Part shown: positions 1-59,662 of the stretch, piece after piece
How the letters are laid out: each line of letters begins with the position of its first letter
Numbering within the stretch: position 1 is the stretch's first letter
NCBI GenBank assembly: GCA_023250955.1
Contig: JAHEZQ010000027.1
Location: 1 to 59,662, forward strand
Source of the DNA: Melioribacter sp.
GTDB lineage: Bacteria; Bacteroidota; Ignavibacteria; Ignavibacteriales; Melioribacteraceae
Direction of reading: 5' to 3'
Length of the DNA: 59,662 nucleotides
Translations under genes and position numbers: made by a program
The notes under the pieces: generated by a model
The model's database searches: none
What the model saw: the letters and a program-made list of their open reading frames with translations, nothing else
What the model was told of the DNA's origin: nothing

Positions 1-584
1 ATTGGCGAATCAACAACATAATCATAATCCGGTGCATCATAAAAACCATCTTTGTCAAGACTTAATGCTGTTCCTGCCAGCCATTCTTTGGGATAATCTA
101 ATTTAATTTTGATCGGTGTCTTTTGCATTCCATGAAAATATCCGAAAACACATTGACCGTTTATCAAAGCATGATCTTTTTCTAAAGATGTTCCGCACAT
201 TGGATAGAGTTGGTGTTCTTGAACGGGATTATCCCATGTTTCGGCTACTGTATAAACTATTTTTTTAGTTTTTGCCGGTTCTTCAAGTTCCCATTGATTG
301 GTAGAGATCTGTTTCGAATCAAGTTCATTTCCAGTCTCATCATATGCTTTGAATGAACGAACAAATCTGCCAATGTCCATTGTTTGATATGTACCAGGAG
401 CTGTTGAAGCAAATTGATAAATTTTATTTTGCTCTGAAAGTTTTTCAGGTACTAAAGTTACTTTGAAAAGATCATCGGCACGGTCATTCAAGTTAACATA
501 AAATTTTTGCTGAGCAGAAATTGCTGCTAACGAGGCGAGAAGCAATAAGACTGTTAGGAATAGAAACCTAATTTGATTTTTCAT
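1..584 (-). CDS. M61 family (glycyl aminopeptidase-like) peptidase, N-terminal part, cut by window edge
   Basis: The reading frame begins with ATG at 584 and runs off the left edge, so only about 194 residues are visible. A purine-rich AGGAAA lies about 10 nt before the ATG. The product starts with a clear Sec signal peptide (residues 1-25, hydrophobic core rich in L and A, ending AISAQQ). The mature part has the layout of the M61 N-terminal beta domain: FYVNLNDRADDLF, then a PGTYQTMDIGRFVRSF segment, then KAYDETGNEL and a Y-T-V-A strand. In M61 proteins this domain precedes a zinc peptidase with an HExxH site and often a PDZ domain, but both would lie outside the window, so catalytic competence cannot be judged. 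Likely periplasmic or secreted. Family call is by pattern recognition only. Confidence 0.72.
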   Translation of the reverse strand, partial: MKNQIRFLFLTVLLLLASLAAISAQQKFYVNLNDRADDLFKVTLVPEKLSEQNKIYQFASTAPGTYQTMDIGRFVRSFKAYDETGNELDSKQISTNQWELEEPAKTKKIVYTVAETWDNPVQEHQLYPMCGTSLEKDHALINGQCVFGYFHGMQKTPIKIKLDYPKEWLAGTALSLDKDGFYDAPDYDYVVDSP

Positions 585-664
585 TTATAAAATTTCCTAA
601 ATTATTATTAGAGTAAGTATTAAGACGATTTGCATTGGATTAAGTTCTTGCATTGCTATAGGCA

Positions 665-715
665 ATAAAAAACGCAAACACCAAAACAATCCTTTGGGGA
701 TATTCTGATGTTTGC
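665..715 (-). terminator. Rho-independent terminator of the serine hydrolase gene
   Basis: Inverted repeat with arms 674-682 and 707-715 (nine positions, one mismatch) and additional pairing possible inside the loop (cc...gg around 691-699). Reading the minus strand, the stem is followed by CGTTTTTTATT (665-673). It sits just past the stop codon of the hydrolase at 723, and before the M61 gene, so the two genes are probably separately transcribed. Confidence 0.65.
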
Positions 716-722
716 AAGAAAA

Positions 723-2234
723 CTATTTTTTCTCCGGTAGTTTTTCAAATGAGAGTTCGGTAAATATAAAATCGGGTGAATTTGGAACTTCAAAAGTCAT
801 TTTTGTTATATCGCCATTAAAGTTCATATCAAATTTTACCCATCCTTGCGTTAAGAATTCATCTTCCCAATCAATATAAAACATATCATATTGGTAATGT
901 TTTAATTCACCACGGAAGGTTGGTGTTGGTAGAAATTGCAAAAATAATTTGTCGTCTTTCAATGATACTTCGGCTCTACCATACATCTTATCTTCATATA
1001 CTCCGCAATACTTTTCTAGAGATAATGATGGTTTTGTATCCTTAACCCGTATTTCTTCTCTTCGCTTAAATTCTTTTTCTTGCGCTTCTTTTCTCCTGGC
1101 GAAACCATCAAGCATCAATTTCTCCCAGTCTTTCGGTTCAGTATTTGTGAAGAGATCGCTGATATAATTTCTTACAGCTCCAACCATTCCGGTTTCGTAA
1201 TTACTAAGAAGTACAAAACCAAGATTTTCTTCCGGAACCAAAGTCACATCAGAAATCATCCCAGGCATTCCGCCGCCGTGATTCAACATTCTTTTTCCAT
1301 TCCAGTAGCGAATAAACCAACCTAATCCGTAGTTCATCGTTCCTATAGGGGTTTGATTTGACCACATCTCTGCAGATTGGCGTTCACTGAAGATTCTTTT
1401 ACCGTTATATTTTCCTTTGCCCAATTGTAACCTAATCCATTGCGCAATTTCAATCGCACTTGAATTAATACCTAGCGCACCGTGAGCGTTATCTATTTGT
1501 GTATCGGTAAAAACTTTCATTGCATTATCTTTTTTGTAATGACCTTTAGCGGCATTGTCATCATTGTTAAATATTTTATAACTGGTGTCGGTGTGTTTCA
1601 TTCCTAAATTATCAAGTATATGCGCTCTAATATAATCTGCCCACGAAGTATCCGTTACTGTTTTGATTATTTCCGCAGCAGTGATGAACATAATGTTTTG
1701 ATAGCCGTACTTACTGCGAAAACTGGAAGTCGGTTTAAGGAAACGTGCCCGCTTAATCACTTCCTTTCTATCATATGCTGAATTGAGCCAGAGAAAATCC
1801 CCGCTGAATGTTTCTAATCCGCTTTTGTGAGATGTAAGATCGCGGATGGTAATTTCTTTTGTAACCCAGGGGTCATACATTTGAAAATCGGGAAGATATT
1901 TTGTTACTGGATCATCCCACTTAATTTTTCCTTGATCAACAAGAATTGCAAGAGAAGCTGTTGTAAAAGCTTTACTGCAAGAAGCAATTACAAACAAAGT
2001 ATTTTCATCAACAGGATCACTTTTATTTATATTACGAACGCCGTAACCGTTAGCAAAAATTACAGAGTCGTTCTTTACTATTGCAATAGAAAAGCCAGGC
2101 ATTTCCCAATCTTTCATTGCCTTGTTAATAAACTCATCAATCTTTTGAAGCTTATCCTGCTGGGCGAAAGAGTTTGTGAGAAGAAATGTAATTAGTAAAA
2201 AAACAGCGTTAAGAAACAGTTTTTTTGATTTCAT
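723..2234 (-). CDS. Secreted penicillin-binding/beta-lactamase-family serine hydrolase with C-terminal DUF3471-like domain
   Basis: A 503-residue serine hydrolase of the class C beta-lactamase/DD-peptidase fold. The start at 2234 is preferred over an upstream in-frame extension because a CGGAG sits 8 nt before it and the protein then opens with a proper signal peptide (residues 1-24, ending NSFAQQ). Catalytic signatures are intact: S85-C-S-K88 (SxxK), Y178-Q-N180 (YxN) and H319-G-G (third motif, HGG in place of KTG). Residues about 410-500 resemble the beta-rich DUF3471 domain often attached to these enzymes. Family members hydrolyse peptidoglycan peptides, esters or beta-lactams, and sequence alone does not say which. 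Likely periplasmic. It has its own terminator at 665-715. Confidence 0.85.
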   Translation of the reverse strand: MKSKKLFLNAVFLLITFLLTNSFAQQDKLQKIDEFINKAMKDWEMPGFSIAIVKNDSVIFANGYGVRNINKSDPVDENTLFVIASCSKAFTTASLAILVDQGKIKWDDPVTKYLPDFQMYDPWVTKEITIRDLTSHKSGLETFSGDFLWLNSAYDRKEVIKRARFLKPTSSFRSKYGYQNIMFITAAEIIKTVTDTSWADYIRAHILDNLGMKHTDTSYKIFNNDDNAAKGHYKKDNAMKVFTDTQIDNAHGALGINSSAIEIAQWIRLQLGKGKYNGKRIFSERQSAEMWSNQTPIGTMNYGLGWFIRYWNGKRMLNHGGGMPGMISDVTLVPEENLGFVLLSNYETGMVGAVRNYISDLFTNTEPKDWEKLMLDGFARRKEAQEKEFKRREEIRVKDTKPSLSLEKYCGVYEDKMYGRAEVSLKDDKLFLQFLPTPTFRGELKHYQYDMFYIDWEDEFLTQGWVKFDMNFNGDITKMTFEVPNSPDFIFTELSFEKLPEKK

Positions 2235-2403
2235 TTTAAAACTCCGAAATATTTGTGGAGGTAAAGTTAGTAAGATTAAAAAGATAGAGAATGTGAAAGA
2301 GCAATGTTCTAAGCGTCCAGTTGAGAAAATAAAAATTGTCTTACTCCTAATTTTTCTCTTACTCTTGCTTCTAAGATATGTCATTTAATAAAATCGAGCA
2401 ATA

Positions 2404-2419
2404 GGAATTTAGATATTCC
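2404..2419 (-). terminator. Weak stem-loop after the cytidylate-kinase-like gene
   Basis: GGAAT (2404-2408) pairs with ATTCC (2415-2419) immediately downstream of the stop at 2421. On the minus strand it is followed by a T-rich stretch (TATTGCTCGATTTTATT). The stem is only 5 bp, so this is a tentative terminator. Confidence 0.3.
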
Positions 2420-2420
2420 A

Positions 2421-3170
2421 TTATTCGTTGACTAATTCCTTAAATGGGCTAGTAAAGAATTCCGGAAACCGTCTTATTACACAATGCCCGATCATTTCTG
2501 CAATCTCTTCAAATTTGAGAAGGTTCGTATTAACAACTGAGTGATAAAGAAGAGGGTCCTCAATATTTTTATGAAAATATTTCCAGATATAATTTTTTCT
2601 GGATACATCTTCCCCCTCAATAAAATCAGTTGCAGTTTTCCTGTCAACATTATAAAGCTGCATTGCGTTTTCAATTCTGAAACTAAGCGGTGCAACAAAC
2701 CGTATATGAAAAGCATTAGGAATTTTTGCCAATATAATATTTGCACCTCTTCCAACAATAATTACATTTCCAAACTCGGCAAGTTTTAAAATTGTATGCG
2801 AAGTTTTGTGAAGAAGATAAAGTTTGGATGGGGAGATCCCTAATATCTCTCCGAACCAGGAATCAATTTTGTGCTGTTTTTCTTCCGATAGATATTTCCG
2901 AAAATGTTCAGGTAAGTGGTGATCCTCCATTATTTTTTCAATCAAACCACGGTCGAAGAATGTCCAATCGTTATAATCATCAACAGCGTAATGATTAAAA
3001 TACTCAATTAATTTTTCGCAGATTGCTACAGCACCAATTCCGGTTTCACGTGAGATTGTGATTGTGGGGCCGGGATTCGTTTTTCTTCTGTGAAGTCTTG
3101 CCTCGTCGGATTCTTGATAATGTTTGTCAATGTAAATGCGTGCTTTTTCGTAGGAACCGATGACTTTCAT
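2421..3170 (-). CDS. Cytidylate kinase-like family protein
   Basis: 249 residues, start fixed by a strong GGAGGTGGAAC ribosome-binding site directly upstream of the ATG at 3170. Resembles the cytidylate-kinase-like family (Pfam Cytidylate_kin2): a P-loop region near residue 35 (TITISRETGIGAVAI), then an FDRGLIEKI segment near 78 and a GRGANII segment near 145. These match the usual ISREFGSGG, YDREIIE and GRCAD blocks in position. The P-loop is unusual: the usual GSGG core is TGIGA with no lysine. Known members are putative nucleotide kinases of unclear substrate. It lies between the amidase and the serine hydrolase on the same strand, separated from both by more than 130 nt, so it is probably independently expressed. 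Confidence 0.78.
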   Translation of the reverse strand: MKVIGSYEKARIYIDKHYQESDEARLHRRKTNPGPTITISRETGIGAVAICEKLIEYFNHYAVDDYNDWTFFDRGLIEKIMEDHHLPEHFRKYLSEEKQHKIDSWFGEILGISPSKLYLLHKTSHTILKLAEFGNVIIVGRGANIILAKIPNAFHIRFVAPLSFRIENAMQLYNVDRKTATDFIEGEDVSRKNYIWKYFHKNIEDPLLYHSVVNTNLLKFEEIAEMIGHCVIRRFPEFFTSPFKELVNE

Positions 3171-3247
3171 GTTCCACCTCCAAGAATTGTTTTAAAATGG
3201 AGGAGAGGAATTTTGTATATGCAATTTAACTAAAATTATAGATAGAA

Positions 3248-3275
3248 ATAATCCGCAACTTTCGCTGCGGATTAT
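3248..3275 (-). terminator. Strong stem-loop terminator after the amidase gene
   Basis: Perfect 10-bp inverted repeat ATAATCCGCA / TGCGGATTAT with an 8-nt loop, 32 nt past the amidase stop codon. On the minus strand the stem is followed by TTTCTATC, consistent with intrinsic termination. Confidence 0.7.
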
Positions 3276-3307
3276 AATTTGAGGCGTGAAAAGCATTTAA
3301 ATGTGTG

Positions 3308-4972
3308 TTAATCTAACTTCGGATGCTTCTTGTGATAATCAGTTGCATCCTGAAAAGCTTTTGCGACAGCGATAATTTTTCCTTCATCAAATAATTTTCC
3401 CATAAATGTAATGCTGGTTAATGTCCCTTTTTTGGTAAAACCGGTTGGCACTACAACGGAAGGATTACCTGTTAAATTTGTGAGAAGTAAATTATTTCCT
3501 TCCCAAGATGGCGCAATGTAGAGATCAACTTTTTCCATCAGCTTTTGCATCTCTTGAATCAGTTTATAGCGAATTCTATTTGCGTTAATGTATTCTACAG
3601 CGGGAATAAATCTGGATGCTCTAAAAATACTTGGCCACGCACCTTTAAATTGACGGGCGAGAAGATCATCTTTATTAGATCGTGTTAGTTCATCAAAAGC
3701 AGCGCCGGCTTCTGCCGTTAAAATAATTTGAATATCATTAACCGCAACATCCGGCAACTCTATCGGAATTAGATTAGCGCCGAGCTCTTCTAATTTCTTT
3801 AATGCTAAAGAATCATTTTGATGAAAGGAATATTTTTTAGCAAAATCATTCTTCAAATAACCGATTTTTAATTTTTTAAAATCAACTTGGGAATTATAAT
3901 TAAACGGCACATCGTAAAGAGTTTGATCTTTTCCGTCAGTTCCTTGGATAACATCAAAAACAATTGCAAGATCTTCTGCATTTCTACATAAGAGACCGAT
4001 CTTATCCATAGACCAGCTTAATGCCATTGCACCGGTTCTACTTACTCGTCCGTAACTTGGACGTAATCCCGTTACGCCGCATACAGTCGAAGGAGAGACA
4101 ATTGATCCCCAAGTTTCCGTTCCTATTGCAAACGGAAGAAGTCCTGCTGAGACCGACGCCGCTGAACCTGCTGAAGAACCGCTTGATCCTCTTGTTGTAT
4201 CCCAAGGATTGCGCGTCATTCCGCCGAACCATTCATCATCCATTGCAAGTTCACCCATAGAAAGTTTTGCGCACAAAACTGCGCCTGCATCTTCTAATTT
4301 TTTTATTACCGTTGCATCTTCGCTTATTAATTGATCCTTGTATGGTGCAGCACCCCACGTAGTTCTGTAATCTTTTGTTGTCAGCAAATCTTTTACTCCA
4401 AAAGGAATCCCATGAAGCATGCCTTTATATTTTCCTTTTGAAATTTCTTCATCGGCTTTCTTTGCCTGTTCAAGTGCAAGTTCTTCTGTAAGTGTTATAA
4501 CAGAGTGAAGTTTTGGACCGTACTTTTTTAACCGATCAAGAAACATTTTGGTTAAATCGGTTGAACTTACTTTTTTGTTTTTGATTAAATATGATAATTC
4601 ACCAACCGAGGAATAAATCAGATCTTCAATTTTTAAAGGCATTTTTGTGCCTGAATAGCTGCTAAGTTTTAACGGATGTTGTTTTTGTTCGAACTTAAAT
4701 CCCGTTGGAATCGGATTAAAAAGAATTGCCGGAGGAATGCTGTTATCCAGATGAATCTTATGAATATTTGTGTAATATCCAAGTTGTTCGTTCAATGCGT
4801 CTTGCATTGAATCACGCTCAGCATCGGTAAATTCAATCCCGAATATTTTTTCTGCATTAGGAATATCTTCTTTCTTGATTTTCTTTTCAGTCTGTTGGGA
4901 AAATGAAATTTGTGAACTGAGAATAAGAATAAAGATCAATTTTACGAATGAAGTATATTTGAATGGGTTCAT
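3308..4972 (-). CDS. Secreted amidase-signature family hydrolase
   Basis: About 554 residues from the ATG at 4972 (ATG at 4984 is an alternative; neither has a clear Shine-Dalgarno). An upstream in-frame extension is rejected because the signal peptide (FVKLIFILILSSQISFSQQ region) directly follows 4972. The protein has the amidase signature fold: the lysine of the Ser-Ser-Lys triad in GIPFGVKDLL, the glycine/serine-rich block GSSGSSAGSAASV carrying the bridging serine, and the nucleophile serine in WGSIVSPS. Downstream, GVTGLRPSYGRVSRTG is typical of the family. Such enzymes hydrolyse amide bonds in varied small amides or peptides, and the substrate is unknown here. Export to the periplasm is inferred from the signal peptide. 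A terminator follows at 3248-3275. Confidence 0.85.
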   Translation of the reverse strand: MNPFKYTSFVKLIFILILSSQISFSQQTEKKIKKEDIPNAEKIFGIEFTDAERDSMQDALNEQLGYYTNIHKIHLDNSIPPAILFNPIPTGFKFEQKQHPLKLSSYSGTKMPLKIEDLIYSSVGELSYLIKNKKVSSTDLTKMFLDRLKKYGPKLHSVITLTEELALEQAKKADEEISKGKYKGMLHGIPFGVKDLLTTKDYRTTWGAAPYKDQLISEDATVIKKLEDAGAVLCAKLSMGELAMDDEWFGGMTRNPWDTTRGSSGSSAGSAASVSAGLLPFAIGTETWGSIVSPSTVCGVTGLRPSYGRVSRTGAMALSWSMDKIGLLCRNAEDLAIVFDVIQGTDGKDQTLYDVPFNYNSQVDFKKLKIGYLKNDFAKKYSFHQNDSLALKKLEELGANLIPIELPDVAVNDIQIILTAEAGAAFDELTRSNKDDLLARQFKGAWPSIFRASRFIPAVEYINANRIRYKLIQEMQKLMEKVDLYIAPSWEGNNLLLTNLTGNPSVVVPTGFTKKGTLTSITFMGKLFDEGKIIAVAKAFQDATDYHKKHPKLD

Positions 4973-5117
4973 AATAACATCCATTTTATAATTGCTAAAA
5001 TATTTAAATGAAAAGTACACCGCCAATGAACTACGATGAAAATTAGGAATTGACGGATAGGGAAGCAACGCTTATTTAATAATGTGTTAAAAATAATTTC
5101 ATTAAATTTGCTTTATC

Positions 5118-5750
5118 ATGATTGAAAAATACAAACATATAATCTGGGATTGGAACGGAACAATTATTAACGATGTTAATCTTTGTGTTGAACTGATTAA
5201 TTGGCTGCTTAAAGAAAAAAATCTTAAAACAATCGCTAAAGAAGAATACAAAAATGTATTTACAATTCCCGTAAAGAATTATTACGCAGCACTTGGGTTT
5301 GATTTTGATAAAGAATCCTTCGAGGTTATTGGCAAAAGATGGATGGATGAATACGAGCGCAGAAAATTTGAGTGTAAGGTTTATGACGGAGTAATCGATG
5401 TGATGGAAAAAATAAATAAACTCGGAATCGGGCAGTCAATTCTCTCGGCTTATTCACAACATACTCTTGAAGAAATGGTAGCCCACTTCGGTCTTACAAA
5501 ATATTTTGCTCATATCGTTGGTCTTGATAACATCTATGCTGCCGGCAAACTTCATCTTGGAAAAGATTTAATGAAAAGTCTTGGTAACGGAAAAGGGGAA
5601 ACTCTTCTTATTGGAGATACTGAGCATGATTATGAAGTTGCAACTGAGATTGGAGCGGATTGTATCTTAAGTTCTAACGGGCATCAAAGCAAAGAAAAAC
5701 TGAAAGTAATTGGTGCAGTAGTTATAGATAATTTACGGCAGCTCCTCTGA
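5118..5750 (+). CDS. HAD superfamily hydrolase (phosphoglycolate-phosphatase-like)
   Basis: 210-residue HAD phosphatase of the HAD_2 type with a helical cap. Motif I is D11-W-N-G-T15, so the usual second aspartate is asparagine; I recall DWNGT variants from this branch, so it may be a subfamily trait. Motif II serine is S110 in ILSAYSQ, the motif III lysine is probably K149, and motif IV is G166-D167-x3-D171. Divergently transcribed from the amidase. A TAAATTTG at 5103-5110 matches the Bacteroidota -7 consensus TAnnTTTG, but it leaves only a few bases of leader and no matching -33 box is evident. Converges on the M23 peptidase gene with a 7-bp gap. Substrate unknown. Confidence 0.82.
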   Translation: MIEKYKHIIWDWNGTIINDVNLCVELINWLLKEKNLKTIAKEEYKNVFTIPVKNYYAALGFDFDKESFEVIGKRWMDEYERRKFECKVYDGVIDVMEKINKLGIGQSILSAYSQHTLEEMVAHFGLTKYFAHIVGLDNIYAAGKLHLGKDLMKSLGNGKGETLLIGDTEHDYEVATEIGADCILSSNGHQSKEKLKVIGAVVIDNLRQLL

Positions 5751-5757
5751 TCAGAAA

Positions 5758-6570
5758 TTAAAATTTTATTTCAAACAAACTCATCGGATCAATTCTTTTT
5801 TTGTACCACTGAACACCAAGATGTAAATGTGGACCTGTTGCGCGTCCCGTTTCTCCGATAAGACCGATAACCTCGCCCTTTTTTATTTTCTGATTATCCT
5901 TAGCGATTATTTTACTCATGTGAAGATAAACGCTTGTTAATCCTTGTCCGTGATCTAACAAAACAAAATTACCGTTATAAAAAAAATTTTTACCGGCAAT
6001 TCGAACTATACCGTCAGTAATTGCGCGTATGGAATCTCCCTCCGAACCTCCAAAATCAAGTCCGTTATGAACGTTGCTTGGCTTTCCGTTTAATATTCTT
6101 TGAAGGCCAAATGTAGAGCGTATATCAACGCTGTCAACCGGGTAAACAAATCCTTCCATAAAAAAAGCGTCTTTAACTTTACCGACTTTTATCCGTGCAG
6201 ACTTCATCAGCAATGCTTCATGCTGAATTCTATTTCTTAATTTTTTGGGCGGAGTAACATATTTTTTCGCTAATCTGAGGTGTTGTTCCTCGTAATCCTT
6301 TTTCTCTATAATATATTCATAAGTCTGAATTTTTTTATTTTTAAATATTACTTTTAATAAATATTTTCCTGAAGCATCACGATCAAAACCAAAAAGAAAA
6401 ACTTCGTTCTTATCAATTTGAAGCTTAGTGTTATTTAACACAGCACTTATAATATTTTCACCTGTTCCTATTACTAGCCCACCGGGTTTTGCCTCACCAA
6501 AAAATTTTATTTCCTGTGCAGTTGTTAAAATTGAAATATTTATTATGAACAACAAAAAAATAGTTCTCAT
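5758..6570 (-). CDS. Secreted M23 family metallopeptidase
   Basis: 270 residues with an N-terminal signal peptide (residues 1-18, ending TTAQ) and a C-terminal LytM/peptidase M23 domain (about 145-270). The zinc ligands are all present: H168 and D172 in HNGLD, and H250 in the HLH motif (H248-L-H250), with a further catalytic-site histidine at H217 (VYLHM). This is consistent with an active endopeptidase on peptidoglycan cross-links. Residues 20-140 form a beta-rich N-terminal region seen in other M23 proteins. ATG at 6570 has a GGAG about 11 nt upstream. It follows the TPR/beta-barrel gene with a 57-nt gap and may be co-transcribed with it. Acts in the periplasm. Confidence 0.88.
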   Translation of the reverse strand: MRTIFLLFIINISILTTAQEIKFFGEAKPGGLVIGTGENIISAVLNNTKLQIDKNEVFLFGFDRDASGKYLLKVIFKNKKIQTYEYIIEKKDYEEQHLRLAKKYVTPPKKLRNRIQHEALLMKSARIKVGKVKDAFFMEGFVYPVDSVDIRSTFGLQRILNGKPSNVHNGLDFGGSEGDSIRAITDGIVRIAGKNFFYNGNFVLLDHGQGLTSVYLHMSKIIAKDNQKIKKGEVIGLIGETGRATGPHLHLGVQWYKKRIDPMSLFEIKF

Positions 6571-6627
6571 CTAAAGAGTACTCCGTTTTTTTTGTAAAAA
6601 ATAAGAGAAGAAGAATAAGAGGCAATG

Positions 6628-9534
6628 TTAAAATATATTCCAAAAGGCGGAAAGCTGACCTGAAAAGTAACGATAGCTGGAGTTATCACGTGACGTACTT
6701 CCAATGCCTATTCTTCCTGAAAACATTAATTTTTTGATTGGTTGGTATTCAACTTCAATATGTCCTTCAAGAGCAGTCAATGTACTTTGCGGAACTAAAC
6801 CGATTTTTCCGCCTATAGAAACTTTAAGATTTTCTTGTCTATCGAGATCATTATCTAACCAAAAGCAGTGAGATTCAAAATTGCGGGGCGAGTAATAATA
6901 ATCCGACTTAATTTTATAATTTGAGTATGCATATTCATAACCAACAGCGATATTTGGCCAGAAATATTTTCCTACTCTAATGTTGAAATCATTACCGGCA
7001 TTACCATCATTTACTCCAATATATTGAAAGTATAATGAAAGTTTTAATCCCTCTCTGTTCCTGTAAAAAGTGCTGAATTTATATAAAGCTGCATAATAAC
7101 GGTTATCCAATAGATAAGGAGAATTAAGAATCAAAGCAGCATCGGAATTTTGATAAGTTAGACTAAAGCCAATAGTATCCTTTTTTTCGTAACGGAAAGA
7201 TATATCATTATCATCTCGGATATATTTTCCTTGCGCATTACTTGTTCCTAATCCTACACCAAGGCTAAGATTATCTGAAAATCTAAATAAAATAAATCCC
7301 TTTAGAGTAGTAAAGAGTTCATAACCGGTAAAAGTATATTTACTTATTACATCTTGATTGAGACTTGCAGCATTAGCTTTCATTGAGGTGCGATAAAAAG
7401 ATACTCCCAAAGAAAGAAATCTTGAAACACCAAGTTCCATTCGTGCCCCTCCGCCGAACAATCTGAAACTTGCATTGTCTGCGTAATAAGAGGTAGAGGG
7501 ATTAAGTCCAACATAATTAGGGAAAGTTGCAAAGATAGAAGCAATGCCCGTAATAGGCAGCCAACCTTTTTTTTGTTTGATTGCTGCGATCTGTGTAGAA
7601 TCTATATCTTTCCAATCAAGTAAATTGTTATAAACTATCCGTGCGGAATCAGGTTCTCCAAACTTTGCATAAGAATCACCTAGAGTTATGTTCGCATCAT
7701 AATCGGACGAATCTTGTCTTACTAAATCTTTGAATTCATGAATAGTGTTAACTGTATCGTTCATTGCAAAATATAGTTTAGCACGCTGAAGTTGGGCGTC
7801 GTAATTTGGTCCCGCAAAAAGAACTTTATTATAAGTTTCTAGTGCTTTGGGATAATTTTTTGCACAGAAAAGAACATCACCATATTCTTTGATAATTTGA
7901 TTGTTAGGTTCAGCTTTAGATAAAAAATCTTCATAGAATGGAAGAGCGCCAGCACAATCGCCGTCAAGCACATTTTTCCTTCCTTGTTCCAGAATAGCAT
8001 AAAGTTTTTCTTCTTCAAAACGCATTTTCTGCCAATCAATATTTGACTGCAGTTTAGTAACATCATCGTTAGTCGGGTCAATATTTTTTGCTTTATCTGC
8101 TTCTTGCTGGGCACCTTCAAAATCTTTTTCGATCAATTTAACTGAACCCATTGTTACAAGAGCTTGAATGTTATCAGGTCTTGATTTTAAAACATTAGTA
8201 AGATATTGTTTAGCAAGATCTATATCGCGGTTTATCCAGACAGATGTTTGAGCACGGAAAAGTTGATAATCAAGATTGTTTGGAGAATCTTGTAGAAGTT
8301 TATCTGTAATATCAATTGCTTTATCAAACTCCCGGCTCCATGCAGAAATTCTTGCCCATTTAAAACGAAGAGTAGCATCTTTTTCATCCGGATTTTGTTC
8401 AAAATATTGATCAAGCATTACCATAGCACTATCATACTCCGCGAGGTATTCATAATATTCGGCCACCATTTTAATTGCATCTTTATCCGCCGGATTAGTT
8501 AAGAGCCGAGTTTTGGCGTTATCTAAATTTTCTTTATAAGTCTTTGCTCTTGTTTCTGTAACGAATGTCAGTTTCTCTTTATATAGTTCATCATCAGGTC
8601 TTGTTACACCAATAAATTGTAATTGTTGATAAGCTTCTTCAAGTCGGTTAGCTTTTATTAATTCATCAACCAATTTGAAGCGTGTATCAAAGTCGTTCGG
8701 ATTTTTTCTTAAAACGCGGTAGTAACGGTCTATATTATATTCTTTTTCGAATGCGCGAGGACTTTCTTGAGTTACGTATGCTTTGTTTGTTGCCATATCA
8801 AGTCCGTCTTGTGCTTCCTTAAAAAATGGTTTGAAGCCAAGCGCATTTTCGAATGCTTTAATTGATATTTGAAATTTACCAAGCCACAAAGTAAAGTAGC
8901 CGTAACGGCTCCATAATCGCCAATCACCTGGATAGCGGTCTGTAAATTTTTTAAGAATCTTTTCTCCTTTAACAATGCTTCCTGTTTTTGCAAGAATTTC
9001 AGTGTAACGGATTATTTCATCTGGCGATGCATTGTCATCACGGCTTAAATATTTATCATACCATTCTTCAGCCTTATCCCATATCTCCATTAGCTTATAT
9101 GTTTTTCCGATCTCGAGATAATTGAAAGGTTTATTTGGATCTATTGCAATCTCGCGTAAGTGTCCTTCGATTTTTTTGTTAAGTATTGGATACCAGATAT
9201 CAATAAGTCGCTGAAGATTTCTTTCATATTCAGCTCTCTTTGTTGCATCTCTCGTTTCGATTGCAATGGCGCGCCTGTAGTCCAACCTTCCGTATTCATA
9301 CTGCTGGCGTTTTTCAAAACAAGTTGCACGTAAATTATATCCTTCGGATTCCTGAGGTAAAGCAGTGATATATTTGTTCAGTTGATCTATCGCCTCTCCA
9401 TAACGTCCGGCTCTCATGTGAAGGAGAGCAGTGTTCTTGTAAACGTCAACATCTACTTTTTGTTGCTGTGCAAAAGAAATCTGCAAAAGCAAAATTAAAA
9501 TGAGGGTGGACATTTTGGTGCGAGATTGTATCAT
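6628..9534 (-). CDS. TPR repeat protein with C-terminal outer-membrane beta-barrel-like domain
   Basis: 968 residues from ATG 9534. ATG 9513 is also possible, and an upstream TTG at 9567 is less likely because it would displace the signal peptide. Signal peptide with core LILILLLQISFAQQ. Residues about 25-640 are helical TPR-type repeats (recurring A-x-x-Y-D-K, N-P-x-x pairs), including segments such as AEEWYDKYL, GALPFYEDFL and ALETYNKVL. Residues about 680-968 switch to alternating hydrophobic/aromatic strands rich in Y, G, N and S, ending in FSGQLSAFWNIF with a terminal phenylalanine, as expected for an outer-membrane barrel. This resembles the YaiO-type TPR-barrel layout. A role in envelope or polysaccharide export is a family-level guess. 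Precedes the M23 peptidase gene. Confidence 0.72.
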   Translation of the reverse strand: MIQSRTKMSTLILILLLQISFAQQQKVDVDVYKNTALLHMRAGRYGEAIDQLNKYITALPQESEGYNLRATCFEKRQQYEYGRLDYRRAIAIETRDATKRAEYERNLQRLIDIWYPILNKKIEGHLREIAIDPNKPFNYLEIGKTYKLMEIWDKAEEWYDKYLSRDDNASPDEIIRYTEILAKTGSIVKGEKILKKFTDRYPGDWRLWSRYGYFTLWLGKFQISIKAFENALGFKPFFKEAQDGLDMATNKAYVTQESPRAFEKEYNIDRYYRVLRKNPNDFDTRFKLVDELIKANRLEEAYQQLQFIGVTRPDDELYKEKLTFVTETRAKTYKENLDNAKTRLLTNPADKDAIKMVAEYYEYLAEYDSAMVMLDQYFEQNPDEKDATLRFKWARISAWSREFDKAIDITDKLLQDSPNNLDYQLFRAQTSVWINRDIDLAKQYLTNVLKSRPDNIQALVTMGSVKLIEKDFEGAQQEADKAKNIDPTNDDVTKLQSNIDWQKMRFEEEKLYAILEQGRKNVLDGDCAGALPFYEDFLSKAEPNNQIIKEYGDVLFCAKNYPKALETYNKVLFAGPNYDAQLQRAKLYFAMNDTVNTIHEFKDLVRQDSSDYDANITLGDSYAKFGEPDSARIVYNNLLDWKDIDSTQIAAIKQKKGWLPITGIASIFATFPNYVGLNPSTSYYADNASFRLFGGGARMELGVSRFLSLGVSFYRTSMKANAASLNQDVISKYTFTGYELFTTLKGFILFRFSDNLSLGVGLGTSNAQGKYIRDDNDISFRYEKKDTIGFSLTYQNSDAALILNSPYLLDNRYYAALYKFSTFYRNREGLKLSLYFQYIGVNDGNAGNDFNIRVGKYFWPNIAVGYEYAYSNYKIKSDYYYSPRNFESHCFWLDNDLDRQENLKVSIGGKIGLVPQSTLTALEGHIEVEYQPIKKLMFSGRIGIGSTSRDNSSYRYFSGQLSAFWNIF

Positions 9535-9891
9535 ATAAGTATTATTAATAAAAAATAACCCTCTCAAAAGGATTCATGATTATTGATTCACGGGCATTAT
9601 TTCCCGATTCAATTTATCAAAAATTATGCAAAAAGTAACGGACGAATAAAATCTTTGATTCAGCTTTATTTTCTAACAATATTAAAAAATGGAGTAGGTA
9701 TACTTGGTTAAATATGAGACGTAAAATGGACTCAGTCTCATAATGAATATTGGGACTTTATTCTAATTTGCTCGGTATTATTGAATACATCCACCTTACT
9801 TTTATTGTATTTTTAAAAAAAGCTTTGAACATGGACAGCAATTGGTTGATTAGAAAAATAATATTTTGTCATTTTATTAATTGTGGATCAA
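9535..9891. other. Intergenic region with an 8-bp inverted repeat
   Basis: 357 bp between the triple-AAA gene stop and the TPR-barrel gene start. No convincing gene is present; a 63-codon plus-strand reading frame here lacks codon character and runs into the AAA gene. The one clear structure is the inverted repeat TATGAGAC (9713-9720) / GTCTCATA (9735-9742) with a 14-nt spacer. It could be an operator or, on the minus strand where TTT follows, a weak terminator. The promoter for the TPR-barrel gene should lie here, but I could not pick out its boxes. Confidence 0.45.
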
Positions 9892-12800
9892 TCAATTGTT
9901 TACATCTGCAGATGTCAATTGTGTCAATTCTTCAAGAGTAGGATTTAATATTTGAGCTAACCGAGTTTCCTGTTTTGAGATAATATCCAGAAGAATATTT
10001 CTGGCTGTACGGGCATTACCGAAATTTTTATCTCTATTTAAATAGAGTGTTTCGAATTTTTTTATCAACATAGCTTTTGCACCTTCATCAAACTGATATT
10101 TACTTGATTTAGCCATAGCATCAGCAATTGTGAAAAGTTGTTGCGGATTGTAATCTGCAAAATGAAATTTATTATTAAATCTTGAAGTAAGACCAGGATT
10201 TGCTTCAAGAAAAGTTTTCATTTCATTTGTATAACCGGCAGCAATTACAATAAACTTTCCTTTGAAATCTTCCATTCTCTTTAATAATGTATCAATTGCT
10301 TCTTGTCCAAAATCGTTTGAACCTCTGGATAATGTATAAGCCTCATCAATAAATAAGGTACCCCCTAATGCACTTGTAATAACTTGATCTGTTTTAATTG
10401 CAGTTTGCCCAGTGTAACCAGCGACAAGCTGGGCTCTATCGACCTCTACTAGATGCCCTTTTTCTAATATGCCCAATTCCTTAAATATACTACTAAGAAG
10501 TCTTGCAACTGTAGTTTTTCCTGTACCGGGATTACCTGTAAATACGGAGTGAAGTGGTTTCTGAATTACATCCAATCCTTTTTCTTTTCTAAGGTTTGCA
10601 ATCTTTAAACCGTTAACTAGATTTTGTACACCATCTTTAACTTCATCTAGACCGGTTAACCTCTTCAGTTCATCCAGATATTCATTTAATTTTTGATCGT
10701 CACCTTTAATTTTGAATGATGTAACTTTTTCTTTCGGTCCGATCTCTTCAAAATCTTCTTGGGTTAAAACGGATTTTGCTTCGGCCGTCAATTCAGATTT
10801 GTCCATGTTGATTAAACGCATCATATGTTTTTTATTTACGCTATCAAAAAGATTTCTAACAATTCTTGCATTACCGAAATTTTTGTCTCTGGACCTGTAT
10901 ATATCATTAAAATGTTTGAACAAAAGTATTTTGGATTCTTCATTTAATTTCAAGTTATTCTTCTTTGATATGGCTTCAAATATTGTCATCAACTCATCGG
11001 GATTATAATCTTCAAAAAAGAAAGTTTTTGTAAATCTTGATTTCATTCCAGGATTGCTTTCAAGAAAAGATTTCATTTCCTCGGTATATCCGGCAGCAAT
11101 ACAAATAAACTTGCCCCTATCATCTTCCATCCTTTTTAGCAGAGTATCAATAGCTTCTTGACCGAAATCTCCACCGCTGTCTTTCTTTACTAAAGTATAT
11201 GCTTCATCAATAAATAATGTTCCTCCGATAGCACTGTCTATTATGCTTTTAGTCTTTTCGGCAGTTTGGCCGACATAACTAGCAACTAATCCTTGACGGT
11301 CAGCTTCGATTAATTGTCCACTCGGTAAAATTGCAAGTGCTGAATAAATTTTACTTATAATTCTTGCAACCGTTGTTTTACCAGTACCGGGGTTACCAAA
11401 AAACAGTATATGAGATGAAAATTTATTCCTCAGATCTTCGCCAGATGATTTATAATATCTAGCAAGTTTGATTAATTCGTGGACATCATTTTTGACCAAA
11501 GAAAGACCGGTAAGTTTATTGAGTTCCTGAAGGGCTTCATTTAAAAGTTCGTCATTTATTGGGGCATCAAAATGTTTAGTATCATCTTTTGTTTGCAAAA
11601 CTTCTTTTATATCTTCTTCGGTAATTGTCATCAATTTTTCTTTTGATCTTTCATGTTTCGGTAAACTTAAATAACGTTTGCTTAGTTGTATTTTAATATC
11701 ATCATAAATTTTTCTAACAGTTCTAGCATTACCGAAATTTTTATCCCGTTTACGATATAAGTTGACTAATTCTTTTAGTAAAAACACTTCAGCAGAATTC
11801 ATTACCCTGTATTCTTCATCCTTAACCATTCCCTTAAAAATTTCCATTAGTTCTTCGGGTACGTAATCTTCAAAAATAAAATGATGCGTAAACCTGGATT
11901 TCAGGCCTGGGTTAGAGCCAAGAAAGTCATCCATTTCTTTTGGATAACCGGCAGCAATAACAAAAAATTCTCCTTTCCTATCTTCCATTCTTTTTAGAAG
12001 CACATCAATTGCTTCTTGACCAAAATCCGAGGTAGCACCTTTTTTTACAAGTGTATAAGCTTCATCTATAAAAAGAACATTACCAATAGCGCTTTCAATT
12101 ATTTTTTCAGTTTTCTGGGCTGTTTCGCCAACATACTGACCCACAAGAGAGGAACGATCAACTTCAATCACCTCTCCTTTTTCCAGAAGACCCATACCTT
12201 TGAAAATTTTGCCCATTAATCTTGCGACAGTTGTCTTTCCGGTACCAGGATTTCCTAAAAATGTTGCATGAACGGAAACTTGATCTTTAGATTTTAATCC
12301 AAGCTGTTTCCTTTCGCGCATAAACTCTAAATAATCTATCAACTCCTTAACTGTATTCTTAACATTCTTAAGTCCGGTAATTTTATCAAGCTCAGCTAAT
12401 GCATCTGCAATAGAAACTGGTTTACTTTCTTTGGATTCCTTCTTTTTATCTTCTGAAAGCCCCAATGTATTTTCTTTTATAACATTCGACTCACCAACAA
12501 TAAAATGATAATCAAAAATTCTTTCACGATTCAAAAACATGCTTACCGAAGCATTTCCTTTTTGCCAGAATTTATTTTTTTGTAAATACGAATGTTCATT
12601 AATCATCACTGCATCCCAATCAGCAGGTACTTCTAATTCAAATGTAGATTGGTCAACAATATCCTCATCAAGGTACCAAGCAACGAAGCATGAATGTTTT
12701 TTTGTCTCTTTTTGGTAGAAAAGGTTTTTTAATATTGCCTGAAGACTAATGATCGGGACTGCATCATAATTTATCTGTACTAAATTAGATTTCTGCTTTG

Positions 12801-13701
12801 CATCTTTTTCTTTATTATGATCGTATAAACTTAATGATGTTATTTCTGCAAAAGAATTAGGATGTAGTTTTAAATTATCTGACGAACTGGTAACTTCTAA
12901 TTTCGGTTCGACAGAGATTTTTGCTTCCTTTTTCTGATGATATTTATTTATCAAATCTTTTATCACAGCAATCTTTTCGTTATCCTTAAACGCATCTTGC
13001 ATCTTTTCAATTTTATTCTCGACAGCTACATATTGATTTAACTTCAACATTGATTCCAATTCCAGAAAGAGTACTGAATTGTTCTTTAATACAAATTCTT
13101 CTTTCTTCGCAAGTTCTTTTGCTATCAATAATGAAAACCAATATTCCTTTTCTTTGAAAGCTGCCTCGGCAGAATTACAATATTTATTGAATTTGTTCTC
13201 GTCGAGATTTGCTAAATCATTTTTGAATTCACTTAAAGTGCTAAAATATTTTCTTAATGATTTCCATTCAGGGTTAGCATTGTTGTCAATCATAAGAGAT
13301 AATTCAAAAAACTTTCCGGCTTTATCAGATTCACCAATACTTGCAAGAGATTTAGATTTGTTAAGATAAGTCCAAGCTAAGAGTTCTTTCTGTTTACCTT
13401 CAGTCATATTAAAATCATAAATAGATGCTTCAAAATTCGAGAGCCGCATCTGAAGGTAACCGCGATACATTCTAGTAAGTATAGAATCGTTTTGTAATTT
13501 AGATGATAACTCAGTATAGTACATAGCCTTCGGAGTATCTCCATTTTCCAAACATGCCCAAGCGTAGCAAATAGCTGCTTCACTGCTTTCGGGTCGGTGT
13601 TGAATTAATTCCTCGGCAATGGGAAGCGCCATTCTAGCGCGTCCTTTGTGAAGGTGTTCGAAAGCTTCTTGCTGTTTTTGATTTAGATCTTTCTGTTCCA
13701 T
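9892..13701 (-). CDS. Triple CbbX/SpoVK-like AAA+ ATPase with N-terminal TPR region
   Basis: 1269 residues. Residues about 1-260 are TPR-like helices; about 290-410 is a beta-rich segment of unknown type. Three complete CbbX/SpoVK-type AAA+ modules follow, each starting with a Lxxl-TGLxxVKxxV lead-in. Their Walker A motifs (GNPGTGKTT) are at residues 483, 769 and 1056, a repeat of about 286 residues. Each has Walker B (LFIDEAYTL), a pore-loop-like Y-V/T-G-E/Q-T-A, DFGQEAID, and a sensor/arginine-finger region ending SRF. All three sites look catalytically intact. Known relatives (CbbX rubisco activase, SpoVK, EccA) have one or two such domains and remodel protein complexes. Last gene of an eight-gene operon, starting 3 nt after the 85-aa gene. 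The target is unknown; a link to the SiaBC switch is inferred from position. Confidence 0.9.
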   Translation of the reverse strand: MEQKDLNQKQQEAFEHLHKGRARMALPIAEELIQHRPESSEAAICYAWACLENGDTPKAMYYTELSSKLQNDSILTRMYRGYLQMRLSNFEASIYDFNMTEGKQKELLAWTYLNKSKSLASIGESDKAGKFFELSLMIDNNANPEWKSLRKYFSTLSEFKNDLANLDENKFNKYCNSAEAAFKEKEYWFSLLIAKELAKKEEFVLKNNSVLFLELESMLKLNQYVAVENKIEKMQDAFKDNEKIAVIKDLINKYHQKKEAKISVEPKLEVTSSSDNLKLHPNSFAEITSLSLYDHNKEKDAKQKSNLVQINYDAVPIISLQAILKNLFYQKETKKHSCFVAWYLDEDIVDQSTFELEVPADWDAVMINEHSYLQKNKFWQKGNASVSMFLNRERIFDYHFIVGESNVIKENTLGLSEDKKKESKESKPVSIADALAELDKITGLKNVKNTVKELIDYLEFMRERKQLGLKSKDQVSVHATFLGNPGTGKTTVARLMGKIFKGMGLLEKGEVIEVDRSSLVGQYVGETAQKTEKIIESAIGNVLFIDEAYTLVKKGATSDFGQEAIDVLLKRMEDRKGEFFVIAAGYPKEMDDFLGSNPGLKSRFTHHFIFEDYVPEELMEIFKGMVKDEEYRVMNSAEVFLLKELVNLYRKRDKNFGNARTVRKIYDDIKIQLSKRYLSLPKHERSKEKLMTITEEDIKEVLQTKDDTKHFDAPINDELLNEALQELNKLTGLSLVKNDVHELIKLARYYKSSGEDLRNKFSSHILFFGNPGTGKTTVARIISKIYSALAILPSGQLIEADRQGLVASYVGQTAEKTKSIIDSAIGGTLFIDEAYTLVKKDSGGDFGQEAIDTLLKRMEDDRGKFICIAAGYTEEMKSFLESNPGMKSRFTKTFFFEDYNPDELMTIFEAISKKNNLKLNEESKILLFKHFNDIYRSRDKNFGNARIVRNLFDSVNKKHMMRLINMDKSELTAEAKSVLTQEDFEEIGPKEKVTSFKIKGDDQKLNEYLDELKRLTGLDEVKDGVQNLVNGLKIANLRKEKGLDVIQKPLHSVFTGNPGTGKTTVARLLSSIFKELGILEKGHLVEVDRAQLVAGYTGQTAIKTDQVITSALGGTLFIDEAYTLSRGSNDFGQEAIDTLLKRMEDFKGKFIVIAAGYTNEMKTFLEANPGLTSRFNNKFHFADYNPQQLFTIADAMAKSSKYQFDEGAKAMLIKKFETLYLNRDKNFGNARTARNILLDIISKQETRLAQILNPTLEELTQLTSADVNN

Positions 13702-13704
13702 TTT

Positions 13705-13962
13705 TTATTCAAGGCTTCTTAGTGTATCCATTAATTCTTTGTACTTCATTAATTTTTTTTGTGCTTTATCTCCAAGCCGTGCAATTCTTACTGAAGTCTT
13801 CAATAGATTTTCAAAACTTTCAGCTAATTGCATATAAGCGATCATCATAGCTTGTGCCGGCATGTTTTGATTTGCTTTTACCTGATTTGCTTTTTCAAGT
13901 ACGGCAAAGAATTCCGTAAAGATTTGTTCGGTTTCATCCAATTTCTGATTTTGCTCTGACAT
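13705..13962 (-). CDS. Small helical protein between siaC-like and triple-AAA genes
   Basis: 85 residues with no recognised family. Start supported by AGGGA 5-6 nt before ATG 13962. Predicted almost entirely alpha-helical. The C-terminal half (SFENLLKTSVRIARLG, then DKAQKKLMKYKELM) has the look of the signalling-helix segment that often precedes GGDEF or PP2C domains (a pattern like R-x-x-R-x-x-D-x-x-Q-x-x-L). In Pseudomonas, SiaC acts by binding SiaD directly. This free-standing helix could therefore be the SiaC partner or an adaptor to the AAA+ protein, but that is inference. It is 7 nt from the SiaC-like gene and 3 nt from the AAA gene, so co-translation is very likely. Confidence 0.75.
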   Translation of the reverse strand: MSEQNQKLDETEQIFTEFFAVLEKANQVKANQNMPAQAMMIAYMQLAESFENLLKTSVRIARLGDKAQKKLMKYKELMDTLRSLE

Positions 13963-13969
13963 TTGTCCC

Positions 13970-14344
13970 TCACTTCATAATTAAATTAAATGGAAAATTT
14001 ATATCTTCTTTCAATTCTTGACCCATTTCTAAAATGTCTTCATCATTTTCATCATAATACCATTTCAGTTCAACCTCAGCACCTGCATTATGATATGATT
14101 GCAGTCTATCGGCAATATCGGAAATAAATTTGATTGAACTCGAATTAAGATAGTCAAACTTGAGATTGAGAGTAACCTTACCTGTTACCTCAAGCATATA
14201 TTTTATAAGCCAGTCGGTCACTGGTTTAAAAAAATCACTTGTGTTTTCAGGAAAGGATGATCCTTCCAGTACACACTCACCTGAAGAAGCATTAAAATTA
14301 ACACCCAACGTACTTTTGGTTTTTGCTAAAATTAGATTATCCAT
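13970..14344 (-). CDS. siaC: SiaC-family (DUF1987) regulatory phosphoprotein
   Basis: 124 residues, matching the DUF1987/SiaC family in length and layout: an N-terminal strand with TLGVNFNASSGECVLEG (typical opening of the family), S-F-P-E-N, then a long helix and the central strand LNLKFDYLNSSSIKF. The NSSSxK stretch (residues 67-72) lies where SiaC is phosphorylated on a hydroxyl residue in Pseudomonas (T68 in my recollection), so S68-S70 are the likely phosphoacceptors. In the known system a kinase (SiaB) phosphorylates SiaC, a PP2C phosphatase (SiaA) reverses it, and unphosphorylated SiaC activates a diguanylate cyclase. Here it overlaps the SiaB-like gene by 8 bp, while no cyclase is nearby. 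Cytoplasmic. Confidence 0.88.
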   Translation of the reverse strand: MDNLILAKTKSTLGVNFNASSGECVLEGSSFPENTSDFFKPVTDWLIKYMLEVTGKVTLNLKFDYLNSSSIKFISDIADRLQSYHNAGAEVELKWYYDENDEDILEMGQELKEDINFPFNLIMK

Positions 14345-14870
14345 TTTGTACTCCTACATTAATTACAACTTTCATATTTAGTTTTATTAAGTTATTAGTT
14401 TTTTCAAAATTGATTGCGATCGGATTTTTTGTCTTACGGATTATTTCGATAAAGCCGATACCGCCGCCTTTGCTATCAAACTCTTGGTCCGATCGAAGTT
14501 TTTCTTTATACAACCCCTTTAACTCATCTGCGTTAAGAGAGTTTAATTTATTAATTTTTTCCGTGATCTTATCTTGCTGTTCCTCGGATATCAGATTTGT
14601 AGTAAGGATTTCAAAAGTATTTTCAGTTAGAATTACTTTTATTGAGCCATAACCAAATTCTTTTGAATCTTCCATAAGACGTTTTTCAGCTGAGTAAAAA
14701 CCGACATTCTGAATCATTTCGTTTACACAAAAAAAGAACAATTTAAAAACTTTGTGTTCAACGAAGCTTATTAAATCCTTTTCAAATTTTTCGTTTATAT
14801 CAAGAAGGTACTGATGTGAAAAAACACCTTCATACTCGTAAAAATATTTGTATGTACTCAGTTCAGCCAA
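14337..14870 (-). CDS. siaB: SiaB-family protein kinase (GHKL-type, DUF6272)
   Basis: 177 residues. GHKL-like ATP-binding features: an N box with N50-E-M-I-Q-N55 in a helix, and a glycine-rich lid at 133-140 (SKGGGIGF). Length and position before the SiaC gene fit the SiaB family, which phosphorylates SiaC on Ser/Thr in a SpoIIAB-like manner. The start appears to be TTG at 14870, preceded by AGAGAA; there is no usable ATG before residue 52, which would remove the N-terminal core. The stop region overlaps the next gene by 8 bp, indicating translational coupling. 16 nt after the PP2C gene. A low-efficiency TTG start could set kinase level relative to phosphatase. Confidence 0.85.
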   Translation of the reverse strand: MAELSTYKYFYEYEGVFSHQYLLDINEKFEKDLISFVEHKVFKLFFFCVNEMIQNVGFYSAEKRLMEDSKEFGYGSIKVILTENTFEILTTNLISEEQQDKITEKINKLNSLNADELKGLYKEKLRSDQEFDSKGGGIGFIEIIRKTKNPIAINFEKTNNLIKLNMKVVINVGVQNG

Positions 14871-14886
14871 ATTAATTCTCTTAGTA

Positions 14887-16065
14887 TTAAAGATTTATAC
14901 CTATTAAAGAAATATCATCTCTCTGAACTTCATTTCCTTGATGTGATTTCAATTCAGAAATAATAGTACTGTATTTTTCTTTACAGCTATTTGAGTTTAT
15001 TTTATTTAACAACTCCTTAAACCGTTTTGAACCAAATTTCAATCCCTCGCTATTATTTTGATCTATGATACCATCAGTAAATAAATAAAACGAAAAACCG
15101 TCGTCATATTTTATCGTATTTGTTTTATAGTTAATCTGTTTTCTTTTATCTCCGATTGATTTTCTATCGCCATGAATATCAACGAATTGATTATTGTAAA
15201 AATAATAAAACGGTCGGTAGGCGCCTGCGTATGAAATTGTTTTGCTCTTTTCATCAATTACACACAAAGCTAAGTCCATTCCATCAAAGGTCTCTTGATT
15301 AATATCCTTATTTAATTCCGTTATAATACCGGCATTAAGCATATCCAAGATATTTCCAGGATCCAGAATTTTTTTATATGTGATTATTTCATTGAGTAAA
15401 GTATTACCGATCATCGACATCAATGATCCCGGCACACCATGGCCAGTACAATCCACTACAGCAATTATTTTTTTATTTTCAATGTTTTGTGCCCAATAGA
15501 AATCACCGCTTACTATATCTTTCGGCTTAAAGATTAAAAAATGATTTGGAAACATTTTTAAGAGAGTTTCTTCGGCAGGTAAAATTGCGCTTTGAATTTT
15601 TTTAGCATAGTTGATACTGTCCGTTATGTATTTATTTATATTAGTCAATTCGGCATTTTGAATCTGAAGTTTTTCTCTTGCGGTGAGCAAATCCAATTGA
15701 TTTTTTACTCTTGCAAGAACTACCGGCGGACTGATTGGTTTTGGGATAAAATCTACAGCGCCTAATTCAAGTCCTTTCGTTTCATCTTCTACTTCAGATT
15801 TAGCAGTGATGAAAATAACAGGAATATCTTTTGTTTCAGGATTTTCTTTAAGTCTTTTACAAACTTCAAAGCCATCCATTTCAGGCATCATTACGTCAAG
15901 CAGAATTAAATCAGGTTTGTTAGATCCGAAGGCAATTTTTAAAGCTTTTTCACCATTGAGCGCAACCTGTCTTTTGTAATCTGAAAGTATTGAACCTAAT
16001 ATTTCTACATTTTCAGTTGCATCATCAACAATTAAAATTTTTCTGTTTAGTATGTTCTCAATCAT
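14887..16065 (-). CDS. Response regulator with PP2C/SpoIIE-type phosphatase output (SiaA-like role)
   Basis: 392 residues. REC domain at 1-125 with acidic pair D14-D15 and phosphoacceptor D57 (LLDVMMPEMDG), then a coiled linker (about 130-170), then a SpoIIE/PP2C domain to the C terminus. Metal-binding motifs are intact: VSGDFYW and AVVDCTGHGVPGSLMS, plus FTDGIIDQ near the end. Expected to dephosphorylate a Ser/Thr-phosphorylated partner, most plausibly the SiaC-like protein two genes on. Pseudomonas SiaA is a membrane protein with a HAMP domain; here the sensor is replaced by REC, so phosphatase activity is probably set by the operon's histidine kinase. Gaps of 19 and 16 nt to neighbours. 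Confidence 0.93.
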   Translation of the reverse strand: MIENILNRKILIVDDATENVEILGSILSDYKRQVALNGEKALKIAFGSNKPDLILLDVMMPEMDGFEVCKRLKENPETKDIPVIFITAKSEVEDETKGLELGAVDFIPKPISPPVVLARVKNQLDLLTAREKLQIQNAELTNINKYITDSINYAKKIQSAILPAEETLLKMFPNHFLIFKPKDIVSGDFYWAQNIENKKIIAVVDCTGHGVPGSLMSMIGNTLLNEIITYKKILDPGNILDMLNAGIITELNKDINQETFDGMDLALCVIDEKSKTISYAGAYRPFYYFYNNQFVDIHGDRKSIGDKRKQINYKTNTIKYDDGFSFYLFTDGIIDQNNSEGLKFGSKRFKELLNKINSNSCKEKYSTIISELKSHQGNEVQRDDISLIGINL

Positions 16066-16084
16066 ATTTGACCAGTTAGATTTT

Positions 16085-16465
16085 TTATTTATTAAGAATT
16101 TTATTCACTAAATTAATAACTATATCAGCCTCAAAAGGTTTGCGGATATAATCCTCTGCGCCAATTTCAAATCCCTGAACAAAACTTTCAGCATCGGATT
16201 TACCTGTAATAAAAACTACAGGAATATTTTGAATAAGGGGATTAGCTTTAATTCTTTTTGCTACTTCAAATCCATCTATACCGGGCATCATAACATCAAG
16301 AAGAATTAAATCAATGTTGGGATTTAACTCAAGAATTTTTAAAGCTTTCTCGCCATTGAGAGCAACCTTCACTTTATATTTTGAAAGTAGTTCGCCAAGA
16401 ATGGATAGATTCTCCGGAGCATCATCAACGACTAATATTGTTTTGGGTGATATAGAAGTGCTCAT
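16085..16465 (-). CDS. Single-domain response regulator
   Basis: 126 residues, a stand-alone REC domain. Acidic pair D14-D15, phosphoacceptor D57 (LILLDVMMPGIDG), conserved threonine in VVFITGKS and lysine in YIRKPF. No output domain, so it probably acts by protein contact or as a phosphate shuttle or sink. It is closely similar to the N-terminal REC domains of both flanking genes (shared DDxxEN-x-x-ILGxxLxxYK and VALNGxKAL pattern), pointing to local duplication. Good AGAGGAAAT ribosome-binding site before ATG 16465. Sits in the middle of the signalling operon, with gaps of 45 and 19 nt. Confidence 0.92.
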   Translation of the reverse strand: MSTSISPKTILVVDDAPENLSILGELLSKYKVKVALNGEKALKILELNPNIDLILLDVMMPGIDGFEVAKRIKANPLIQNIPVVFITGKSDAESFVQGFEIGAEDYIRKPFEADIVINLVNKILNK

Positions 16466-16510
16466 TTTATTTCCTCTAAATTTTATAAATTCAAAATAGT
16501 GAAGATAGAA

Positions 16511-18118
16511 TTAAATCACCTCATAAAGTAAATCAATCAGTTCCTCTTTACTGCATGGTTTTGGGAGATAATGAGTGCATCCTTCATTAAGAAAATTTTC
16601 CTTGTCTCCTTCAAGAGCAAATGCAGTGTAAGCAATTATAGGAACATCTTTATAGCGCACATCTTTTTTGATTTCTTTTGTTACTTCTATTCCGGAAAGA
16701 CCTTGTCCAAGATTTATATCCATTAATATAGCAGAATATAAATTGGACTTGGTAAGTTTAATTGCATCATCTCCATTTTCAGCAACATCTACATCTCCAA
16801 AATCAGCTAGGTACAATTTTGCAATTTTTATGTTTGTTATTTCATCTTCAACAAGAAGGAGCTTAGGTTTCCACTCTTTGTTTTTTTCGAATACAATATT
16901 GCCAGTTTTGACCGCCGTTAAAATTGTTTTTTCCATTTCAATTTTTTCTTCAAGCTTTGTTCTTACAGGAAATTTAACTGTAAAAGTTGAGCCAATTTTC
17001 AGTTCACTGACTAATTCTATTTTGCCGCGCATAATTTCAACATATTTTTTTACGAGAGATAAACCTAAACCGACACCTTGAAAATTTCTTTTGACCCCCT
17101 CATCAACTTGACGAAATTCTTCGAAAATTAATTGATGCTTTTCTTTCGGAATACCCTGGCCGTTATCAGAAACTTTCATACAGTTATAACTAACTTCTTG
17201 AATTTTATCTTGAAAGATCTCGACGCAAATTTTTCCTTTATTACTGTATTTAATTGCATTACTAACAAGATTATTAAAAACTATTTCAAACATAATTTCG
17301 TCAAGTTTCACATTGAGTTTTGAAAATTCTGTCTTGAAATTAAGTTCAAGGCTTTTCGCATTAGCATTAAACTCATGTCCTTTTAATAAATTTTTTACTT
17401 TCTCTATGATTTCAAATTCATTGTAATGAGCTTTCATCTTGCCTGATTCAATCTTGGATAAATTCAAAACTGAATCGAGCGTATCTTTTAGACGGTGCCC
17501 CGACTCATTTATTGTTTTTGCAAAATCTTTTAGTGTTTCATCCTCTAATTCATTTACTAACACTTCTGAGAATCCTAGAATTCCAGTCATAGGTGTTCTT
17601 AATTCATGACTCATTAGTGCTAGGAAGTGGGATTTTACTCTGCTTGATTCTTCCGCTTTATCTTTTGCTTCGATTAATGCCACAGTTCTTTCTTCAACTT
17701 TTTGTTCTAATTCATTGTTAATATTTTTTAATCTATTTTGAAGGGAGCTGAGAGTTAAGTGAGTATTGATTCTTGATTTTACTTCTTCAATCTGAAATGG
17801 TTTGGTAATATAATCTACTGCCCCTAATTCAAATCCCTTTACCTTATCCGTTACTTCATTCAAAGCAGAAATAAAAATTATGGGTATGTCTTTAGTTGAG
17901 CTATTTTCTTTCAATTGTCTGCAAACCTCGTAACCATCCATCTCAGGCATCATTATATCAAGAAGTATCAAGTCGGGCTTAGGATCAGAAAACGCAATAG
18001 AAAGGGCTTTTGCGCCATTTAAGGCAACTTTAACTTTGTATTCTAATAGATACTCGCCAAGTATTGTGAGGTTTTCAGGAGTATCATCAACCAGCAGAAT
18101 CATTTTGTCTGAAAGCAA
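16511..18118 (-). CDS. Hybrid histidine kinase, REC-HisKA-HATPase-REC
   Basis: 535 residues, no membrane segment. N-terminal REC (1-120) with D54 phosphoacceptor, coiled linker (LEQKVEERTVALIEAKDKAEESSRV in two overlapping parts), HisKA with MSHELRTP H-box near 168, HATPase with KVSDNGQGIP and GVGLGLSLVKKYV boxes, and a C-terminal REC (about 415-535) with LMDINLG phosphoacceptor. Start: TTG at 18118 has an AAGGAAG ribosome-binding site at good spacing, whereas ATG 18103 has none, so TTG is preferred. Follows the hemerythrin gene by 24 nt. Likely phosphorylates its own RECs, the lone REC and perhaps the REC-PP2C protein, making it the probable input to the SiaBC-like switch. The direct sensory partner is unknown. 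Confidence 0.92.
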   Translation of the reverse strand: MLSDKMILLVDDTPENLTILGEYLLEYKVKVALNGAKALSIAFSDPKPDLILLDIMMPEMDGYEVCRQLKENSSTKDIPIIFISALNEVTDKVKGFELGAVDYITKPFQIEEVKSRINTHLTLSSLQNRLKNINNELEQKVEERTVALIEAKDKAEESSRVKSHFLALMSHELRTPMTGILGFSEVLVNELEDETLKDFAKTINESGHRLKDTLDSVLNLSKIESGKMKAHYNEFEIIEKVKNLLKGHEFNANAKSLELNFKTEFSKLNVKLDEIMFEIVFNNLVSNAIKYSNKGKICVEIFQDKIQEVSYNCMKVSDNGQGIPKEKHQLIFEEFRQVDEGVKRNFQGVGLGLSLVKKYVEIMRGKIELVSELKIGSTFTVKFPVRTKLEEKIEMEKTILTAVKTGNIVFEKNKEWKPKLLLVEDEITNIKIAKLYLADFGDVDVAENGDDAIKLTKSNLYSAILMDINLGQGLSGIEVTKEIKKDVRYKDVPIIAYTAFALEGDKENFLNEGCTHYLPKPCSKEELIDLLYEVI

Positions 18119-18142
18119 AATATTCTTCCTTACAGTTTATTT

Positions 18143-18550
18143 TTAATTAACTCCCTTACTGTTTAAGTAAGGACCAAACAATTTGTCTGATCCGATGATA
18201 TGATCATGCAGCCAATCACGTAGAAAATTCATCACATCCAGTGTTAAAACTTTTTCTCCAGAATTATATTTCTTCTGTAGTGCAGCAACCTGTTCAACTA
18301 AATCTTTGTGCTGCTTTTTGTGATGTTCCGATTCCGGATATCCATACTGATCAAAATATTTTTCCTCGGTTGCAAAATGATATAAGGTATATTGAACCAA
18401 ATCATTTAATACTTTCTGCAATACTTCTTTGCCTTTACCAATAATCATTGCATCATGAAGCTCATTAACTAATCCGACCAATTTTTTATGCTGATTATCA
18501 ACTTCCACAACATTTACAACGTAAATGTTCTTCCATTCAACAAGTGCCAT
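18143..18550 (-). CDS. Bacteriohemerythrin
   Basis: 135 residues from ATG 18550, chosen because GGAG lies 8 nt upstream. An in-frame TTG at 18562 is less likely. All expected diiron ligands are present: H21 (DNQHKKL), H58 and E62 (YHFATEE), H77 and H81 (HHKKQH), H117 and D122 (HIIGSD). Such proteins reversibly bind O2 at a non-haem diiron site and serve in oxygen sensing, storage or delivery. First gene of the operon that continues with the hybrid kinase, so an oxygen or redox input to the kinase is a reasonable inference. Cytoplasmic, no signal peptide. Preceded by about 167 nt containing the probable operon promoter. Confidence 0.95.
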   Translation of the reverse strand: MALVEWKNIYVVNVVEVDNQHKKLVGLVNELHDAMIIGKGKEVLQKVLNDLVQYTLYHFATEEKYFDQYGYPESEHHKKQHKDLVEQVAALQKKYNSGEKVLTLDVMNFLRDWLHDHIIGSDKLFGPYLNSKGVN

Positions 18551-18717
18551 TTTTTTCTCCAATTAATTATTTCTTGAATATGAATTATATTATTCTATTA
18601 AAAATGCTAAATCAAAATGTCAACTTAACACCCAACATTCCAGAAAAGCCGGGATTCCTAAATTGCCAAGGAAGTTCAAAATCGTTATTTGTTATGTTAT
18701 AGAATTTAACTTATTCT

Positions 18718-21700
18718 TTATTCGCTCTCTAGTTTGTTCAATTGTATCAATGCTTCATCAAAGTCATAATTTTTGACAGCCTTTTCAATTTCCTTTAATG
18801 TAGCCTTATACGGAGCCACACCAGGTAAATCCAATAATTCATCTATCTTTTTACTCGACTCAAAATCATTATCTTCAATTAATTTTTTTAATTCATTTAA
18901 TAAAGCTTTAAACTTTACTAAATCCAAAACACCGCCTTCATCTTTTTTCTCTTCTTTCTTTCTCGAACTTTTCCACTTAAGTATTTCATCAAGCGCGAGA
19001 TTCAATTTCGATTGAAATTCAACAAAATCAGCATCATCAAATTCCATTTCACCTTTTTTAAGTTTTGCTTCAACTCTTGCTGCAACTTGATTTAGCTCCA
19101 CAGCTCCAAGATTTCCAGCGACTCCTTTTACTGTGTGTGCTAATCTAATTGATAACTCTTGTTCCTTGTTATGTATTGCTGTCTTTATCTGCTCTACTAC
19201 ATTTATATTATTTTCATAAAACTTTTCCAGTAAGCTCAAGTACAGTTTCTTATTGCCGCCTACCCGTACTAATCCATTCTTGGCATCAATATTCTTGAAT
19301 TCCGGTAATGTTTCGTCTGCATCTTTAATAAATTCTTTGGGTTTCGGTAAGTCTTCAATTTTTCTATCCCCCGGTTTAATCCATGTTACTAATGCACCAA
19401 AAACTTCATCTGGATCAATCGGTTTTGTAACAAAATCCATCATTCCTACGCTGAGACATTTTTCTTTTATTCCCACCATAGCGTCAGCTGTCATTGCTAC
19501 TATCGGAAGATCATTATATATAGAATGTTTTCGGATCTCTATTGTTGCTGTATATCCATCCATAATCGGCATTTGAAGATCCATCAATACAATATCATAC
19601 TTTGAGGGAACACCCGAAGCCAAAACTTTTTCCAATGATTCTTTTCCGTTATTTGCAATCTCGACAACTAAGCCGGCTTGTTCAAAAATTTCGGAAGCTA
19701 CTTGCTGATTGATCTCATTATCTTCGGTTAAAAGTATTCGCGCACCTTTTATCTTCTCTAAAGCGTCTTTATGTTTCATTCCTCTTTCTGCCCGGCTGCG
19801 TTTTGTTCTAACCTCTTTACCGAATACTTCCATTATTGTATCAAATAAATGTGAATGAGAAACCGGTTTAATTAAAAATCCTTTGATGCCAATTTTTTTA
19901 GCTTTCTCTGCAACTTCTTCTTTACCAAACGCAGTAACCATTATTATGGTCGGAGTTTTAATTTTATTCTTTTCAAAAATAATTTTAGAAGTTTCAATAC
20001 CATCCATCTTCGGCATCTTCCAATCCATAAGCACTAAATCAAATGGGTGCTTTTTATTATTTACAACTAGACCAATTGCTTCTTCTCCCGATTTTGCAAG
20101 ACTCACTTTAAATGAAAATGTTTCCAACGCTTCTTTCAATATCTCTCTGGCAGTATCGTTATCATCAACAACAAGAACATTTAATCCTCTAAGATCAATA
20201 GTTGGCATATACTCATCACGTTTTTGTTCTTTCTGAACATCAAGTAAAGCTGTAAAGAAGAAAGTGCTTCCTTTTCCGTATTCGCTTTCTAACCATACTT
20301 CTCCGCCCATCAATTCTGTAAGTGATTTTGAAATTGCCAATCCAAGTCCCGTGCCCCCAAATTTTCTCGTTGTTGAGCTATCTGCTTGAGAAAACTTCTG
20401 GAACATTTTTTTCTGTTGTTCCGGAGTTAGCCCTATACCAGTATCTCTTACAGAAAATCTTATCTTTACTTTATCTCCAACTCTTTCATGTATATCTGCA
20501 GCAACAACAATATCTCCCTCTGCGGTGAACTTAACAGCATTACTGCAGTAATTGGTTATTATCTGTCCAATACGTAGTGGATCGCCAACTAAATTTAGCG
20601 GAACATCTTTAGATATGTGAACACTGAATTCAAGACCTTTTTCCTGTGCTTTCTGAGAAACTAGATTTGATACTGTATCCATTACATGTTCAAGGTCTAA
20701 ATCAACATTCTCAATATTCAACTTGCCGGCTTCAATTTTCGAGAAGTCCAATATATCATTGATGATTCCTAATAATGCTTGAGATGAGCGCTCAATCTTT
20801 ACTAAATAATCTAACTGTTTATTATCAAGTTTTGTTTTAAGTGCAAGATGAGATAATCCAATAATAGCGTTCATTGGAGTTCTTATTTCGTGCGACATGG
20901 TTGCAAGAAACTGGCTCTTTGCAACTGTTGCAGCGTCAGCAACCAGCTTGGCTTCCGCCAGCTCTTTTTGTATTCTTTTTAATTCTGTAACGTCCAGCGC
21001 TGCAGCAACTACGCAATCTTCTCCTGAATAGCTTATATAATTGAGGGAAACAACCATAGTACGAATTTCTTTTGTTCCCCATTTATAGTATTGTATTTCG
21101 TTGTTATGCGCTTTACCGCCGCCGGTTCGTAATGCATTCATAACATTTACACGGTCTTCTATGTTAACGTACCAGTCCGCTGTTTTACACTTCATTGTTT
21201 CTTCTAAAGATATTTCATGAAAATCTGCAAGCGCTTGATTTGCCAGAAGCAATTTGCCATCAGATATTCTTGAAACCATTGTCGGCATCGGATTTCCTTC
21301 AACAACAGTCTGAGCTGATTTAACAGCAAGTGCTAGTTCACTCTGAATTTTTTTCATATCAGTAATATCAATTATAGAACCTACAAGACAATCCTCACCG
21401 TTATAGTTAATCGGAATAAATGAAACTAAACAATCACGCAGTTCCCCGGTTTTGTATCGTTTAAAATTTACTTCATAATTAGTTAGTGAGCTTTCCTTTT
21501 GTAGGAGTGAAACCATTTTTAATCTATCTTCAGGGTTTGCATACCACTGACTCGATTTCATATTAGTGAATCCATCCAAACCAACCTGATGGAATTCTGC
21601 CATTGCAGTGTTTACTCTTAATATGGTTCCGTCCGTAACTCTAGTAACTGCTGTTGGTATTGGTAGTGAATCAACAATTCTGTTTGCTGCTTCTTTAGCT

Positions 21701-24700
21701 TTTTCAAGAGCCATTTCTGCAATTTTTTGTTCAGTAATATCCTGAGTTACGCCATACATTTTTAAAGCTTTCCCCGAAGCATCTCTTTCAATTTCTCCAA
21801 TTGCGCGAATCCAAGCGATCTTACCATCAACAGGTCGCTTGTATGCATAAATTGCATCATATCTCGGTAGTTTACCTTCTACTGCCGCTCCATAATTTTC
21901 AAATGTTTTAGCTGCATATTCGGGGTCTCCGGCTTTAACACATTCTGCCCAATGCTCAAACAATTTATAACGATAACCTTTAGCAGGAGGATCGCCAAAT
22001 ATTTTGGCTGCTCTTTCTGATGAAGTGTACCACTCTTGATCTAACAAATCTATTTCCCAGAAACCAGCTTTTGTTAGCTCAAGTGCATTGTCCGATAATT
22101 TACTTATATGTTCTATCTCAAATTCAGCTAATTTTGCTTGAGTTATATCTTGAGTAACACCATCCATATGCATTAAACCATCATCATCATTACGCATAAC
22201 ACCAATTGCATGTATCCAAACGATCTTTTCATCAACGGGTCGTTTGAACGGATAGATAACATCATACCTTTCAATTTTTCCTTCGGCAGTTAATCCGAAT
22301 TGTTCACTAACACTTTTAGCTATTGTATCATCTGCCGAAGCCATAGCATTATACCAGTCAGATAACAGATAACGCTGATCTTCTTTAGGAAACATTCCGA
22401 ATATATTTGTTGCTCGGTCTGATTGATTATAGTACCCGGAATTATCCATTGGTACTTCCCAGAATCCAGCTTTTGTAAGATCAAGTGCACTATCTGAGAG
22501 CATATTAATTTTTGCAATACTCTTTTCAGCTTTTTTGCGTTCTGTTATGTCATGAGTGAATGCAGCTATGTAGTTATTGTTCTCAAACTCAAAATAGGAA
22601 GTGTTAATTTCAACCGGTATCAATACTTCATCAATACTGCAGAGAGTAGACTCGTACGAAACCTTCTCGCCTGATTTTAATCTATCAACAAAAGCATGCC
22701 AGTTTTCACGATCGAAGTTGATATCAAAATACCAGAATGCGCGTCCTACAATTTCTTCTTTATTAAATCCCAGCGATTCATATGCATGAATATTAGTATC
22801 CAATATTTTTCCTGAAACCGGATCAACAAAACAAATACTATCTTTAGCATTATCAATACCATATTGGATCAATTTTAATTTCTTTTCCATTTCTTTTCTT
22901 ACAGAAATATCCTTAAAGATTACAACTGAACCTATTAATTCATCACCTTTCATCAATGGAGTGCTTGAATATTCTACATAAAAACTTGTTCCATCTTTTC
23001 GCCATAGAACTTCATCATCAACTTTTGCTTTTTCACCTAAAGAATAAGATTTAAACATTGGGCAGAATTCGCGAGGATATTTTGATCCATCGTTGTATGA
23101 ATGATGTATAAGTGCATGTATTCCTTTATCCAATATTTCTTCTTCTTTAAATCCAATCATCTCTAAAGCTGCCGGATTTATGAAAGTTGTATTTCCGTTT
23201 ACATCACATCCAAAAATTCCATCGCTAGCGGAGTTAAGGAGGGATTTGCTTTTTTCTTCCGACTCTGCAAGGGCTTTTTCGGCAAGTTTTCTTTCTGTAA
23301 TGTCATTTACAATTGCAGTAAAAAGTCTGGCATTTCTAAGTTTAACTTCACTGATGCCAATTTCGAGAGAAATTAAATTTCCGTTTTTATGTTTGCCGAA
23401 GTTTTCAATTCTTTTATCAATTACTTTTTTCTTACCGGTCTCAAGATAGTTTTTGATATAAGAGTTATGTTTTGAAGCGTGCTCTTCAGGTACTATCAGA
23501 TTAACATTTTTACCCAAAATTTCATTTTCTGAATAACCAAATATTGTTTCAGCTGCTGGGTTGAAAGTTTCAATAATACCATTCTCGTTAATTGTGATTA
23601 TACCATTTGTAGATGCAGCCAGAATAGCATCGGTCTTATTTTTACTCTCAAGAACTTTTACTTCGGTTAGTTTCTGTTCTGTAATATCAAAGCGAATGGA
23701 TAAATATTCAATTGGTTTACCATCTTCACCTAAAATGGGCGCAATGACGGCATCAACCCAAAAGAAAGAACCATCCTTAGCTTTGTTACGAATTTGTCCT
23801 CTCCAAATCTTCCCGTCGGTAATATTTTCCCACATTGTCTTAAAGAATTCTTTTGGATGTAATCCCGAATTGACGATTCTATGATTTTTACCAAGGAGTT
23901 CTTCCTTTGTGAACTGAGATATGCGACAAAACTCGTCATTCACTTCGGTAATATTTCCATCGAGGTTAGCAACAGAAACAATTGCTGAAGTATTCAACGC
24001 TAAATTCTGAGAAGCGAGTTTTGAATTTAATGAGTTAACCTCAGCCAATATTTCATGGAGTGATTTTGTCCTTTCTTCTACTTTTGCTTCCAAAGTTTTA
24101 TTCAGTTCAAGAATTTCTTCTTCAGCATTCTTTCTTTGTGTAATATCTGTATATGTTCCTACAACTCGACATGGATTACCGTTGACATCAATCTCTGCAA
24201 CTATTCCTTTTGCTGTTACCCATATAACATCACCATTTTTCTTGATCATTCTATGATCAAGATCATAATTTTCTTTTGCTTGGACGGAAGCCATTATCTT
24301 GGCCAAAGCATTTTCACGGTCTTCACTATAAATTAACTCTGTACACTTTTCAAAATTTGGCTTAAAATCATTTACATCATAGCCAAGAAGTTGAAACATT
24401 CTATCGCTGAAATAAATTTCTCCAGTATTCAAGAACCAGTCGAAAATGCCATCATTTGCAGCCTGGAAAGCAAATTTGAATCTGTGAGTTATTTCTTTTA
24501 GATCTGCTTCGCTTTTTTGAATCGTTTCAGTCATTTGATTAAATGAGTTGGCTAGCGTACCAATTTCATCTTTAGAAGCTATTTCAACTTTTTGATATTT
24601 CTTATTCTTAGAAAAATTTTGAACTATACTCGTAAAATGCTTAAGGGGGTTGGTAATGCTTCTTGCAATTATCAGTGTAATAACAAAAAGAATCATTATT

Positions 24701-25647
24701 AACGCGAATGTTATTATAAAAGTGTTTCTAGTTATTTTTTTAACATCAGATAATAATTCATCCTCGCGAACAGAAATTGCTAAACCCCAATTTGTATTTT
24801 TAATCGGGTGCATATAAGCCCAGATTCTCTGGCCGGGTTCATCATCAATCCGTAAAATTACTCTGCCTTTTTCTCCCTTAATTAGTTTTTCACCTTCTAA
24901 TTTCTGATCATCCGGATTAACTGAACTTCCTTTTAGTGTAAGTATGTTATCTCTGAATATTCTTTTTTTACTTGGATGATAGATGAACTGACCTTTTTGA
25001 GAAACCATTATGTAGTTCATCGTTTTGTAATAAGAGGAATCTGTAAATCCTTTAAACTTTGTCAGATCAATTCTGGTACTGGAAACACCTATAAATTTTC
25101 CATTTTTATAAATGGGAACAGAGTACCTACTACATAACTTATTAGTCTCTCTATCAATAAAAGGTTCCTCCCAAAAAGATTCTCCCATACCAGCAGGTAC
25201 CTGATACCAAAGTTCATTCATATTTGTATAATCAATTAACTTTGATAAATCACCTTTTACTATTTTACCATCTATATTAGAGACAGAATTAAGTCTTAAT
25301 TTTCCTTTATTATAATCTTTTTCAAAAGCTATTCTTGTACCTAAAACAAGAGGACTTTTTCCAATTTTGAGTTCAAGAACCTTGTATGCTTCATCATCGG
25401 ATACGAATTCAGAGAAACCTACATAATCGGCAGTATTATCAGTCATTATCATTATTTTTTCTGTTTGATCATCAATTCTCTTAGCGAAATCTTCAGTATA
25501 GACTTCCATAAACCGGTCAATAGAATTTATTTGAGAATCTCTTACATACTTACTTGTTAAATAACCGCTCAGTAAGGAAAAAATTGTGATTGCTGGAATA
25601 ATTGCCAATAACAATTTAAATCGTATGCTTCTGATATTTAATTTCAT
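18718..25647 (-). CDS. Giant hybrid sensor histidine kinase: dCache-HAMP-9xPAS-HisKA-HATPase-REC-REC-Hpt
   Basis: 2309 residues. TM1 about 11-31, periplasmic dCache-type sensor 35-300, TM2 309-328, HAMP 329-382. Then nine PAS/PAC modules (about 388-1565), each ending in a D-I/V-T-x-x-K/R linker. PAS6 and PAS7 are a recent-looking pair (both open with LSD[11 protein letters not shown]), as are PAS8 and PAS9. HisKA H-box [10 protein letters not shown] near 1584, HATPase with VRDTGIGLT and [10 protein letters not shown] boxes, REC1 ([13 protein letters not shown]) near 1820-1950, REC2 ([13 protein letters not shown]) near 1965-2090, Hpt with [11 protein letters not shown] near 2169. This is an unorthodox BarA-like phosphorelay in one chain, whose final acceptor must be a separate REC protein. 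It follows the YfiR-like gene by 51 nt, suggesting a common transcript. No Shine-Dalgarno is seen at its ATG. Confidence 0.93.
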
Positions 25648-25698
25648 CTTATATCGCCAATACTTTTTTGTTGAAGATAATATTTATGAAAAAATATG

Positions 25699-26193
25699 TT
25701 ATAAAATCTTAGCTATTTTTAATAAATCAGGTGACAGTTCCTGACCCTCAGATTCAACCTTTTTTTTGTTAATTAAAATCTTAGGTTTTCCTGATTCAAT
25801 TCCAATTGCAACAGATGCTTCGCTTTTCTCTGCTAATGATGGAAGTCCAGAAATAGAAAAGACTTGATGCTTATCGGTCAATGCTTTTATAGAACCGCAT
25901 CCCGGAGTAATATAAATAACCGTAAAATTATTTATTACATTCCCAATATCATTGTTGTTAACTAGAGTAGGGAATAAACCAAATTGTTTAAAACTCTCAA
26001 CTACTTCATCTTTAATTGACGAGTCTGTGTATAAAATTGCCAGTTTAATACCTTTTGTTTGAAGTGTTTTATTATAGGAGAAAATTTTTTTGAAAAGAGC
26101 ACATTGTAAATTTATCGGAACAGGCATTGTTTGTGAGAATAAAACTTTTGCCACAATCAAAAATATCGATACAAGAAGTATAAATCTTTTCAT
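25699..26193 (-). CDS. YfiR/DUF4154-family periplasmic protein
   Basis: 164 residues with a signal peptide (1-20, core FILLVSIFLIVAKVLFS). The C-terminal half matches the YfiR (DUF4154) pattern: a VFSISG motif, then ASVAIGI, KPKILINKKK and a terminal LSPDLLKIAKIL helix. In Pseudomonas, YfiR is a periplasmic inhibitor of the membrane diguanylate cyclase YfiN. Here the neighbour is instead a dCache hybrid kinase, so the kinase's periplasmic domain is the likely partner (inference). TonB receptor, YfiR protein and kinase or cyclase genes are, as I recall, often found together in Gram-negative genomes. Start supported by AAGGTGA before ATG 26193. 16 nt after the receptor gene. Confidence 0.82.
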   Translation of the reverse strand: MKRFILLVSIFLIVAKVLFSQTMPVPINLQCALFKKIFSYNKTLQTKGIKLAILYTDSSIKDEVVESFKQFGLFPTLVNNNDIGNVINNFTVIYITPGCGSIKALTDKHQVFSISGLPSLAEKSEASVAIGIESGKPKILINKKKVESEGQELSPDLLKIAKIL

Positions 26194-26209
26194 TCAAGTC
26201 ACCTTAAAA

Positions 26210-28225
26210 TTATAAAGAGTATTTGAGTTCATAATAAATTCTTCTTCCATATCCGGAAGGCACTTCTTTTATGTTGCGTCCATTGTATTCAGGAAACATT
26301 ACAGTTTCGTTAAATAAATTTTTTGCAGAAAGGTTATGGCTTAAAGTTCCGTTAAGAAATTTTTGATTGTAGCTGATATTAAAATCGAATGTTATACTTG
26401 GTTTTATTTCCCCCAGAAGACTATTGATCTTGGAGCGGTAATTAGAAAGTAACGAAAGTGTTACATCAGAGAAATCTTTTGCTAATCCAAAAGAAATAGT
26501 ATGTGCCGGATTATATTTGAAGTTGTAGTGACCGCTGTTGTTAACCTCATCGCCCGAGTTTCCGGTTGAATAAGAATAATTTAAAAATGCATCTAATAAA
26601 TTAGCACGACTGTAACGAAATTCTAACTCAACACCTTTGGCTGTAAATTCATTTCCGTTAATGTAAATAACTGAATAATTCGTAGGATCATTTGGAAATC
26701 TTCTAACGCGGTAAACTTTGTTCTGATACGAACTGAAATATACAAGCGCCTGCACAAAAAAATTATCAATGGCACTTAAATATGCTATTTCGATTGAGTT
26801 GCTGGTCTCCGGCTTCAAGTTAATATTTCCAAAAACTTGGTTATCCGGAGTTTCAAAATATAACTCAAACAAACTTGGTGCGCGGTATGATTGCCCCGCA
26901 ATTAATTTAAAACTATTCTTATCATCCAATGCATAAACAAGCGTAGCTCTTGAAGAAAGATTATTACCGAACAATTCATTCCAAGTAATTCTTGAACCGG
27001 CAACTAAATTGAATGCACCGAAATTACAATAAGCTTGAGCGGCAAGAGAATATTCATACAATTTTTTGTCTGCCATGTTATTAAAATCAATAACAGAATC
27101 TCTAAGTTCGTTATAATTAGCACATGCTAAAGATTTTCTTATATCATAATCAACGCCTAAATCAAATCCAAAATTTTCAGAAATAGAGTAATTAAGATTA
27201 ACTTTATTGGTAATTCTATATCCTTCTATATGAGATTTAATTACTCCATCCAAAGACCCTGCAAAATTTCTCTGACTATAATCATAACTTAAATTGTATT
27301 TTACATTCAGCTTCTCTGTAAATGAATGATCTAAACCGTATGACAATAAATAACCGTTTAATACTTGATCTTTTCCGGCGCCTGTAGCAAATGACGTAGT
27401 GTTTCCTAAATAACTTTCGTGAGTTATATATGTGTTAAAAAGGAAAGTATGCCCGTTATATTTTGATAGAAGGTTGAAGTTATTTTCTTTTAAATATTCT
27501 TTAATAAAACCTTCAACTTTATCCTCATCTTTAAATAAATAATCATGACCGGTTTCATCAGATGTATTTGCTGAAATAAAAGTTTTCCAATCATTGTTTA
27601 TTAGAGTTAAATTTCCGCCAGCCTGAAGTCTTCCATTAGAGCCAAAAGCTAAATGTACGGCAGAACTTTCGAGTTCAGAATTTTTTATTACGATATTTAT
27701 TGCACCGGTGTATGCATTGGTTCCATAAAGTACAGACGCCGGTCCTTTTAATACTTCAATTCTTTCAACATCGTTGATATTTATCCTGTCAATGTTTGTT
27801 TCACCAGTAGCAGCATTCCATTGCGGTATACCATTTATTAAAACGAGAACTTTATTTGCATAGTGAGGCTGTAAAATATCTCTCGATGTTGGAATATTTC
27901 TTTTAAAATATGTTCGCATTACTTCAAACCCGGGAATAATACAAAGTGCCTCTGCAACTGAATTGAAATTGTACTGCTTAATCATTTTTTGATCAATGAT
28001 GGACACAGTAGAAGGTGTATTTAGAATAGTTTGACCGCTTGATGATGCAACGTCAATTTTAATATCTAATAACTGATCAAGGCTCATCTCGTCATAATTT
28101 TGCCCGTATGAAGTAATGCTTAATAAAATAAAAAAAAAGAAAAATCTTAGGATGGATAATAGACTTAAATGATAATTACTGCTAATGATCTGCATTTTCG
28201 GCTCCCAACAATTTTGATTAATCAT
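26210..28225 (-). CDS. TonB-dependent receptor
   Basis: 671 residues. Signal peptide about 15-40 (ILLSITSYGQ), plug domain about 55-165 with the typical NTPSTVSIIDQKMI, VLVLINGIPQW, RININDVERIEVLKGP and LYGTNAYTGAINI blocks, then a 22-strand-type barrel to the C terminus, with the RAPSLFELYFETPDNQVF segment typical of these receptors. Start at 28225 supported by AAGGA 9 nt upstream. An internal ATG at 28195 is less likely. The opening SLDQLLDIKIDVASSSGQ is characteristic of the subfamily that sits next to YfiR genes. The ligand is unknown, and no siderophore or vitamin genes are nearby. It may serve as a sensor port rather than only an uptake gate. Confidence 0.93.
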   Translation of the reverse strand: MINQNCWEPKMQIISSNYHLSLLSILRFFFFFILLSITSYGQNYDEMSLDQLLDIKIDVASSSGQTILNTPSTVSIIDQKMIKQYNFNSVAEALCIIPGFEVMRTYFKRNIPTSRDILQPHYANKVLVLINGIPQWNAATGETNIDRININDVERIEVLKGPASVLYGTNAYTGAINIVIKNSELESSAVHLAFGSNGRLQAGGNLTLINNDWKTFISANTSDETGHDYLFKDEDKVEGFIKEYLKENNFNLLSKYNGHTFLFNTYITHESYLGNTTSFATGAGKDQVLNGYLLSYGLDHSFTEKLNVKYNLSYDYSQRNFAGSLDGVIKSHIEGYRITNKVNLNYSISENFGFDLGVDYDIRKSLACANYNELRDSVIDFNNMADKKLYEYSLAAQAYCNFGAFNLVAGSRITWNELFGNNLSSRATLVYALDDKNSFKLIAGQSYRAPSLFELYFETPDNQVFGNINLKPETSNSIEIAYLSAIDNFFVQALVYFSSYQNKVYRVRRFPNDPTNYSVIYINGNEFTAKGVELEFRYSRANLLDAFLNYSYSTGNSGDEVNNSGHYNFKYNPAHTISFGLAKDFSDVTLSLLSNYRSKINSLLGEIKPSITFDFNISYNQKFLNGTLSHNLSAKNLFNETVMFPEYNGRNIKEVPSGYGRRIYYELKYSL

Positions 28226-28313
28226 TTCTAAGTTTCCTTCATAATAAATATTCTTGATTAATTATTTCCTGAACTTATTCAAATTAAAATTGACAAGTGA
28301 GATTTCTATATAT

Positions 28314-28338
28314 CAAAAAGAGCTTTCTAATTTGAAAG
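28314..28338 (-). terminator. Probable weak terminator upstream of the TonB receptor gene
   Basis: Stem CTTTC (28323-28327) / GAAAG (28334-28338). On the minus strand it is followed by CTCTTTTTG. It lies between the MBOAT stop (28408) and the receptor start (28225), and so could end the acyl-transfer operon. The stem is short. Confidence 0.4.
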
Positions 28339-28407
28339 ATAGTGAAATGGGACAATAAAATCTTGAATGATTATGAATCTAACTGATAGTAGAGAAGTTG
28401 TCCTTTA

Positions 28408-29961
28408 TTAAAACTGGAAATAAATGAATGGCTGAATATCTGCGGACTTAAATTGTGCAACGAGCCAAATTACAAACGCGAGTAAAATTATTTTTCCTGC
28501 TATGGGCAACGCGGTTATTGATTTCTTAATAGCAGCTTCAATCTTGGCGGGGAAGAAATGAGAAACAAAACCGATCACAATTAGTCCGAATATTAATGGC
28601 ATCTTTTCTACAAATTGTAAAGCAACTTCACTATGGAAAAAATCAAAAATTTGAGAAAGCATATCTCTCGCGATCTGTAAATCGCTCAATCTAAAAAGCA
28701 GAAATGAGAATGCAATGAAGTGAAATGTGATTATGATCTGGAAAAATCTTAAAAACTTTGTGTTGTGGATCTTTAATGCTTTATAAAGTTTTTCTTTCGG
28801 CTTTTGCAAGAACAAAGCTATTGACATCAACACACCGAAGTATATACCCCAAAGAATAAAATTCCACCCGGCGCCATGCCATAAACCGCAAGCAAAAAAT
28901 GTAACTACAAGTGCAATCACATTACCCAAATTCCTCCAGCTTCGTAGTGAAATTTGTATAGGCTTGAAAAGATAATCTAGAAGCCATTTGGAAAGTGAAA
29001 TATGCCAACGCCTCCAGAAATCCGCAATGCTTGTTGCTTTGAAAGGTGAGTTGAAATTATCCATAATCTTGAACCCGAGGAACAAAGAAATTCCGATTGC
29101 AAGATCGGTATAGCCGGAGAAATCGCAGTAAAGACGAATAGTGTACGCATAGATGGCAAATAAATTTTCCACGCCGGTATATCTAAGAGGAAATTCAAAA
29201 ATCCTTCCGATGAAATTATCCTCAAGATAGCTGCTAAGAATAACTGTCTTGAGTAATCCCGAACAAATTAAAAAAGTTGCTTTGCCGAGATCATCTTTTG
29301 AAATGAAAGGCTCTTTATTAATCTGCGGAAGAAAATCAGCAGCGCGGTCAATCGGGCCCATCAAAACATTTGGGAAAAAAGAGAGATATAAAACGAAATC
29401 GAAAAAATTCTTGGTTGGTTTTAGCGTATCGTAATAAATATCAAAAATGTATGTAAGAGCTTTGAAAGTGTAGAAAGAAATTCCAATTGGTAAAAATATT
29501 TGAAGCGGATTAAATTCCGATCCACGTAGATCGCTAATCGCTTGCAATAAAAAATTTGTGTATTTAAAATAACCAAGAAGCACAAGATTAAGGATTAGAG
29601 TAATGGCAAGAAGAATTCTCTTCTTAGGAAAATTTTCCGTTGAAGCAATCCATTTTCCGAAGAAAAAATTTATAACCGCAGAAATGATTAGTATGACAGT
29701 AAAATATCCGGCAGATAAATAATAGAAGTAAAAAGAAAAAACGATCAACAAGAGAACACGCGCCGGTTTGTTGTTTTTAAAGAGATTATAAACTATAAGG
29801 AAAAAGAAAAATAGAATTAAAAAAAGACTTGTATTAAATAACAGCGGGTCACCCGGTTTATATTTAAGGAGATTCCAAACACTTTCTATTTTTATATTAA
29901 ACAGCACTATAAAGTTATTTACCAAGTTTTGAATCGAGTAACTTTTGAAGATCGCCAACAT
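28408..29961 (-). CDS. MBOAT-family membrane O-acyltransferase (AlgI/DltB-like)
   Basis: 517 residues, about eleven membrane segments. MBOAT signatures are present: FWRRWHISLSKWL near 310-325 and the catalytic histidine in FACGLWHGAGWNFILWG near 355-365. Family members such as AlgI, PatA and DltB move acyl groups across the inner membrane to surface polymers, working with SGNH partners. ATG 29961 lies 47 bp inside the upstream ACP gene. An in-frame GTG at 29907, 7 nt past the ACP stop, would give a start closer to that of typical homologues (before SVWNLLKYKPGDPLLF). The gene is translationally linked to the ACP and ligase genes, implying that the acyl donor is an acyl-carrier protein rather than a CoA ester. 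Confidence 0.92.
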   Translation of the reverse strand: MLAIFKSYSIQNLVNNFIVLFNIKIESVWNLLKYKPGDPLLFNTSLFLILFFFFLIVYNLFKNNKPARVLLLIVFSFYFYYLSAGYFTVILIISAVINFFFGKWIASTENFPKKRILLAITLILNLVLLGYFKYTNFLLQAISDLRGSEFNPLQIFLPIGISFYTFKALTYIFDIYYDTLKPTKNFFDFVLYLSFFPNVLMGPIDRAADFLPQINKEPFISKDDLGKATFLICSGLLKTVILSSYLEDNFIGRIFEFPLRYTGVENLFAIYAYTIRLYCDFSGYTDLAIGISLFLGFKIMDNFNSPFKATSIADFWRRWHISLSKWLLDYLFKPIQISLRSWRNLGNVIALVVTFFACGLWHGAGWNFILWGIYFGVLMSIALFLQKPKEKLYKALKIHNTKFLRFFQIIITFHFIAFSFLLFRLSDLQIARDMLSQIFDFFHSEVALQFVEKMPLIFGLIVIGFVSHFFPAKIEAAIKKSITALPIAGKIILLAFVIWLVAQFKSADIQPFIYFQF

Positions 29962-30148
29962 TTTTTAAGCGCAGCACTTCATAGCTTTTGAATTTTACTG
30001 CAAATTTATTTTCAACAGCTAAAATAATATTTACGTGATTCAAGGAATCCCAGCCGGGGACATCTTGTGCTATAGTTTCATCTTGAAGATCAAAATCATC
30101 AAGATTTAATTCATTAAGAATTACTTTTTTTAATTCTGTCGAAATCAT
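29915..30148 (-). CDS. Acyl carrier protein
   Basis: 77 residues, a classic acyl-carrier fold: four helices with the phosphopantetheine site at S35 in GWDSLNHV. Acidic helix 2 and length fit stand-alone carrier proteins (DltC- or AcpP-like). It starts within the stop codon of the acyl-AMP ligase gene (TAATG, 1-nt overlap) and overlaps the MBOAT gene, so the three are almost certainly co-translated. Inferred role: receives an acyl group from the adjacent ligase and delivers it to the MBOAT protein at the membrane. It is not next to fatty-acid synthesis genes, which argues against the housekeeping AcpP role. Confidence 0.92.
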   Translation of the reverse strand: MISTELKKVILNELNLDDFDLQDETIAQDVPGWDSLNHVNIILAVENKFAVKFKSYEVLRLKNVGDLQKLLDSKLGK

Positions 30149-31875
30149 TATCTACTCCAAACTTGTTTGTCTTCACCACTTATAATTCTTTCTTTGTTCG
30201 CTTTTCTGCTCGGTTTGCCGGCAGAACTTTTTATCAACCATCTTGATGGCACAAGATAAACTTTATGAATGTTAACATCTATAGACATTCCGGCTTTTAG
30301 AATTGCAAGACGCAGATCATTTTTTTCTTTTTCTGTTTCAACTTTTGTCTCGGCAATAACCGCAATCTGTTCTGTGCCCATTTTTTCATCTTCTTCACCA
30401 AAAGCAACTACGCGGCCAGCGTCAACACCTTTAACTTGATTAATAATATCTTCAATATCTTCAGGATAAATATTTTTTCCAGCAACAATAATTAAATCTT
30501 TCTTTCTGCCGATGATAAAAAATTCATCTTTATATCTGAATCCGAAATCGCCGGAAAAATACCAATTGTTTTCAACTACCTCTGCGGTTTTTTCGGGATA
30601 ATTCCTGTAGCCATCAAACATAGAAACGGATTTAACAGCTACTTCACCAACCATTCCATCCGGAATATCTTTTCTATTCTCATCAACAATCCTAGCTTCA
30701 CAACCGCCGATAAGTTTTCCGGAGGAAACACATATGCGTATCACTGAATCTTTCTCTGCAAGTTTCATTACTCCATTCGATAATTTATTTCTATCAACGG
30801 CTAATTCGGTAATTGGTTTCCCGGGTTCGTGAACAGTAAGACACAATGTTATTTCCGCCATTCCATATAAACAAGAAAGCGCGAGAGGGCTGAATCCATA
30901 ATTCTTAAATTTTTCAACAAATTTTTTATGACTATCATGCCGAATAGGTTCTGCGCCGTTGACCACAGCTCTTAAACTCTCAAGAGAAATTTCATTTAAT
31001 TCATCGTCATGAATTTTTTCTGCAAGAACATTATATGCAAAGTTTGGCAGGCATATTAAAGTTCCCTTTTCTTTTGTTATTGCTTCAAGCAAAAGTATTG
31101 GTGCTAAAACCCATTCAAAAGGATTGATATGTATACTTGTGATTCCATATGCAAGAGGAATTTGAAAACATGCGATCAAACCGAAATCGTGATATAACGG
31201 CAGCCAGCTTACAATTTTATCATTCTCAGAAAGTTTTAATGCATTACCTAGATTCTCTGCGTGATTTAATATTGCGCGGTGAGAAAGAACAACGGGTTTT
31301 TGTAAACCGGTTGTTCCGGATGAATGCTGCAACAAGATAGGATCTGTTTCTTTAACTGAAAGAGCAATTTGTTCCACTTCATCATCAAGTTTTTGATCAA
31401 CATTATTTTTATAATCCCACTCAAATGGGAAAAAAACAGATTTGATTGTACTTTCTTTTTTTTCAATTAAAGGGCGAATAATTGGATCAAGTTCGCGTTC
31501 AGTCAAAATGTAATCTAGACCAGAACGCTGTGCCATTCCTTCTATTCCTTGGCGGAATTTATCCGGATGTAAACGAGGATTAGGATAAGCAAGAACTGCA
31601 GGCAAAGCTCCCGTTCTTGAAATTCCTAGATACAAAGGATAGAAAAAAGGATTGTGATGCATAACTATTGCACAAACCTCACCGCGTTTGATGCCGGCCT
31701 CTTTAACTCTAACAGAAAATTTTTTTGCAGTCTCAATTAAATTTTTGTAAGTCCAGCGTATCGGCTCTTCTCCGGCAACCCAATGAACAATTGCTTCTTT
31801 GTTGGGATTTTTTTCAGCAATTCTTTCCCATCTTTGCCATAAGGTTTTAGAATCATCCATTTGAATGTTGCTCAT
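30148..31875 (-). CDS. Fatty-acyl-AMP ligase-like AMP-forming synthetase
   Basis: 575 residues of the ANL superfamily. P-loop-like motif LLQHSSGTTGLQK near 175, the FAAL-typical SWLPLYHDFGL near 222, an NGAEPI motif, YGMAEITL near 340, the YFSGDFGF aspartate motif and a GRKKDLIIVAGKNIYPEDIE hinge. The C-terminal catalytic-lysine region is SSAGKPSRKANKERI. WLPLYHD and NGAEPI are typical of fatty-acyl-AMP ligases that load carrier proteins without CoA. The immediately following ACP gene (1-nt overlap) supports this. The acyl chain length is not predictable by eye. Functionally equivalent to DltA in a Dlt-like layout. Confidence 0.9.
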   Translation of the reverse strand: MSNIQMDDSKTLWQRWERIAEKNPNKEAIVHWVAGEEPIRWTYKNLIETAKKFSVRVKEAGIKRGEVCAIVMHHNPFFYPLYLGISRTGALPAVLAYPNPRLHPDKFRQGIEGMAQRSGLDYILTERELDPIIRPLIEKKESTIKSVFFPFEWDYKNNVDQKLDDEVEQIALSVKETDPILLQHSSGTTGLQKPVVLSHRAILNHAENLGNALKLSENDKIVSWLPLYHDFGLIACFQIPLAYGITSIHINPFEWVLAPILLLEAITKEKGTLICLPNFAYNVLAEKIHDDELNEISLESLRAVVNGAEPIRHDSHKKFVEKFKNYGFSPLALSCLYGMAEITLCLTVHEPGKPITELAVDRNKLSNGVMKLAEKDSVIRICVSSGKLIGGCEARIVDENRKDIPDGMVGEVAVKSVSMFDGYRNYPEKTAEVVENNWYFSGDFGFRYKDEFFIIGRKKDLIIVAGKNIYPEDIEDIINQVKGVDAGRVVAFGEEDEKMGTEQIAVIAETKVETEKEKNDLRLAILKAGMSIDVNIHKVYLVPSRWLIKSSAGKPSRKANKERIISGEDKQVWSR

Positions 31876-31906
31876 GCTTGCTCACTTTATGATCACAAAA
31901 AATTAT

Positions 31907-33328
31907 CTATTTGTTTTGTTCTAAAAGTGCATCTGTTAAAAGGTTCGCAACTTTTGCTGCACCAATATCGTTAAAATGAATAAAATCCTTAAATGCCATA
32001 GGTGGATTTGCATTTACCCAATTTGGCATTGAATTTTCTCCGCCCATTGCATCAAATAAACTCCAGATTGCTATATCAGCTTGCTTAGCAATATTTTTTT
32101 GTGTCTCAAGTAATCTTATAATTGTTGGATCGGTAACAAAGTTAGATCCTTTCTTTATAGATTTATCATGTACGGAGACCATCAAAAAACTTGTTCTTGG
32201 AAAAGCAGCTTTTAAATTATTAATCACCTTAACCATTTCTCTTTCGTACCAATTGTAATCTGTATTACGGGATCCAGCAATGTTTAAACCAAACTCAAGT
32301 ATGATTAATTTATAGTCTAGATATCTAGCAAAATCCCTTAAAGTATTAACTTGTAGTGACCCAAGATCAACACCAGTATTGCCGCGTAATGGAAGATTAT
32401 CCACATAAATGCCTGGTTCATTTTCTAAAGTAACTCCATAAAAATATGCTTGATCTGCTTGTGGAAATTCAATAAGTATAGATTTTGCGCGCGATGACGG
32501 TTTCAATATTAATTCCTGAATTAGCGACCCTGTTTTTAATGATGCAGTTTGCTTAGCTCCGCCATCAAACGAATAACTAATTGTAGAATTTTTTGCGTTA
32601 CTGTAATACAAGTGAACAGCACTAAAATCTTTTAAATATCTTTTTGAACGCGTGGTTTCATATTGAACTGAAGCTTCTCCCTTAGGAATATTTATCTCAC
32701 CGCTAATTCCCAACGGAAGTCCTTTTGGATTACTTGAGTAAAGCGCTGCAGATTCCCAATTCCCTTTAAATGAATGTTTTGTTGTCTGTCTGAATGTAAT
32801 ATCTTGTGATACTATTCCCAGCCATCCAACTCCGTTGCCACCAAATTTATTTTGTAATGCTTCTCGAATATCCGATGTGATTAAATCTCCTTCAATGGCA
32901 GAATCACCGAAGTGTGCAACTCGAACAGTTTTTGTCTTCGCGTTTTTGAGGGCATCAAAGAAATAGTTTAACTGTTTAACATTTCCGGTTATTGAAGTTT
33001 TTCTACCTTGAAGAGGAGTTCTGTCAATTGTTGTTTTATCAGTCTTATTTTCTAAAAAAGAAATTGCCTCTACAAAGATATTTGAGAAATCCAAAGATGC
33101 TTGATTGATTTTCAATGATTTCTTTGCAGAATTATTTTTTTGTGAATTTAAGGAAGATTGTTCGCTTAAATTAACATCTTTAATGTCGCTTAGAAAATCT
33201 ACACTCTTCAATTTAAAGTTGATCACAGGAACTTCGTAATCTAAATTAATGAAGGAAATTGCGTAAAGAATTACAATCGTAACGCCCAGAATAATTAGCG
33301 GTTGTCTAAACTTGTTTTCGTTATTCAT
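31907..33328 (-). CDS. Membrane-anchored SGNH/GDSL-type acyltransferase or esterase
   Basis: 473 residues. One N-terminal membrane anchor (residues 10-27), a low-complexity Ser/Asn/Lys linker (45-85), then an SGNH domain. Block I is VAHFGDSAIEGD near 145, and the C-terminal block is KDFIHFND with the D-x-x-H dyad near 450. Between them lies a beta-sandwich insert, as found in AlgX/AlgJ-like and DUF459-like proteins. By family, these transfer or remove acyl groups on surface glycans. Its place directly before the FAAL, ACP and MBOAT genes (31-nt gap) makes it the likely extracytoplasmic transferase partner of the MBOAT protein. AAAGG precedes ATG 33328. Confidence 0.83.
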   Translation of the reverse strand: MNNENKFRQPLIILGVTIVILYAISFINLDYEVPVINFKLKSVDFLSDIKDVNLSEQSSLNSQKNNSAKKSLKINQASLDFSNIFVEAISFLENKTDKTTIDRTPLQGRKTSITGNVKQLNYFFDALKNAKTKTVRVAHFGDSAIEGDLITSDIREALQNKFGGNGVGWLGIVSQDITFRQTTKHSFKGNWESAALYSSNPKGLPLGISGEINIPKGEASVQYETTRSKRYLKDFSAVHLYYSNAKNSTISYSFDGGAKQTASLKTGSLIQELILKPSSRAKSILIEFPQADQAYFYGVTLENEPGIYVDNLPLRGNTGVDLGSLQVNTLRDFARYLDYKLIILEFGLNIAGSRNTDYNWYEREMVKVINNLKAAFPRTSFLMVSVHDKSIKKGSNFVTDPTIIRLLETQKNIAKQADIAIWSLFDAMGGENSMPNWVNANPPMAFKDFIHFNDIGAAKVANLLTDALLEQNK

Positions 33329-33379
33329 ATTAACCTTTCTAAGTTTTTATAAATTTTTTCAGTTTGTGAAACTAAATAA

Positions 33380-33673
33380 TTATTCATTATAAGTTTTATC
33401 TTTCCAGTACCACCAATTCAATTTCTCTTTAATCAATCTTTTTTCCGTCGCAAAATAAATTGCACATCGGAAAACGTAAAGTAAACAAGGATCTTGTTTA
33501 ATGCCAACTAACTTATTCGATCTATTATATAATATTTTTGGATTTTTTCCTTTAAGATCAGAAACTTTTCTGTTTCCCAGATTCCATAAATCGAGAGAAA
33601 TTGATTTACCAACACCGGGAATTACTTGTAATTCTTTTAAAATTTTTGATTTATCTAAATCCTGTTGAGACAT
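33380..33673 (-). CDS. Cdd1 (pathogenicity locus) family helix-hairpin-helix protein
   Basis: 97 residues. Matches the Cdd1/'pathogenicity locus' family by its IPGVGKSISLDLWNLG hairpin, the VSDLKGKNPKILY block and the C-terminal CLLYVFRCAIYFA. The N-terminal helix-hairpin-helix suggests nucleic-acid binding, and the family has no established function that I know of. Two cysteines (C-x7-C) near residues 74-81 follow the family pattern. It sits between the two SGNH genes with gaps of 8 and 51 nt, so it shares their transcript, yet a link to acyl transfer is not obvious. It may simply be a passenger. Confidence 0.82.
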   Translation of the reverse strand: MSQQDLDKSKILKELQVIPGVGKSISLDLWNLGNRKVSDLKGKNPKILYNRSNKLVGIKQDPCLLYVFRCAIYFATEKRLIKEKLNWWYWKDKTYNE

Positions 33674-33681
33674 AATATTTT

Positions 33682-34410
33682 TTATAAATTATATTTTGCT
33701 AAAACTTTTTCAACTTCTCGTGCCCATATTCTATATGCATCTGCCTTAAAATGAACTCCGTCCCATGTTAGGTCGGGACGAAGGAAACTGTCTTTATCAG
33801 CTGTAAGAGAATTAAGATCAATAAAATCTAAGTTATTTTTCTTAGCGTAATCAGAAAGAAGTTTATTTAGCTTATCTACCTCACGGTTTCTGCCAAAATT
33901 CACTTCTGGAGTTCCACCCCAATCCTTTCCATAATTTTTTGCAGAATACGTTGTGGATTGTATCACAACAATAATTTTTTTCGATTTTAATACGTTGATA
34001 ACTCTGGCATACACTGAAAAAATTTCATTAACCGGAGTCCAATTATAAATATCATTTAAGCCGCCCATTATAAAAACTATTTTTGGATTCAATTTGTAAA
34101 TTGAATTTAATCGAGATTCATAACCGTAAAGAACATCGCTTGTGATACCGCGTTCCACAACATTTGGTCTTCCAAGTAATTCATTCCATGCAGCACCATG
34201 TGTTATTGAATTACCGAACATAATTATATCTGCTTGACGAGTTTTATAAATGTCATACATTGGATTTTGAAGTTGGTAATTCGGATTAGTGCGATATCGC
34301 AATGTATCTTTACTTGGTAATGTAGATTTTGTGTTTTGGGCTGATAATGGATTTATAAATAAAAATACAGTAGCAAGTATTACTTTATTTAATGAGCTTA
34401 TTCTTTTCAT
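33682..34410 (-). CDS. Secreted SGNH/GDSL hydrolase
   Basis: 242 residues with a signal peptide (1-24, ending PLSAQN). SGNH blocks: I IIMFGNSITHG (Asp replaced by Asn beside the nucleophile serine, a common variant), II glycine in VVERGITSD, III GGLNDIYN with asparagine, V TWDGVHFKADAY with the Asp-His pair. The complete triad suggests an active periplasmic esterase or acyltransferase. ATG 34410 is preceded by TAGGAC. First gene of the acyl-transfer operon by spacing (119 nt from the coiled-coil gene, 8 nt to the next gene). It could trim or transfer the acyl group handled by the ligase, ACP and MBOAT proteins. Confidence 0.88.
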   Translation of the reverse strand: MKRISSLNKVILATVFLFINPLSAQNTKSTLPSKDTLRYRTNPNYQLQNPMYDIYKTRQADIIMFGNSITHGAAWNELLGRPNVVERGITSDVLYGYESRLNSIYKLNPKIVFIMGGLNDIYNWTPVNEIFSVYARVINVLKSKKIIVVIQSTTYSAKNYGKDWGGTPEVNFGRNREVDKLNKLLSDYAKKNNLDFIDLNSLTADKDSFLRPDLTWDGVHFKADAYRIWAREVEKVLAKYNL

Positions 34411-34529
34411 TTAATAAGTCCTAAAATTCTTAAGTTAAATTGCACGCAAGATAAAGTTAATCAGTAAAAAATCAAAAAATCTATAGTGAATTGTAATAAT
34501 GCGAGGGTAATAATTCAACAAAATAAAAA

Positions 34530-36170
34530 TTACTTTTTACTATCTGAATTGTTAATCTTTTTTTCATGTTCCGAAATTTTAAACTTAAGATTTTTCTCCA
34601 TAGCGATTAATTCGGAAATCTTTGCGGTAAATTCTTCTTTTTGAGTCTCGACATTCGCGGTTTCAGCTTTAAGATCGCGCAGTTCATTTCTCATTTTAGA
34701 AATGAGTTCTTTTAATTCATCAAGTTCACGAGAACCTTGAGCAACCTCAAGACTTAATTTTTGTTTGTTCTCATTTAATCCCGAAAAATTTTCGCTGGTT
34801 TGATTAAGTAACTGCTTGATTTCTTTTTCCAGAGATTCCTTTTTTATATCAAGGGAAGAAGTTTCGGAACGAAGTTGCTGTAAATTAATTTTTTGTTTAT
34901 TTGCTTCGTCTTTAAGTTGTACGACTTTATCGTTTAATTCGGAAAATTCCTCTTTAAGATTTCTCATAAACTGTTCAGTTGCTGCCCGTTCTTTTTGTAA
35001 GACTTTCGTCATACCGCCGTATTCGGCAATCTGAGTAGTTTTTTCAAGAAGAATTTTTTCTTTGCTGTTAAGTTCTTTTTCTTTATCTAAAATTTCCTGC
35101 CGTAAAGAACTCAGTCTGTTTTTAGCAGTGCTCAATTCTTCGGTAAATTTGAGAAGCACTTGCGAAAAATTATTTTCAACTATAAGGTGTGCTTCTTCAA
35201 CTTCGAATTTATGTTTTTCAATCTCTTCAATTGCATTTTGTTTCTGCTTAAGCGATTCAGAGAAACTCTCTTCCTCGTTTCTATAGATTAATATCTTTTC
35301 CTGAATTTCATTTTTAATAACTTCATACTTGTGAATTTCATCTGATAGAGAAGTTCTTTTTTCGTATAAGCTATGCACCTCATCTTCCATCTTTTGAATA
35401 TTTTCCTTTGCAAAATTGAATCTTAAATCAAATCCGTCATATTCTTTTTGTTTTGTTCTAACTTCTTCAGAAAGTAAATCTTTTTTGTTGGAATACTCGG
35501 CAAATAACTTTTCTTTTTCAGCAAGTTGTCCGACAATTGCAGAAAGAGATAATTCAAGATTAGATTTAATATCTTCGGATAAAGTTATTTTTTCATCTAG
35601 TGTTTTAATTACAGCGTTTCGTTTAGATTCCTCAATTTTAAGTTGAGCAATTCGCTCATCAAGCTCGGTTTCGATTTCTTTTACACGGGTTATGGATTCA
35701 TCAATGTTTCCGCCGAACTGACCGAACATCCCGGTAAGTTTTTCTTCTTCTAAACGTAACGATGCAACATTATGCTGGAGCGAATTATATTCATTTGACA
35801 GTTTTTCGTAGGAAAATTTTAAATCATTGTAATGTTTATTAAGATTATCAATTTCACCTTTTCGGGCATCGAATCCGCTTGTGGTTAATTCCTCTGCTTG
35901 AGTTTCAAACAAAGTTTTTTTCTCGTTCAATGATTCGATGGAATTAGTTAATTCACGGACTAGCCCGGTCTTAGAATCAATTTCATCTTTATATTTCTCG
36001 GTTTGCTTCTGAAGCTCGCTAAACTGTTTGCGTGCTTCGCCAAGTTTATTGTCTAGTTCAGCAAGATTCTGGTGTTTCTGAAGAACAGCATGGAGAGTAT
36101 TCTTTAGTTCATCATTCTCTTCGACAAGTTTTTCTATCTCACTTTTTGACTTTGATGAAAACAGACTCAT
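34530..36170 (-). CDS. Long coiled-coil protein of unknown function
   Basis: 546 residues, almost entirely heptad-repeat coiled coil (E, K, L, S and N rich) from about residue 8 to 540, with no signal peptide, no membrane segment and no ATPase motifs, so it is not a true SMC protein. A short break with G-F-D-A-R-K-G near 98 and GQFGGNIDES near 150 may be hinges. Cytoplasmic structural or scaffolding role is possible, but I do not recognise a family. Lies between rfbA (140 nt upstream) and the SGNH gene (119 nt downstream), all on the minus strand. Confidence 0.75.
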   Translation of the reverse strand: MSLFSSKSKSEIEKLVEENDELKNTLHAVLQKHQNLAELDNKLGEARKQFSELQKQTEKYKDEIDSKTGLVRELTNSIESLNEKKTLFETQAEELTTSGFDARKGEIDNLNKHYNDLKFSYEKLSNEYNSLQHNVASLRLEEEKLTGMFGQFGGNIDESITRVKEIETELDERIAQLKIEESKRNAVIKTLDEKITLSEDIKSNLELSLSAIVGQLAEKEKLFAEYSNKKDLLSEEVRTKQKEYDGFDLRFNFAKENIQKMEDEVHSLYEKRTSLSDEIHKYEVIKNEIQEKILIYRNEEESFSESLKQKQNAIEEIEKHKFEVEEAHLIVENNFSQVLLKFTEELSTAKNRLSSLRQEILDKEKELNSKEKILLEKTTQIAEYGGMTKVLQKERAATEQFMRNLKEEFSELNDKVVQLKDEANKQKINLQQLRSETSSLDIKKESLEKEIKQLLNQTSENFSGLNENKQKLSLEVAQGSRELDELKELISKMRNELRDLKAETANVETQKEEFTAKISELIAMEKNLKFKISEHEKKINNSDSKK

Positions 36171-36310
36171 CCTAATGCTACTCCCATGATTGGCCGATTA
36201 TATTTATTCTTGGTAAAGATAATAAACTTTGTTAAATGTATCTCAATTTTTATTAAAGGACTGTCTGCTTAACTTTAATATTCTTGTTGAATAAGTGTGA
36301 TAACATTTAA

Positions 36311-37174
36311 TTATTCATTAATAATTCTTTCAAGGTAATCACGGTACAAAGACTTTGGAATGCTCTCTATTAGAGAATGAAATTCTTCTTTATTTATAAA
36401 TCCTTTTTGATATGCAATTTCCTCAATACAAGCAACCTTCAATCCTTGTCTATCTTCTATAATACCAAAAAAATTTGATGCTTTCAGTAATGCCTCAGGA
36501 GTTCCAGTATCTAACCATGCTACACCTCTTCCAATCTTTTCAACGTGTAATTTTCCTGCATCTAAGTATTTTTTGTTCACATCGGTAATTTCAAGTTCGC
36601 CTCTTGAAGAAGGTTTTAGATTTTTTGAAATACTAACAACTTTGTTATCATAAACATAAAGACCGGGAACAGCATAATTAGATTTTGGCATTTTAGGTTT
36701 TTCTTCAATGCTTTTTGCTTTTCCATTCTTATCAAATTCAACAATACCGTATCTCTCCGGGTCTGTTACCTGGTAAGCAAAAATTGTTGCGCCATCTTTA
36801 AGCTGTTCAACTGAGCGGTAGAAAAAACTTAAAGTACCGTAAAAAATGTTATCTCCAAGAATTAAAGAAACGGAATCTTTGCCTATGAATTTTTCTCCTA
36901 TTATGAATGATTCAGCAATACCGTTAGGGGATGGTTGTACAGCATATTCTATCTTTAGTCCAACATGAGAACCGGTTTCAAAAAGTTTTTTGTAAAGTGG
37001 AATAGTTTCTTCATTTGAAATGATCAAAATTTCTTTTATACCGGCAAGCATTAATATAGATAGGGGATAGTATATCAATGGCTTATCGTAAATTGTAACA
37101 AGTTGTTTGCTATAAACACGTGTCACAGGATACATCCGCGTACCGGAGCCACCTGCTAAAATAATTCCTTTCAT
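36311..37174 (-). CDS. rfbA: Glucose-1-phosphate thymidylyltransferase
   Basis: 287 residues, full family length. The signature nucleotide-binding opening LAGGSGTRMYPVTRVYSKQL is followed by YDKPLIYYPLS; also LGDNIFYG, EEKPK, GLYVYDN and a WLDTGTPEAL segment. Catalyses dTTP + glucose 1-phosphate to dTDP-glucose, the first step of dTDP-L-rhamnose and other dTDP-sugar pathways. rfbB, rfbC and rfbD are not in the window, so the gene is detached from the usual cluster. It may supply surface-polysaccharide synthesis, which would fit with the nearby acylation genes (inference). 22 nt after the secreted unknown gene. Cytoplasmic. Confidence 0.95.
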   Translation of the reverse strand: MKGIILAGGSGTRMYPVTRVYSKQLVTIYDKPLIYYPLSILMLAGIKEILIISNEETIPLYKKLFETGSHVGLKIEYAVQPSPNGIAESFIIGEKFIGKDSVSLILGDNIFYGTLSFFYRSVEQLKDGATIFAYQVTDPERYGIVEFDKNGKAKSIEEKPKMPKSNYAVPGLYVYDNKVVSISKNLKPSSRGELEITDVNKKYLDAGKLHVEKIGRGVAWLDTGTPEALLKASNFFGIIEDRQGLKVACIEEIAYQKGFINKEEFHSLIESIPKSLYRDYLERIINE

Positions 37175-37196
37175 AAATTTTTCCGTTCTACTTTGA

Positions 37197-37961
37197 TCAA
37201 TTAATAACTGTAATATAAGCCGTTTTGATTAATAATTCCTTTTCGTCGGCAACTGAAAACCGATATTCACCAACTTTGGTAAATGTATATTTGAAAAAAA
37301 CATCTTCCCAATCTGGATCCAACTGATATTTTTTTGAAGCAACAAATTCATCGTAATCAATACTGTAATTGCTTTTACGCATAATAGTGACATGAATACG
37401 TTCTGTGTTAAGCGGGCTACTACATTTCAAGTATAAACAAACCAAACCGTTGTCTGATTTTAAAGATATATTCTTTTTTAGATTGACAGGGATGCCCGAT
37501 AAAACATTATCACAGAAAACAGCTTCTACATTTCTGTAGTTAATTGAACTGGTTGATTGATCTTGCGGAGGTTCTTTATAATTACCGACAATTATACTTG
37601 TCGCAGCTAATGTTTTTTTATTTGCGTCGGTGAAAAAAATTTCATACTTGCCTTCCTTAGCAAATTTAAAATTTGATGCAAGCCAATTCCTATCCTTTTC
37701 TAACTTATAAACTTTATTAAATTGATTTTGTTTAAATCCCCCAGAGGTCATATCTATAAAAAGAAAAACAGTACTACCAGAAATTTTTTTGTTCCCGGTG
37801 TTTAATAAAAAACAGATAGTTTGGTTAAGAGAAATATTTTTTGAGTAAACAATATCAATCGGTTCTCCGGTTTGTGTGTAAGCTTTGCAGATTGTTATAT
37901 GTTGGGCGAAAAGCTCTCCGCCAACAAAAATTAAAATTATTATTAGAAATAATTTTTTCAA
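37197..37961 (-). CDS. Secreted protein of unknown function
   Basis: 254 residues with a signal peptide (1-19, core LFLIIILIFVGGELFAQ). The remainder is beta-rich, with two similar halves (each containing an F-x-K-x-G-x-Y/E-Y/F-x-F/I-x-x-x-D motif: FAKEGKYEIFFTDANKK and FTKVGEYRFSVADEKE), suggesting duplicated Ig-like or CBM-like domains. The start is TTG at 37961 with no obvious ribosome-binding site; no in-frame ATG is available before the signal peptide. Immediately upstream of rfbA (22 nt) and divergent from the ABC transporter. No family recognised. Confidence 0.7.
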   Translation of the reverse strand: MKKLFLIIILIFVGGELFAQHITICKAYTQTGEPIDIVYSKNISLNQTICFLLNTGNKKISGSTVFLFIDMTSGGFKQNQFNKVYKLEKDRNWLASNFKFAKEGKYEIFFTDANKKTLAATSIIVGNYKEPPQDQSTSSINYRNVEAVFCDNVLSGIPVNLKKNISLKSDNGLVCLYLKCSSPLNTERIHVTIMRKSNYSIDYDEFVASKKYQLDPDWEDVFFKYTFTKVGEYRFSVADEKELLIKTAYITVIN

Positions 37962-38292
37962 ATTATTGAAATGATTATTGATTCTTAGAATTGATTGTAA
38001 AATTTAAAAGTAATATAGTAATTATATTACTGGAACTGAACCACCCTCAATACTAGAGGGGAGCCTATGGTATCTACCCATAAACAAAAATTCTGAAATC
38101 TTTCTCCCAAATAAATATTAAACAAGTTGTATACCCGTCGGAAATTGGCTCAATTTTATTAGCGAAAAAAATCTGATTCCTAAGAAAGTTTTTATAAATT
38201 TGGCGAAACAATAATTTAATTGCATAAAAGGAATGGACGGGACAACATTAACACGGTTCATTCGTCTTAATCATCAAACAAATGGAGTTATT
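37962..38292. promoter_or_regulatory. Divergent intergenic region with two adjacent small hairpins
   Basis: Region between the secreted unknown gene (minus) and the ABC transporter gene (plus). Two adjacent hairpins: CCCTC (38044-38048) / GAGGG (38056-38060) and TATGG (38066-38070) / CCATA (38078-38082). TAAATTTG at 38195-38202 matches the Bacteroidota TAnnTTTG -7 element and would suit the ABC operon, but no matching -33 box is evident. No gene seen. Confidence 0.35.
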
Positions 38293-38295
38293 TTG
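38284..38295 (+). promoter_or_regulatory. Ribosome-binding site that favours a TTG start for the ABC ATPase
   Basis: GGAG at 38284-38287 sits at proper spacing before TTG 38293. The in-frame ATG at 38233 has a GGA abutting it with no spacing and would add about 20 residues that homologous ATPases lack. Confidence 0.55.
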
Positions 38296-39216
38296 AATTC
38301 CGAACAAGTAATTGAAGTTCGCGGACTCACTAAAAAATTTGGCAGTTTAACTGCCGTTAATAATCTTGATCTAAATGTTTACCGTGGAGATGTGTTCGGA
38401 TTTCTAGGGCCGAACGGAGCCGGCAAAAGTACAACAATTAGAATGCTGCTCTCGCTAATCAAACCAACCAGCGGTGAGATGAAAATTTTTGGTAAGTCTA
38501 TTACAAAAGACAGAAAAGAAATTTTTTCAAAGATCGGCGCTATTGTAGAGAAGCCGGATTTTTATCTTTATCTATCCGCATACAAGAATTTGGAAATTCT
38601 TGGTAAACTTTCCGGCGCAGATACTTCAAAGAAAAAAATAATGAGCATGCTGGAATTGGTCGGTCTTGAGAAAAGATACAAAAGCAAGGTGAAAACTTAT
38701 TCGCATGGAATGAAACAGCGTCTTGGCCTCGCTCAAGCTTTACTTCACGATCCGGAATTGATCATACTTGATGAACCAACAACGGGTCTCGATCCTCAGG
38801 GGATGAAAGAGATCCGTGATTTGATAATTTATCTTAGTAGAGAAAAAGGGAAAACAATTTTTCTTTCATCTCACATACTACACGAAGTTGAATTGATTGC
38901 AACAAGAATGATCATCATTAGTAAAGGAACAGCACAAGTAGAGGGAACTGTTGAAGAACTTCTAAAGAGCGAAAAGGTAGTGGTAACTTTCGAAGTAGAT
39001 AAAATTGAAGAAGCGATGAAGACAGTGAATGAATCTAAGTGGAAAGAAAATTTTAAGTCAACATCAAAAAGTGAAATTAATTTTGAATTAACGAAAAATG
39101 AGATTGCACTGCTAAATAAATATTTAATTGAGAAAGGAATATTAGTGAGCGCAGTTGTGCCGGTTCGTTCCCTTGAAGATTACTTCTTAAGAATTACGGA
39201 AGGAGGCACAAAATGA
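38293..39216 (+). CDS. ABC transporter ATP-binding protein
   Basis: 307 residues from TTG 38293 (327 if the ATG at 38233 is used). Walker A GPNGAGKST, Q-loop region, signature SHGMKQRLGLAQAL, Walker B LIILDEPTTGLDP and H-loop SSHIL are all intact. The C-terminal 80 residues are the accessory domain of the DrrA/CcmA-like subfamily. Energises the permease encoded next (4-bp ATGA-type overlap at 39213). The substrate is not predictable; drug, lipid or ion export are all possible for this subfamily. Operon continues with a LolA-like protein 10 nt after the permease, hinting at an envelope-lipid role (inference). Confidence 0.93.
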   Translation: MNSEQVIEVRGLTKKFGSLTAVNNLDLNVYRGDVFGFLGPNGAGKSTTIRMLLSLIKPTSGEMKIFGKSITKDRKEIFSKIGAIVEKPDFYLYLSAYKNLEILGKLSGADTSKKKIMSMLELVGLEKRYKSKVKTYSHGMKQRLGLAQALLHDPELIILDEPTTGLDPQGMKEIRDLIIYLSREKGKTIFLSSHILHEVELIATRMIIISKGTAQVEGTVEELLKSEKVVVTFEVDKIEEAMKTVNESKWKENFKSTSKSEINFELTKNEIALLNKYLIEKGILVSAVVPVRSLEDYFLRITEGGTK

Positions 39217-40052
39217 TTACATTAATTTGGCTCGAACTTCAAAAAATGTTTAGGAAATGGAGAACTTACATCGGTTTTATCGCAATAGGATTTCTTGCAA
39301 TAGTAGTACAAGTTGCGCTTTATTTTACCGGCGCAAAGATGATAGATTTTCAGATGCGTGGAATAGAACAATCATTTGTAATGGTTGGAAATCTCTTCAA
39401 TGGTTATTTTATCGCACGGTTCATTCTAATGGCATTGATAATTCACATCCCGTTTTTAATAGTTATTGTCGGTGGCGATCTACTCTCTGGTGAAGCAACT
39501 GCCGGAACATATCGCATGTTACTTACACGTCCGGCTTCCCGTTTTCAAGTGGTTACAGCAAAATTTATTGCAGGATGGATCTCTGTACTTTTACTCTTAG
39601 TGTGGTTAATGTTTTTAAGTTTAATAGTAAGTCTGTTGCTTTTCGGTTCCGGTCCTCTTCTTTCATTTCAAGGAATGAAGTTAGTCATAATTGCTCAGAA
39701 TGATATCCTATGGAGATTCCTCTGTGCTTATCTGTTTGCATTAATAAGCATGTCAACAGTTATTTCAATTTCGATTTTCTTTTCTTCATTTGTTCAGAAT
39801 GCAATTGGACCAATTGCTGCAACGATGGCGGTAATAATAATATTTCTGATATTATCAGCAATACCAATTGATTTTTTCCAAACAATTAAACCATATCTAT
39901 TTACCAATCACATGTCTCAATGGGATGGTTTTTTTAGCGACCCGGTTGATTATGGCGAGATCTTTCATTCAATGTGGTATCTGTTAGCACACATAGTAGT
40001 TATTTACGGAATTACAACTTACATCTTCATTAAAAAAGATATTTTAAGTTAG
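39213..40052 (+). CDS. ABC-2 type transporter permease
   Basis: 279 residues with six hydrophobic segments (about 18-38, 70-90, 118-140, 170-195, 205-225, 255-275), the usual count for ABC-2 permeases. GGDLLSGEATAGTYRMLLTRPASR matches the coupling-helix region seen in such permeases. Excellent AAGGAGG ribosome-binding site, and the start overlaps the ATPase stop by 4 bp. Inner membrane. Partner of the preceding ATPase. Confidence 0.9.
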   Translation: MITLIWLELQKMFRKWRTYIGFIAIGFLAIVVQVALYFTGAKMIDFQMRGIEQSFVMVGNLFNGYFIARFILMALIIHIPFLIVIVGGDLLSGEATAGTYRMLLTRPASRFQVVTAKFIAGWISVLLLLVWLMFLSLIVSLLLFGSGPLLSFQGMKLVIIAQNDILWRFLCAYLFALISMSTVISISIFFSSFVQNAIGPIAATMAVIIIFLILSAIPIDFFQTIKPYLFTNHMSQWDGFFSDPVDYGEIFHSMWYLLAHIVVIYGITTYIFIKKDILS

Positions 40053-40062
40053 AGAGAATAAT

Positions 40063-40803
40063 ATGAAAAAGATTTTGATAACACTTTGTATAATTACCTT
40101 TGTGTCCACATCTGCGCAAACTAAAGATCCTAATAAAATACTAGATGCTGTCCGTCAAAAATTTAATCAAGCAAAAGATTATCAGGTTGATGTGAACGTA
40201 AAACTTGATATGAGTTTTATTAAAGTTCCTGACATGAATGTTAAAGTGTTTTTTAAGCAGCCGGACAAAGTGAAACTTCAGTCGGAAGGATTTGCTATGG
40301 TGCCTAAACAAGGTTTAAATTTTTCACCTGCTCAATTGCTTAAAGGAGATTTCACAACTATTTACGTCCGTTCCGAAACAATTGATAATCGTAAAATAAA
40401 TGTTATAAAGATAATCCCGAATAGTGATTCGTCTGATGTTATTCTATCAACATTATGGATTGATGCAGCTGAATCTGTAATTCGCAAAGCAGAAACTTCT
40501 TCAAAAAAAGGTGGAACAACAAAAATTGAATTGAATTATGATAACACCAAATACGGGTTGCCCTCGCAGGTTAAACTTTTTTTCAATTTAGGTGAAATGC
40601 AAATGCCTTCAACACTTTCTAATCAAACAAATGAAAATAAAGATTCAGAAGACAAAAACAGAAGAAGAAATAAAGCGATCGGCGAAGGAATGTCTCTCAA
40701 AGGTTCCGTTACTATGAATTATAAAAATTATCAGATCAATAAAGGAATACCGGATAGTTTTTTTGTTGAGAAGGAAAAAGAGAAGAAGAAAACAATTGAC
40801 TAG
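40063..40803 (+). CDS. LolA-like outer-membrane lipoprotein-sorting family protein
   Basis: 246 residues. Signal peptide (1-19, ending TSAQT), then a half-open beta-barrel type sequence: ILDAVRQKFNQAKDYQVDVNVKL opening, VFFKQPDKVKLQSEG (the MWFKRPDRFR-like strand), TIYVRSETIDNRKINVIKI, LWIDAAESVIRKAE and the KIELNYDN strand. This is the LolA/LolB-like periplasmic carrier layout. The last 50 residues are Lys/Glu-rich (KDSEDKNRRRN, EKEKEKKKTID). 10 nt after the permease gene, so it is probably part of the same transporter operon, handling a hydrophobic ligand in the periplasm. Confidence 0.78.
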   Translation: MKKILITLCIITFVSTSAQTKDPNKILDAVRQKFNQAKDYQVDVNVKLDMSFIKVPDMNVKVFFKQPDKVKLQSEGFAMVPKQGLNFSPAQLLKGDFTTIYVRSETIDNRKINVIKIIPNSDSSDVILSTLWIDAAESVIRKAETSSKKGGTTKIELNYDNTKYGLPSQVKLFFNLGEMQMPSTLSNQTNENKDSEDKNRRRNKAIGEGMSLKGSVTMNYKNYQINKGIPDSFFVEKEKEKKKTID

Positions 40804-40806
40804 TAT

Positions 40807-40829
40807 TTAAAAACTAGAGCAAGCCTCTA
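40807..40829 (-). terminator. Terminator between the convergent LolA-like and YceI genes
   Basis: Stem TAGAG (40815-40819) / CTCTA (40825-40829) with a 5-nt loop. On the minus strand it runs straight into TTTTTAAATA, so it best fits the YceI gene. On the plus strand a GTTTTTATT lies about 11 nt past the stem, so it may work in both directions. Confidence 0.55.
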
Positions 40830-40860
40830 AAAGAAATAGGGTTTTTATTATTTAGATTAA

Positions 40861-41496
40861 TTATTTATTCGAACCAACTATATTAATGCTGATTTCAATT
40901 TTTTCCGCAACTTTATTTCCGATCAAAGCATTATCAACATCGTAATCTGAAAGATTAATATTAAATTTTGCATGAACCCCCAGCAAATCACCCGGCGCAC
41001 GTTTTCTTGTCTGATCATTTTCATCAAGGTAAGTAGCATCAATATCTGCAACAACTTCTTTTGTTACACCATGCATAGAAAAATTTCCTTTTACTTTGAA
41101 TTCGAGTTTATTATCGGCTGTTTGCTTTACATCGCTAATAGAAACGATCTCAAAGGAAATTTCAGGATATTTATCAGCATATAACCAATTAGAGCTTTGC
41201 AAATGGTGATTACGTAAATCAATTCCTGTGTTTATCGAAGAAACTTTAACTGATATTTTTCCTTTTAAGGTCTTGGCAAAATTAGCAACATCAAATGTAA
41301 CAGAACCAAGAACTACATTTCCTGTTCCGGTAATATCTTCAAGCGGCGTTGCGCTGAAAAAAGAAGCTTGATTCCTTCCGTTTTTATCTTCGAAATTAAA
41401 AGTTTGTGTCCCGGTTGCTTTTACTTTGAATCCTTGTGCGGATATAATTGTACTTATAAACAGAACCGTTAAAAAAGACGAAAGAAATTTATTCAT
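40861..41496 (-). CDS. YceI family periplasmic protein
   Basis: 211 residues from ATG 41496, which has CGGAG 8 nt upstream. A longer in-frame form to 41532 is rejected because the signal peptide (FLTVLFISTIISAQG) directly follows 41496. YceI features: NFEDKNGRNQASFFS, GTGNVVLGSVTFDVANF, GIDLRNHHLQSSNWLYADKYPEISF split over strands, and the KGNFSMHGVTKEV block. These are lipocalin-like periplasmic proteins that bind long isoprenoid or amphiphilic ligands; physiological role mostly unclear. 44 nt after the small membrane protein gene. Terminator at 40807-40829. Confidence 0.92.
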   Translation of the reverse strand: MNKFLSSFLTVLFISTIISAQGFKVKATGTQTFNFEDKNGRNQASFFSATPLEDITGTGNVVLGSVTFDVANFAKTLKGKISVKVSSINTGIDLRNHHLQSSNWLYADKYPEISFEIVSISDVKQTADNKLEFKVKGNFSMHGVTKEVVADIDATYLDENDQTRKRAPGDLLGVHAKFNINLSDYDVDNALIGNKVAEKIEISINIVGSNK

Positions 41497-41540
41497 AAAG
41501 AACTCCGTTTCAGTTATTACTGAACTAAACATTTGTTCAG

Positions 41541-41819
41541 TTACGAAAGTTCAGTAGATCTTTTTTTATCCCTAAACAGATAGAATAAAAGACTGCTGAT
41601 GAAAATAGTTATCACACTAATTACAAGACTAAGATCAAGTCCCCAAATAAATTTATTAACCCACTCTTTTTGAACCATATCCGGGAACAATTCATCTTTC
41701 TTTTCGATCAGTACCTGGGTTCTTGTAAAGATATGCCCGCCGAATGCTATCCATATGATTATAAGAGCAACAATTATAACTGCTGCTATAATCAGGGTTC
41801 GTTTTTGTTTTATGTTCAT
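41541..41819 (-). CDS. Small two-span membrane protein
   Basis: 92 residues with two membrane segments (about 8-28 and 62-84) separated by a charged loop (FTRTQVLIEKKDELFPDMVQK). A clear AAAGGAAT ribosome-binding site precedes ATG 41819. No family recognised with certainty; positioned directly before the YceI gene and probably co-transcribed. Could be an accessory or assembly factor for YceI, but nothing in the sequence proves it. Confidence 0.7.
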   Translation of the reverse strand: MNIKQKRTLIIAAVIIVALIIIWIAFGGHIFTRTQVLIEKKDELFPDMVQKEWVNKFIWGLDLSLVISVITIFISSLLFYLFRDKKRSTELS

Positions 41820-41983
41820 TTTGTAATTCCTTTATGCATGTTATTACATTTGGAATATACTAAATAACGAATAAATTCATTGTAATGGTGAATCTATCAA
41901 ATTGAATCTTACTATGAAATGATTTAATTTTTCACCACTATTAATTAAATAAAAATCGAAAAGGAAAATCAATAAGGGTTATT

Positions 41984-43210
41984 ATGAAAATTCATGAGTA
42001 TCAGGCAAAAGAAACATTAAAGAAATTCGGTGTTCCTGTTCAAGACGGAGTAGCCATAAAAAAATTATCAGAATTTGACAACGCAATTTCACAACTTCAA
42101 GCGAGAGGAATAAATCAGTTTGTAGTCAAATCACAAATTCATGCCGGCGGAAGAGGAAAGGGTAAACTTTACAATCCAAATAATAGAGAGGAATTAGTTT
42201 TTGAAGGCGGAGTTAAATTTACAACATCGGTAGATAAAGCTCGCGAGTATGCATCCAAAATGCTTGGCAATTTATTGGTTACTCATCAGACCGGAGCTGA
42301 AGGAAAAATTGTAAAGACACTTTTTATTACTGAAGGATTGGATTATAAAAAAGAATTGTACTTAGGAATACTTCTTGACCGCGGTGTTTCAAAGAATGTA
42401 ATAATGGCATCAACAGAAGGCGGAGTTGAAATTGAAAAAGTTGCCGAAGAGACTCCGGAAAAAATTATTAAGGAGTGGATTGAACCATCTGTTGGCATTC
42501 AATCTTATCAAGCACGTAAACTTGCATTTGGACTTGGACTTGAAGGAAATGCATTTAAAAGTTTTATCAGTTTCATTATGAAATTATATAAAGCTTATGA
42601 AGAAACAGACGCATCACTTCTTGAAATAAATCCGTTAATTATCACTAATGATGATAAGATTGTTGCGCTTGATGCTAAGATGAATTTTGACGATAACGCA
42701 CTATATCGTCATCCCGAACTTGTTGCCTACCGTGATCTTGATGAAGAAGATCCACTGGAAATTGAAGCCTCTAAGTTTAATCTCAATTATATTAAACTTG
42801 ATGGTAATGTTGGATGTATGGTTAACGGAGCAGGATTGGCGATGGCTACAATGGATATTATAAAATTAGCTGGTGGTGAACCGGCAAACTTTTTGGATGT
42901 CGGCGGTGGAGCGAACAAAGAAACAGTTGCAAATGGTTTTAAAATAATTTTGTCCGATCCAAATGTTAAAGCAATCTTGATAAATATTTTCGGTGGCATA
43001 GTCCGCTGCGACCGTGTTGCTCAAGGTGTTATTGATGCAGTGAAAGAAATTTCGGTTACTGTTCCTGTTGTTGTCCGTCTTGAAGGAACAAATGCAATGG
43101 AAGCAAAAGAACTTCTTGAGAATTCAGGATTGAATTTTGAAGTTGCAACAACACTACAAGATGCAGCAAAGAAAGTTACATCCGTTCTTACTGCCGAAGT
43201 TGTTGTATAA
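41984..43210 (+). CDS. sucC: Succinate-CoA ligase (ADP-forming) subunit beta
   Basis: 408 residues. Begins MKIHEYQAKETLKKFGVPV, the family's hallmark; ATP-grasp domain with VVKSQIHAGGRGKGK, then LLEINPLIITND and the C-terminal CoA-ligase domain with NGAGLAMATMDIIK, FLDVGGGA and INIFGGIVRCD. Catalyses succinyl-CoA + ADP + Pi to succinate + ATP + CoA with SucD in the TCA cycle. sucD is not adjacent and is not in the window, whereas sucCD are usually paired. An unknown 123-aa gene follows by 30 nt. Slightly longer than the usual 385-400 residues. Cytoplasmic. Confidence 0.96.
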   Translation: MKIHEYQAKETLKKFGVPVQDGVAIKKLSEFDNAISQLQARGINQFVVKSQIHAGGRGKGKLYNPNNREELVFEGGVKFTTSVDKAREYASKMLGNLLVTHQTGAEGKIVKTLFITEGLDYKKELYLGILLDRGVSKNVIMASTEGGVEIEKVAEETPEKIIKEWIEPSVGIQSYQARKLAFGLGLEGNAFKSFISFIMKLYKAYEETDASLLEINPLIITNDDKIVALDAKMNFDDNALYRHPELVAYRDLDEEDPLEIEASKFNLNYIKLDGNVGCMVNGAGLAMATMDIIKLAGGEPANFLDVGGGANKETVANGFKIILSDPNVKAILINIFGGIVRCDRVAQGVIDAVKEISVTVPVVVRLEGTNAMEAKELLENSGLNFEVATTLQDAAKKVTSVLTAEVVV

Positions 43211-43240
43211 AATAATTATAAAGGAATTTATAAAAGTAAA

Positions 43241-43612
43241 ATGATTGAAATAAAAATTACAATAGATACTGCTTTAAGTCTTCTTCTGGATAGAATGAAA
43301 TTCGAATTAAAGTTACGTCAGAAACAAGGAGTTCTTAAACCTGGTTTAAGATTGGAAAATCTATCTTATAAAGATCTTATTAATTTAATCGAAGCATCGG
43401 TCTTTGATACGGTCTTTCTTTTACCTGTAGATTTGATCACATCAGAAACAAATCTTATACAAATAATTACTGGAACAGTGCGTGCACTTGCTAAAGTTCT
43501 TCACCGGGAGGAATTTTTACTTTACACTACACAACAGGCCAGAAAACTAATTGATCCAATCTACAATTACTTTCAAGATTCACTAAAAGAAAATATATAT
43601 AATTACAATTGA
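43241..43612 (+). CDS. Hypothetical protein downstream of sucC
   Basis: 123 residues, no signal peptide or membrane span; mostly helical with a basic N-terminal third (MKFELKLRQKQGVLKPGLRLENL) and a hydrophobic middle (FDTVFLLPVDLI). Codon use matches neighbours and it lies 30 nt after sucC with AAAGGAATTT upstream of ATG 43241, so it is likely a real gene on the sucC transcript. No family recognised. Confidence 0.65.
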   Translation: MIEIKITIDTALSLLLDRMKFELKLRQKQGVLKPGLRLENLSYKDLINLIEASVFDTVFLLPVDLITSETNLIQIITGTVRALAKVLHREEFLLYTTQQARKLIDPIYNYFQDSLKENIYNYN

Positions 43613-43736
43613 GGTAGAAGCGTATTATATATTTCAATTGTTGATATGCCACGTTTTATGTTAATATTTTTATGCTGCTATCAGTGAGTATATATTTTAA
43701 AATAATGTTGTATCTTTTAATTAGAATCGTTCTATA

Positions 43737-45746
43737 ATGAAGAAAAAAAAAATACCAAAGAAAAAAATACAGCAGTTAAAAACTAAGGTAAAAACTAAAT
43801 CTACACCTACATCAGGAAGTAATTCTACATCTCAAAAACTTTTCAGACAAAAGAAAATAATATCCGATCTAAAAAAAGTTCAACTCCTTTTAACTGATAG
43901 CGAAGAACGATATAGAAAACTTGTTGAACTTTCTCCGGATGCAATTGCAGTTCACACAGAAGGTAAGTTCGTTTATGTTAATAAAGCCGGATTAGACTTA
44001 ATCGGAGCCAAAACCGAGAAGGAAATAGTGGGTAAGCTGGTTTTAAGTATTGTGCATCCGGATTCTAGGAAAATTGTAAAAGAAAGGCTAAATCAGATGA
44101 GCGAAGGTAAAACAATGTCGCTCATCGAAGAGAAATTTATTCGCTTAGACGGTACAATCGTAGATGTAGAAGTGGCGGCTATGCCGCTAGTATATAATGG
44201 TAGACCCTCTATTCAAGTTGTTGCAAGGGATATTACGCAACGAAAATTATTAGAAACACAATTAGCAGAAACCGATATCTATTATAAAACTTTAGTGGAT
44301 GCTTCTCCGGAAGGGATTTCAGTTATTAGTCTTGATGGAAAAATAATATTTGCTTCATCAAAGTTGTATGAACTATGGGCACTTCCTAAAAATTATAATT
44401 TGTGTGGCAGTTCAATTACAGATTGGATCCACCCCGATTATCATAATTTAACTTTTCGAAGAATAAAGAAATTTTCAGTCCCATATAGCAATTTTGTTTC
44501 CGATGAATATAAAATGATAAGATATGATAAATCTGTTTTTTGGGGACAAGTTACATCAACACAGATATTTAATAAAGACGGTAAGGTAAAAGCGATTTTA
44601 AGCCTAACACGCGATATAACAGATAGAAAAAAAGCAGAAGAATCACTTCGCGAAGCTGAATACTGGCTGGTGCAATCTCAAAAAGTAGCCCAATTAGGGT
44701 CATATATACTTTCCTTTAATTCAGGATTATGGACAAGCTCAGAAATTCTTGATGAAATATTCGGTATCGGAAAAAATTATGAAAGGAATGTTGATGGATG
44801 GAGTAAGATTATTCATCCCGAACAAAGAGAGGAGATGCTTCAGTATTTTGAAAATATAATAAAAAACAAACAACCATTTAATAAAGAGTATCGAATAATT
44901 AGAGAGAATGATAAAATTGAAAAATGGGTTTTGGGACTTGGTGAATTTGTTTATAATGAATATGGTTCCCCTGTAACAATGTTTGGAACAATTCAAGATA
45001 TTACTGAAAGGAAAAAAGTTCAGCAGGAAATTATTGAGGCGAAAAACAAGGCGGAAAAATCCGATCGGCTCAAGTCGGAATTTCTTGCTCAAATGTCTCA
45101 TGAAATTAGAACACCGATAAATATTATTTTGAATTTTGTTAGTTTGATAAAAGAAGAAGTAAAACAGGAAACTAGTGATGACCTGAAAACATCATACGAG
45201 ATTATAGATTCCGCCAGTAGAAGAATTATCCGCACAATTGATTTGATATTAAACATGTCTGAAGTCCAAACGGGAACATATGAGCCGACTAAAAACTTAA
45301 TTGATATTAATAAAGATGTCTTAGATAGATTATATAATGAATACAAAAACTATGCAGTACGAAAGAATTTAGATTTTTCACTCAGGAAAGAAACCGGAGA
45401 CACTAAAATTTTATTAGATGAATACAGCGCTACTCAAATATTTGCCAACCTGATTGATAACGCAGTTAAGTATACCAGCAACGGAAAAGTTGAAATACTT
45501 GTTAGAAGAAATGATGATAAAAAATTGGTTGTTGAAGTAAAAGATACTGGCATTGGTATATCGGAAGAGTTTCTGCCACTCCTTTTCGAATCATTTGCAC
45601 AAGAAGAGCATGGTTACACGCGTAAGTTTGACGGCAACGGATTGGGATTAGCGCTTGTAAAAAATTATTGTGAAATGAATAATGCCCGAGTTGAAGTTCA
45701 CAGCACAAAAGGAATGGGTTCTGCCTTCAGAGTAATATTCAATTAA
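43737..45746 (+). CDS. Soluble PAS sensor histidine kinase (3 PAS)
   Basis: 669 residues. A very basic N terminus (KKKKIPKKKIQQLKTKVK), then PAS1 (about 56-175), PAS2 (178-305), PAS3 (307-432, PAS_3-like), HisKA with [13 protein letters not shown] near 455, and HATPase with VKDTGIGISEEF and NGLGLALVKNYC boxes, ending FRVIFN. No membrane segment and no receiver domain, so the cognate regulator is a separate protein. Its kinase core is strongly similar to that of the next gene and to the remnant at 55.6 kb, marking a local paralogue family. No Shine-Dalgarno visible before ATG 43737. Confidence 0.92.
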   Translation: MKKKKIPKKKIQQLKTKVKTKSTPTSGSNSTSQKLFRQKKIISDLKKVQLLLTDSEERYRKLVELSPDAIAVHTEGKFVYVNKAGLDLIGAKTEKEIVGKLVLSIVHPDSRKIVKERLNQMSEGKTMSLIEEKFIRLDGTIVDVEVAAMPLVYNGRPSIQVVARDITQRKLLETQLAETDIYYKTLVDASPEGISVISLDGKIIFASSKLYELWALPKNYNLCGSSITDWIHPDYHNLTFRRIKKFSVPYSNFVSDEYKMIRYDKSVFWGQVTSTQIFNKDGKVKAILSLTRDITDRKKAEESLREAEYWLVQSQKVAQLGSYILSFNSGLWTSSEILDEIFGIGKNYERNVDGWSKIIHPEQREEMLQYFENIIKNKQPFNKEYRIIRENDKIEKWVLGLGEFVYNEYGSPVTMFGTIQDITERKKVQQEIIEAKNKAEKSDRLKSEFLAQMSHEIRTPINIILNFVSLIKEEVKQETSDDLKTSYEIIDSASRRIIRTIDLILNMSEVQTGTYEPTKNLIDINKDVLDRLYNEYKNYAVRKNLDFSLRKETGDTKILLDEYSATQIFANLIDNAVKYTSNGKVEILVRRNDDKKLVVEVKDTGIGISEEFLPLLFESFAQEEHGYTRKFDGNGLGLALVKNYCEMNNARVEVHSTKGMGSAFRVIFN

Positions 45747-45779
45747 ATATTTATTGCCATCTTGACTATCCATTAATTA

Positions 45780-45799
45780 GAGTTAAAATATTTTAACTC
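45780..45799. promoter_or_regulatory. Perfect 20-bp palindrome between two kinase genes
   Basis: GAGTTAAAATATTTTAACTC reads the same on both strands. It lies 34 bp after the first kinase stop and 170 bp before the second kinase start. It could be an operator for a dimeric regulator; as a hairpin it would lack a loop and a T-tract, so a terminator is less likely. Confidence 0.45.
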
Positions 45800-45968
45800 C
45801 TCCCTTATGCTAATATCTTAATATTTAGTTCTATTAGAATAAAATATTTATTATGTTAATACTAAGTTTAGTTTATATAGAGATTTTTACTTAAGCAAAA
45901 ACGACTAAACAAAGCTTACAGTCGAGCTACAATTAAATATATATTTATAACATTTTTTTGAGTTCTGA

Positions 45969-48900
45969 ATGCTCGATAATAATAATCCTAGCCGAATCCC
46001 ATGGGCTCTTTTATTTGCTTTTCTAGCAATTACAATAATAATTTCAATAACTGGATTATATATATATAACGCTCAAAAAGCGGAAATAAAATCCAATATC
46101 TACTCCGAGCTTTCCTTTATTTCAAAATCCAAATTAGAACAAATAAATGAATGGAAAAATAACAGACTTGGTGATGCATATAAAATTTCGGGCAATCAAT
46201 CATTTATTTTCGACGTTCAGAAATGGCTGAGTAACCACAACGAGAAAGGATTAAGACAAAGAATTGAAAAATTAATAGAAGTAATACAACGTGACAGCAA
46301 TTATTCAGATGTAAATTTAATAGATACTGGGTTTAACGTTCGTCTCTCATGGGATGGAAACCATCCACTTAGTGAATATGACAAGAAAAATTTACTAACA
46401 GTTTCCAAAACAAAAAAAAATCTATTTACCGATCTTCATAAATCAGAAATTTATTCAGCTATTCATCTTGATTATATTATTCCTCTTGTTCTTGAATTGA
46501 ATGAAAAGGAAAATTTAATCGGCTTTATGATAATAAGAATAAATCCTGAGAAGTATCTTTATCCCGCAATACAATCATGGCCGACGTTAAGTAAATCTGC
46601 CGAGACATTATTAATCCGCAGAGAGAATGACCATATCCTTTTCTTAAATGAACTCCGCCACAAAAAAAATACTGCACTTAATCTAACTGCTCCTTTAAGT
46701 GATACACTTCTTCCGGCAGTAAAAGCAGTACTTGGTAATAAAGGAATTTTTGAAGGGATTGATTATCGTGGAGTTAAAGTTCTTTCTGATTTAATTCGAA
46801 TACCTGGTACTAATTGGTTTATGGTAACAAAAGTTGATCTTGAGGAAATTTATACTCCATTAAGAGAAAGAGCTTTACTGATTTTCTTGCTTGCGATAGG
46901 TTTAATAATAATTGCATTTGTCAGCAGTGTTTTGATCTGGAGACACCAGAGATCAGTTTTCTATAGAGTGAAATATAAATTAGAAACCGAGCGCAAAGTT
47001 TTAGAAAAACATTTCTCATACTTAATCAAAAATGCAAACGATATTATACTGTTACTTAACGAGGGCGGGAAAATTATAGAAGCTAACGATAGAGCTTTAT
47101 CTGTTTATGGATATACACAGGATGAGCTCCTGGAATTGAACATTAAAGATATCCGCAGCGAAGAAACGATGGAATTAATTACTAAAGATTTGGAAGAAGT
47201 TCGGACTAATAGCGGCCTCGTTTTTGAAACTGAACATAAAAGAAAGGATGGAACTAAATTCCCTGTTGAAGTTAGTTCACGTACAATCGAAATTGAAAAT
47301 GCGGTCTATTATCAAAGTATTGTTAGAGATATAACTGAACGCAAGCAAACCGAAGAAAAATTAGAACGGTTAAACAGACTGTATGCTTTCTTAAGTCAAA
47401 TTAACCAGGCCATCGTTAGAGCAAATGAAAGAGAAAAACTCTTTAATGAAATTTGTGAAATTGCTATCCAATTTGGGAAATTTAATATGGCATGGTTCGG
47501 ATTAGTAGATTACGAGAAAAAAAATATAAATATCTTGGCCGCTTTCCCTAATAAAAATGAAACGATAAAAAACTCTGTTATTAATTATACCAATGAAACT
47601 TCTGAAGTTTTAGTTTTTGCAGAAGCTCTTAATACCCAATTCGTAACTGTAAATAATGAAATCCATTCGGGAAGGAGTTTATCCGACAGTATAGTTGAAT
47701 TACAAGATCTGGACTTTTGTTCAATAGCAGTGCTTCCAATAAAATTCGAGAATAAAATTGTAGGTGTTTTCACAGTGTATTCTTCAGAAGCAAATTATTT
47801 TCACGAAGAAGAGATTCGACTTCTTGATGAAGTTGGATTGGATATTTCTTTTGCATTAGAAAATATTAAAGCAAAGGAGATACTGCGCGAAAGTGAAATA
47901 AGATTAAAAAATTTATTTGATAACTCTCCAATTGGCATTGTAATGCTTGATGACCTTGATAGAATTATTTCTATTAACCGAGAGTTTGAAAAAATATTTC
48001 ATTTTACCCTTGAAGAAATTAAAGAACTTAACATCAACGAGATTATTGCACCTGATCAATTAATAAACGAAGCGGTGTCGCTTTCTATTAAGTCACTCTC
48101 GGGGGAAGTAGTTCAAAAAGAATCTATACGTAAACGAAAAGACGGATCACTTATTAATGTAGAAATATTTGGCGTACCAATAATTGTTGATAAAAAACAG
48201 ATTGGTATTTATGGAATGTATATAGATATAACCAAACGCAAAATTGCAGAGGAAGAAATAGTAAAATCTGTTTCATTACTGCAAGCAACTTTTGAATCAA
48301 CAGCTGATGGACTCCTGGTTGTTGATGCTGAAGGTAAGATAGTTCAATTTAATCGGAGGTTTACTGAATTGTGGCACATTCCAAAGGAAATTTTAGCCAC
48401 AAGGGACGATAATAAAGCTCTGGCATTTGTTATAGATCAATTGAAACACCCTGATGTTTTTCTGGCTAAGGTAAAAGAGTTATATAATCAACATGAAGCT
48501 ACTTCATTTGATTTGCTGAAATTTAAGGATGGCCGTGTGTTCGAACGTTATTCTCAACCACAAAGAATAGATGGGAAAAGTGTCGGAAGAGTTTGGAGTT
48601 TCCGTGATATAACTGAACGTAAAAAAGCTGAAGTTGAATTGAAAGAATCCGAAGAGAAATTTAGAAGTTTCGCAGAAGAATCTCCTAATATGATTTTCAT
48701 TAATAAAGCTGGCCGTGTCGTTTATGTAAATAAAAAATGTGTTGAGGTTATGGGCTATACAAGAGAGGAATTTCTAGACCCAGATTTTAATTTTCTTGAT
48801 CTAATAGCACCGGAATACATTGAAACGGTTAAAGAAAATTTTACTAATCGCTATAGAGGTAAAGCAAAAGATTCTTATGAATACGCTTTGATTACAAAAG

Positions 48901-50096
48901 ATAGAAAAAGAATTGAAGTAACTATTGCAGCCACAGTTATCAACTATGAAGGTGTAAACGCTATATTAGGAAACGTAACCGATATCACCGAACGTAAACT
49001 AGCCGATGAAGAAATACGTAAACTCTATCGCGGGGTTGAACAAAGTCCTGCAACAGTTGTAATTACAGATAGACTAGGAAATATAGAGTATGTTAATAAT
49101 AAGTTTTGTGAAACTACCGGATACACCTTTGCCGAAGTGATTGGTAAAAATCCCCGCATATTAAAATCGGGGGAGAAGACAAAAGAAGAATATGAGATAC
49201 TTTGGAAGACTGTTCTTTCAGGCGATGAATGGAGTGGAGAATTTCACAACAAAAAAAAGAATGGTGAACTTTACTGGGAATTTGCTTCAATATCTCCGAT
49301 CAAAAATGAAAAGGGAGATGTTACACATTTCATTGCAATTAAAGAGGATATAACAGATCGAAAACGAATGATAGAAGAATTAATGCTTGCGAAAGATAAA
49401 GCAGAAAAATCAGAAAAAGTAAAAACAGAGTTTCTCGAACAAATGTCTCACGAAATTAGAACTCCAATTAACATAATACTTGGATTTAATAGTTTTATTA
49501 AAGAAGAGCTTAAAAAAAATATTACTGAAGAATTATCGGAATCGTTTTATAGTATTGAATCCGCGTCAAAAAGAATAATGAGAACTGTCGATATGATACT
49601 TAATATGTCTGAGATTCAAACAGGTTCAGTAACAGCGTCACACAAAATTTTAGATTTGTCTGAAGAAGTGCTCTCTACTTTATATATGGAATATAAGAAT
49701 CAGGCGGAAAGAAAAAATTTATCTTTTATATACAGAGTAGAGACAGACGATTCAAAGGTATTAGCCGATGATTATTTGGCAACACATATCTTTACTAACC
49801 TTATAGATAATGCAGTTAAGTATACGGATAAAGGGAAAATAGAAATTGTTATAAATCGCAATAAACAAAATAAATTGTATGTTGAAGTGAAAGATACCGG
49901 TATTGGAATATCGGAAGAATTTATCCCAAAACTTTTTGATGCCTTTACACAAGAAGAGCACGGATATTCACGCAAGTATGAAGGCAACGGTTTGGGTTTA
50001 GCTCTTGTAAAAAAATATTGTGAATTAAATAATGCCAAAATAGAAGTTGAAAGTGCAAAAGGTGTTGGTTCAATATTCAGAGTTATTTTTAACTAA
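45969..50096 (+). CDS. Membrane sensor histidine kinase with PAS and GAF domains
   Basis: 1375 residues. TM1 about 12-35, periplasmic sensor about 36-300 (Cache-like), TM2 about 303-325, PAS1 345-460, GAF 475-640 (AFLSQINQAIVRANEREKLF lead-in), PAS2 640-760, PAS3 760-888, PAS4 888-1010, PAS5 1010-1140, HisKA with [14 protein letters not shown] near 1155, HATPase with VKDTGIGISEEF and NGLGLALVKKYC boxes, ending FRVIFN. No receiver domain. The final 230 residues closely match those of the preceding kinase, so this looks like a duplicated core with a new sensory front. Signals unknown. ATG 45969 has no obvious ribosome-binding site. Confidence 0.92.
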   Translation: MLDNNNPSRIPWALLFAFLAITIIISITGLYIYNAQKAEIKSNIYSELSFISKSKLEQINEWKNNRLGDAYKISGNQSFIFDVQKWLSNHNEKGLRQRIEKLIEVIQRDSNYSDVNLIDTGFNVRLSWDGNHPLSEYDKKNLLTVSKTKKNLFTDLHKSEIYSAIHLDYIIPLVLELNEKENLIGFMIIRINPEKYLYPAIQSWPTLSKSAETLLIRRENDHILFLNELRHKKNTALNLTAPLSDTLLPAVKAVLGNKGIFEGIDYRGVKVLSDLIRIPGTNWFMVTKVDLEEIYTPLRERALLIFLLAIGLIIIAFVSSVLIWRHQRSVFYRVKYKLETERKVLEKHFSYLIKNANDIILLLNEGGKIIEANDRALSVYGYTQDELLELNIKDIRSEETMELITKDLEEVRTNSGLVFETEHKRKDGTKFPVEVSSRTIEIENAVYYQSIVRDITERKQTEEKLERLNRLYAFLSQINQAIVRANEREKLFNEICEIAIQFGKFNMAWFGLVDYEKKNINILAAFPNKNETIKNSVINYTNETSEVLVFAEALNTQFVTVNNEIHSGRSLSDSIVELQDLDFCSIAVLPIKFENKIVGVFTVYSSEANYFHEEEIRLLDEVGLDISFALENIKAKEILRESEIRLKNLFDNSPIGIVMLDDLDRIISINREFEKIFHFTLEEIKELNINEIIAPDQLINEAVSLSIKSLSGEVVQKESIRKRKDGSLINVEIFGVPIIVDKKQIGIYGMYIDITKRKIAEEEIVKSVSLLQATFESTADGLLVVDAEGKIVQFNRRFTELWHIPKEILATRDDNKALAFVIDQLKHPDVFLAKVKELYNQHEATSFDLLKFKDGRVFERYSQPQRIDGKSVGRVWSFRDITERKKAEVELKESEEKFRSFAEESPNMIFINKAGRVVYVNKKCVEVMGYTREEFLDPDFNFLDLIAPEYIETVKENFTNRYRGKAKDSYEYALITKDRKRIEVTIAATVINYEGVNAILGNVTDITERKLADEEIRKLYRGVEQSPATVVITDRLGNIEYVNNKFCETTGYTFAEVIGKNPRILKSGEKTKEEYEILWKTVLSGDEWSGEFHNKKKNGELYWEFASISPIKNEKGDVTHFIAIKEDITDRKRMIEELMLAKDKAEKSEKVKTEFLEQMSHEIRTPINIILGFNSFIKEELKKNITEELSESFYSIESASKRIMRTVDMILNMSEIQTGSVTASHKILDLSEEVLSTLYMEYKNQAERKNLSFIYRVETDDSKVLADDYLATHIFTNLIDNAVKYTDKGKIEIVINRNKQNKLYVEVKDTGIGISEEFIPKLFDAFTQEEHGYSRKYEGNGLGLALVKKYCELNNAKIEVESAKGVGSIFRVIFN

Positions 50097-50311
50097 AATA
50101 ATTCATAATCTTCAATAAAAACCGCAAGTATTTTTATATTTCTTCACAATTAAAGAATCCATCAACTCCGCTTTGTTCTCATAAAGTTTAAAATGAATTA
50201 GATGAAAAAGAAAGAAATTCTTAATTTTAATAAGACAATTTCATTCCTTACTCTTTAGTAAGTCAATGATGATTAAGATTTTGTAATGTTATAGATTTTT
50301 GTGAGGAAAAG

Positions 50312-51520
50312 ATGATACCTGAGAACAATAGTGCTCGGAATATAATCCAAGTAAAACAATTATTTACAAATCTCTTTGGTAATGCTTCTAAAGCAACATT
50401 AAATGTTTGTCCTGCCAGTTTAATTCTATTAGGCGATCATACACATTATAATGATGGGGTACTAATATCGGCTTGTATAGATAAATATTGGACCTTTCTG
50501 ATGCACCGAAGAAAAGATTCTGAGATTAACATTGTATCAATAGATAATAATAAATTATTAAAAATGAATTTAGAAAGATTGGATGATTATGCAAATTCAG
50601 AATACAAACTTTTGCGCGGATTAATCGGATTACTTAAACAAGATGGACTAATAAGAAATGGATTTGATTGTGTTATCTCCTCTGATGTGCCCGAATGTCT
50701 TGGTCTTGGATCAATTGCTGCTGAACAAGTCGGCTTTTTAAATACAATTAAAAAAACATTTCATGTTGATATTGATAGTGACATGCTGTTGAATTATGTA
50801 AGAAAAAATGAACTTAATATTGTGGGTAAAATATCAAATATTGCTCATCATTATACTGTTCAGTTCGGACGAGAAAAAAAATTATTTTATATGGATCTGA
50901 GGACAAAAGAACATAAAATGTTACCGATAGACAGAGATGATTATTCGTTAATTATTTGTGATAGTGGCGAAGAAATTATTGATCCTCAAAAAATATGTAA
51001 TGAAAGAATTGAAGAATGCGAAGTTGGAGTGAAAGGTTTAAGATTATATATCTGGGGCATAAAAAATTTACGCGATGTCAATTTAGATTTTCTGCACAAA
51101 CATTATCATATGTTGCCTCATAGAATATTCAATAGGATACTTTATAACGTAAAAGAAAGGAACAGATCGGAAGAAGCGGTTAAATTAATACGAAAAAAAT
51201 CTTTTAGAGAATTTGGTAACTTAGTTATAGAATCTTATAATAATTTGGCTGAAGAATATGAACTCAGAAATGAGCACAGTGATTTTTTAGTAAATGAAGC
51301 CATTAAGTTAGAGAATGTTCTGTGTGCGAAAATGATCAGCTGCAGTCCTATACGCAGTACATTTAATATTGTGGCTGATAATAATATTAATGTCTTCACA
51401 CAAACCATGAAAAGGTCGTATGAACAAAAATTTAATAAACAACTTATAATACATTCCGTAAAACTTTCAAGCGGAGTAAAAAAGATTTTATTACACGATC
51501 TTGAATTTAGTCTTCAATAA
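50312..51520 (+). CDS. Divergent galactokinase-like GHMP family protein, possibly not a kinase
   Basis: 402 residues. The N terminus keeps the galactokinase signature in altered form (LILLGDHTHYNDGVLIS at 37-52, where active enzymes have IGEHTDYN). The phosphate-binding motif is VPECLGLGSIAAEQ (126-139) rather than GLSSSAA-type. The region corresponding to the catalytic Asp (MDQ in galactokinases) reads GKISNIAHHYTVQFG (172-186), with no Asp. The C-terminal glycine-rich motif is CAKMISCSPIRST (338-350), without its glycines. Overall fold and length still fit GHMP/GalK. This suggests a sugar-binding pseudo-kinase or a kinase of changed chemistry. GAGGA before ATG 50312 indicates it is expressed. 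No galactose-pathway genes nearby. Confidence 0.72.
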   Translation: MIPENNSARNIIQVKQLFTNLFGNASKATLNVCPASLILLGDHTHYNDGVLISACIDKYWTFLMHRRKDSEINIVSIDNNKLLKMNLERLDDYANSEYKLLRGLIGLLKQDGLIRNGFDCVISSDVPECLGLGSIAAEQVGFLNTIKKTFHVDIDSDMLLNYVRKNELNIVGKISNIAHHYTVQFGREKKLFYMDLRTKEHKMLPIDRDDYSLIICDSGEEIIDPQKICNERIEECEVGVKGLRLYIWGIKNLRDVNLDFLHKHYHMLPHRIFNRILYNVKERNRSEEAVKLIRKKSFREFGNLVIESYNNLAEEYELRNEHSDFLVNEAIKLENVLCAKMISCSPIRSTFNIVADNNINVFTQTMKRSYEQKFNKQLIIHSVKLSSGVKKILLHDLEFSLQ

Positions 51521-51632
51521 TTCTTTTTATATAAGAATTTATTTTATCGCACCCGAAATTACCTTCTTAATTTCAACTTGATTTTCACTTTTGTTAGCTA
51601 TACATTTTCTTCCGAATTAAGAGGGAGTTTTA

Positions 51633-53057
51633 ATGAGTTTTTCTGAAGATTATTTAGGCGACAATTATGATTCAAATTATGATGAAGAAGAAGTAAAATT
51701 AAAAATTAAAATATGCCGGGAACACATAGATAACGACCATACATTTGCTCACCTGGATTTTATCGAGGAAATTATTCAGCACTGCCTTGAATATGATTTG
51801 ATTGAGGATGGTTTATATCTAACCAATGCATTGTTGAAAGCAGTTCCTTATAATTCTGATGCATGGCAGTTCAAAGGAATTCTTTTAAACAACACATTTA
51901 ATTTCGAAGAAGCATACCACTGCTTTGATAAATCACTTTCATTAAATCCCAATGATGTTGAAACGTATATCAACAAATCAATTGCTGAAGATAATTTGGG
52001 TATGTTTGAAGATGCAGTGGAATCATTGAAAAGAGCATTAGTGATTGAACCGCATAACGAAGAAACTTTGTTTAGTCTTGGTGTTATATATCAAAAGAAG
52101 GAAAGATATACTGAAGCAATCGAGTACTTTAATAAAGCAATCGCTGCCGATCAAGAATACCTGGAAGCCTGGTATGAGCTTGGATTCTGTTTTGAGAATA
52201 CTGATCAGTTAGATAAAGCTTTGATTGCCTACGATAAATATTTAGAGTATGACCCGAATAGTTTTACAGGCTGGTATAATAAAGGAATCGTTCATTTACG
52301 CATAGAAGAATTTGAAAAAGCAATTAATTGTTTTGAACTATCCATTGCTTTGAAAGATGATTTTTCAAGCTCGTGGTTTAATGTAGGTTATGCTTATTCA
52401 AGAGTAGCAAGGACTAATGATGCACTCAAGTCTTACAAAAAAGCGTTTGATCTTGATCCTTTTGATGAGACGATTCTTTTTAATATGGGGCAGACTTACG
52501 AAGAACTCGGATCGTATTTTCACGCGATTCGTTCTTATTCAGAATCTATAAAACTAGATCCAGAATATTATGAAGCATATCTTGCGCGTGGTTATTGTTA
52601 TGATCTGGTTGGAAAATATCAATTAGCTTTGAAAGATTTTAACAAAGCTATTTCATTAACCGGAAATCCCGAAGATGCATGGTTTGCAATTGCTGATCTA
52701 GAATATTCACTTGGCAATCTTCAAGAATCTATAAATAATTATTTGAAAGCAACTGAAATTAATCGGGATAATTTTAATGCATGGTATAAATTGGCGGAGA
52801 CATATACCGAGGTTGGTCTTTGGCTGGAAGGAATAAAATCTTACGATGAATGCATCAGAATTAATTCTTTACATGCAAATTCATTTTACGGAAAAGCAAA
52901 AATCAATTTTTTATTGGGGCATACTCAGGAAGCAATTGATAATCTAAAATTAGCTTTTGAACTTGATCCAAGTATAAGAAACGAGTTTACGAGAGATTAT
53001 CCTGAAGTTAAGACATCAAAACTATTCATCAAATTACTTGATGAAAACAAACAATAA
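51633..53057 (+). CDS. TPR repeat protein
   Basis: 474 residues, an acidic N terminus (1-30) followed by about a dozen tetratricopeptide repeats (for example AIEYFNKAIAADQEYLEAWYEL, ALIAYDKYLEYDPNSFTGWYN and AIRSYSESIKLDPEYYEAYLA, each matching the A-x-x-x-Y/F-x-x-A-L/I-x-L/A-x-P pattern; motifs given in part here). No signal peptide, so a cytoplasmic scaffold is likely. GGGAG ribosome-binding site before ATG 51633. aroE begins within 6 nt of its stop, so the two are co-transcribed. No specific partner can be inferred. Confidence 0.92.
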   Translation: MSFSEDYLGDNYDSNYDEEEVKLKIKICREHIDNDHTFAHLDFIEEIIQHCLEYDLIEDGLYLTNALLKAVPYNSDAWQFKGILLNNTFNFEEAYHCFDKSLSLNPNDVETYINKSIAEDNLGMFEDAVESLKRALVIEPHNEETLFSLGVIYQKKERYTEAIEYFNKAIAADQEYLEAWYELGFCFENTDQLDKALIAYDKYLEYDPNSFTGWYNKGIVHLRIEEFEKAINCFELSIALKDDFSSSWFNVGYAYSRVARTNDALKSYKKAFDLDPFDETILFNMGQTYEELGSYFHAIRSYSESIKLDPEYYEAYLARGYCYDLVGKYQLALKDFNKAISLTGNPEDAWFAIADLEYSLGNLQESINNYLKATEINRDNFNAWYKLAETYTEVGLWLEGIKSYDECIRINSLHANSFYGKAKINFLLGHTQEAIDNLKLAFELDPSIRNEFTRDYPEVKTSKLFIKLLDENKQ

Positions 53058-53063
53058 TTGAAA

Positions 53064-53942
53064 ATGCAATCTCAAAATAAATTTAATCACAATACGAAAA
53101 TTATAGGAATTATAGGTCATCCTATTAAACATTCTTACTCTCCGTTAATGCAAAACATTGCATTCGAATTGACCGGACTAAATTATATTTATCTTCCTTT
53201 TGATATTCCGGCAAATTCATTAAAAGATGCTCTAAAAGGAATTGTTGCACTTGGGATTAAAGGATTCAATGTTACTTTACCACTGAAAGAAAAAATTCTT
53301 CCATTATTAAAAGATGTAACAGAAGAAGCAAATATTGTCGGTGCTGTAAACACAGTTACTAACGAGGATGGAATTCTGCGAGGTTACAATACCGATGTAT
53401 TAGGAGTGGTGGAATCATTAAATCCGTTTAAGGATGAAATTGCAGGAGCGAAAATATCTGTGATTGGTGCTGGTGGTGCAGCTAGAAGTGTGATTTATGC
53501 GCTTATCCGGAATTTTAAAGTAGGTCACATTAATATTATTAATCGCACAGAACAAACTGCCGAATCATTAAAAGAATATTTTTCTGCAAAAATGATGTTC
53601 GATAACTTTAAAGCATTTCCTCTTATTCCACCCGATCTTGTTGAAACATTCCGTGATTCGAAACTTATTATAAACACCACATCAATGGGCATGTATCCTG
53701 AGGTAGATGATTCAGCAACGACTATCAAAGAATCATTTATGAAAGGACAAATTGTTTTTGATATTGTTTATAATCCGGTAAAAACAAAACTGCTGAGGCT
53801 TGCTGAGAGTCAAGGTTCTACTATAATAACGGGATTAAAAATGCTTGTAGAACAAGGGGCAAAGTCTTATGAATTATGGTGCGGAGAGAAAATGCCTGTT
53901 GAAAAAGTTTACCGCGCTCTTGAATCATATCTAGTTAGTTGA
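53064..53942 (+). CDS. aroE: Shikimate dehydrogenase
   Basis: 292 residues from ATG 53064 (an in-frame TTG at 53058 directly after the TPR stop is also possible). Hallmarks: IGHPIKHSYSPLMQN (shikimate-binding SxS), GFNVTLPLKEKI with catalytic lysine, AVNTV, GYNTDVLG with catalytic aspartate, NADP-binding GAGGAARSVIYAL, INTTSMGM, and FDIVYNPVKTKLL. Reduces 3-dehydroshikimate to shikimate in aromatic amino acid synthesis. Complete and of normal length. Shares a transcript with the TPR gene. The stop codon overlaps the stem-loop at 53941-53961, a likely terminator. Confidence 0.95.
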   Translation: MQSQNKFNHNTKIIGIIGHPIKHSYSPLMQNIAFELTGLNYIYLPFDIPANSLKDALKGIVALGIKGFNVTLPLKEKILPLLKDVTEEANIVGAVNTVTNEDGILRGYNTDVLGVVESLNPFKDEIAGAKISVIGAGGAARSVIYALIRNFKVGHINIINRTEQTAESLKEYFSAKMMFDNFKAFPLIPPDLVETFRDSKLIINTTSMGMYPEVDDSATTIKESFMKGQIVFDIVYNPVKTKLLRLAESQGSTIITGLKMLVEQGAKSYELWCGEKMPVEKVYRALESYLVS

Positions 53943-53961
53943 CAACAACAAAGTTGTTGTC
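53941..53961 (+). terminator. Stem-loop overlapping the aroE stop codon
   Basis: Perfect 9-bp stem GACAACAAC / GTTGTTGTC with an AAA loop, starting inside the aroE TGA. No strong T-tract follows, so it may act as a 3'-end stabiliser or weak terminator. Its right arm is also the start of the dispersed-repeat-like unit at 53955-53987. Confidence 0.5.
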
Positions 53962-53987
53962 ATACTGAGCGTAGCGGAGTATCTCAA
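53955..53987 (+). repeat. Short intergenic repeat unit of the TTGTCAT-CTGA type
   Basis: TTGTCATACTGAGCGTAGCG followed by GAGTATCTC. The same pattern forms both inverted ends of the element at 55734-55813 (for example TTGTCATTCTGAATGGGAC and, further in, GAATCGAG on the reverse strand). From memory, very similar units are widely dispersed between genes in Bacteroidota-group genomes. Confidence 0.5.
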
Positions 53988-53989
53988 TC

Positions 53990-54016
53990 AAGATTAATTT
54001 TCTTGCTCTTAATCTT
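53990..54016 (-). terminator. Stem-loop in the convergent aroE/aminotransferase gap
   Basis: 8-bp perfect stem AAGATTAA / TTAATCTT with an 11-nt loop, about 34 nt past the aminotransferase stop. No clear T-tract, so it is a tentative bidirectional terminator. Confidence 0.4.
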
Positions 54017-54049
54017 TGAACTGAAAAATGTTCATAATCAAAAAAAATA

Positions 54050-55243
54050 TCAATGTAGTTGTGCCAACCCTTCTTTAATTCTTTCAACACCTTCTTTCAA
54101 ATTTTCCATTGATGTTGCATAAGATAATCTTAAATAACCTTCTGCACCAAATGCACTTCCGGGAACAGTTGCGACTTTTACCTGGTGAAGTAGATACATG
54201 GCAAGATCAAACGAATGTTCAATTCTAAATACCGAAGTTGATTTACCGAAATAATATTTAAGGTTTGGGAAGAGATAAAAAGCTCCTTTCGGTTTGAAAC
54301 ATGTAATACCTTTGATGGAAATAATCTGTTCAAAAATAAAATCTCTTCTCTGTTCATATTCCTTTCTCATCATCTCAATAAAATCCTGCGGTCCATTTAA
54401 TGCTTCAAGAGCAGCAGCTTGAGAAATTGATGATGCGTTCGATGTGCTGTGACTTTGAATCTTGTTCATTGCTTTTATGATTTCTTCGGGTCCGGCAGCG
54501 TAACCAATTCTCCAGCCTGTCATCGCATAAGATTTTGAAAAACCATTAACAACAACCGTTCTGTTTTTAATATTTTCATTTAGTGCAGCAAAGCACACAA
54601 ATTTATTATCGTCATAAATTATGTTCTCATAAATATCATCACAAATGACATAGAGATTATTTGTTTCAACAATTTCTGCAAACGCTTCCAACTCTTCTTT
54701 AGTATAACATGAGCCGGTTGGGTTAGTAGGATAAGAAAGAATCAGGACTTTTGTCTTTGAAGTAATCGCTTTTTCTAACTGACCCGGAGTTAAGTTGAAT
54801 TCTGTTTCTTCAGTTGTAGGAATTATCACTGAATGACCGTGCGCTAAAGTTACCATCTCGGGATATGAAACATAATATGGTGAAGAGAAAATAACCTCAT
54901 CGTCATCATGAACAAGAGATTGAACTGCATTATAAAGACTTTGTTTTGCACCCGTAGAAACAATAATATCATTCGATAAATAATCTAATCCGTTTTCCTT
55001 TTTCAATTTTTGAGAAATAGCAGCTCTCAGTTCTATCGTTCCATTATTGAGCGTGTAGTGGGTCTGATTGTTATCAATAGCACGCTTTGCCGCTTCTTTA
55101 ACATTTTGCGGTGTTGGAAAATCAGGTTCGCCAACAGAAAAATCAATTACACTTTCTCCACGGGATTGCATTAGCTTTGCTTCTGCCGCTACTTTCATTG
55201 TAGGAGATACACCAATTTTATTTATTCGTTTTGAAACGTGCAT
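54050..55243 (-). CDS. Pyridoxal-phosphate aminotransferase, aspartate aminotransferase-like
   Basis: 397 residues, class I/II fold type I aminotransferase (AAT Ib-like). Features: VDFSVGEPDFPTP at the substrate site, STGAKQSLYNA, YPTNPTGSCYTKEEL, the PLP-binding lysine in GFSKSYAMTGWRIGYAAG, and a C-terminal LRLSYATS with the substrate arginine. Probably interconverts aspartate and oxaloacetate, though prephenate or other side activities are possible in this subgroup. Stands alone, convergent with aroE. It is related to the second aminotransferase at 58.4-59.7 kb, but they are not close duplicates. Confidence 0.93.
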   Translation of the reverse strand: MHVSKRINKIGVSPTMKVAAEAKLMQSRGESVIDFSVGEPDFPTPQNVKEAAKRAIDNNQTHYTLNNGTIELRAAISQKLKKENGLDYLSNDIIVSTGAKQSLYNAVQSLVHDDDEVIFSSPYYVSYPEMVTLAHGHSVIIPTTEETEFNLTPGQLEKAITSKTKVLILSYPTNPTGSCYTKEELEAFAEIVETNNLYVICDDIYENIIYDDNKFVCFAALNENIKNRTVVVNGFSKSYAMTGWRIGYAAGPEEIIKAMNKIQSHSTSNASSISQAAALEALNGPQDFIEMMRKEYEQRRDFIFEQIISIKGITCFKPKGAFYLFPNLKYYFGKSTSVFRIEHSFDLAMYLLHQVKVATVPGSAFGAEGYLRLSYATSMENLKEGVERIKEGLAQLH

Positions 55244-55551
55244 TTTTTTACCTAATAATTTTATTTTGAACAGATAAAATGAACTGAATGCTGATAGAAA
55301 ACAGTTCTAAATTATGATGGCGGCAATATAGTATTTGAGAAGTTTAAGAGAAAGTAATAGAAAAAATTTTTCAAAAAATAATTTTAGACTAATTGATCTA
55401 AATAAAATGCTTCACTGATTATTCATTCGGCATAATAATTACTTTTGGTTGTAATCCGTATGTTTACTTTTAAAAATAATTAAGGTATATATCCTTTGGA
55501 TTTATGAAAGCAAGTTTTCAAATTATGATAAACTACTTTGGCGGGACAAGA

Positions 55552-55722
55552 CGGTTACCACTTCTAATCACACTTCTCTAAGAACAAGATTACAGCAGAT
55601 CCTATGAAGGGAACGAACTTGGCCTAGCACTAACTAAAAGATATTGTGAAATAAACAATGCCGTAATAGAAGTAGAGAGTGAAAAAAATGTCGGTTCAAC
55701 TTTTAGAGTTATATTTAACTAA
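55552..55722 (+). pseudogene. C-terminal remnant of a PAS-type histidine kinase
   Basis: From 55582 to the stop at 55720-55722 the frame encodes YSRSYEGNELGLALTKRYCE and on to STFRVIFN. Over its last 43 residues, 34 are identical to the end of the 1375-aa kinase at 45969-50096. Upstream in the same frame, RLPLLITLL then a TAA (55579-55581) aligns with LPLLFESF of the 669-aa kinase with a two-residue gap. The rest of the kinase is absent. The G2-box glycine is Glu (NELGLAL). This is a third, decayed copy of the local kinase family, lying just before a lone REC gene. Confidence 0.8.
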
Positions 55723-55733
55723 GGGTAATTATA

Positions 55734-55813
55734 TTGTCATTTTAATGAACACAGTTACGAAAAATTTAAAAACTCGATTCTTTATTTCGCAACAGTCCCA
55801 TTCAGAATGACAA
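55734..55813. repeat. 80-bp element with imperfect inverted ends (REP/MITE-like)
   Basis: Begins TTGTCATTTTAATGAAC and ends CATTCAGAATGACAA, whose reverse complement is TTGTCATTCTGAATG. The ends match over the first eight bases and most of the next seven. The reverse-strand end continues to AAAGAATCGAG, the same layout as the unit at 53955-53987. No coding capacity. It sits between the kinase remnant and the lone REC gene, about 40 bp before the latter's start codon. Confidence 0.55.
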
Positions 55814-55852
55814 ACTATAAGTTTATAAATTTCATCCAGCTAGGAGATTCAA

Positions 55853-56212
55853 ATGAAAAAAATGCTGATAGTAGAAGATGATGATTTATCAGTAAAAGTA
55901 ATGAGAAGGATTTTTCAAAATGATTTTGAAATAGATTATTGTGAATCGGTTGATGAATATTATGAAAAGTACTCGGAAACAAAGTATGAGATTATAATAG
56001 TGGATGTATCGTTAAGGGGAAATAAAAATGGTCTGGAGTTAATAAGGGAGATAAAAGCATCACCATCATTTACCGGCACACCAATACTATGTTTAACGGC
56101 ACATGCACAAACAAAGATGCGTCAAACAGCCATGGAATCAGGTTCGGATCTTTTTATTACAAAACCGGTTTCGAATAAGATACTTAAGGAAGCAGTGTTT
56201 TCTTTAATTTAG
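55853..56212 (+). CDS. Single-domain response regulator
   Basis: 119 residues, a lone REC domain: acidic triplet E-D-D-D near 8-11, phosphoacceptor aspartate in IIIVDVSLRGNKNG (near residue 51), threonine in LCLTAHA and lysine in FITKPVS. The phosphosite loop is DVSLRGNKNG rather than the common DxxMPxMDG. Strong TAGGAG ribosome-binding site before ATG 55853. No output domain and no intact kinase beside it; the kinase remnant 130 bp upstream may have been its partner. Could receive phosphate from the two PAS kinases at 43.7-50.1 kb, which lack RECs, or from the Hpt of the giant kinase (inference). Confidence 0.92.
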   Translation: MKKMLIVEDDDLSVKVMRRIFQNDFEIDYCESVDEYYEKYSETKYEIIIVDVSLRGNKNGLELIREIKASPSFTGTPILCLTAHAQTKMRQTAMESGSDLFITKPVSNKILKEAVFSLI

Positions 56213-56296
56213 CGGAAAGTATAAAATTATCTAACATGAATTTTTATCAAATTATAGATAAAATAAATTTAGAAAAGAAAACAATAATTTTGAAAA

Positions 56297-56725
56297 TTAT
56301 TTAACTTTTACTGCCAAGCTAACTGATGCGGTAACTTTCGTAAGAGTTAATTCTATTCTTTTTGCAAATGTTTCTGTTGATATAATTTGAGTTAATGCAA
56401 CACCCTCAATATAATTCCCATGGAAGATATTAATATTGTCTTCGTTGTAAATATCAATTATTACTCTCCCCAAGGAATAATTACCAATTGCTAAGCTAGC
56501 TTCTAAATATTTTGAATTTAGAATTAAAGTGTTATTGTAATTGCCATCATAATTATTTGCTTTTAATGCATATGTAAAGGAAGTTGATCCATTAACAATA
56601 GCCGGGGTATTTTCGATTAAACCATCGCTTAAAGTAGGGGTGAACACATCAACATTGTTATTACAGCCGGAGATAAGAATTAATCCACATATTCCTAAAA
56701 ATAAAAATGCTTTCGGGATTTTCAT
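56297..56725 (-). CDS. Predicted lipoprotein of unknown function
   Basis: 142 residues. Lipoprotein signal peptide with lipobox LISGC (cysteine near residue 21). The mature part is a single beta-rich domain with many Asn and Tyr (KANNYDGNYNNTLILNSKYLE) and no recognised family. Excellent AGGAGG ribosome-binding site before ATG 56725. It lies downstream of pckA, but the pckA terminator (56735-56770) separates them. Probably anchored to the outer or inner membrane facing the periplasm. Confidence 0.75.
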   Translation of the reverse strand: MKIPKAFLFLGICGLILISGCNNNVDVFTPTLSDGLIENTPAIVNGSTSFTYALKANNYDGNYNNTLILNSKYLEASLAIGNYSLGRVIIDIYNEDNINIFHGNYIEGVALTQIISTETFAKRIELTLTKVTASVSLAVKVK

Positions 56726-56734
56726 TTTATCCTC

Positions 56735-56770
56735 CTAAAAAATTGTGCCGGAGCTTTTACAAAACTCCGG
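56735..56770 (-). terminator. Rho-independent terminator of pckA
   Basis: Stem CCGGAG (56748-56753) / CTCCGG (56765-56770) with an 11-nt loop. On the minus strand it is followed by CACAATTTTTT. It lies 9 nt past the pckA stop and directly before the lipoprotein's ribosome-binding site, giving a compact end-of-gene/start-of-gene junction. Confidence 0.75.
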
Positions 56771-56778
56771 TAATCAAT

Positions 56779-58437
56779 TTATTTTATTTGTGCTAATCTC
56801 TTTGGTCCGGCATTAATAACTTCTTGAGGACAACCTTTTTCAAACAGTTTAAAGTTATCTTGGAAACGTGCAGACAGTGCATCATACTTTTTCCAATATT
56901 CATCTTTATTTCCCCAAGAATTTTCCGGGAATAAAACATCTTCCGGAACATCAGGGCAAGTCATAGGAACTTCATAGCCGAACAATTTATCCTTGCGATA
57001 TTTAACCTTATCTAATTTTCCTTCGAGAGCTGCAATTAATAGATTTCTTGTATGGCGAATGCTAATACGTTTACCAACACCGAATCTTCCACCTACCCAA
57101 CCTGTATTTACCAGCCAAACATTTGAATTGTGTTTCAACATTCTCTGTTTAAGCATTGCTGCATAATCCGATGGATGACGAACCATAAAAGGTCCACCGA
57201 AACATGCAGAAAAAGTAATCTGAGGTTCAATGCCTAAACCAATCTCCGTTCCGGCAATCTTTGAAGTGTATCCGCTAATAAAATGGTACTGTGCCTGTTC
57301 GGGACTTAATTTTGCAATTGGAGGCATTACACCTGAAGCATCACAAGTTAAGAAAATTATATTCTTTGGATGTGTATGTACATAACCTTCTTTAATTACA
57401 TTCGGAATAAAATCAATCGGATATGAAGCACGTGTATTTTCTGTTATTGTATCATCATCAAGATCAATGTTACGTGTTGTCGGATCCCAAACAACATTTT
57501 CCAAGATTGTACCGAAACGGCGGGTGGTTTCATATATCTGCGGTTCATTATCTGCAGAAAGGCGGATAACTTTTGCATAGCATCCTGCTTCAAAATTAAA
57601 TACACCTTGATTACTCCAACCGTGTTCATCATCGCCAATAAGTTTACGCTTTGGATCTGCAGACAAAGTTGTTTTACCAGTACCGCTTAAACCGAAGAAC
57701 AACGCAACATCACCTTTATCGCCAACGTTTGCGGAACAATGCATCGGAAGAACATCTTCATAAGTAAGTAAGAAGTTCAAAACAGTAAAGACTGATTTTT
57801 TTATTTCACCTGCATAAAGTGTGTTTGCAATTATAGCCGTTCTCTGATCGAAATTTAAAATGATTGCTGTGTCTGTTCGTGTGCCGTCTGTTATCGGATC
57901 AACCTTAAATCCTGGAACTGCGATAACAGTAAATTCAGGTACAAATTTTTTCAATTCATCTTTATCGTTAGTAGTTAAAAACATATTACGAGCGAATAAA
58001 CTGTGCCATGCTTTTTCTGTGATGATGCGAACAGGCATTTTGTATTCCGGATCTGCACCCGCATAACAATCCTGTACAAACAATTCTTCGCCTTGTGCCC
58101 AAGCTTGCAATCGTCCCATTAATTGAGACCACATTGAATGAGCATAAGGACGGTTGTAAGTTCCCCACCAAATATCTTTAGCGGTTGATTCTTCATGAAC
58201 TACAAATTTATCTGCTGCCGCACGAGCAGTATGTTTTCCTGTATTTACAAGAAGGGGTCCGCTTTTAGCAATCCTACCTTCATTTCTAAAAATGATTTCC
58301 TCATAAAGAGCTTCATTTGGTAAATTCCAAAAGACACGATCAAGATTTGTTAAACCTTGATTCTTTAATCTGAAATCAGAAGCAAGATCTAAAGCTTGCT
58401 TTGTTGCCGGTGTGTTGAATTCTAAATATTTACTCAT
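56779..58437 (-). CDS. pckA: Phosphoenolpyruvate carboxykinase (ATP)
   Basis: 552 residues. ATP-type PEPCK marks: RSPKDKF-equivalent TARAAADKFVVHE, FVQDCYAGADPEYKMPVRI, kinase-1a P-loop GLSGTGKTTLSADP, the metal-binding GDDEHGWS, and FLTCDASGVMPPIAKLSPEQAQYHF. Converts oxaloacetate + ATP to PEP + CO2 (gluconeogenesis), or the reverse under CO2-fixing fermentative conditions. The start overlaps the stop of the upstream aminotransferase gene by 4 bp (ATGA), so the two are co-translated. Has its own terminator. Slightly longer than the E. coli enzyme. Confidence 0.96.
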   Translation of the reverse strand: MSKYLEFNTPATKQALDLASDFRLKNQGLTNLDRVFWNLPNEALYEEIIFRNEGRIAKSGPLLVNTGKHTARAAADKFVVHEESTAKDIWWGTYNRPYAHSMWSQLMGRLQAWAQGEELFVQDCYAGADPEYKMPVRIITEKAWHSLFARNMFLTTNDKDELKKFVPEFTVIAVPGFKVDPITDGTRTDTAIILNFDQRTAIIANTLYAGEIKKSVFTVLNFLLTYEDVLPMHCSANVGDKGDVALFFGLSGTGKTTLSADPKRKLIGDDEHGWSNQGVFNFEAGCYAKVIRLSADNEPQIYETTRRFGTILENVVWDPTTRNIDLDDDTITENTRASYPIDFIPNVIKEGYVHTHPKNIIFLTCDASGVMPPIAKLSPEQAQYHFISGYTSKIAGTEIGLGIEPQITFSACFGGPFMVRHPSDYAAMLKQRMLKHNSNVWLVNTGWVGGRFGVGKRISIRHTRNLLIAALEGKLDKVKYRKDKLFGYEVPMTCPDVPEDVLFPENSWGNKDEYWKKYDALSARFQDNFKLFEKGCPQEVINAGPKRLAQIK

Positions 58438-59651
58438 GACCAGTCCCTCACTAATTTTCTATCACCAATATAAAGTTCATTAGGTGAATTAGGATCGAGC
58501 GCCCATTTCATTCTTTCGACTCCTTCGGTTATATCTTTAATTGTTCCGCAGTAACTAATTCTTAAATGACCATCTAAACCAAATTCTTTTCCGGGAACGG
58601 TTAGTACCATAACTTTATCAATTAAGAATGAAGAAAGTTTTTGCGAATCTTTTTCGTAAGCTGAAAAATCTGCAAAGCAATAAAATGTTCCATCAGGCAC
58701 ATTAACTTTAACACCATTAAATGAACGAAGCTGCTCAATTAAAACATTACGGTTGTTCTCTAATGTCATTCGGAGACTTTCAACACTTGATTGAATTCCA
58801 TTAAGAGCACCTGCAGCTGCTTTTTGAAGAAGCACGGAAGGTCCGGATGTTTGATGTCCTTGAATGTTTGACATTGCCTCGATAATTTTTTTATTTCCAA
58901 CAGCCCAGCCAATTCTAAATCCAGTCATGGCATATTGTTTAGAAACACCGTTTACAATTATGATTTTAGAATTCTCAACTGATTTTTTAGTGTAATCGTA
59001 AGCGCTGAAAGGTTTTTTCCCATCGAACACGAGACGATGATAAATATCATCCATGATTAAATAAAAATCTTTCTTCTCGCAGAAATCAACTATATCGGAA
59101 ATAAATTCTTCAGAATACATAGCGCCCGAAGGATTATTTGGACTGTTAATTATTACGGCTCTTGTATATGAACCAATACGTTGTTCAATATCTTTGAGCC
59201 GTGGATAAAACGTTCCATCTTCAGGTAATGCAGCAACTCCAATTGCCCCGCAAAGTTTTGCCATATCAGGGTAACTAACCCAGTAAGGAGTCGGATAGAT
59301 TATTTCTTCTTGTGGATTTAATATTGCCTGCATTGCTACCATGATAGATTGTTTAGCTCCACCGGATGCAATTACATTCTCCGGATTAACTTTACGATGA
59401 TAAAATTCTTCCGTGTATCGAATAATTGCTTTCTTCAGTTCTGGAATTCCATCTGCCGGAGTATAACGTACTTCTCCGGTGTTAAGTGAATTTACAGCTG
59501 CTAACAGTGCATCCATAGGAGCTCTGCTTTTTGGTTCTCCACCGCCTAAATGTATTACCGGGTCTCCTTTTTCTCTTAAGATTGCCGCCTTTTCATTCAA
59601 AGCCAGGGTTGGGGAAGCTTTAATTGATCTTGCAATTTGACTCAGACTCAT
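58434..59651 (-). CDS. Pyridoxal-phosphate aminotransferase (class I/II), coupled to pckA
   Basis: 405 residues, fold type I aminotransferase. Features: VIHLGGGEPKSRAP, SGGAKQSIMVAM, NSPNNPSGAMYSEEF, the PLP lysine in GVSKQYAMTGFRIGWAVG and the C-terminal LRISYCGT with substrate arginine. Related to aspartate aminotransferases. AGGAT precedes ATG 59651. It ends within the pckA start (ATGA overlap), so a joint role is likely: supplying oxaloacetate from aspartate for PEPCK, or the reverse. The GGGEP in place of the usual VGEPDF could mean a shifted substrate preference. Confidence 0.92.
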   Translation of the reverse strand: MSLSQIARSIKASPTLALNEKAAILREKGDPVIHLGGGEPKSRAPMDALLAAVNSLNTGEVRYTPADGIPELKKAIIRYTEEFYHRKVNPENVIASGGAKQSIMVAMQAILNPQEEIIYPTPYWVSYPDMAKLCGAIGVAALPEDGTFYPRLKDIEQRIGSYTRAVIINSPNNPSGAMYSEEFISDIVDFCEKKDFYLIMDDIYHRLVFDGKKPFSAYDYTKKSVENSKIIIVNGVSKQYAMTGFRIGWAVGNKKIIEAMSNIQGHQTSGPSVLLQKAAAGALNGIQSSVESLRMTLENNRNVLIEQLRSFNGVKVNVPDGTFYCFADFSAYEKDSQKLSSFLIDKVMVLTVPGKEFGLDGHLRISYCGTIKDITEGVERMKWALDPNSPNELYIGDRKLVRDWS

Positions 59652-59662
59652 ATTTATCCTGT

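Follow-up and report, generated by a model that had tools for sequence, protein, structure and literature searches.

A SiaC-type partner switch with a putative free-standing docking stalk and an AAA+ protein as candidate output in Ignavibacteriales

Gene order and composition of the operon

The window, by which we mean the whole 59,662-nucleotide stretch of Melioribacter sp. DNA analyzed here, contains an operon of eight minus-strand genes in the order hemerythrin, REC-HK-REC, REC, REC-PP2C, SiaB, SiaC, P85, and triple AAA+. All eight genes of the families named in a sequence-only reading of this DNA are present, as judged from open reading frame coordinates and Pfam/NCBIfam matches. They are given below together with the kinase gene that lies upstream.

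18718-25647, minus strand: PDC/Cache-HAMP-multi-PAS-HK-REC-REC-Hpt kinase of 2309 aa, upstream of the operon (family scan)
18143-18562, minus strand: bacteriohemerythrin (NF033749, 155.5 bits; cut-off 84)
16511-18118, minus strand: REC-HisKA-HATPase-REC hybrid kinase (REC-HK-REC), with no further domains found in the family scan
16085-16465, minus strand: single-domain receiver (REC; Pfam)
14887-16065, minus strand: REC-PP2C phosphatase, the SiaA counterpart with a receiver domain (REC 94 bits, SpoIIE 79.7 bits)
14337-14870, minus strand: SiaB-like kinase (DUF6272; PF19788, 102.7 bits; NCBIfam SiaB_fam_kinase NF038262, 106.9 bits, cut-off 85)
13970-14344, minus strand: SiaC-like phosphoprotein (Pfam SiaC, PF09345, 125.5 bits; cut-off 24.5)
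13705-13962, minus strand: P85, a putative free-standing SiaC-docking stalk of 85 aa, with the motif VRIARLGDKAQKKL at residues 58-71
9892-13701, minus strand: AAA+ protein of 1269 aa (three Pfam AAA and three AAA_lid_6 matches)

The bacteriohemerythrin frame opens with TTG at 18562, and an alternative ATG lies four codons further in, at 18550. The close spacing claimed for the last five genes is borne out by gaps of 16, -8, 7, and 3 nt in transcription order. This gene order is not due to chance, because other genera, and also a second family within the order, have it too.

The core of the operon consists of relatives of SiaA, SiaB, and SiaC that stand apart from the narrower equivalog models. 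The window SiaC scores 114 against a cut-off of 150 for NF038265, and SiaB scores 50 against a cut-off of 225 for NF038264 while passing the cut-off of the broader NF038262 family. The PP2C half of REC-PP2C aligns to positions 395-655 of SiaA (NF038263) with 212.7 bits, the whole-protein cut-off being 700. Alignment to 6kko and other SiaC proteins places the phosphoacceptor at position 68, a Ser within YLNSSSIK. REC-PP2C and SiaB form a single fused protein at 5 of 11 siaC-P85 loci. No SiaC relative was found in the viral contigs searched.

A small protein resembling the SiaC-docking stalk of SiaD

P85 is predicted to form helices at residues 12-30 and 36-84. It matches nothing in Pfam or NCBIfam above chance, a single-sequence query against PDB sequences gave no match, and a first profile (A1) gave only chance matches there. 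A cross-output stalk profile (A2; 15 rows, all from siaC loci, Proteobacteria left out) matches SiaD (7e6g) in register across the two SiaC-binding motifs mapped there, aligning EKVARISDRYQ of SiaD with VRIARLGDKAQ of P85. With an E value of 0.021, and with a designed coiled coil ranking higher in the same search, the match is statistically weak, and it is the register that persuades. The long predicted helix of P85 carries the motif x-R-[IL]-[SG]-D-x-x-Q at positions equivalent to the SiaC-contact residues of SiaD, which we took from the parts of the published complex study consulted (PMC8457831). P85 thus looks like the SiaC-docking stalk of SiaD, detached and without its cyclase. The earlier idea that a small protein stands where SiaD would be expected would therefore be more literal than claimed, as P85 matches the stalk part of SiaD. 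Its C-terminal tail, KYKELMDTLR, falls where the output domain follows in fused relatives.

The stalk, of about 80 aa, also occurs at the N-terminus of proteins with GGDEF, histidine-kinase, class III cyclase, or SpoIIE domains. Besides P85, 10 stalk proteins were scanned; 9 of them join the stalk to an enzyme domain, with siaC adjoining 6 of 10. When 395 genomes of the phylum were searched by phmmer with P85 alone, 16 places were found at E<=0.001, P85 itself included, 12 of which are adjoined by a siaC gene.

Co-occurrence of stalk and SiaC was assessed with a Fisher test. Within the order, the stalk (E<1e-8) occurs in 9 of 10 genomes with SiaC above cut-off and in 0 of 154 others; across the phylum sample, it occurs in 16 of 21 SiaC genomes versus 1 of 374 others, a clear stalk not being found in the remaining 5 and SiaC not being found in the single exception. 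These counts lean towards siaC loci, from which all A2 rows derive; the phmmer search and a test on plasmids are free of that bias. For the latter, 8 of 19 SiaC-bearing plasmid records were read, and in 6 of these 8 loci (Variovorax, Caballeronia, Paraburkholderia, Azospirillum, Methylobacterium, and Tistrella) A2 picks the gene after siaC. Among all 428 plasmid open reading frames there are seven A2 matches, each located either immediately after siaC or one gene further along. An A1 scan of genome contigs returned seven loci, all already in the set, and no new lineages. Weaker A2 matches in the phylum (E 1e-5 to 0.01; L183, L185, and L187-L189) were rejected as stalks, being read as pyrophosphatase, gyrase A, and OmpA-type proteins; the stalk counts also leave out the remaining weak phylum matches and two from the order search.

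Co-inheritance of siaC, P85, and a triple-AAA+ gene

The AAA+ protein combines a TPR superhelix (about 1-262), a beta-sandwich (about 275-405), and three AAA modules with lids of the CbbX/SpoVK/EccA type. An AlphaFold2 model of residues 1-424 has a pLDDT of 88.3, and a fold search with residues 1-248 returned TPR proteins in general. The TPR signal is mixed, lying above all 2000 control sets when set against the rest of the N-terminal part, but not when set against the AAA part. Foldseek candidates for the N-terminus (AlkC and AspH, TM only 0.2-0.25) and for the beta-sandwich (UNC119, weak at E about 3e-4 to 7e-4) were not used.

All three AAA modules contain Walker A, Walker B, GY, and GNAR motifs. 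The clade-defining features named in the parts of PMC10659427 consulted (AAA with AAA_lid_6, the GY signature, and the second arginine, or sensor 2) are all present. According to the same source, a conserved Asn precedes the first arginine finger by four residues; here, the region reads NPGLKSRF, NPGMKSRF, and NPGLTSRF, with K, K, and T at Asn+4 and R at +6 in all three. The NCBIfam models for SpoVK (782.5, cut-off 423), EccA (675, cut-off 467), and CbbX (652, cut-off 459) are all passed, each score being a sum over three modules, and the three models cannot all be right together. No Rubisco, MurG, or T7SS/ESX family was found among the 18 window proteins scanned.

Within the window's order, 8 of 11 siaC-P85 loci have an AAA+ gene directly after P85, at a spacing of 0-9 nt; it is missing from three (G180:C4, G440, and G442:C205), and two of these three also lack the P85 tail. 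The expectation that the AAA+ gene is conserved beside siaBC genes holds within the order; in the 25 siaC loci read from outside the order, no relative of the AAA+ protein is labeled near siaC (L069, L072, and L090 stand outside this count). One locus (G180:C1) has a linked AAA+ protein with two modules only, and siaB was not seen beside it. Beyond the AAA+ gene, any downstream gene is common to at most two of the eight loci, and the conserved block therefore ends at AAA+. On the upstream side, a homologue of the 2309-aa kinase is found in 9 of the 10 other siaC-P85 loci, two being cut by a contig end or short.

In a tree, the AAA+ proteins linked to siaC-P85 form one branch (100/100), spanning two families of the order, within a widespread family. 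Our genome holds a second triple-AAA copy (G000:C36) with 47% identity to the window protein along its full length. Of the widespread family, 20 loci were read, and the usual neighbors there are purE/DUF2807-like, ABC-transporter, or groEL genes rather than siaC. Distances among SiaC, P85, and AAA+ correlate with r of 0.82-0.90, against 0.26-0.54 with PP2C. Homology, motif, gene order, co-occurrence, and co-inheritance are what the sequence data show.

The proposed switch, its alternatives, and known systems

When these results are placed into a signaling context, a two-component-fed SiaABC partner switch with an AAA+ chaperone as its output is the reading that we favor, at a probability of about 0.6. 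The upstream PAS-HK-REC-REC-Hpt kinase and REC-HK-REC would set the receiver state of REC-PP2C, which, by homology to SiaA, SiaB, and SiaC, may act oppositely to SiaB on Ser68 of SiaC. By the same homology, dephosphorylated SiaC could bind P85 through the VRIARLGDKAQ motif, in the way that SiaC engages the SiaD stalk, and phosphorylation would break this contact. Gene order and co-inheritance suggest that the P85 tail engages the AAA+ protein, most likely at its TPR domain. SiaC binding to P85 would then turn on, or off, the remodeling of one dedicated substrate by the AAA+ protein.

A diguanylate cyclase encoded elsewhere would be the conventional target, as in P. aeruginosa, and SiaD is the sole characterized SiaC output in the parts of the SiaC studies consulted (PMC8457831 and PMC7647112). 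Our genome, listed as 100% complete, holds a single GGDEF-family protein of 625 aa, the sole Pfam GGDEF match, on another contig, which agrees with the earlier observation that the window has none. Neither the stalk nor a GGDEF-like motif in the cyclase domain was found in that protein, P85 is the only stalk found in the genome, and Pfam/NCBIfam searches found no GGDEF domain in P85 or the AAA+ protein. We therefore regard this explanation as very improbable, and the refuting case named in the earlier reading, SiaC acting on a GGDEF protein elsewhere in the genome, was not borne out.

The AAA+ protein might instead act on the switch, using ATP to strip SiaC from P85 (or SiaB) much as CbbX frees Rubisco of inhibitor, with P85 as an anchor or decoy that sets the level of free SiaC. 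The described CbbX, SpoVK, and EccA members are dedicated one-target chaperones, as far as the consulted parts of PMC10659427 go; no candidate substrate gene downstream is common to more than two loci, and the joint divergence of SiaC, P85, and AAA+ is compatible with either direction. The stalk, however, marks an output, because nearly all the other stalks scanned are fused to an enzyme domain, and we consider this direction of action unlikely, though worth keeping in mind. It could also be speculated that P85 and SiaC control another target in trans, such as a neighboring kinase or a sigma factor, the AAA+ gene being a co-transcribed passenger, as its absence from three siaC-P85 loci might suggest. 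A passenger would sit poorly with a dedicated AAA+ branch tied to siaC-P85 across two families, with the co-divergence, and with the fact that two of the three loci lacking AAA+ have also lost the P85 tail, which makes this version rather doubtful.

A chaperone output would fit a broader reading, to which we give about even odds, in which SiaC is a general switch and the stalk a standard plug on many outputs (c-di-GMP cyclases, cAMP/cGMP cyclases, histidine kinases, PP2C phosphatases, and perhaps membrane proteins), and in Ignavibacteriales the plug became a free adaptor that gates a triple-AAA+ chaperone. If so, a bacterial partner switch would gate protein remodeling. The consulted part of an eLife study suggests that DUF1987 proteins modulate adjacent proteins, and the stalk may be the element that carries out this modulation. 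It points to SiaC outputs beyond SiaD, namely histidine kinases, class III cyclases, SpoIIE phosphatases, and the AAA+ chaperone, and we found no description in the literature of SiaC acting on any of these, nor any literature joining SiaC, partner switching, and an AAA ATPase. With a docking stalk recognizable in sequence, a genome would be enough to predict the SiaC target, and the linked AAA+ branch gains a candidate regulator that can be tested.

Among known systems, the slr1658/slr1659 superfamilies of cyanobacteria give weak NCBIfam matches, far below cut-offs, to the window SiaB (1.3e-7) and SiaC (4e-4). The triple-AAA protein that is widespread in the same order shares the architecture of the window protein, but lies outside the linked branch and mostly at loci without siaC. 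With the CbbX/SpoVK/EccA clade, the window protein shares AAA and lid domains with GY and GNAR motifs, and with EccA a TPR N-terminus; it differs in its three AAA modules per chain, its combined TPR and beta-sandwich N-terminus, and its proposed coupling to a partner switch. The closest parallel is SiaABCD of Pseudomonas aeruginosa, which likewise has a kinase SiaB, a phosphoprotein SiaC with its phosphosite at position 68, a PP2C antagonist, and a SiaC-docking helix with the motif [KR]-[VI]-x-R-[IL]-[SG]-D-[RK]-x-Q. In the window, the phosphosite is Ser rather than the Thr68 of P. aeruginosa SiaC (6kko), the PP2C protein has a receiver domain where SiaA has a sensor part, and GGDEF is absent. 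The stalk is instead a separate 85-aa protein with one SiaC-binding motif, whereas SiaD has two, and the next gene encodes the triple AAA+ protein.

A proposed portable SiaC-docking stalk

The 85-aa protein P85 is encoded between siaC and a gene for a triple AAA+ protein:

9892-13701, minus strand, AAA+ protein
13705-13962, minus strand, P85
13970-14344, minus strand, SiaC

P85 has no Pfam or NCBIfam family match above chance. When its single sequence was searched against 395 genomes of the phylum, 16 places were found at E≤0.001 (P85 itself counted), 12 of which adjoin a siaC gene. In distant relatives the match covers the N-terminal ~80 residues, the stalk, of proteins ~160-360 aa long. A Pfam scan of 10 stalk proteins assigned the rest of the chain to GGDEF (two), HisKA-HATPase (two), adenylate/guanylate cyclase (four), SpoIIE (one), and no family (one). 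The last, of 158 aa (L066:9296-9772), adjoins siaC, reads as membrane-spanning, and is possibly a membrane output of SiaC. siaC adjoins six of the ten, and four (L093, L094, L096, and L098) lie on contigs with no SiaC match. On such contigs, class III cyclases and histidine kinases that carry the stalk, at these four Pfam-scanned loci and at L095 and L099, could be trans outputs of SiaC. The wider finding is a portable SiaC-docking stalk.

The stalk core reads, with variants, Y-x(2-3)-LL-x(3)-[KR]-[IVL]-x-[RK]-[ILVM]-[SG]-D-x-x-Q-x-x-L. A2, a 15-row stalk profile spanning several outputs, aligns with the Pseudomonas aeruginosa cyclase SiaD at the exact segment contacted by SiaC and, more weakly, at a second SiaD motif. 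The eLife structure paper (PMC8457831) lists among the SiaD residues touched R74, K77, V78, R80, I81, S82, D83, R84, Y85, Q86, and M88, with SiaC Thr68 hydrogen-bonding S82 and Q86; Thr68 phosphorylation stops SiaC binding to SiaD (PMC8457831). Statistically the A2-SiaD match is weak (E-value 0.021, outranked by a designed coiled coil); what we regard as evidence is the register of this sequence alignment. AlphaFold2 predicts for P85 a short helix (residues 12-30) and a 49-residue helix (36-84), with mean pLDDT 88.6 and pTM 0.64, a predicted fold as expected for a stalk. We strongly infer that SiaC binds P85.

The profile, which holds zero Proteobacteria rows, was also applied to held-out plasmids: of the 19 plasmid records matching SiaC, eight were read, and all 428 of their ORFs of ≥60 aa were searched. 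Seven ORFs matched at E<0.01 (1.6e-9 to 1e-4): the gene immediately following siaC at each of the six proteobacterial loci, and in Azospirillum the one after it as well; the two Bacteroidota plasmids gave no match at this threshold. On the Azospirillum ramasamyi plasmid (L200:5414-7128), the two genes after siaC encode, in order, a histidine kinase and a diguanylate cyclase, each with a stalk, and one SiaC may drive two outputs there.

Co-occurrence of SiaC and stalk was counted and subjected to Fisher tests. Among 164 genomes of the order (Ignavibacteriales), SiaC exceeds the cut-off in 10, with an eleventh (G510) under it; the stalk, at E<1e-8, is present in nine, all with SiaC, and in none of the remaining 154. 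The SiaC of the tenth genome (G465) is of a different kind and adjoins neither a stalk nor an AAA+ gene. Across the phylum sample, SiaC occurs in 21 of 395 genomes; 16 of the 21 also have a stalk at E<1e-8, versus 1 of the 374 others (G280), a comparison in which the origin of all 15 A2 rows from siaC loci tilts the count among SiaC genomes more than that among the others. Five SiaC genomes (G109, G045, G049, G146, and G186) show no clear stalk.

Linkage of the AAA+ gene to siaC and P85

Within the order, siaC-P85 is found at 11 loci in nine genomes, and the AAA+ gene follows next in eight, spaced by 0-9 nt:

With AAA+: the window, G298, G442:C275, G444, G506, G413, G441, G180:C1 (two AAA modules)
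Without AAA+: G180:C4, G440, G442:C205

G180 and G442 carry the AAA+ gene at their other siaC-P85 copy. The P85 tail KYKELMDTLR is also lost at G440 and G442:C205 and kept at G180:C4, a post hoc observation on a small sample. Outside the order, no relative of the AAA+ protein was seen near siaC in 25 loci read. Comparing as many as six genes beyond AAA+ at the eight loci (E 1e-5) gave no family common to more than two, and the conserved block therefore ends with the AAA+ gene. For a 979-aa TPR protein encoded downstream of AAA+ in the window (6628-9567), whose end resembles an outer-membrane beta-barrel, this comparison gave no relative at the seven other linked loci.

The SiaC proteins of the 11 loci form one side of a branch (support 94/91). 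Over seven loci (21 non-independent pairs, G180 excluded), distances correlate at 0.90 for SiaC-AAA, 0.83 for P85-AAA, and 0.82 for SiaC-P85, and at a lower 0.26-0.54 with PP2C. The eight linked AAA+ proteins are a single branch (100/100), which midpoint rooting places amid copies from the window's taxonomic family. This linked branch mixes two families of the order (G506 groups with G413), a pattern that fits joint movement of the gene set.

AAA+ relatives at E≤1e-30 occur in 133 of the 164 genomes; as a family they are therefore not SiaC-specific. Among 20 unlinked loci, where neighbours were named by reading their sequences, purE- and DUF2807-like genes neighbour AAA+ in 12; a groEL-like gene adjoins it or lies one gene off in six, five of which also have a groES-like gene; one locus has only an ABC-transporter pair (frequent at others), and the last shows no such neighbour. 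At the groEL-like loci AAA+ lies directly after the groEL-like gene in five (L153, L154, L155, L157, and L159) and one gene away in L152, possibly marking a chaperonin-linked AAA+ family in the order.

All three AAA + lid modules of the window's protein have Walker A, Walker B, GY, and GNAR motifs, and each consequently seems capable of ATP binding and hydrolysis. A caveat is the position four residues past the conserved Asn, a first arginine finger of the CbbX/SpoVK/EccA clade according to a preprint (PMC10659427), which here is K, K, and T. For the N-terminus of this protein, AlphaFold2 gives a TPR superhelix plus a beta-sandwich (pLDDT 88.3, pTM 0.62). Residues 1-150 are 69% identical inside the linked branch versus 39% to others (seven rows, G180 excluded). 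In 2000 random draws of seven from 19 unlinked rows (G232 excluded), the ratio of this part to the remaining N-terminus never rose above 1.63, against 1.85 for the linked branch; for the ratio to the AAA part, the linked value of 0.96 stays under the random maximum of 0.98. This hints, and no more, that P85 might dock at the TPR part; coupling of P85 to the AAA+ protein is inferred with moderate confidence.

Operon and input side

Gene calls and family scans bear out the eight tightly spaced genes and the domain content given by the sequence-only reading, with gaps among the last five of 16, -8, 7, and 3 nt. The proposal that the switch acts on P85 and the AAA+ protein is strengthened; homology, motif register, gene order, co-occurrence, and co-inheritance are what the analysis shows, and phosphorylation within the switch is presumed. 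The P85 and AAA+ genes share a frame, with TAA AAA then ATG between them (13699-13707); only two of the seven other linked loci (G413 and G180:C1) are in frame, judged by spacing, so this is probably chance.

REC-PP2C aligns to SiaA over the latter's PP2C half. It forms one 564-573-aa chain with SiaB in five of the 11 siaC-P85 loci (L062, L112, L114, L115, and L117), placing both opposing switch enzymes in a single protein, and is separate in five; G180:C1 has a 678-aa PP2C protein with a different N-terminus and no siaB seen adjoining. The receiver domains imply histidine-kinase input, and a PAS-kinase homologue is present at nine of the 10 other loci. Hemerythrin, on the same strand in four of the 11 (window counted), could provide oxygen or redox sensing for the switch.

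Comparison with known systems

An output through a GGDEF protein elsewhere in the genome was an alternative to the AAA+ reading. The genome's one GGDEF-family match (G000:C27:14946-15407, L002) belongs to a 625-aa protein with no GGDEF-like motif in its cyclase domain, the lone pattern match lying far upstream at residue 85, and with no stalk; a SiaD route here is therefore very unlikely. Synthesis of c-di-GMP by GGDEF enzymes may be lacking in this genome.

Searches limited to open-licence PubMed Central papers brought up no SiaC system whose described output is an AAA+ protein, a kinase, or a class III cyclase. The window system is like SiaABC as far as SiaC, but it is not SiaABCD, because a GGDEF output was looked for and is absent. 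Sequence places its AAA+ protein in the CbbX/SpoVK/EccA clade; the preprint describes the characterised proteins of that clade as chaperones for dedicated targets (PMC10659427).
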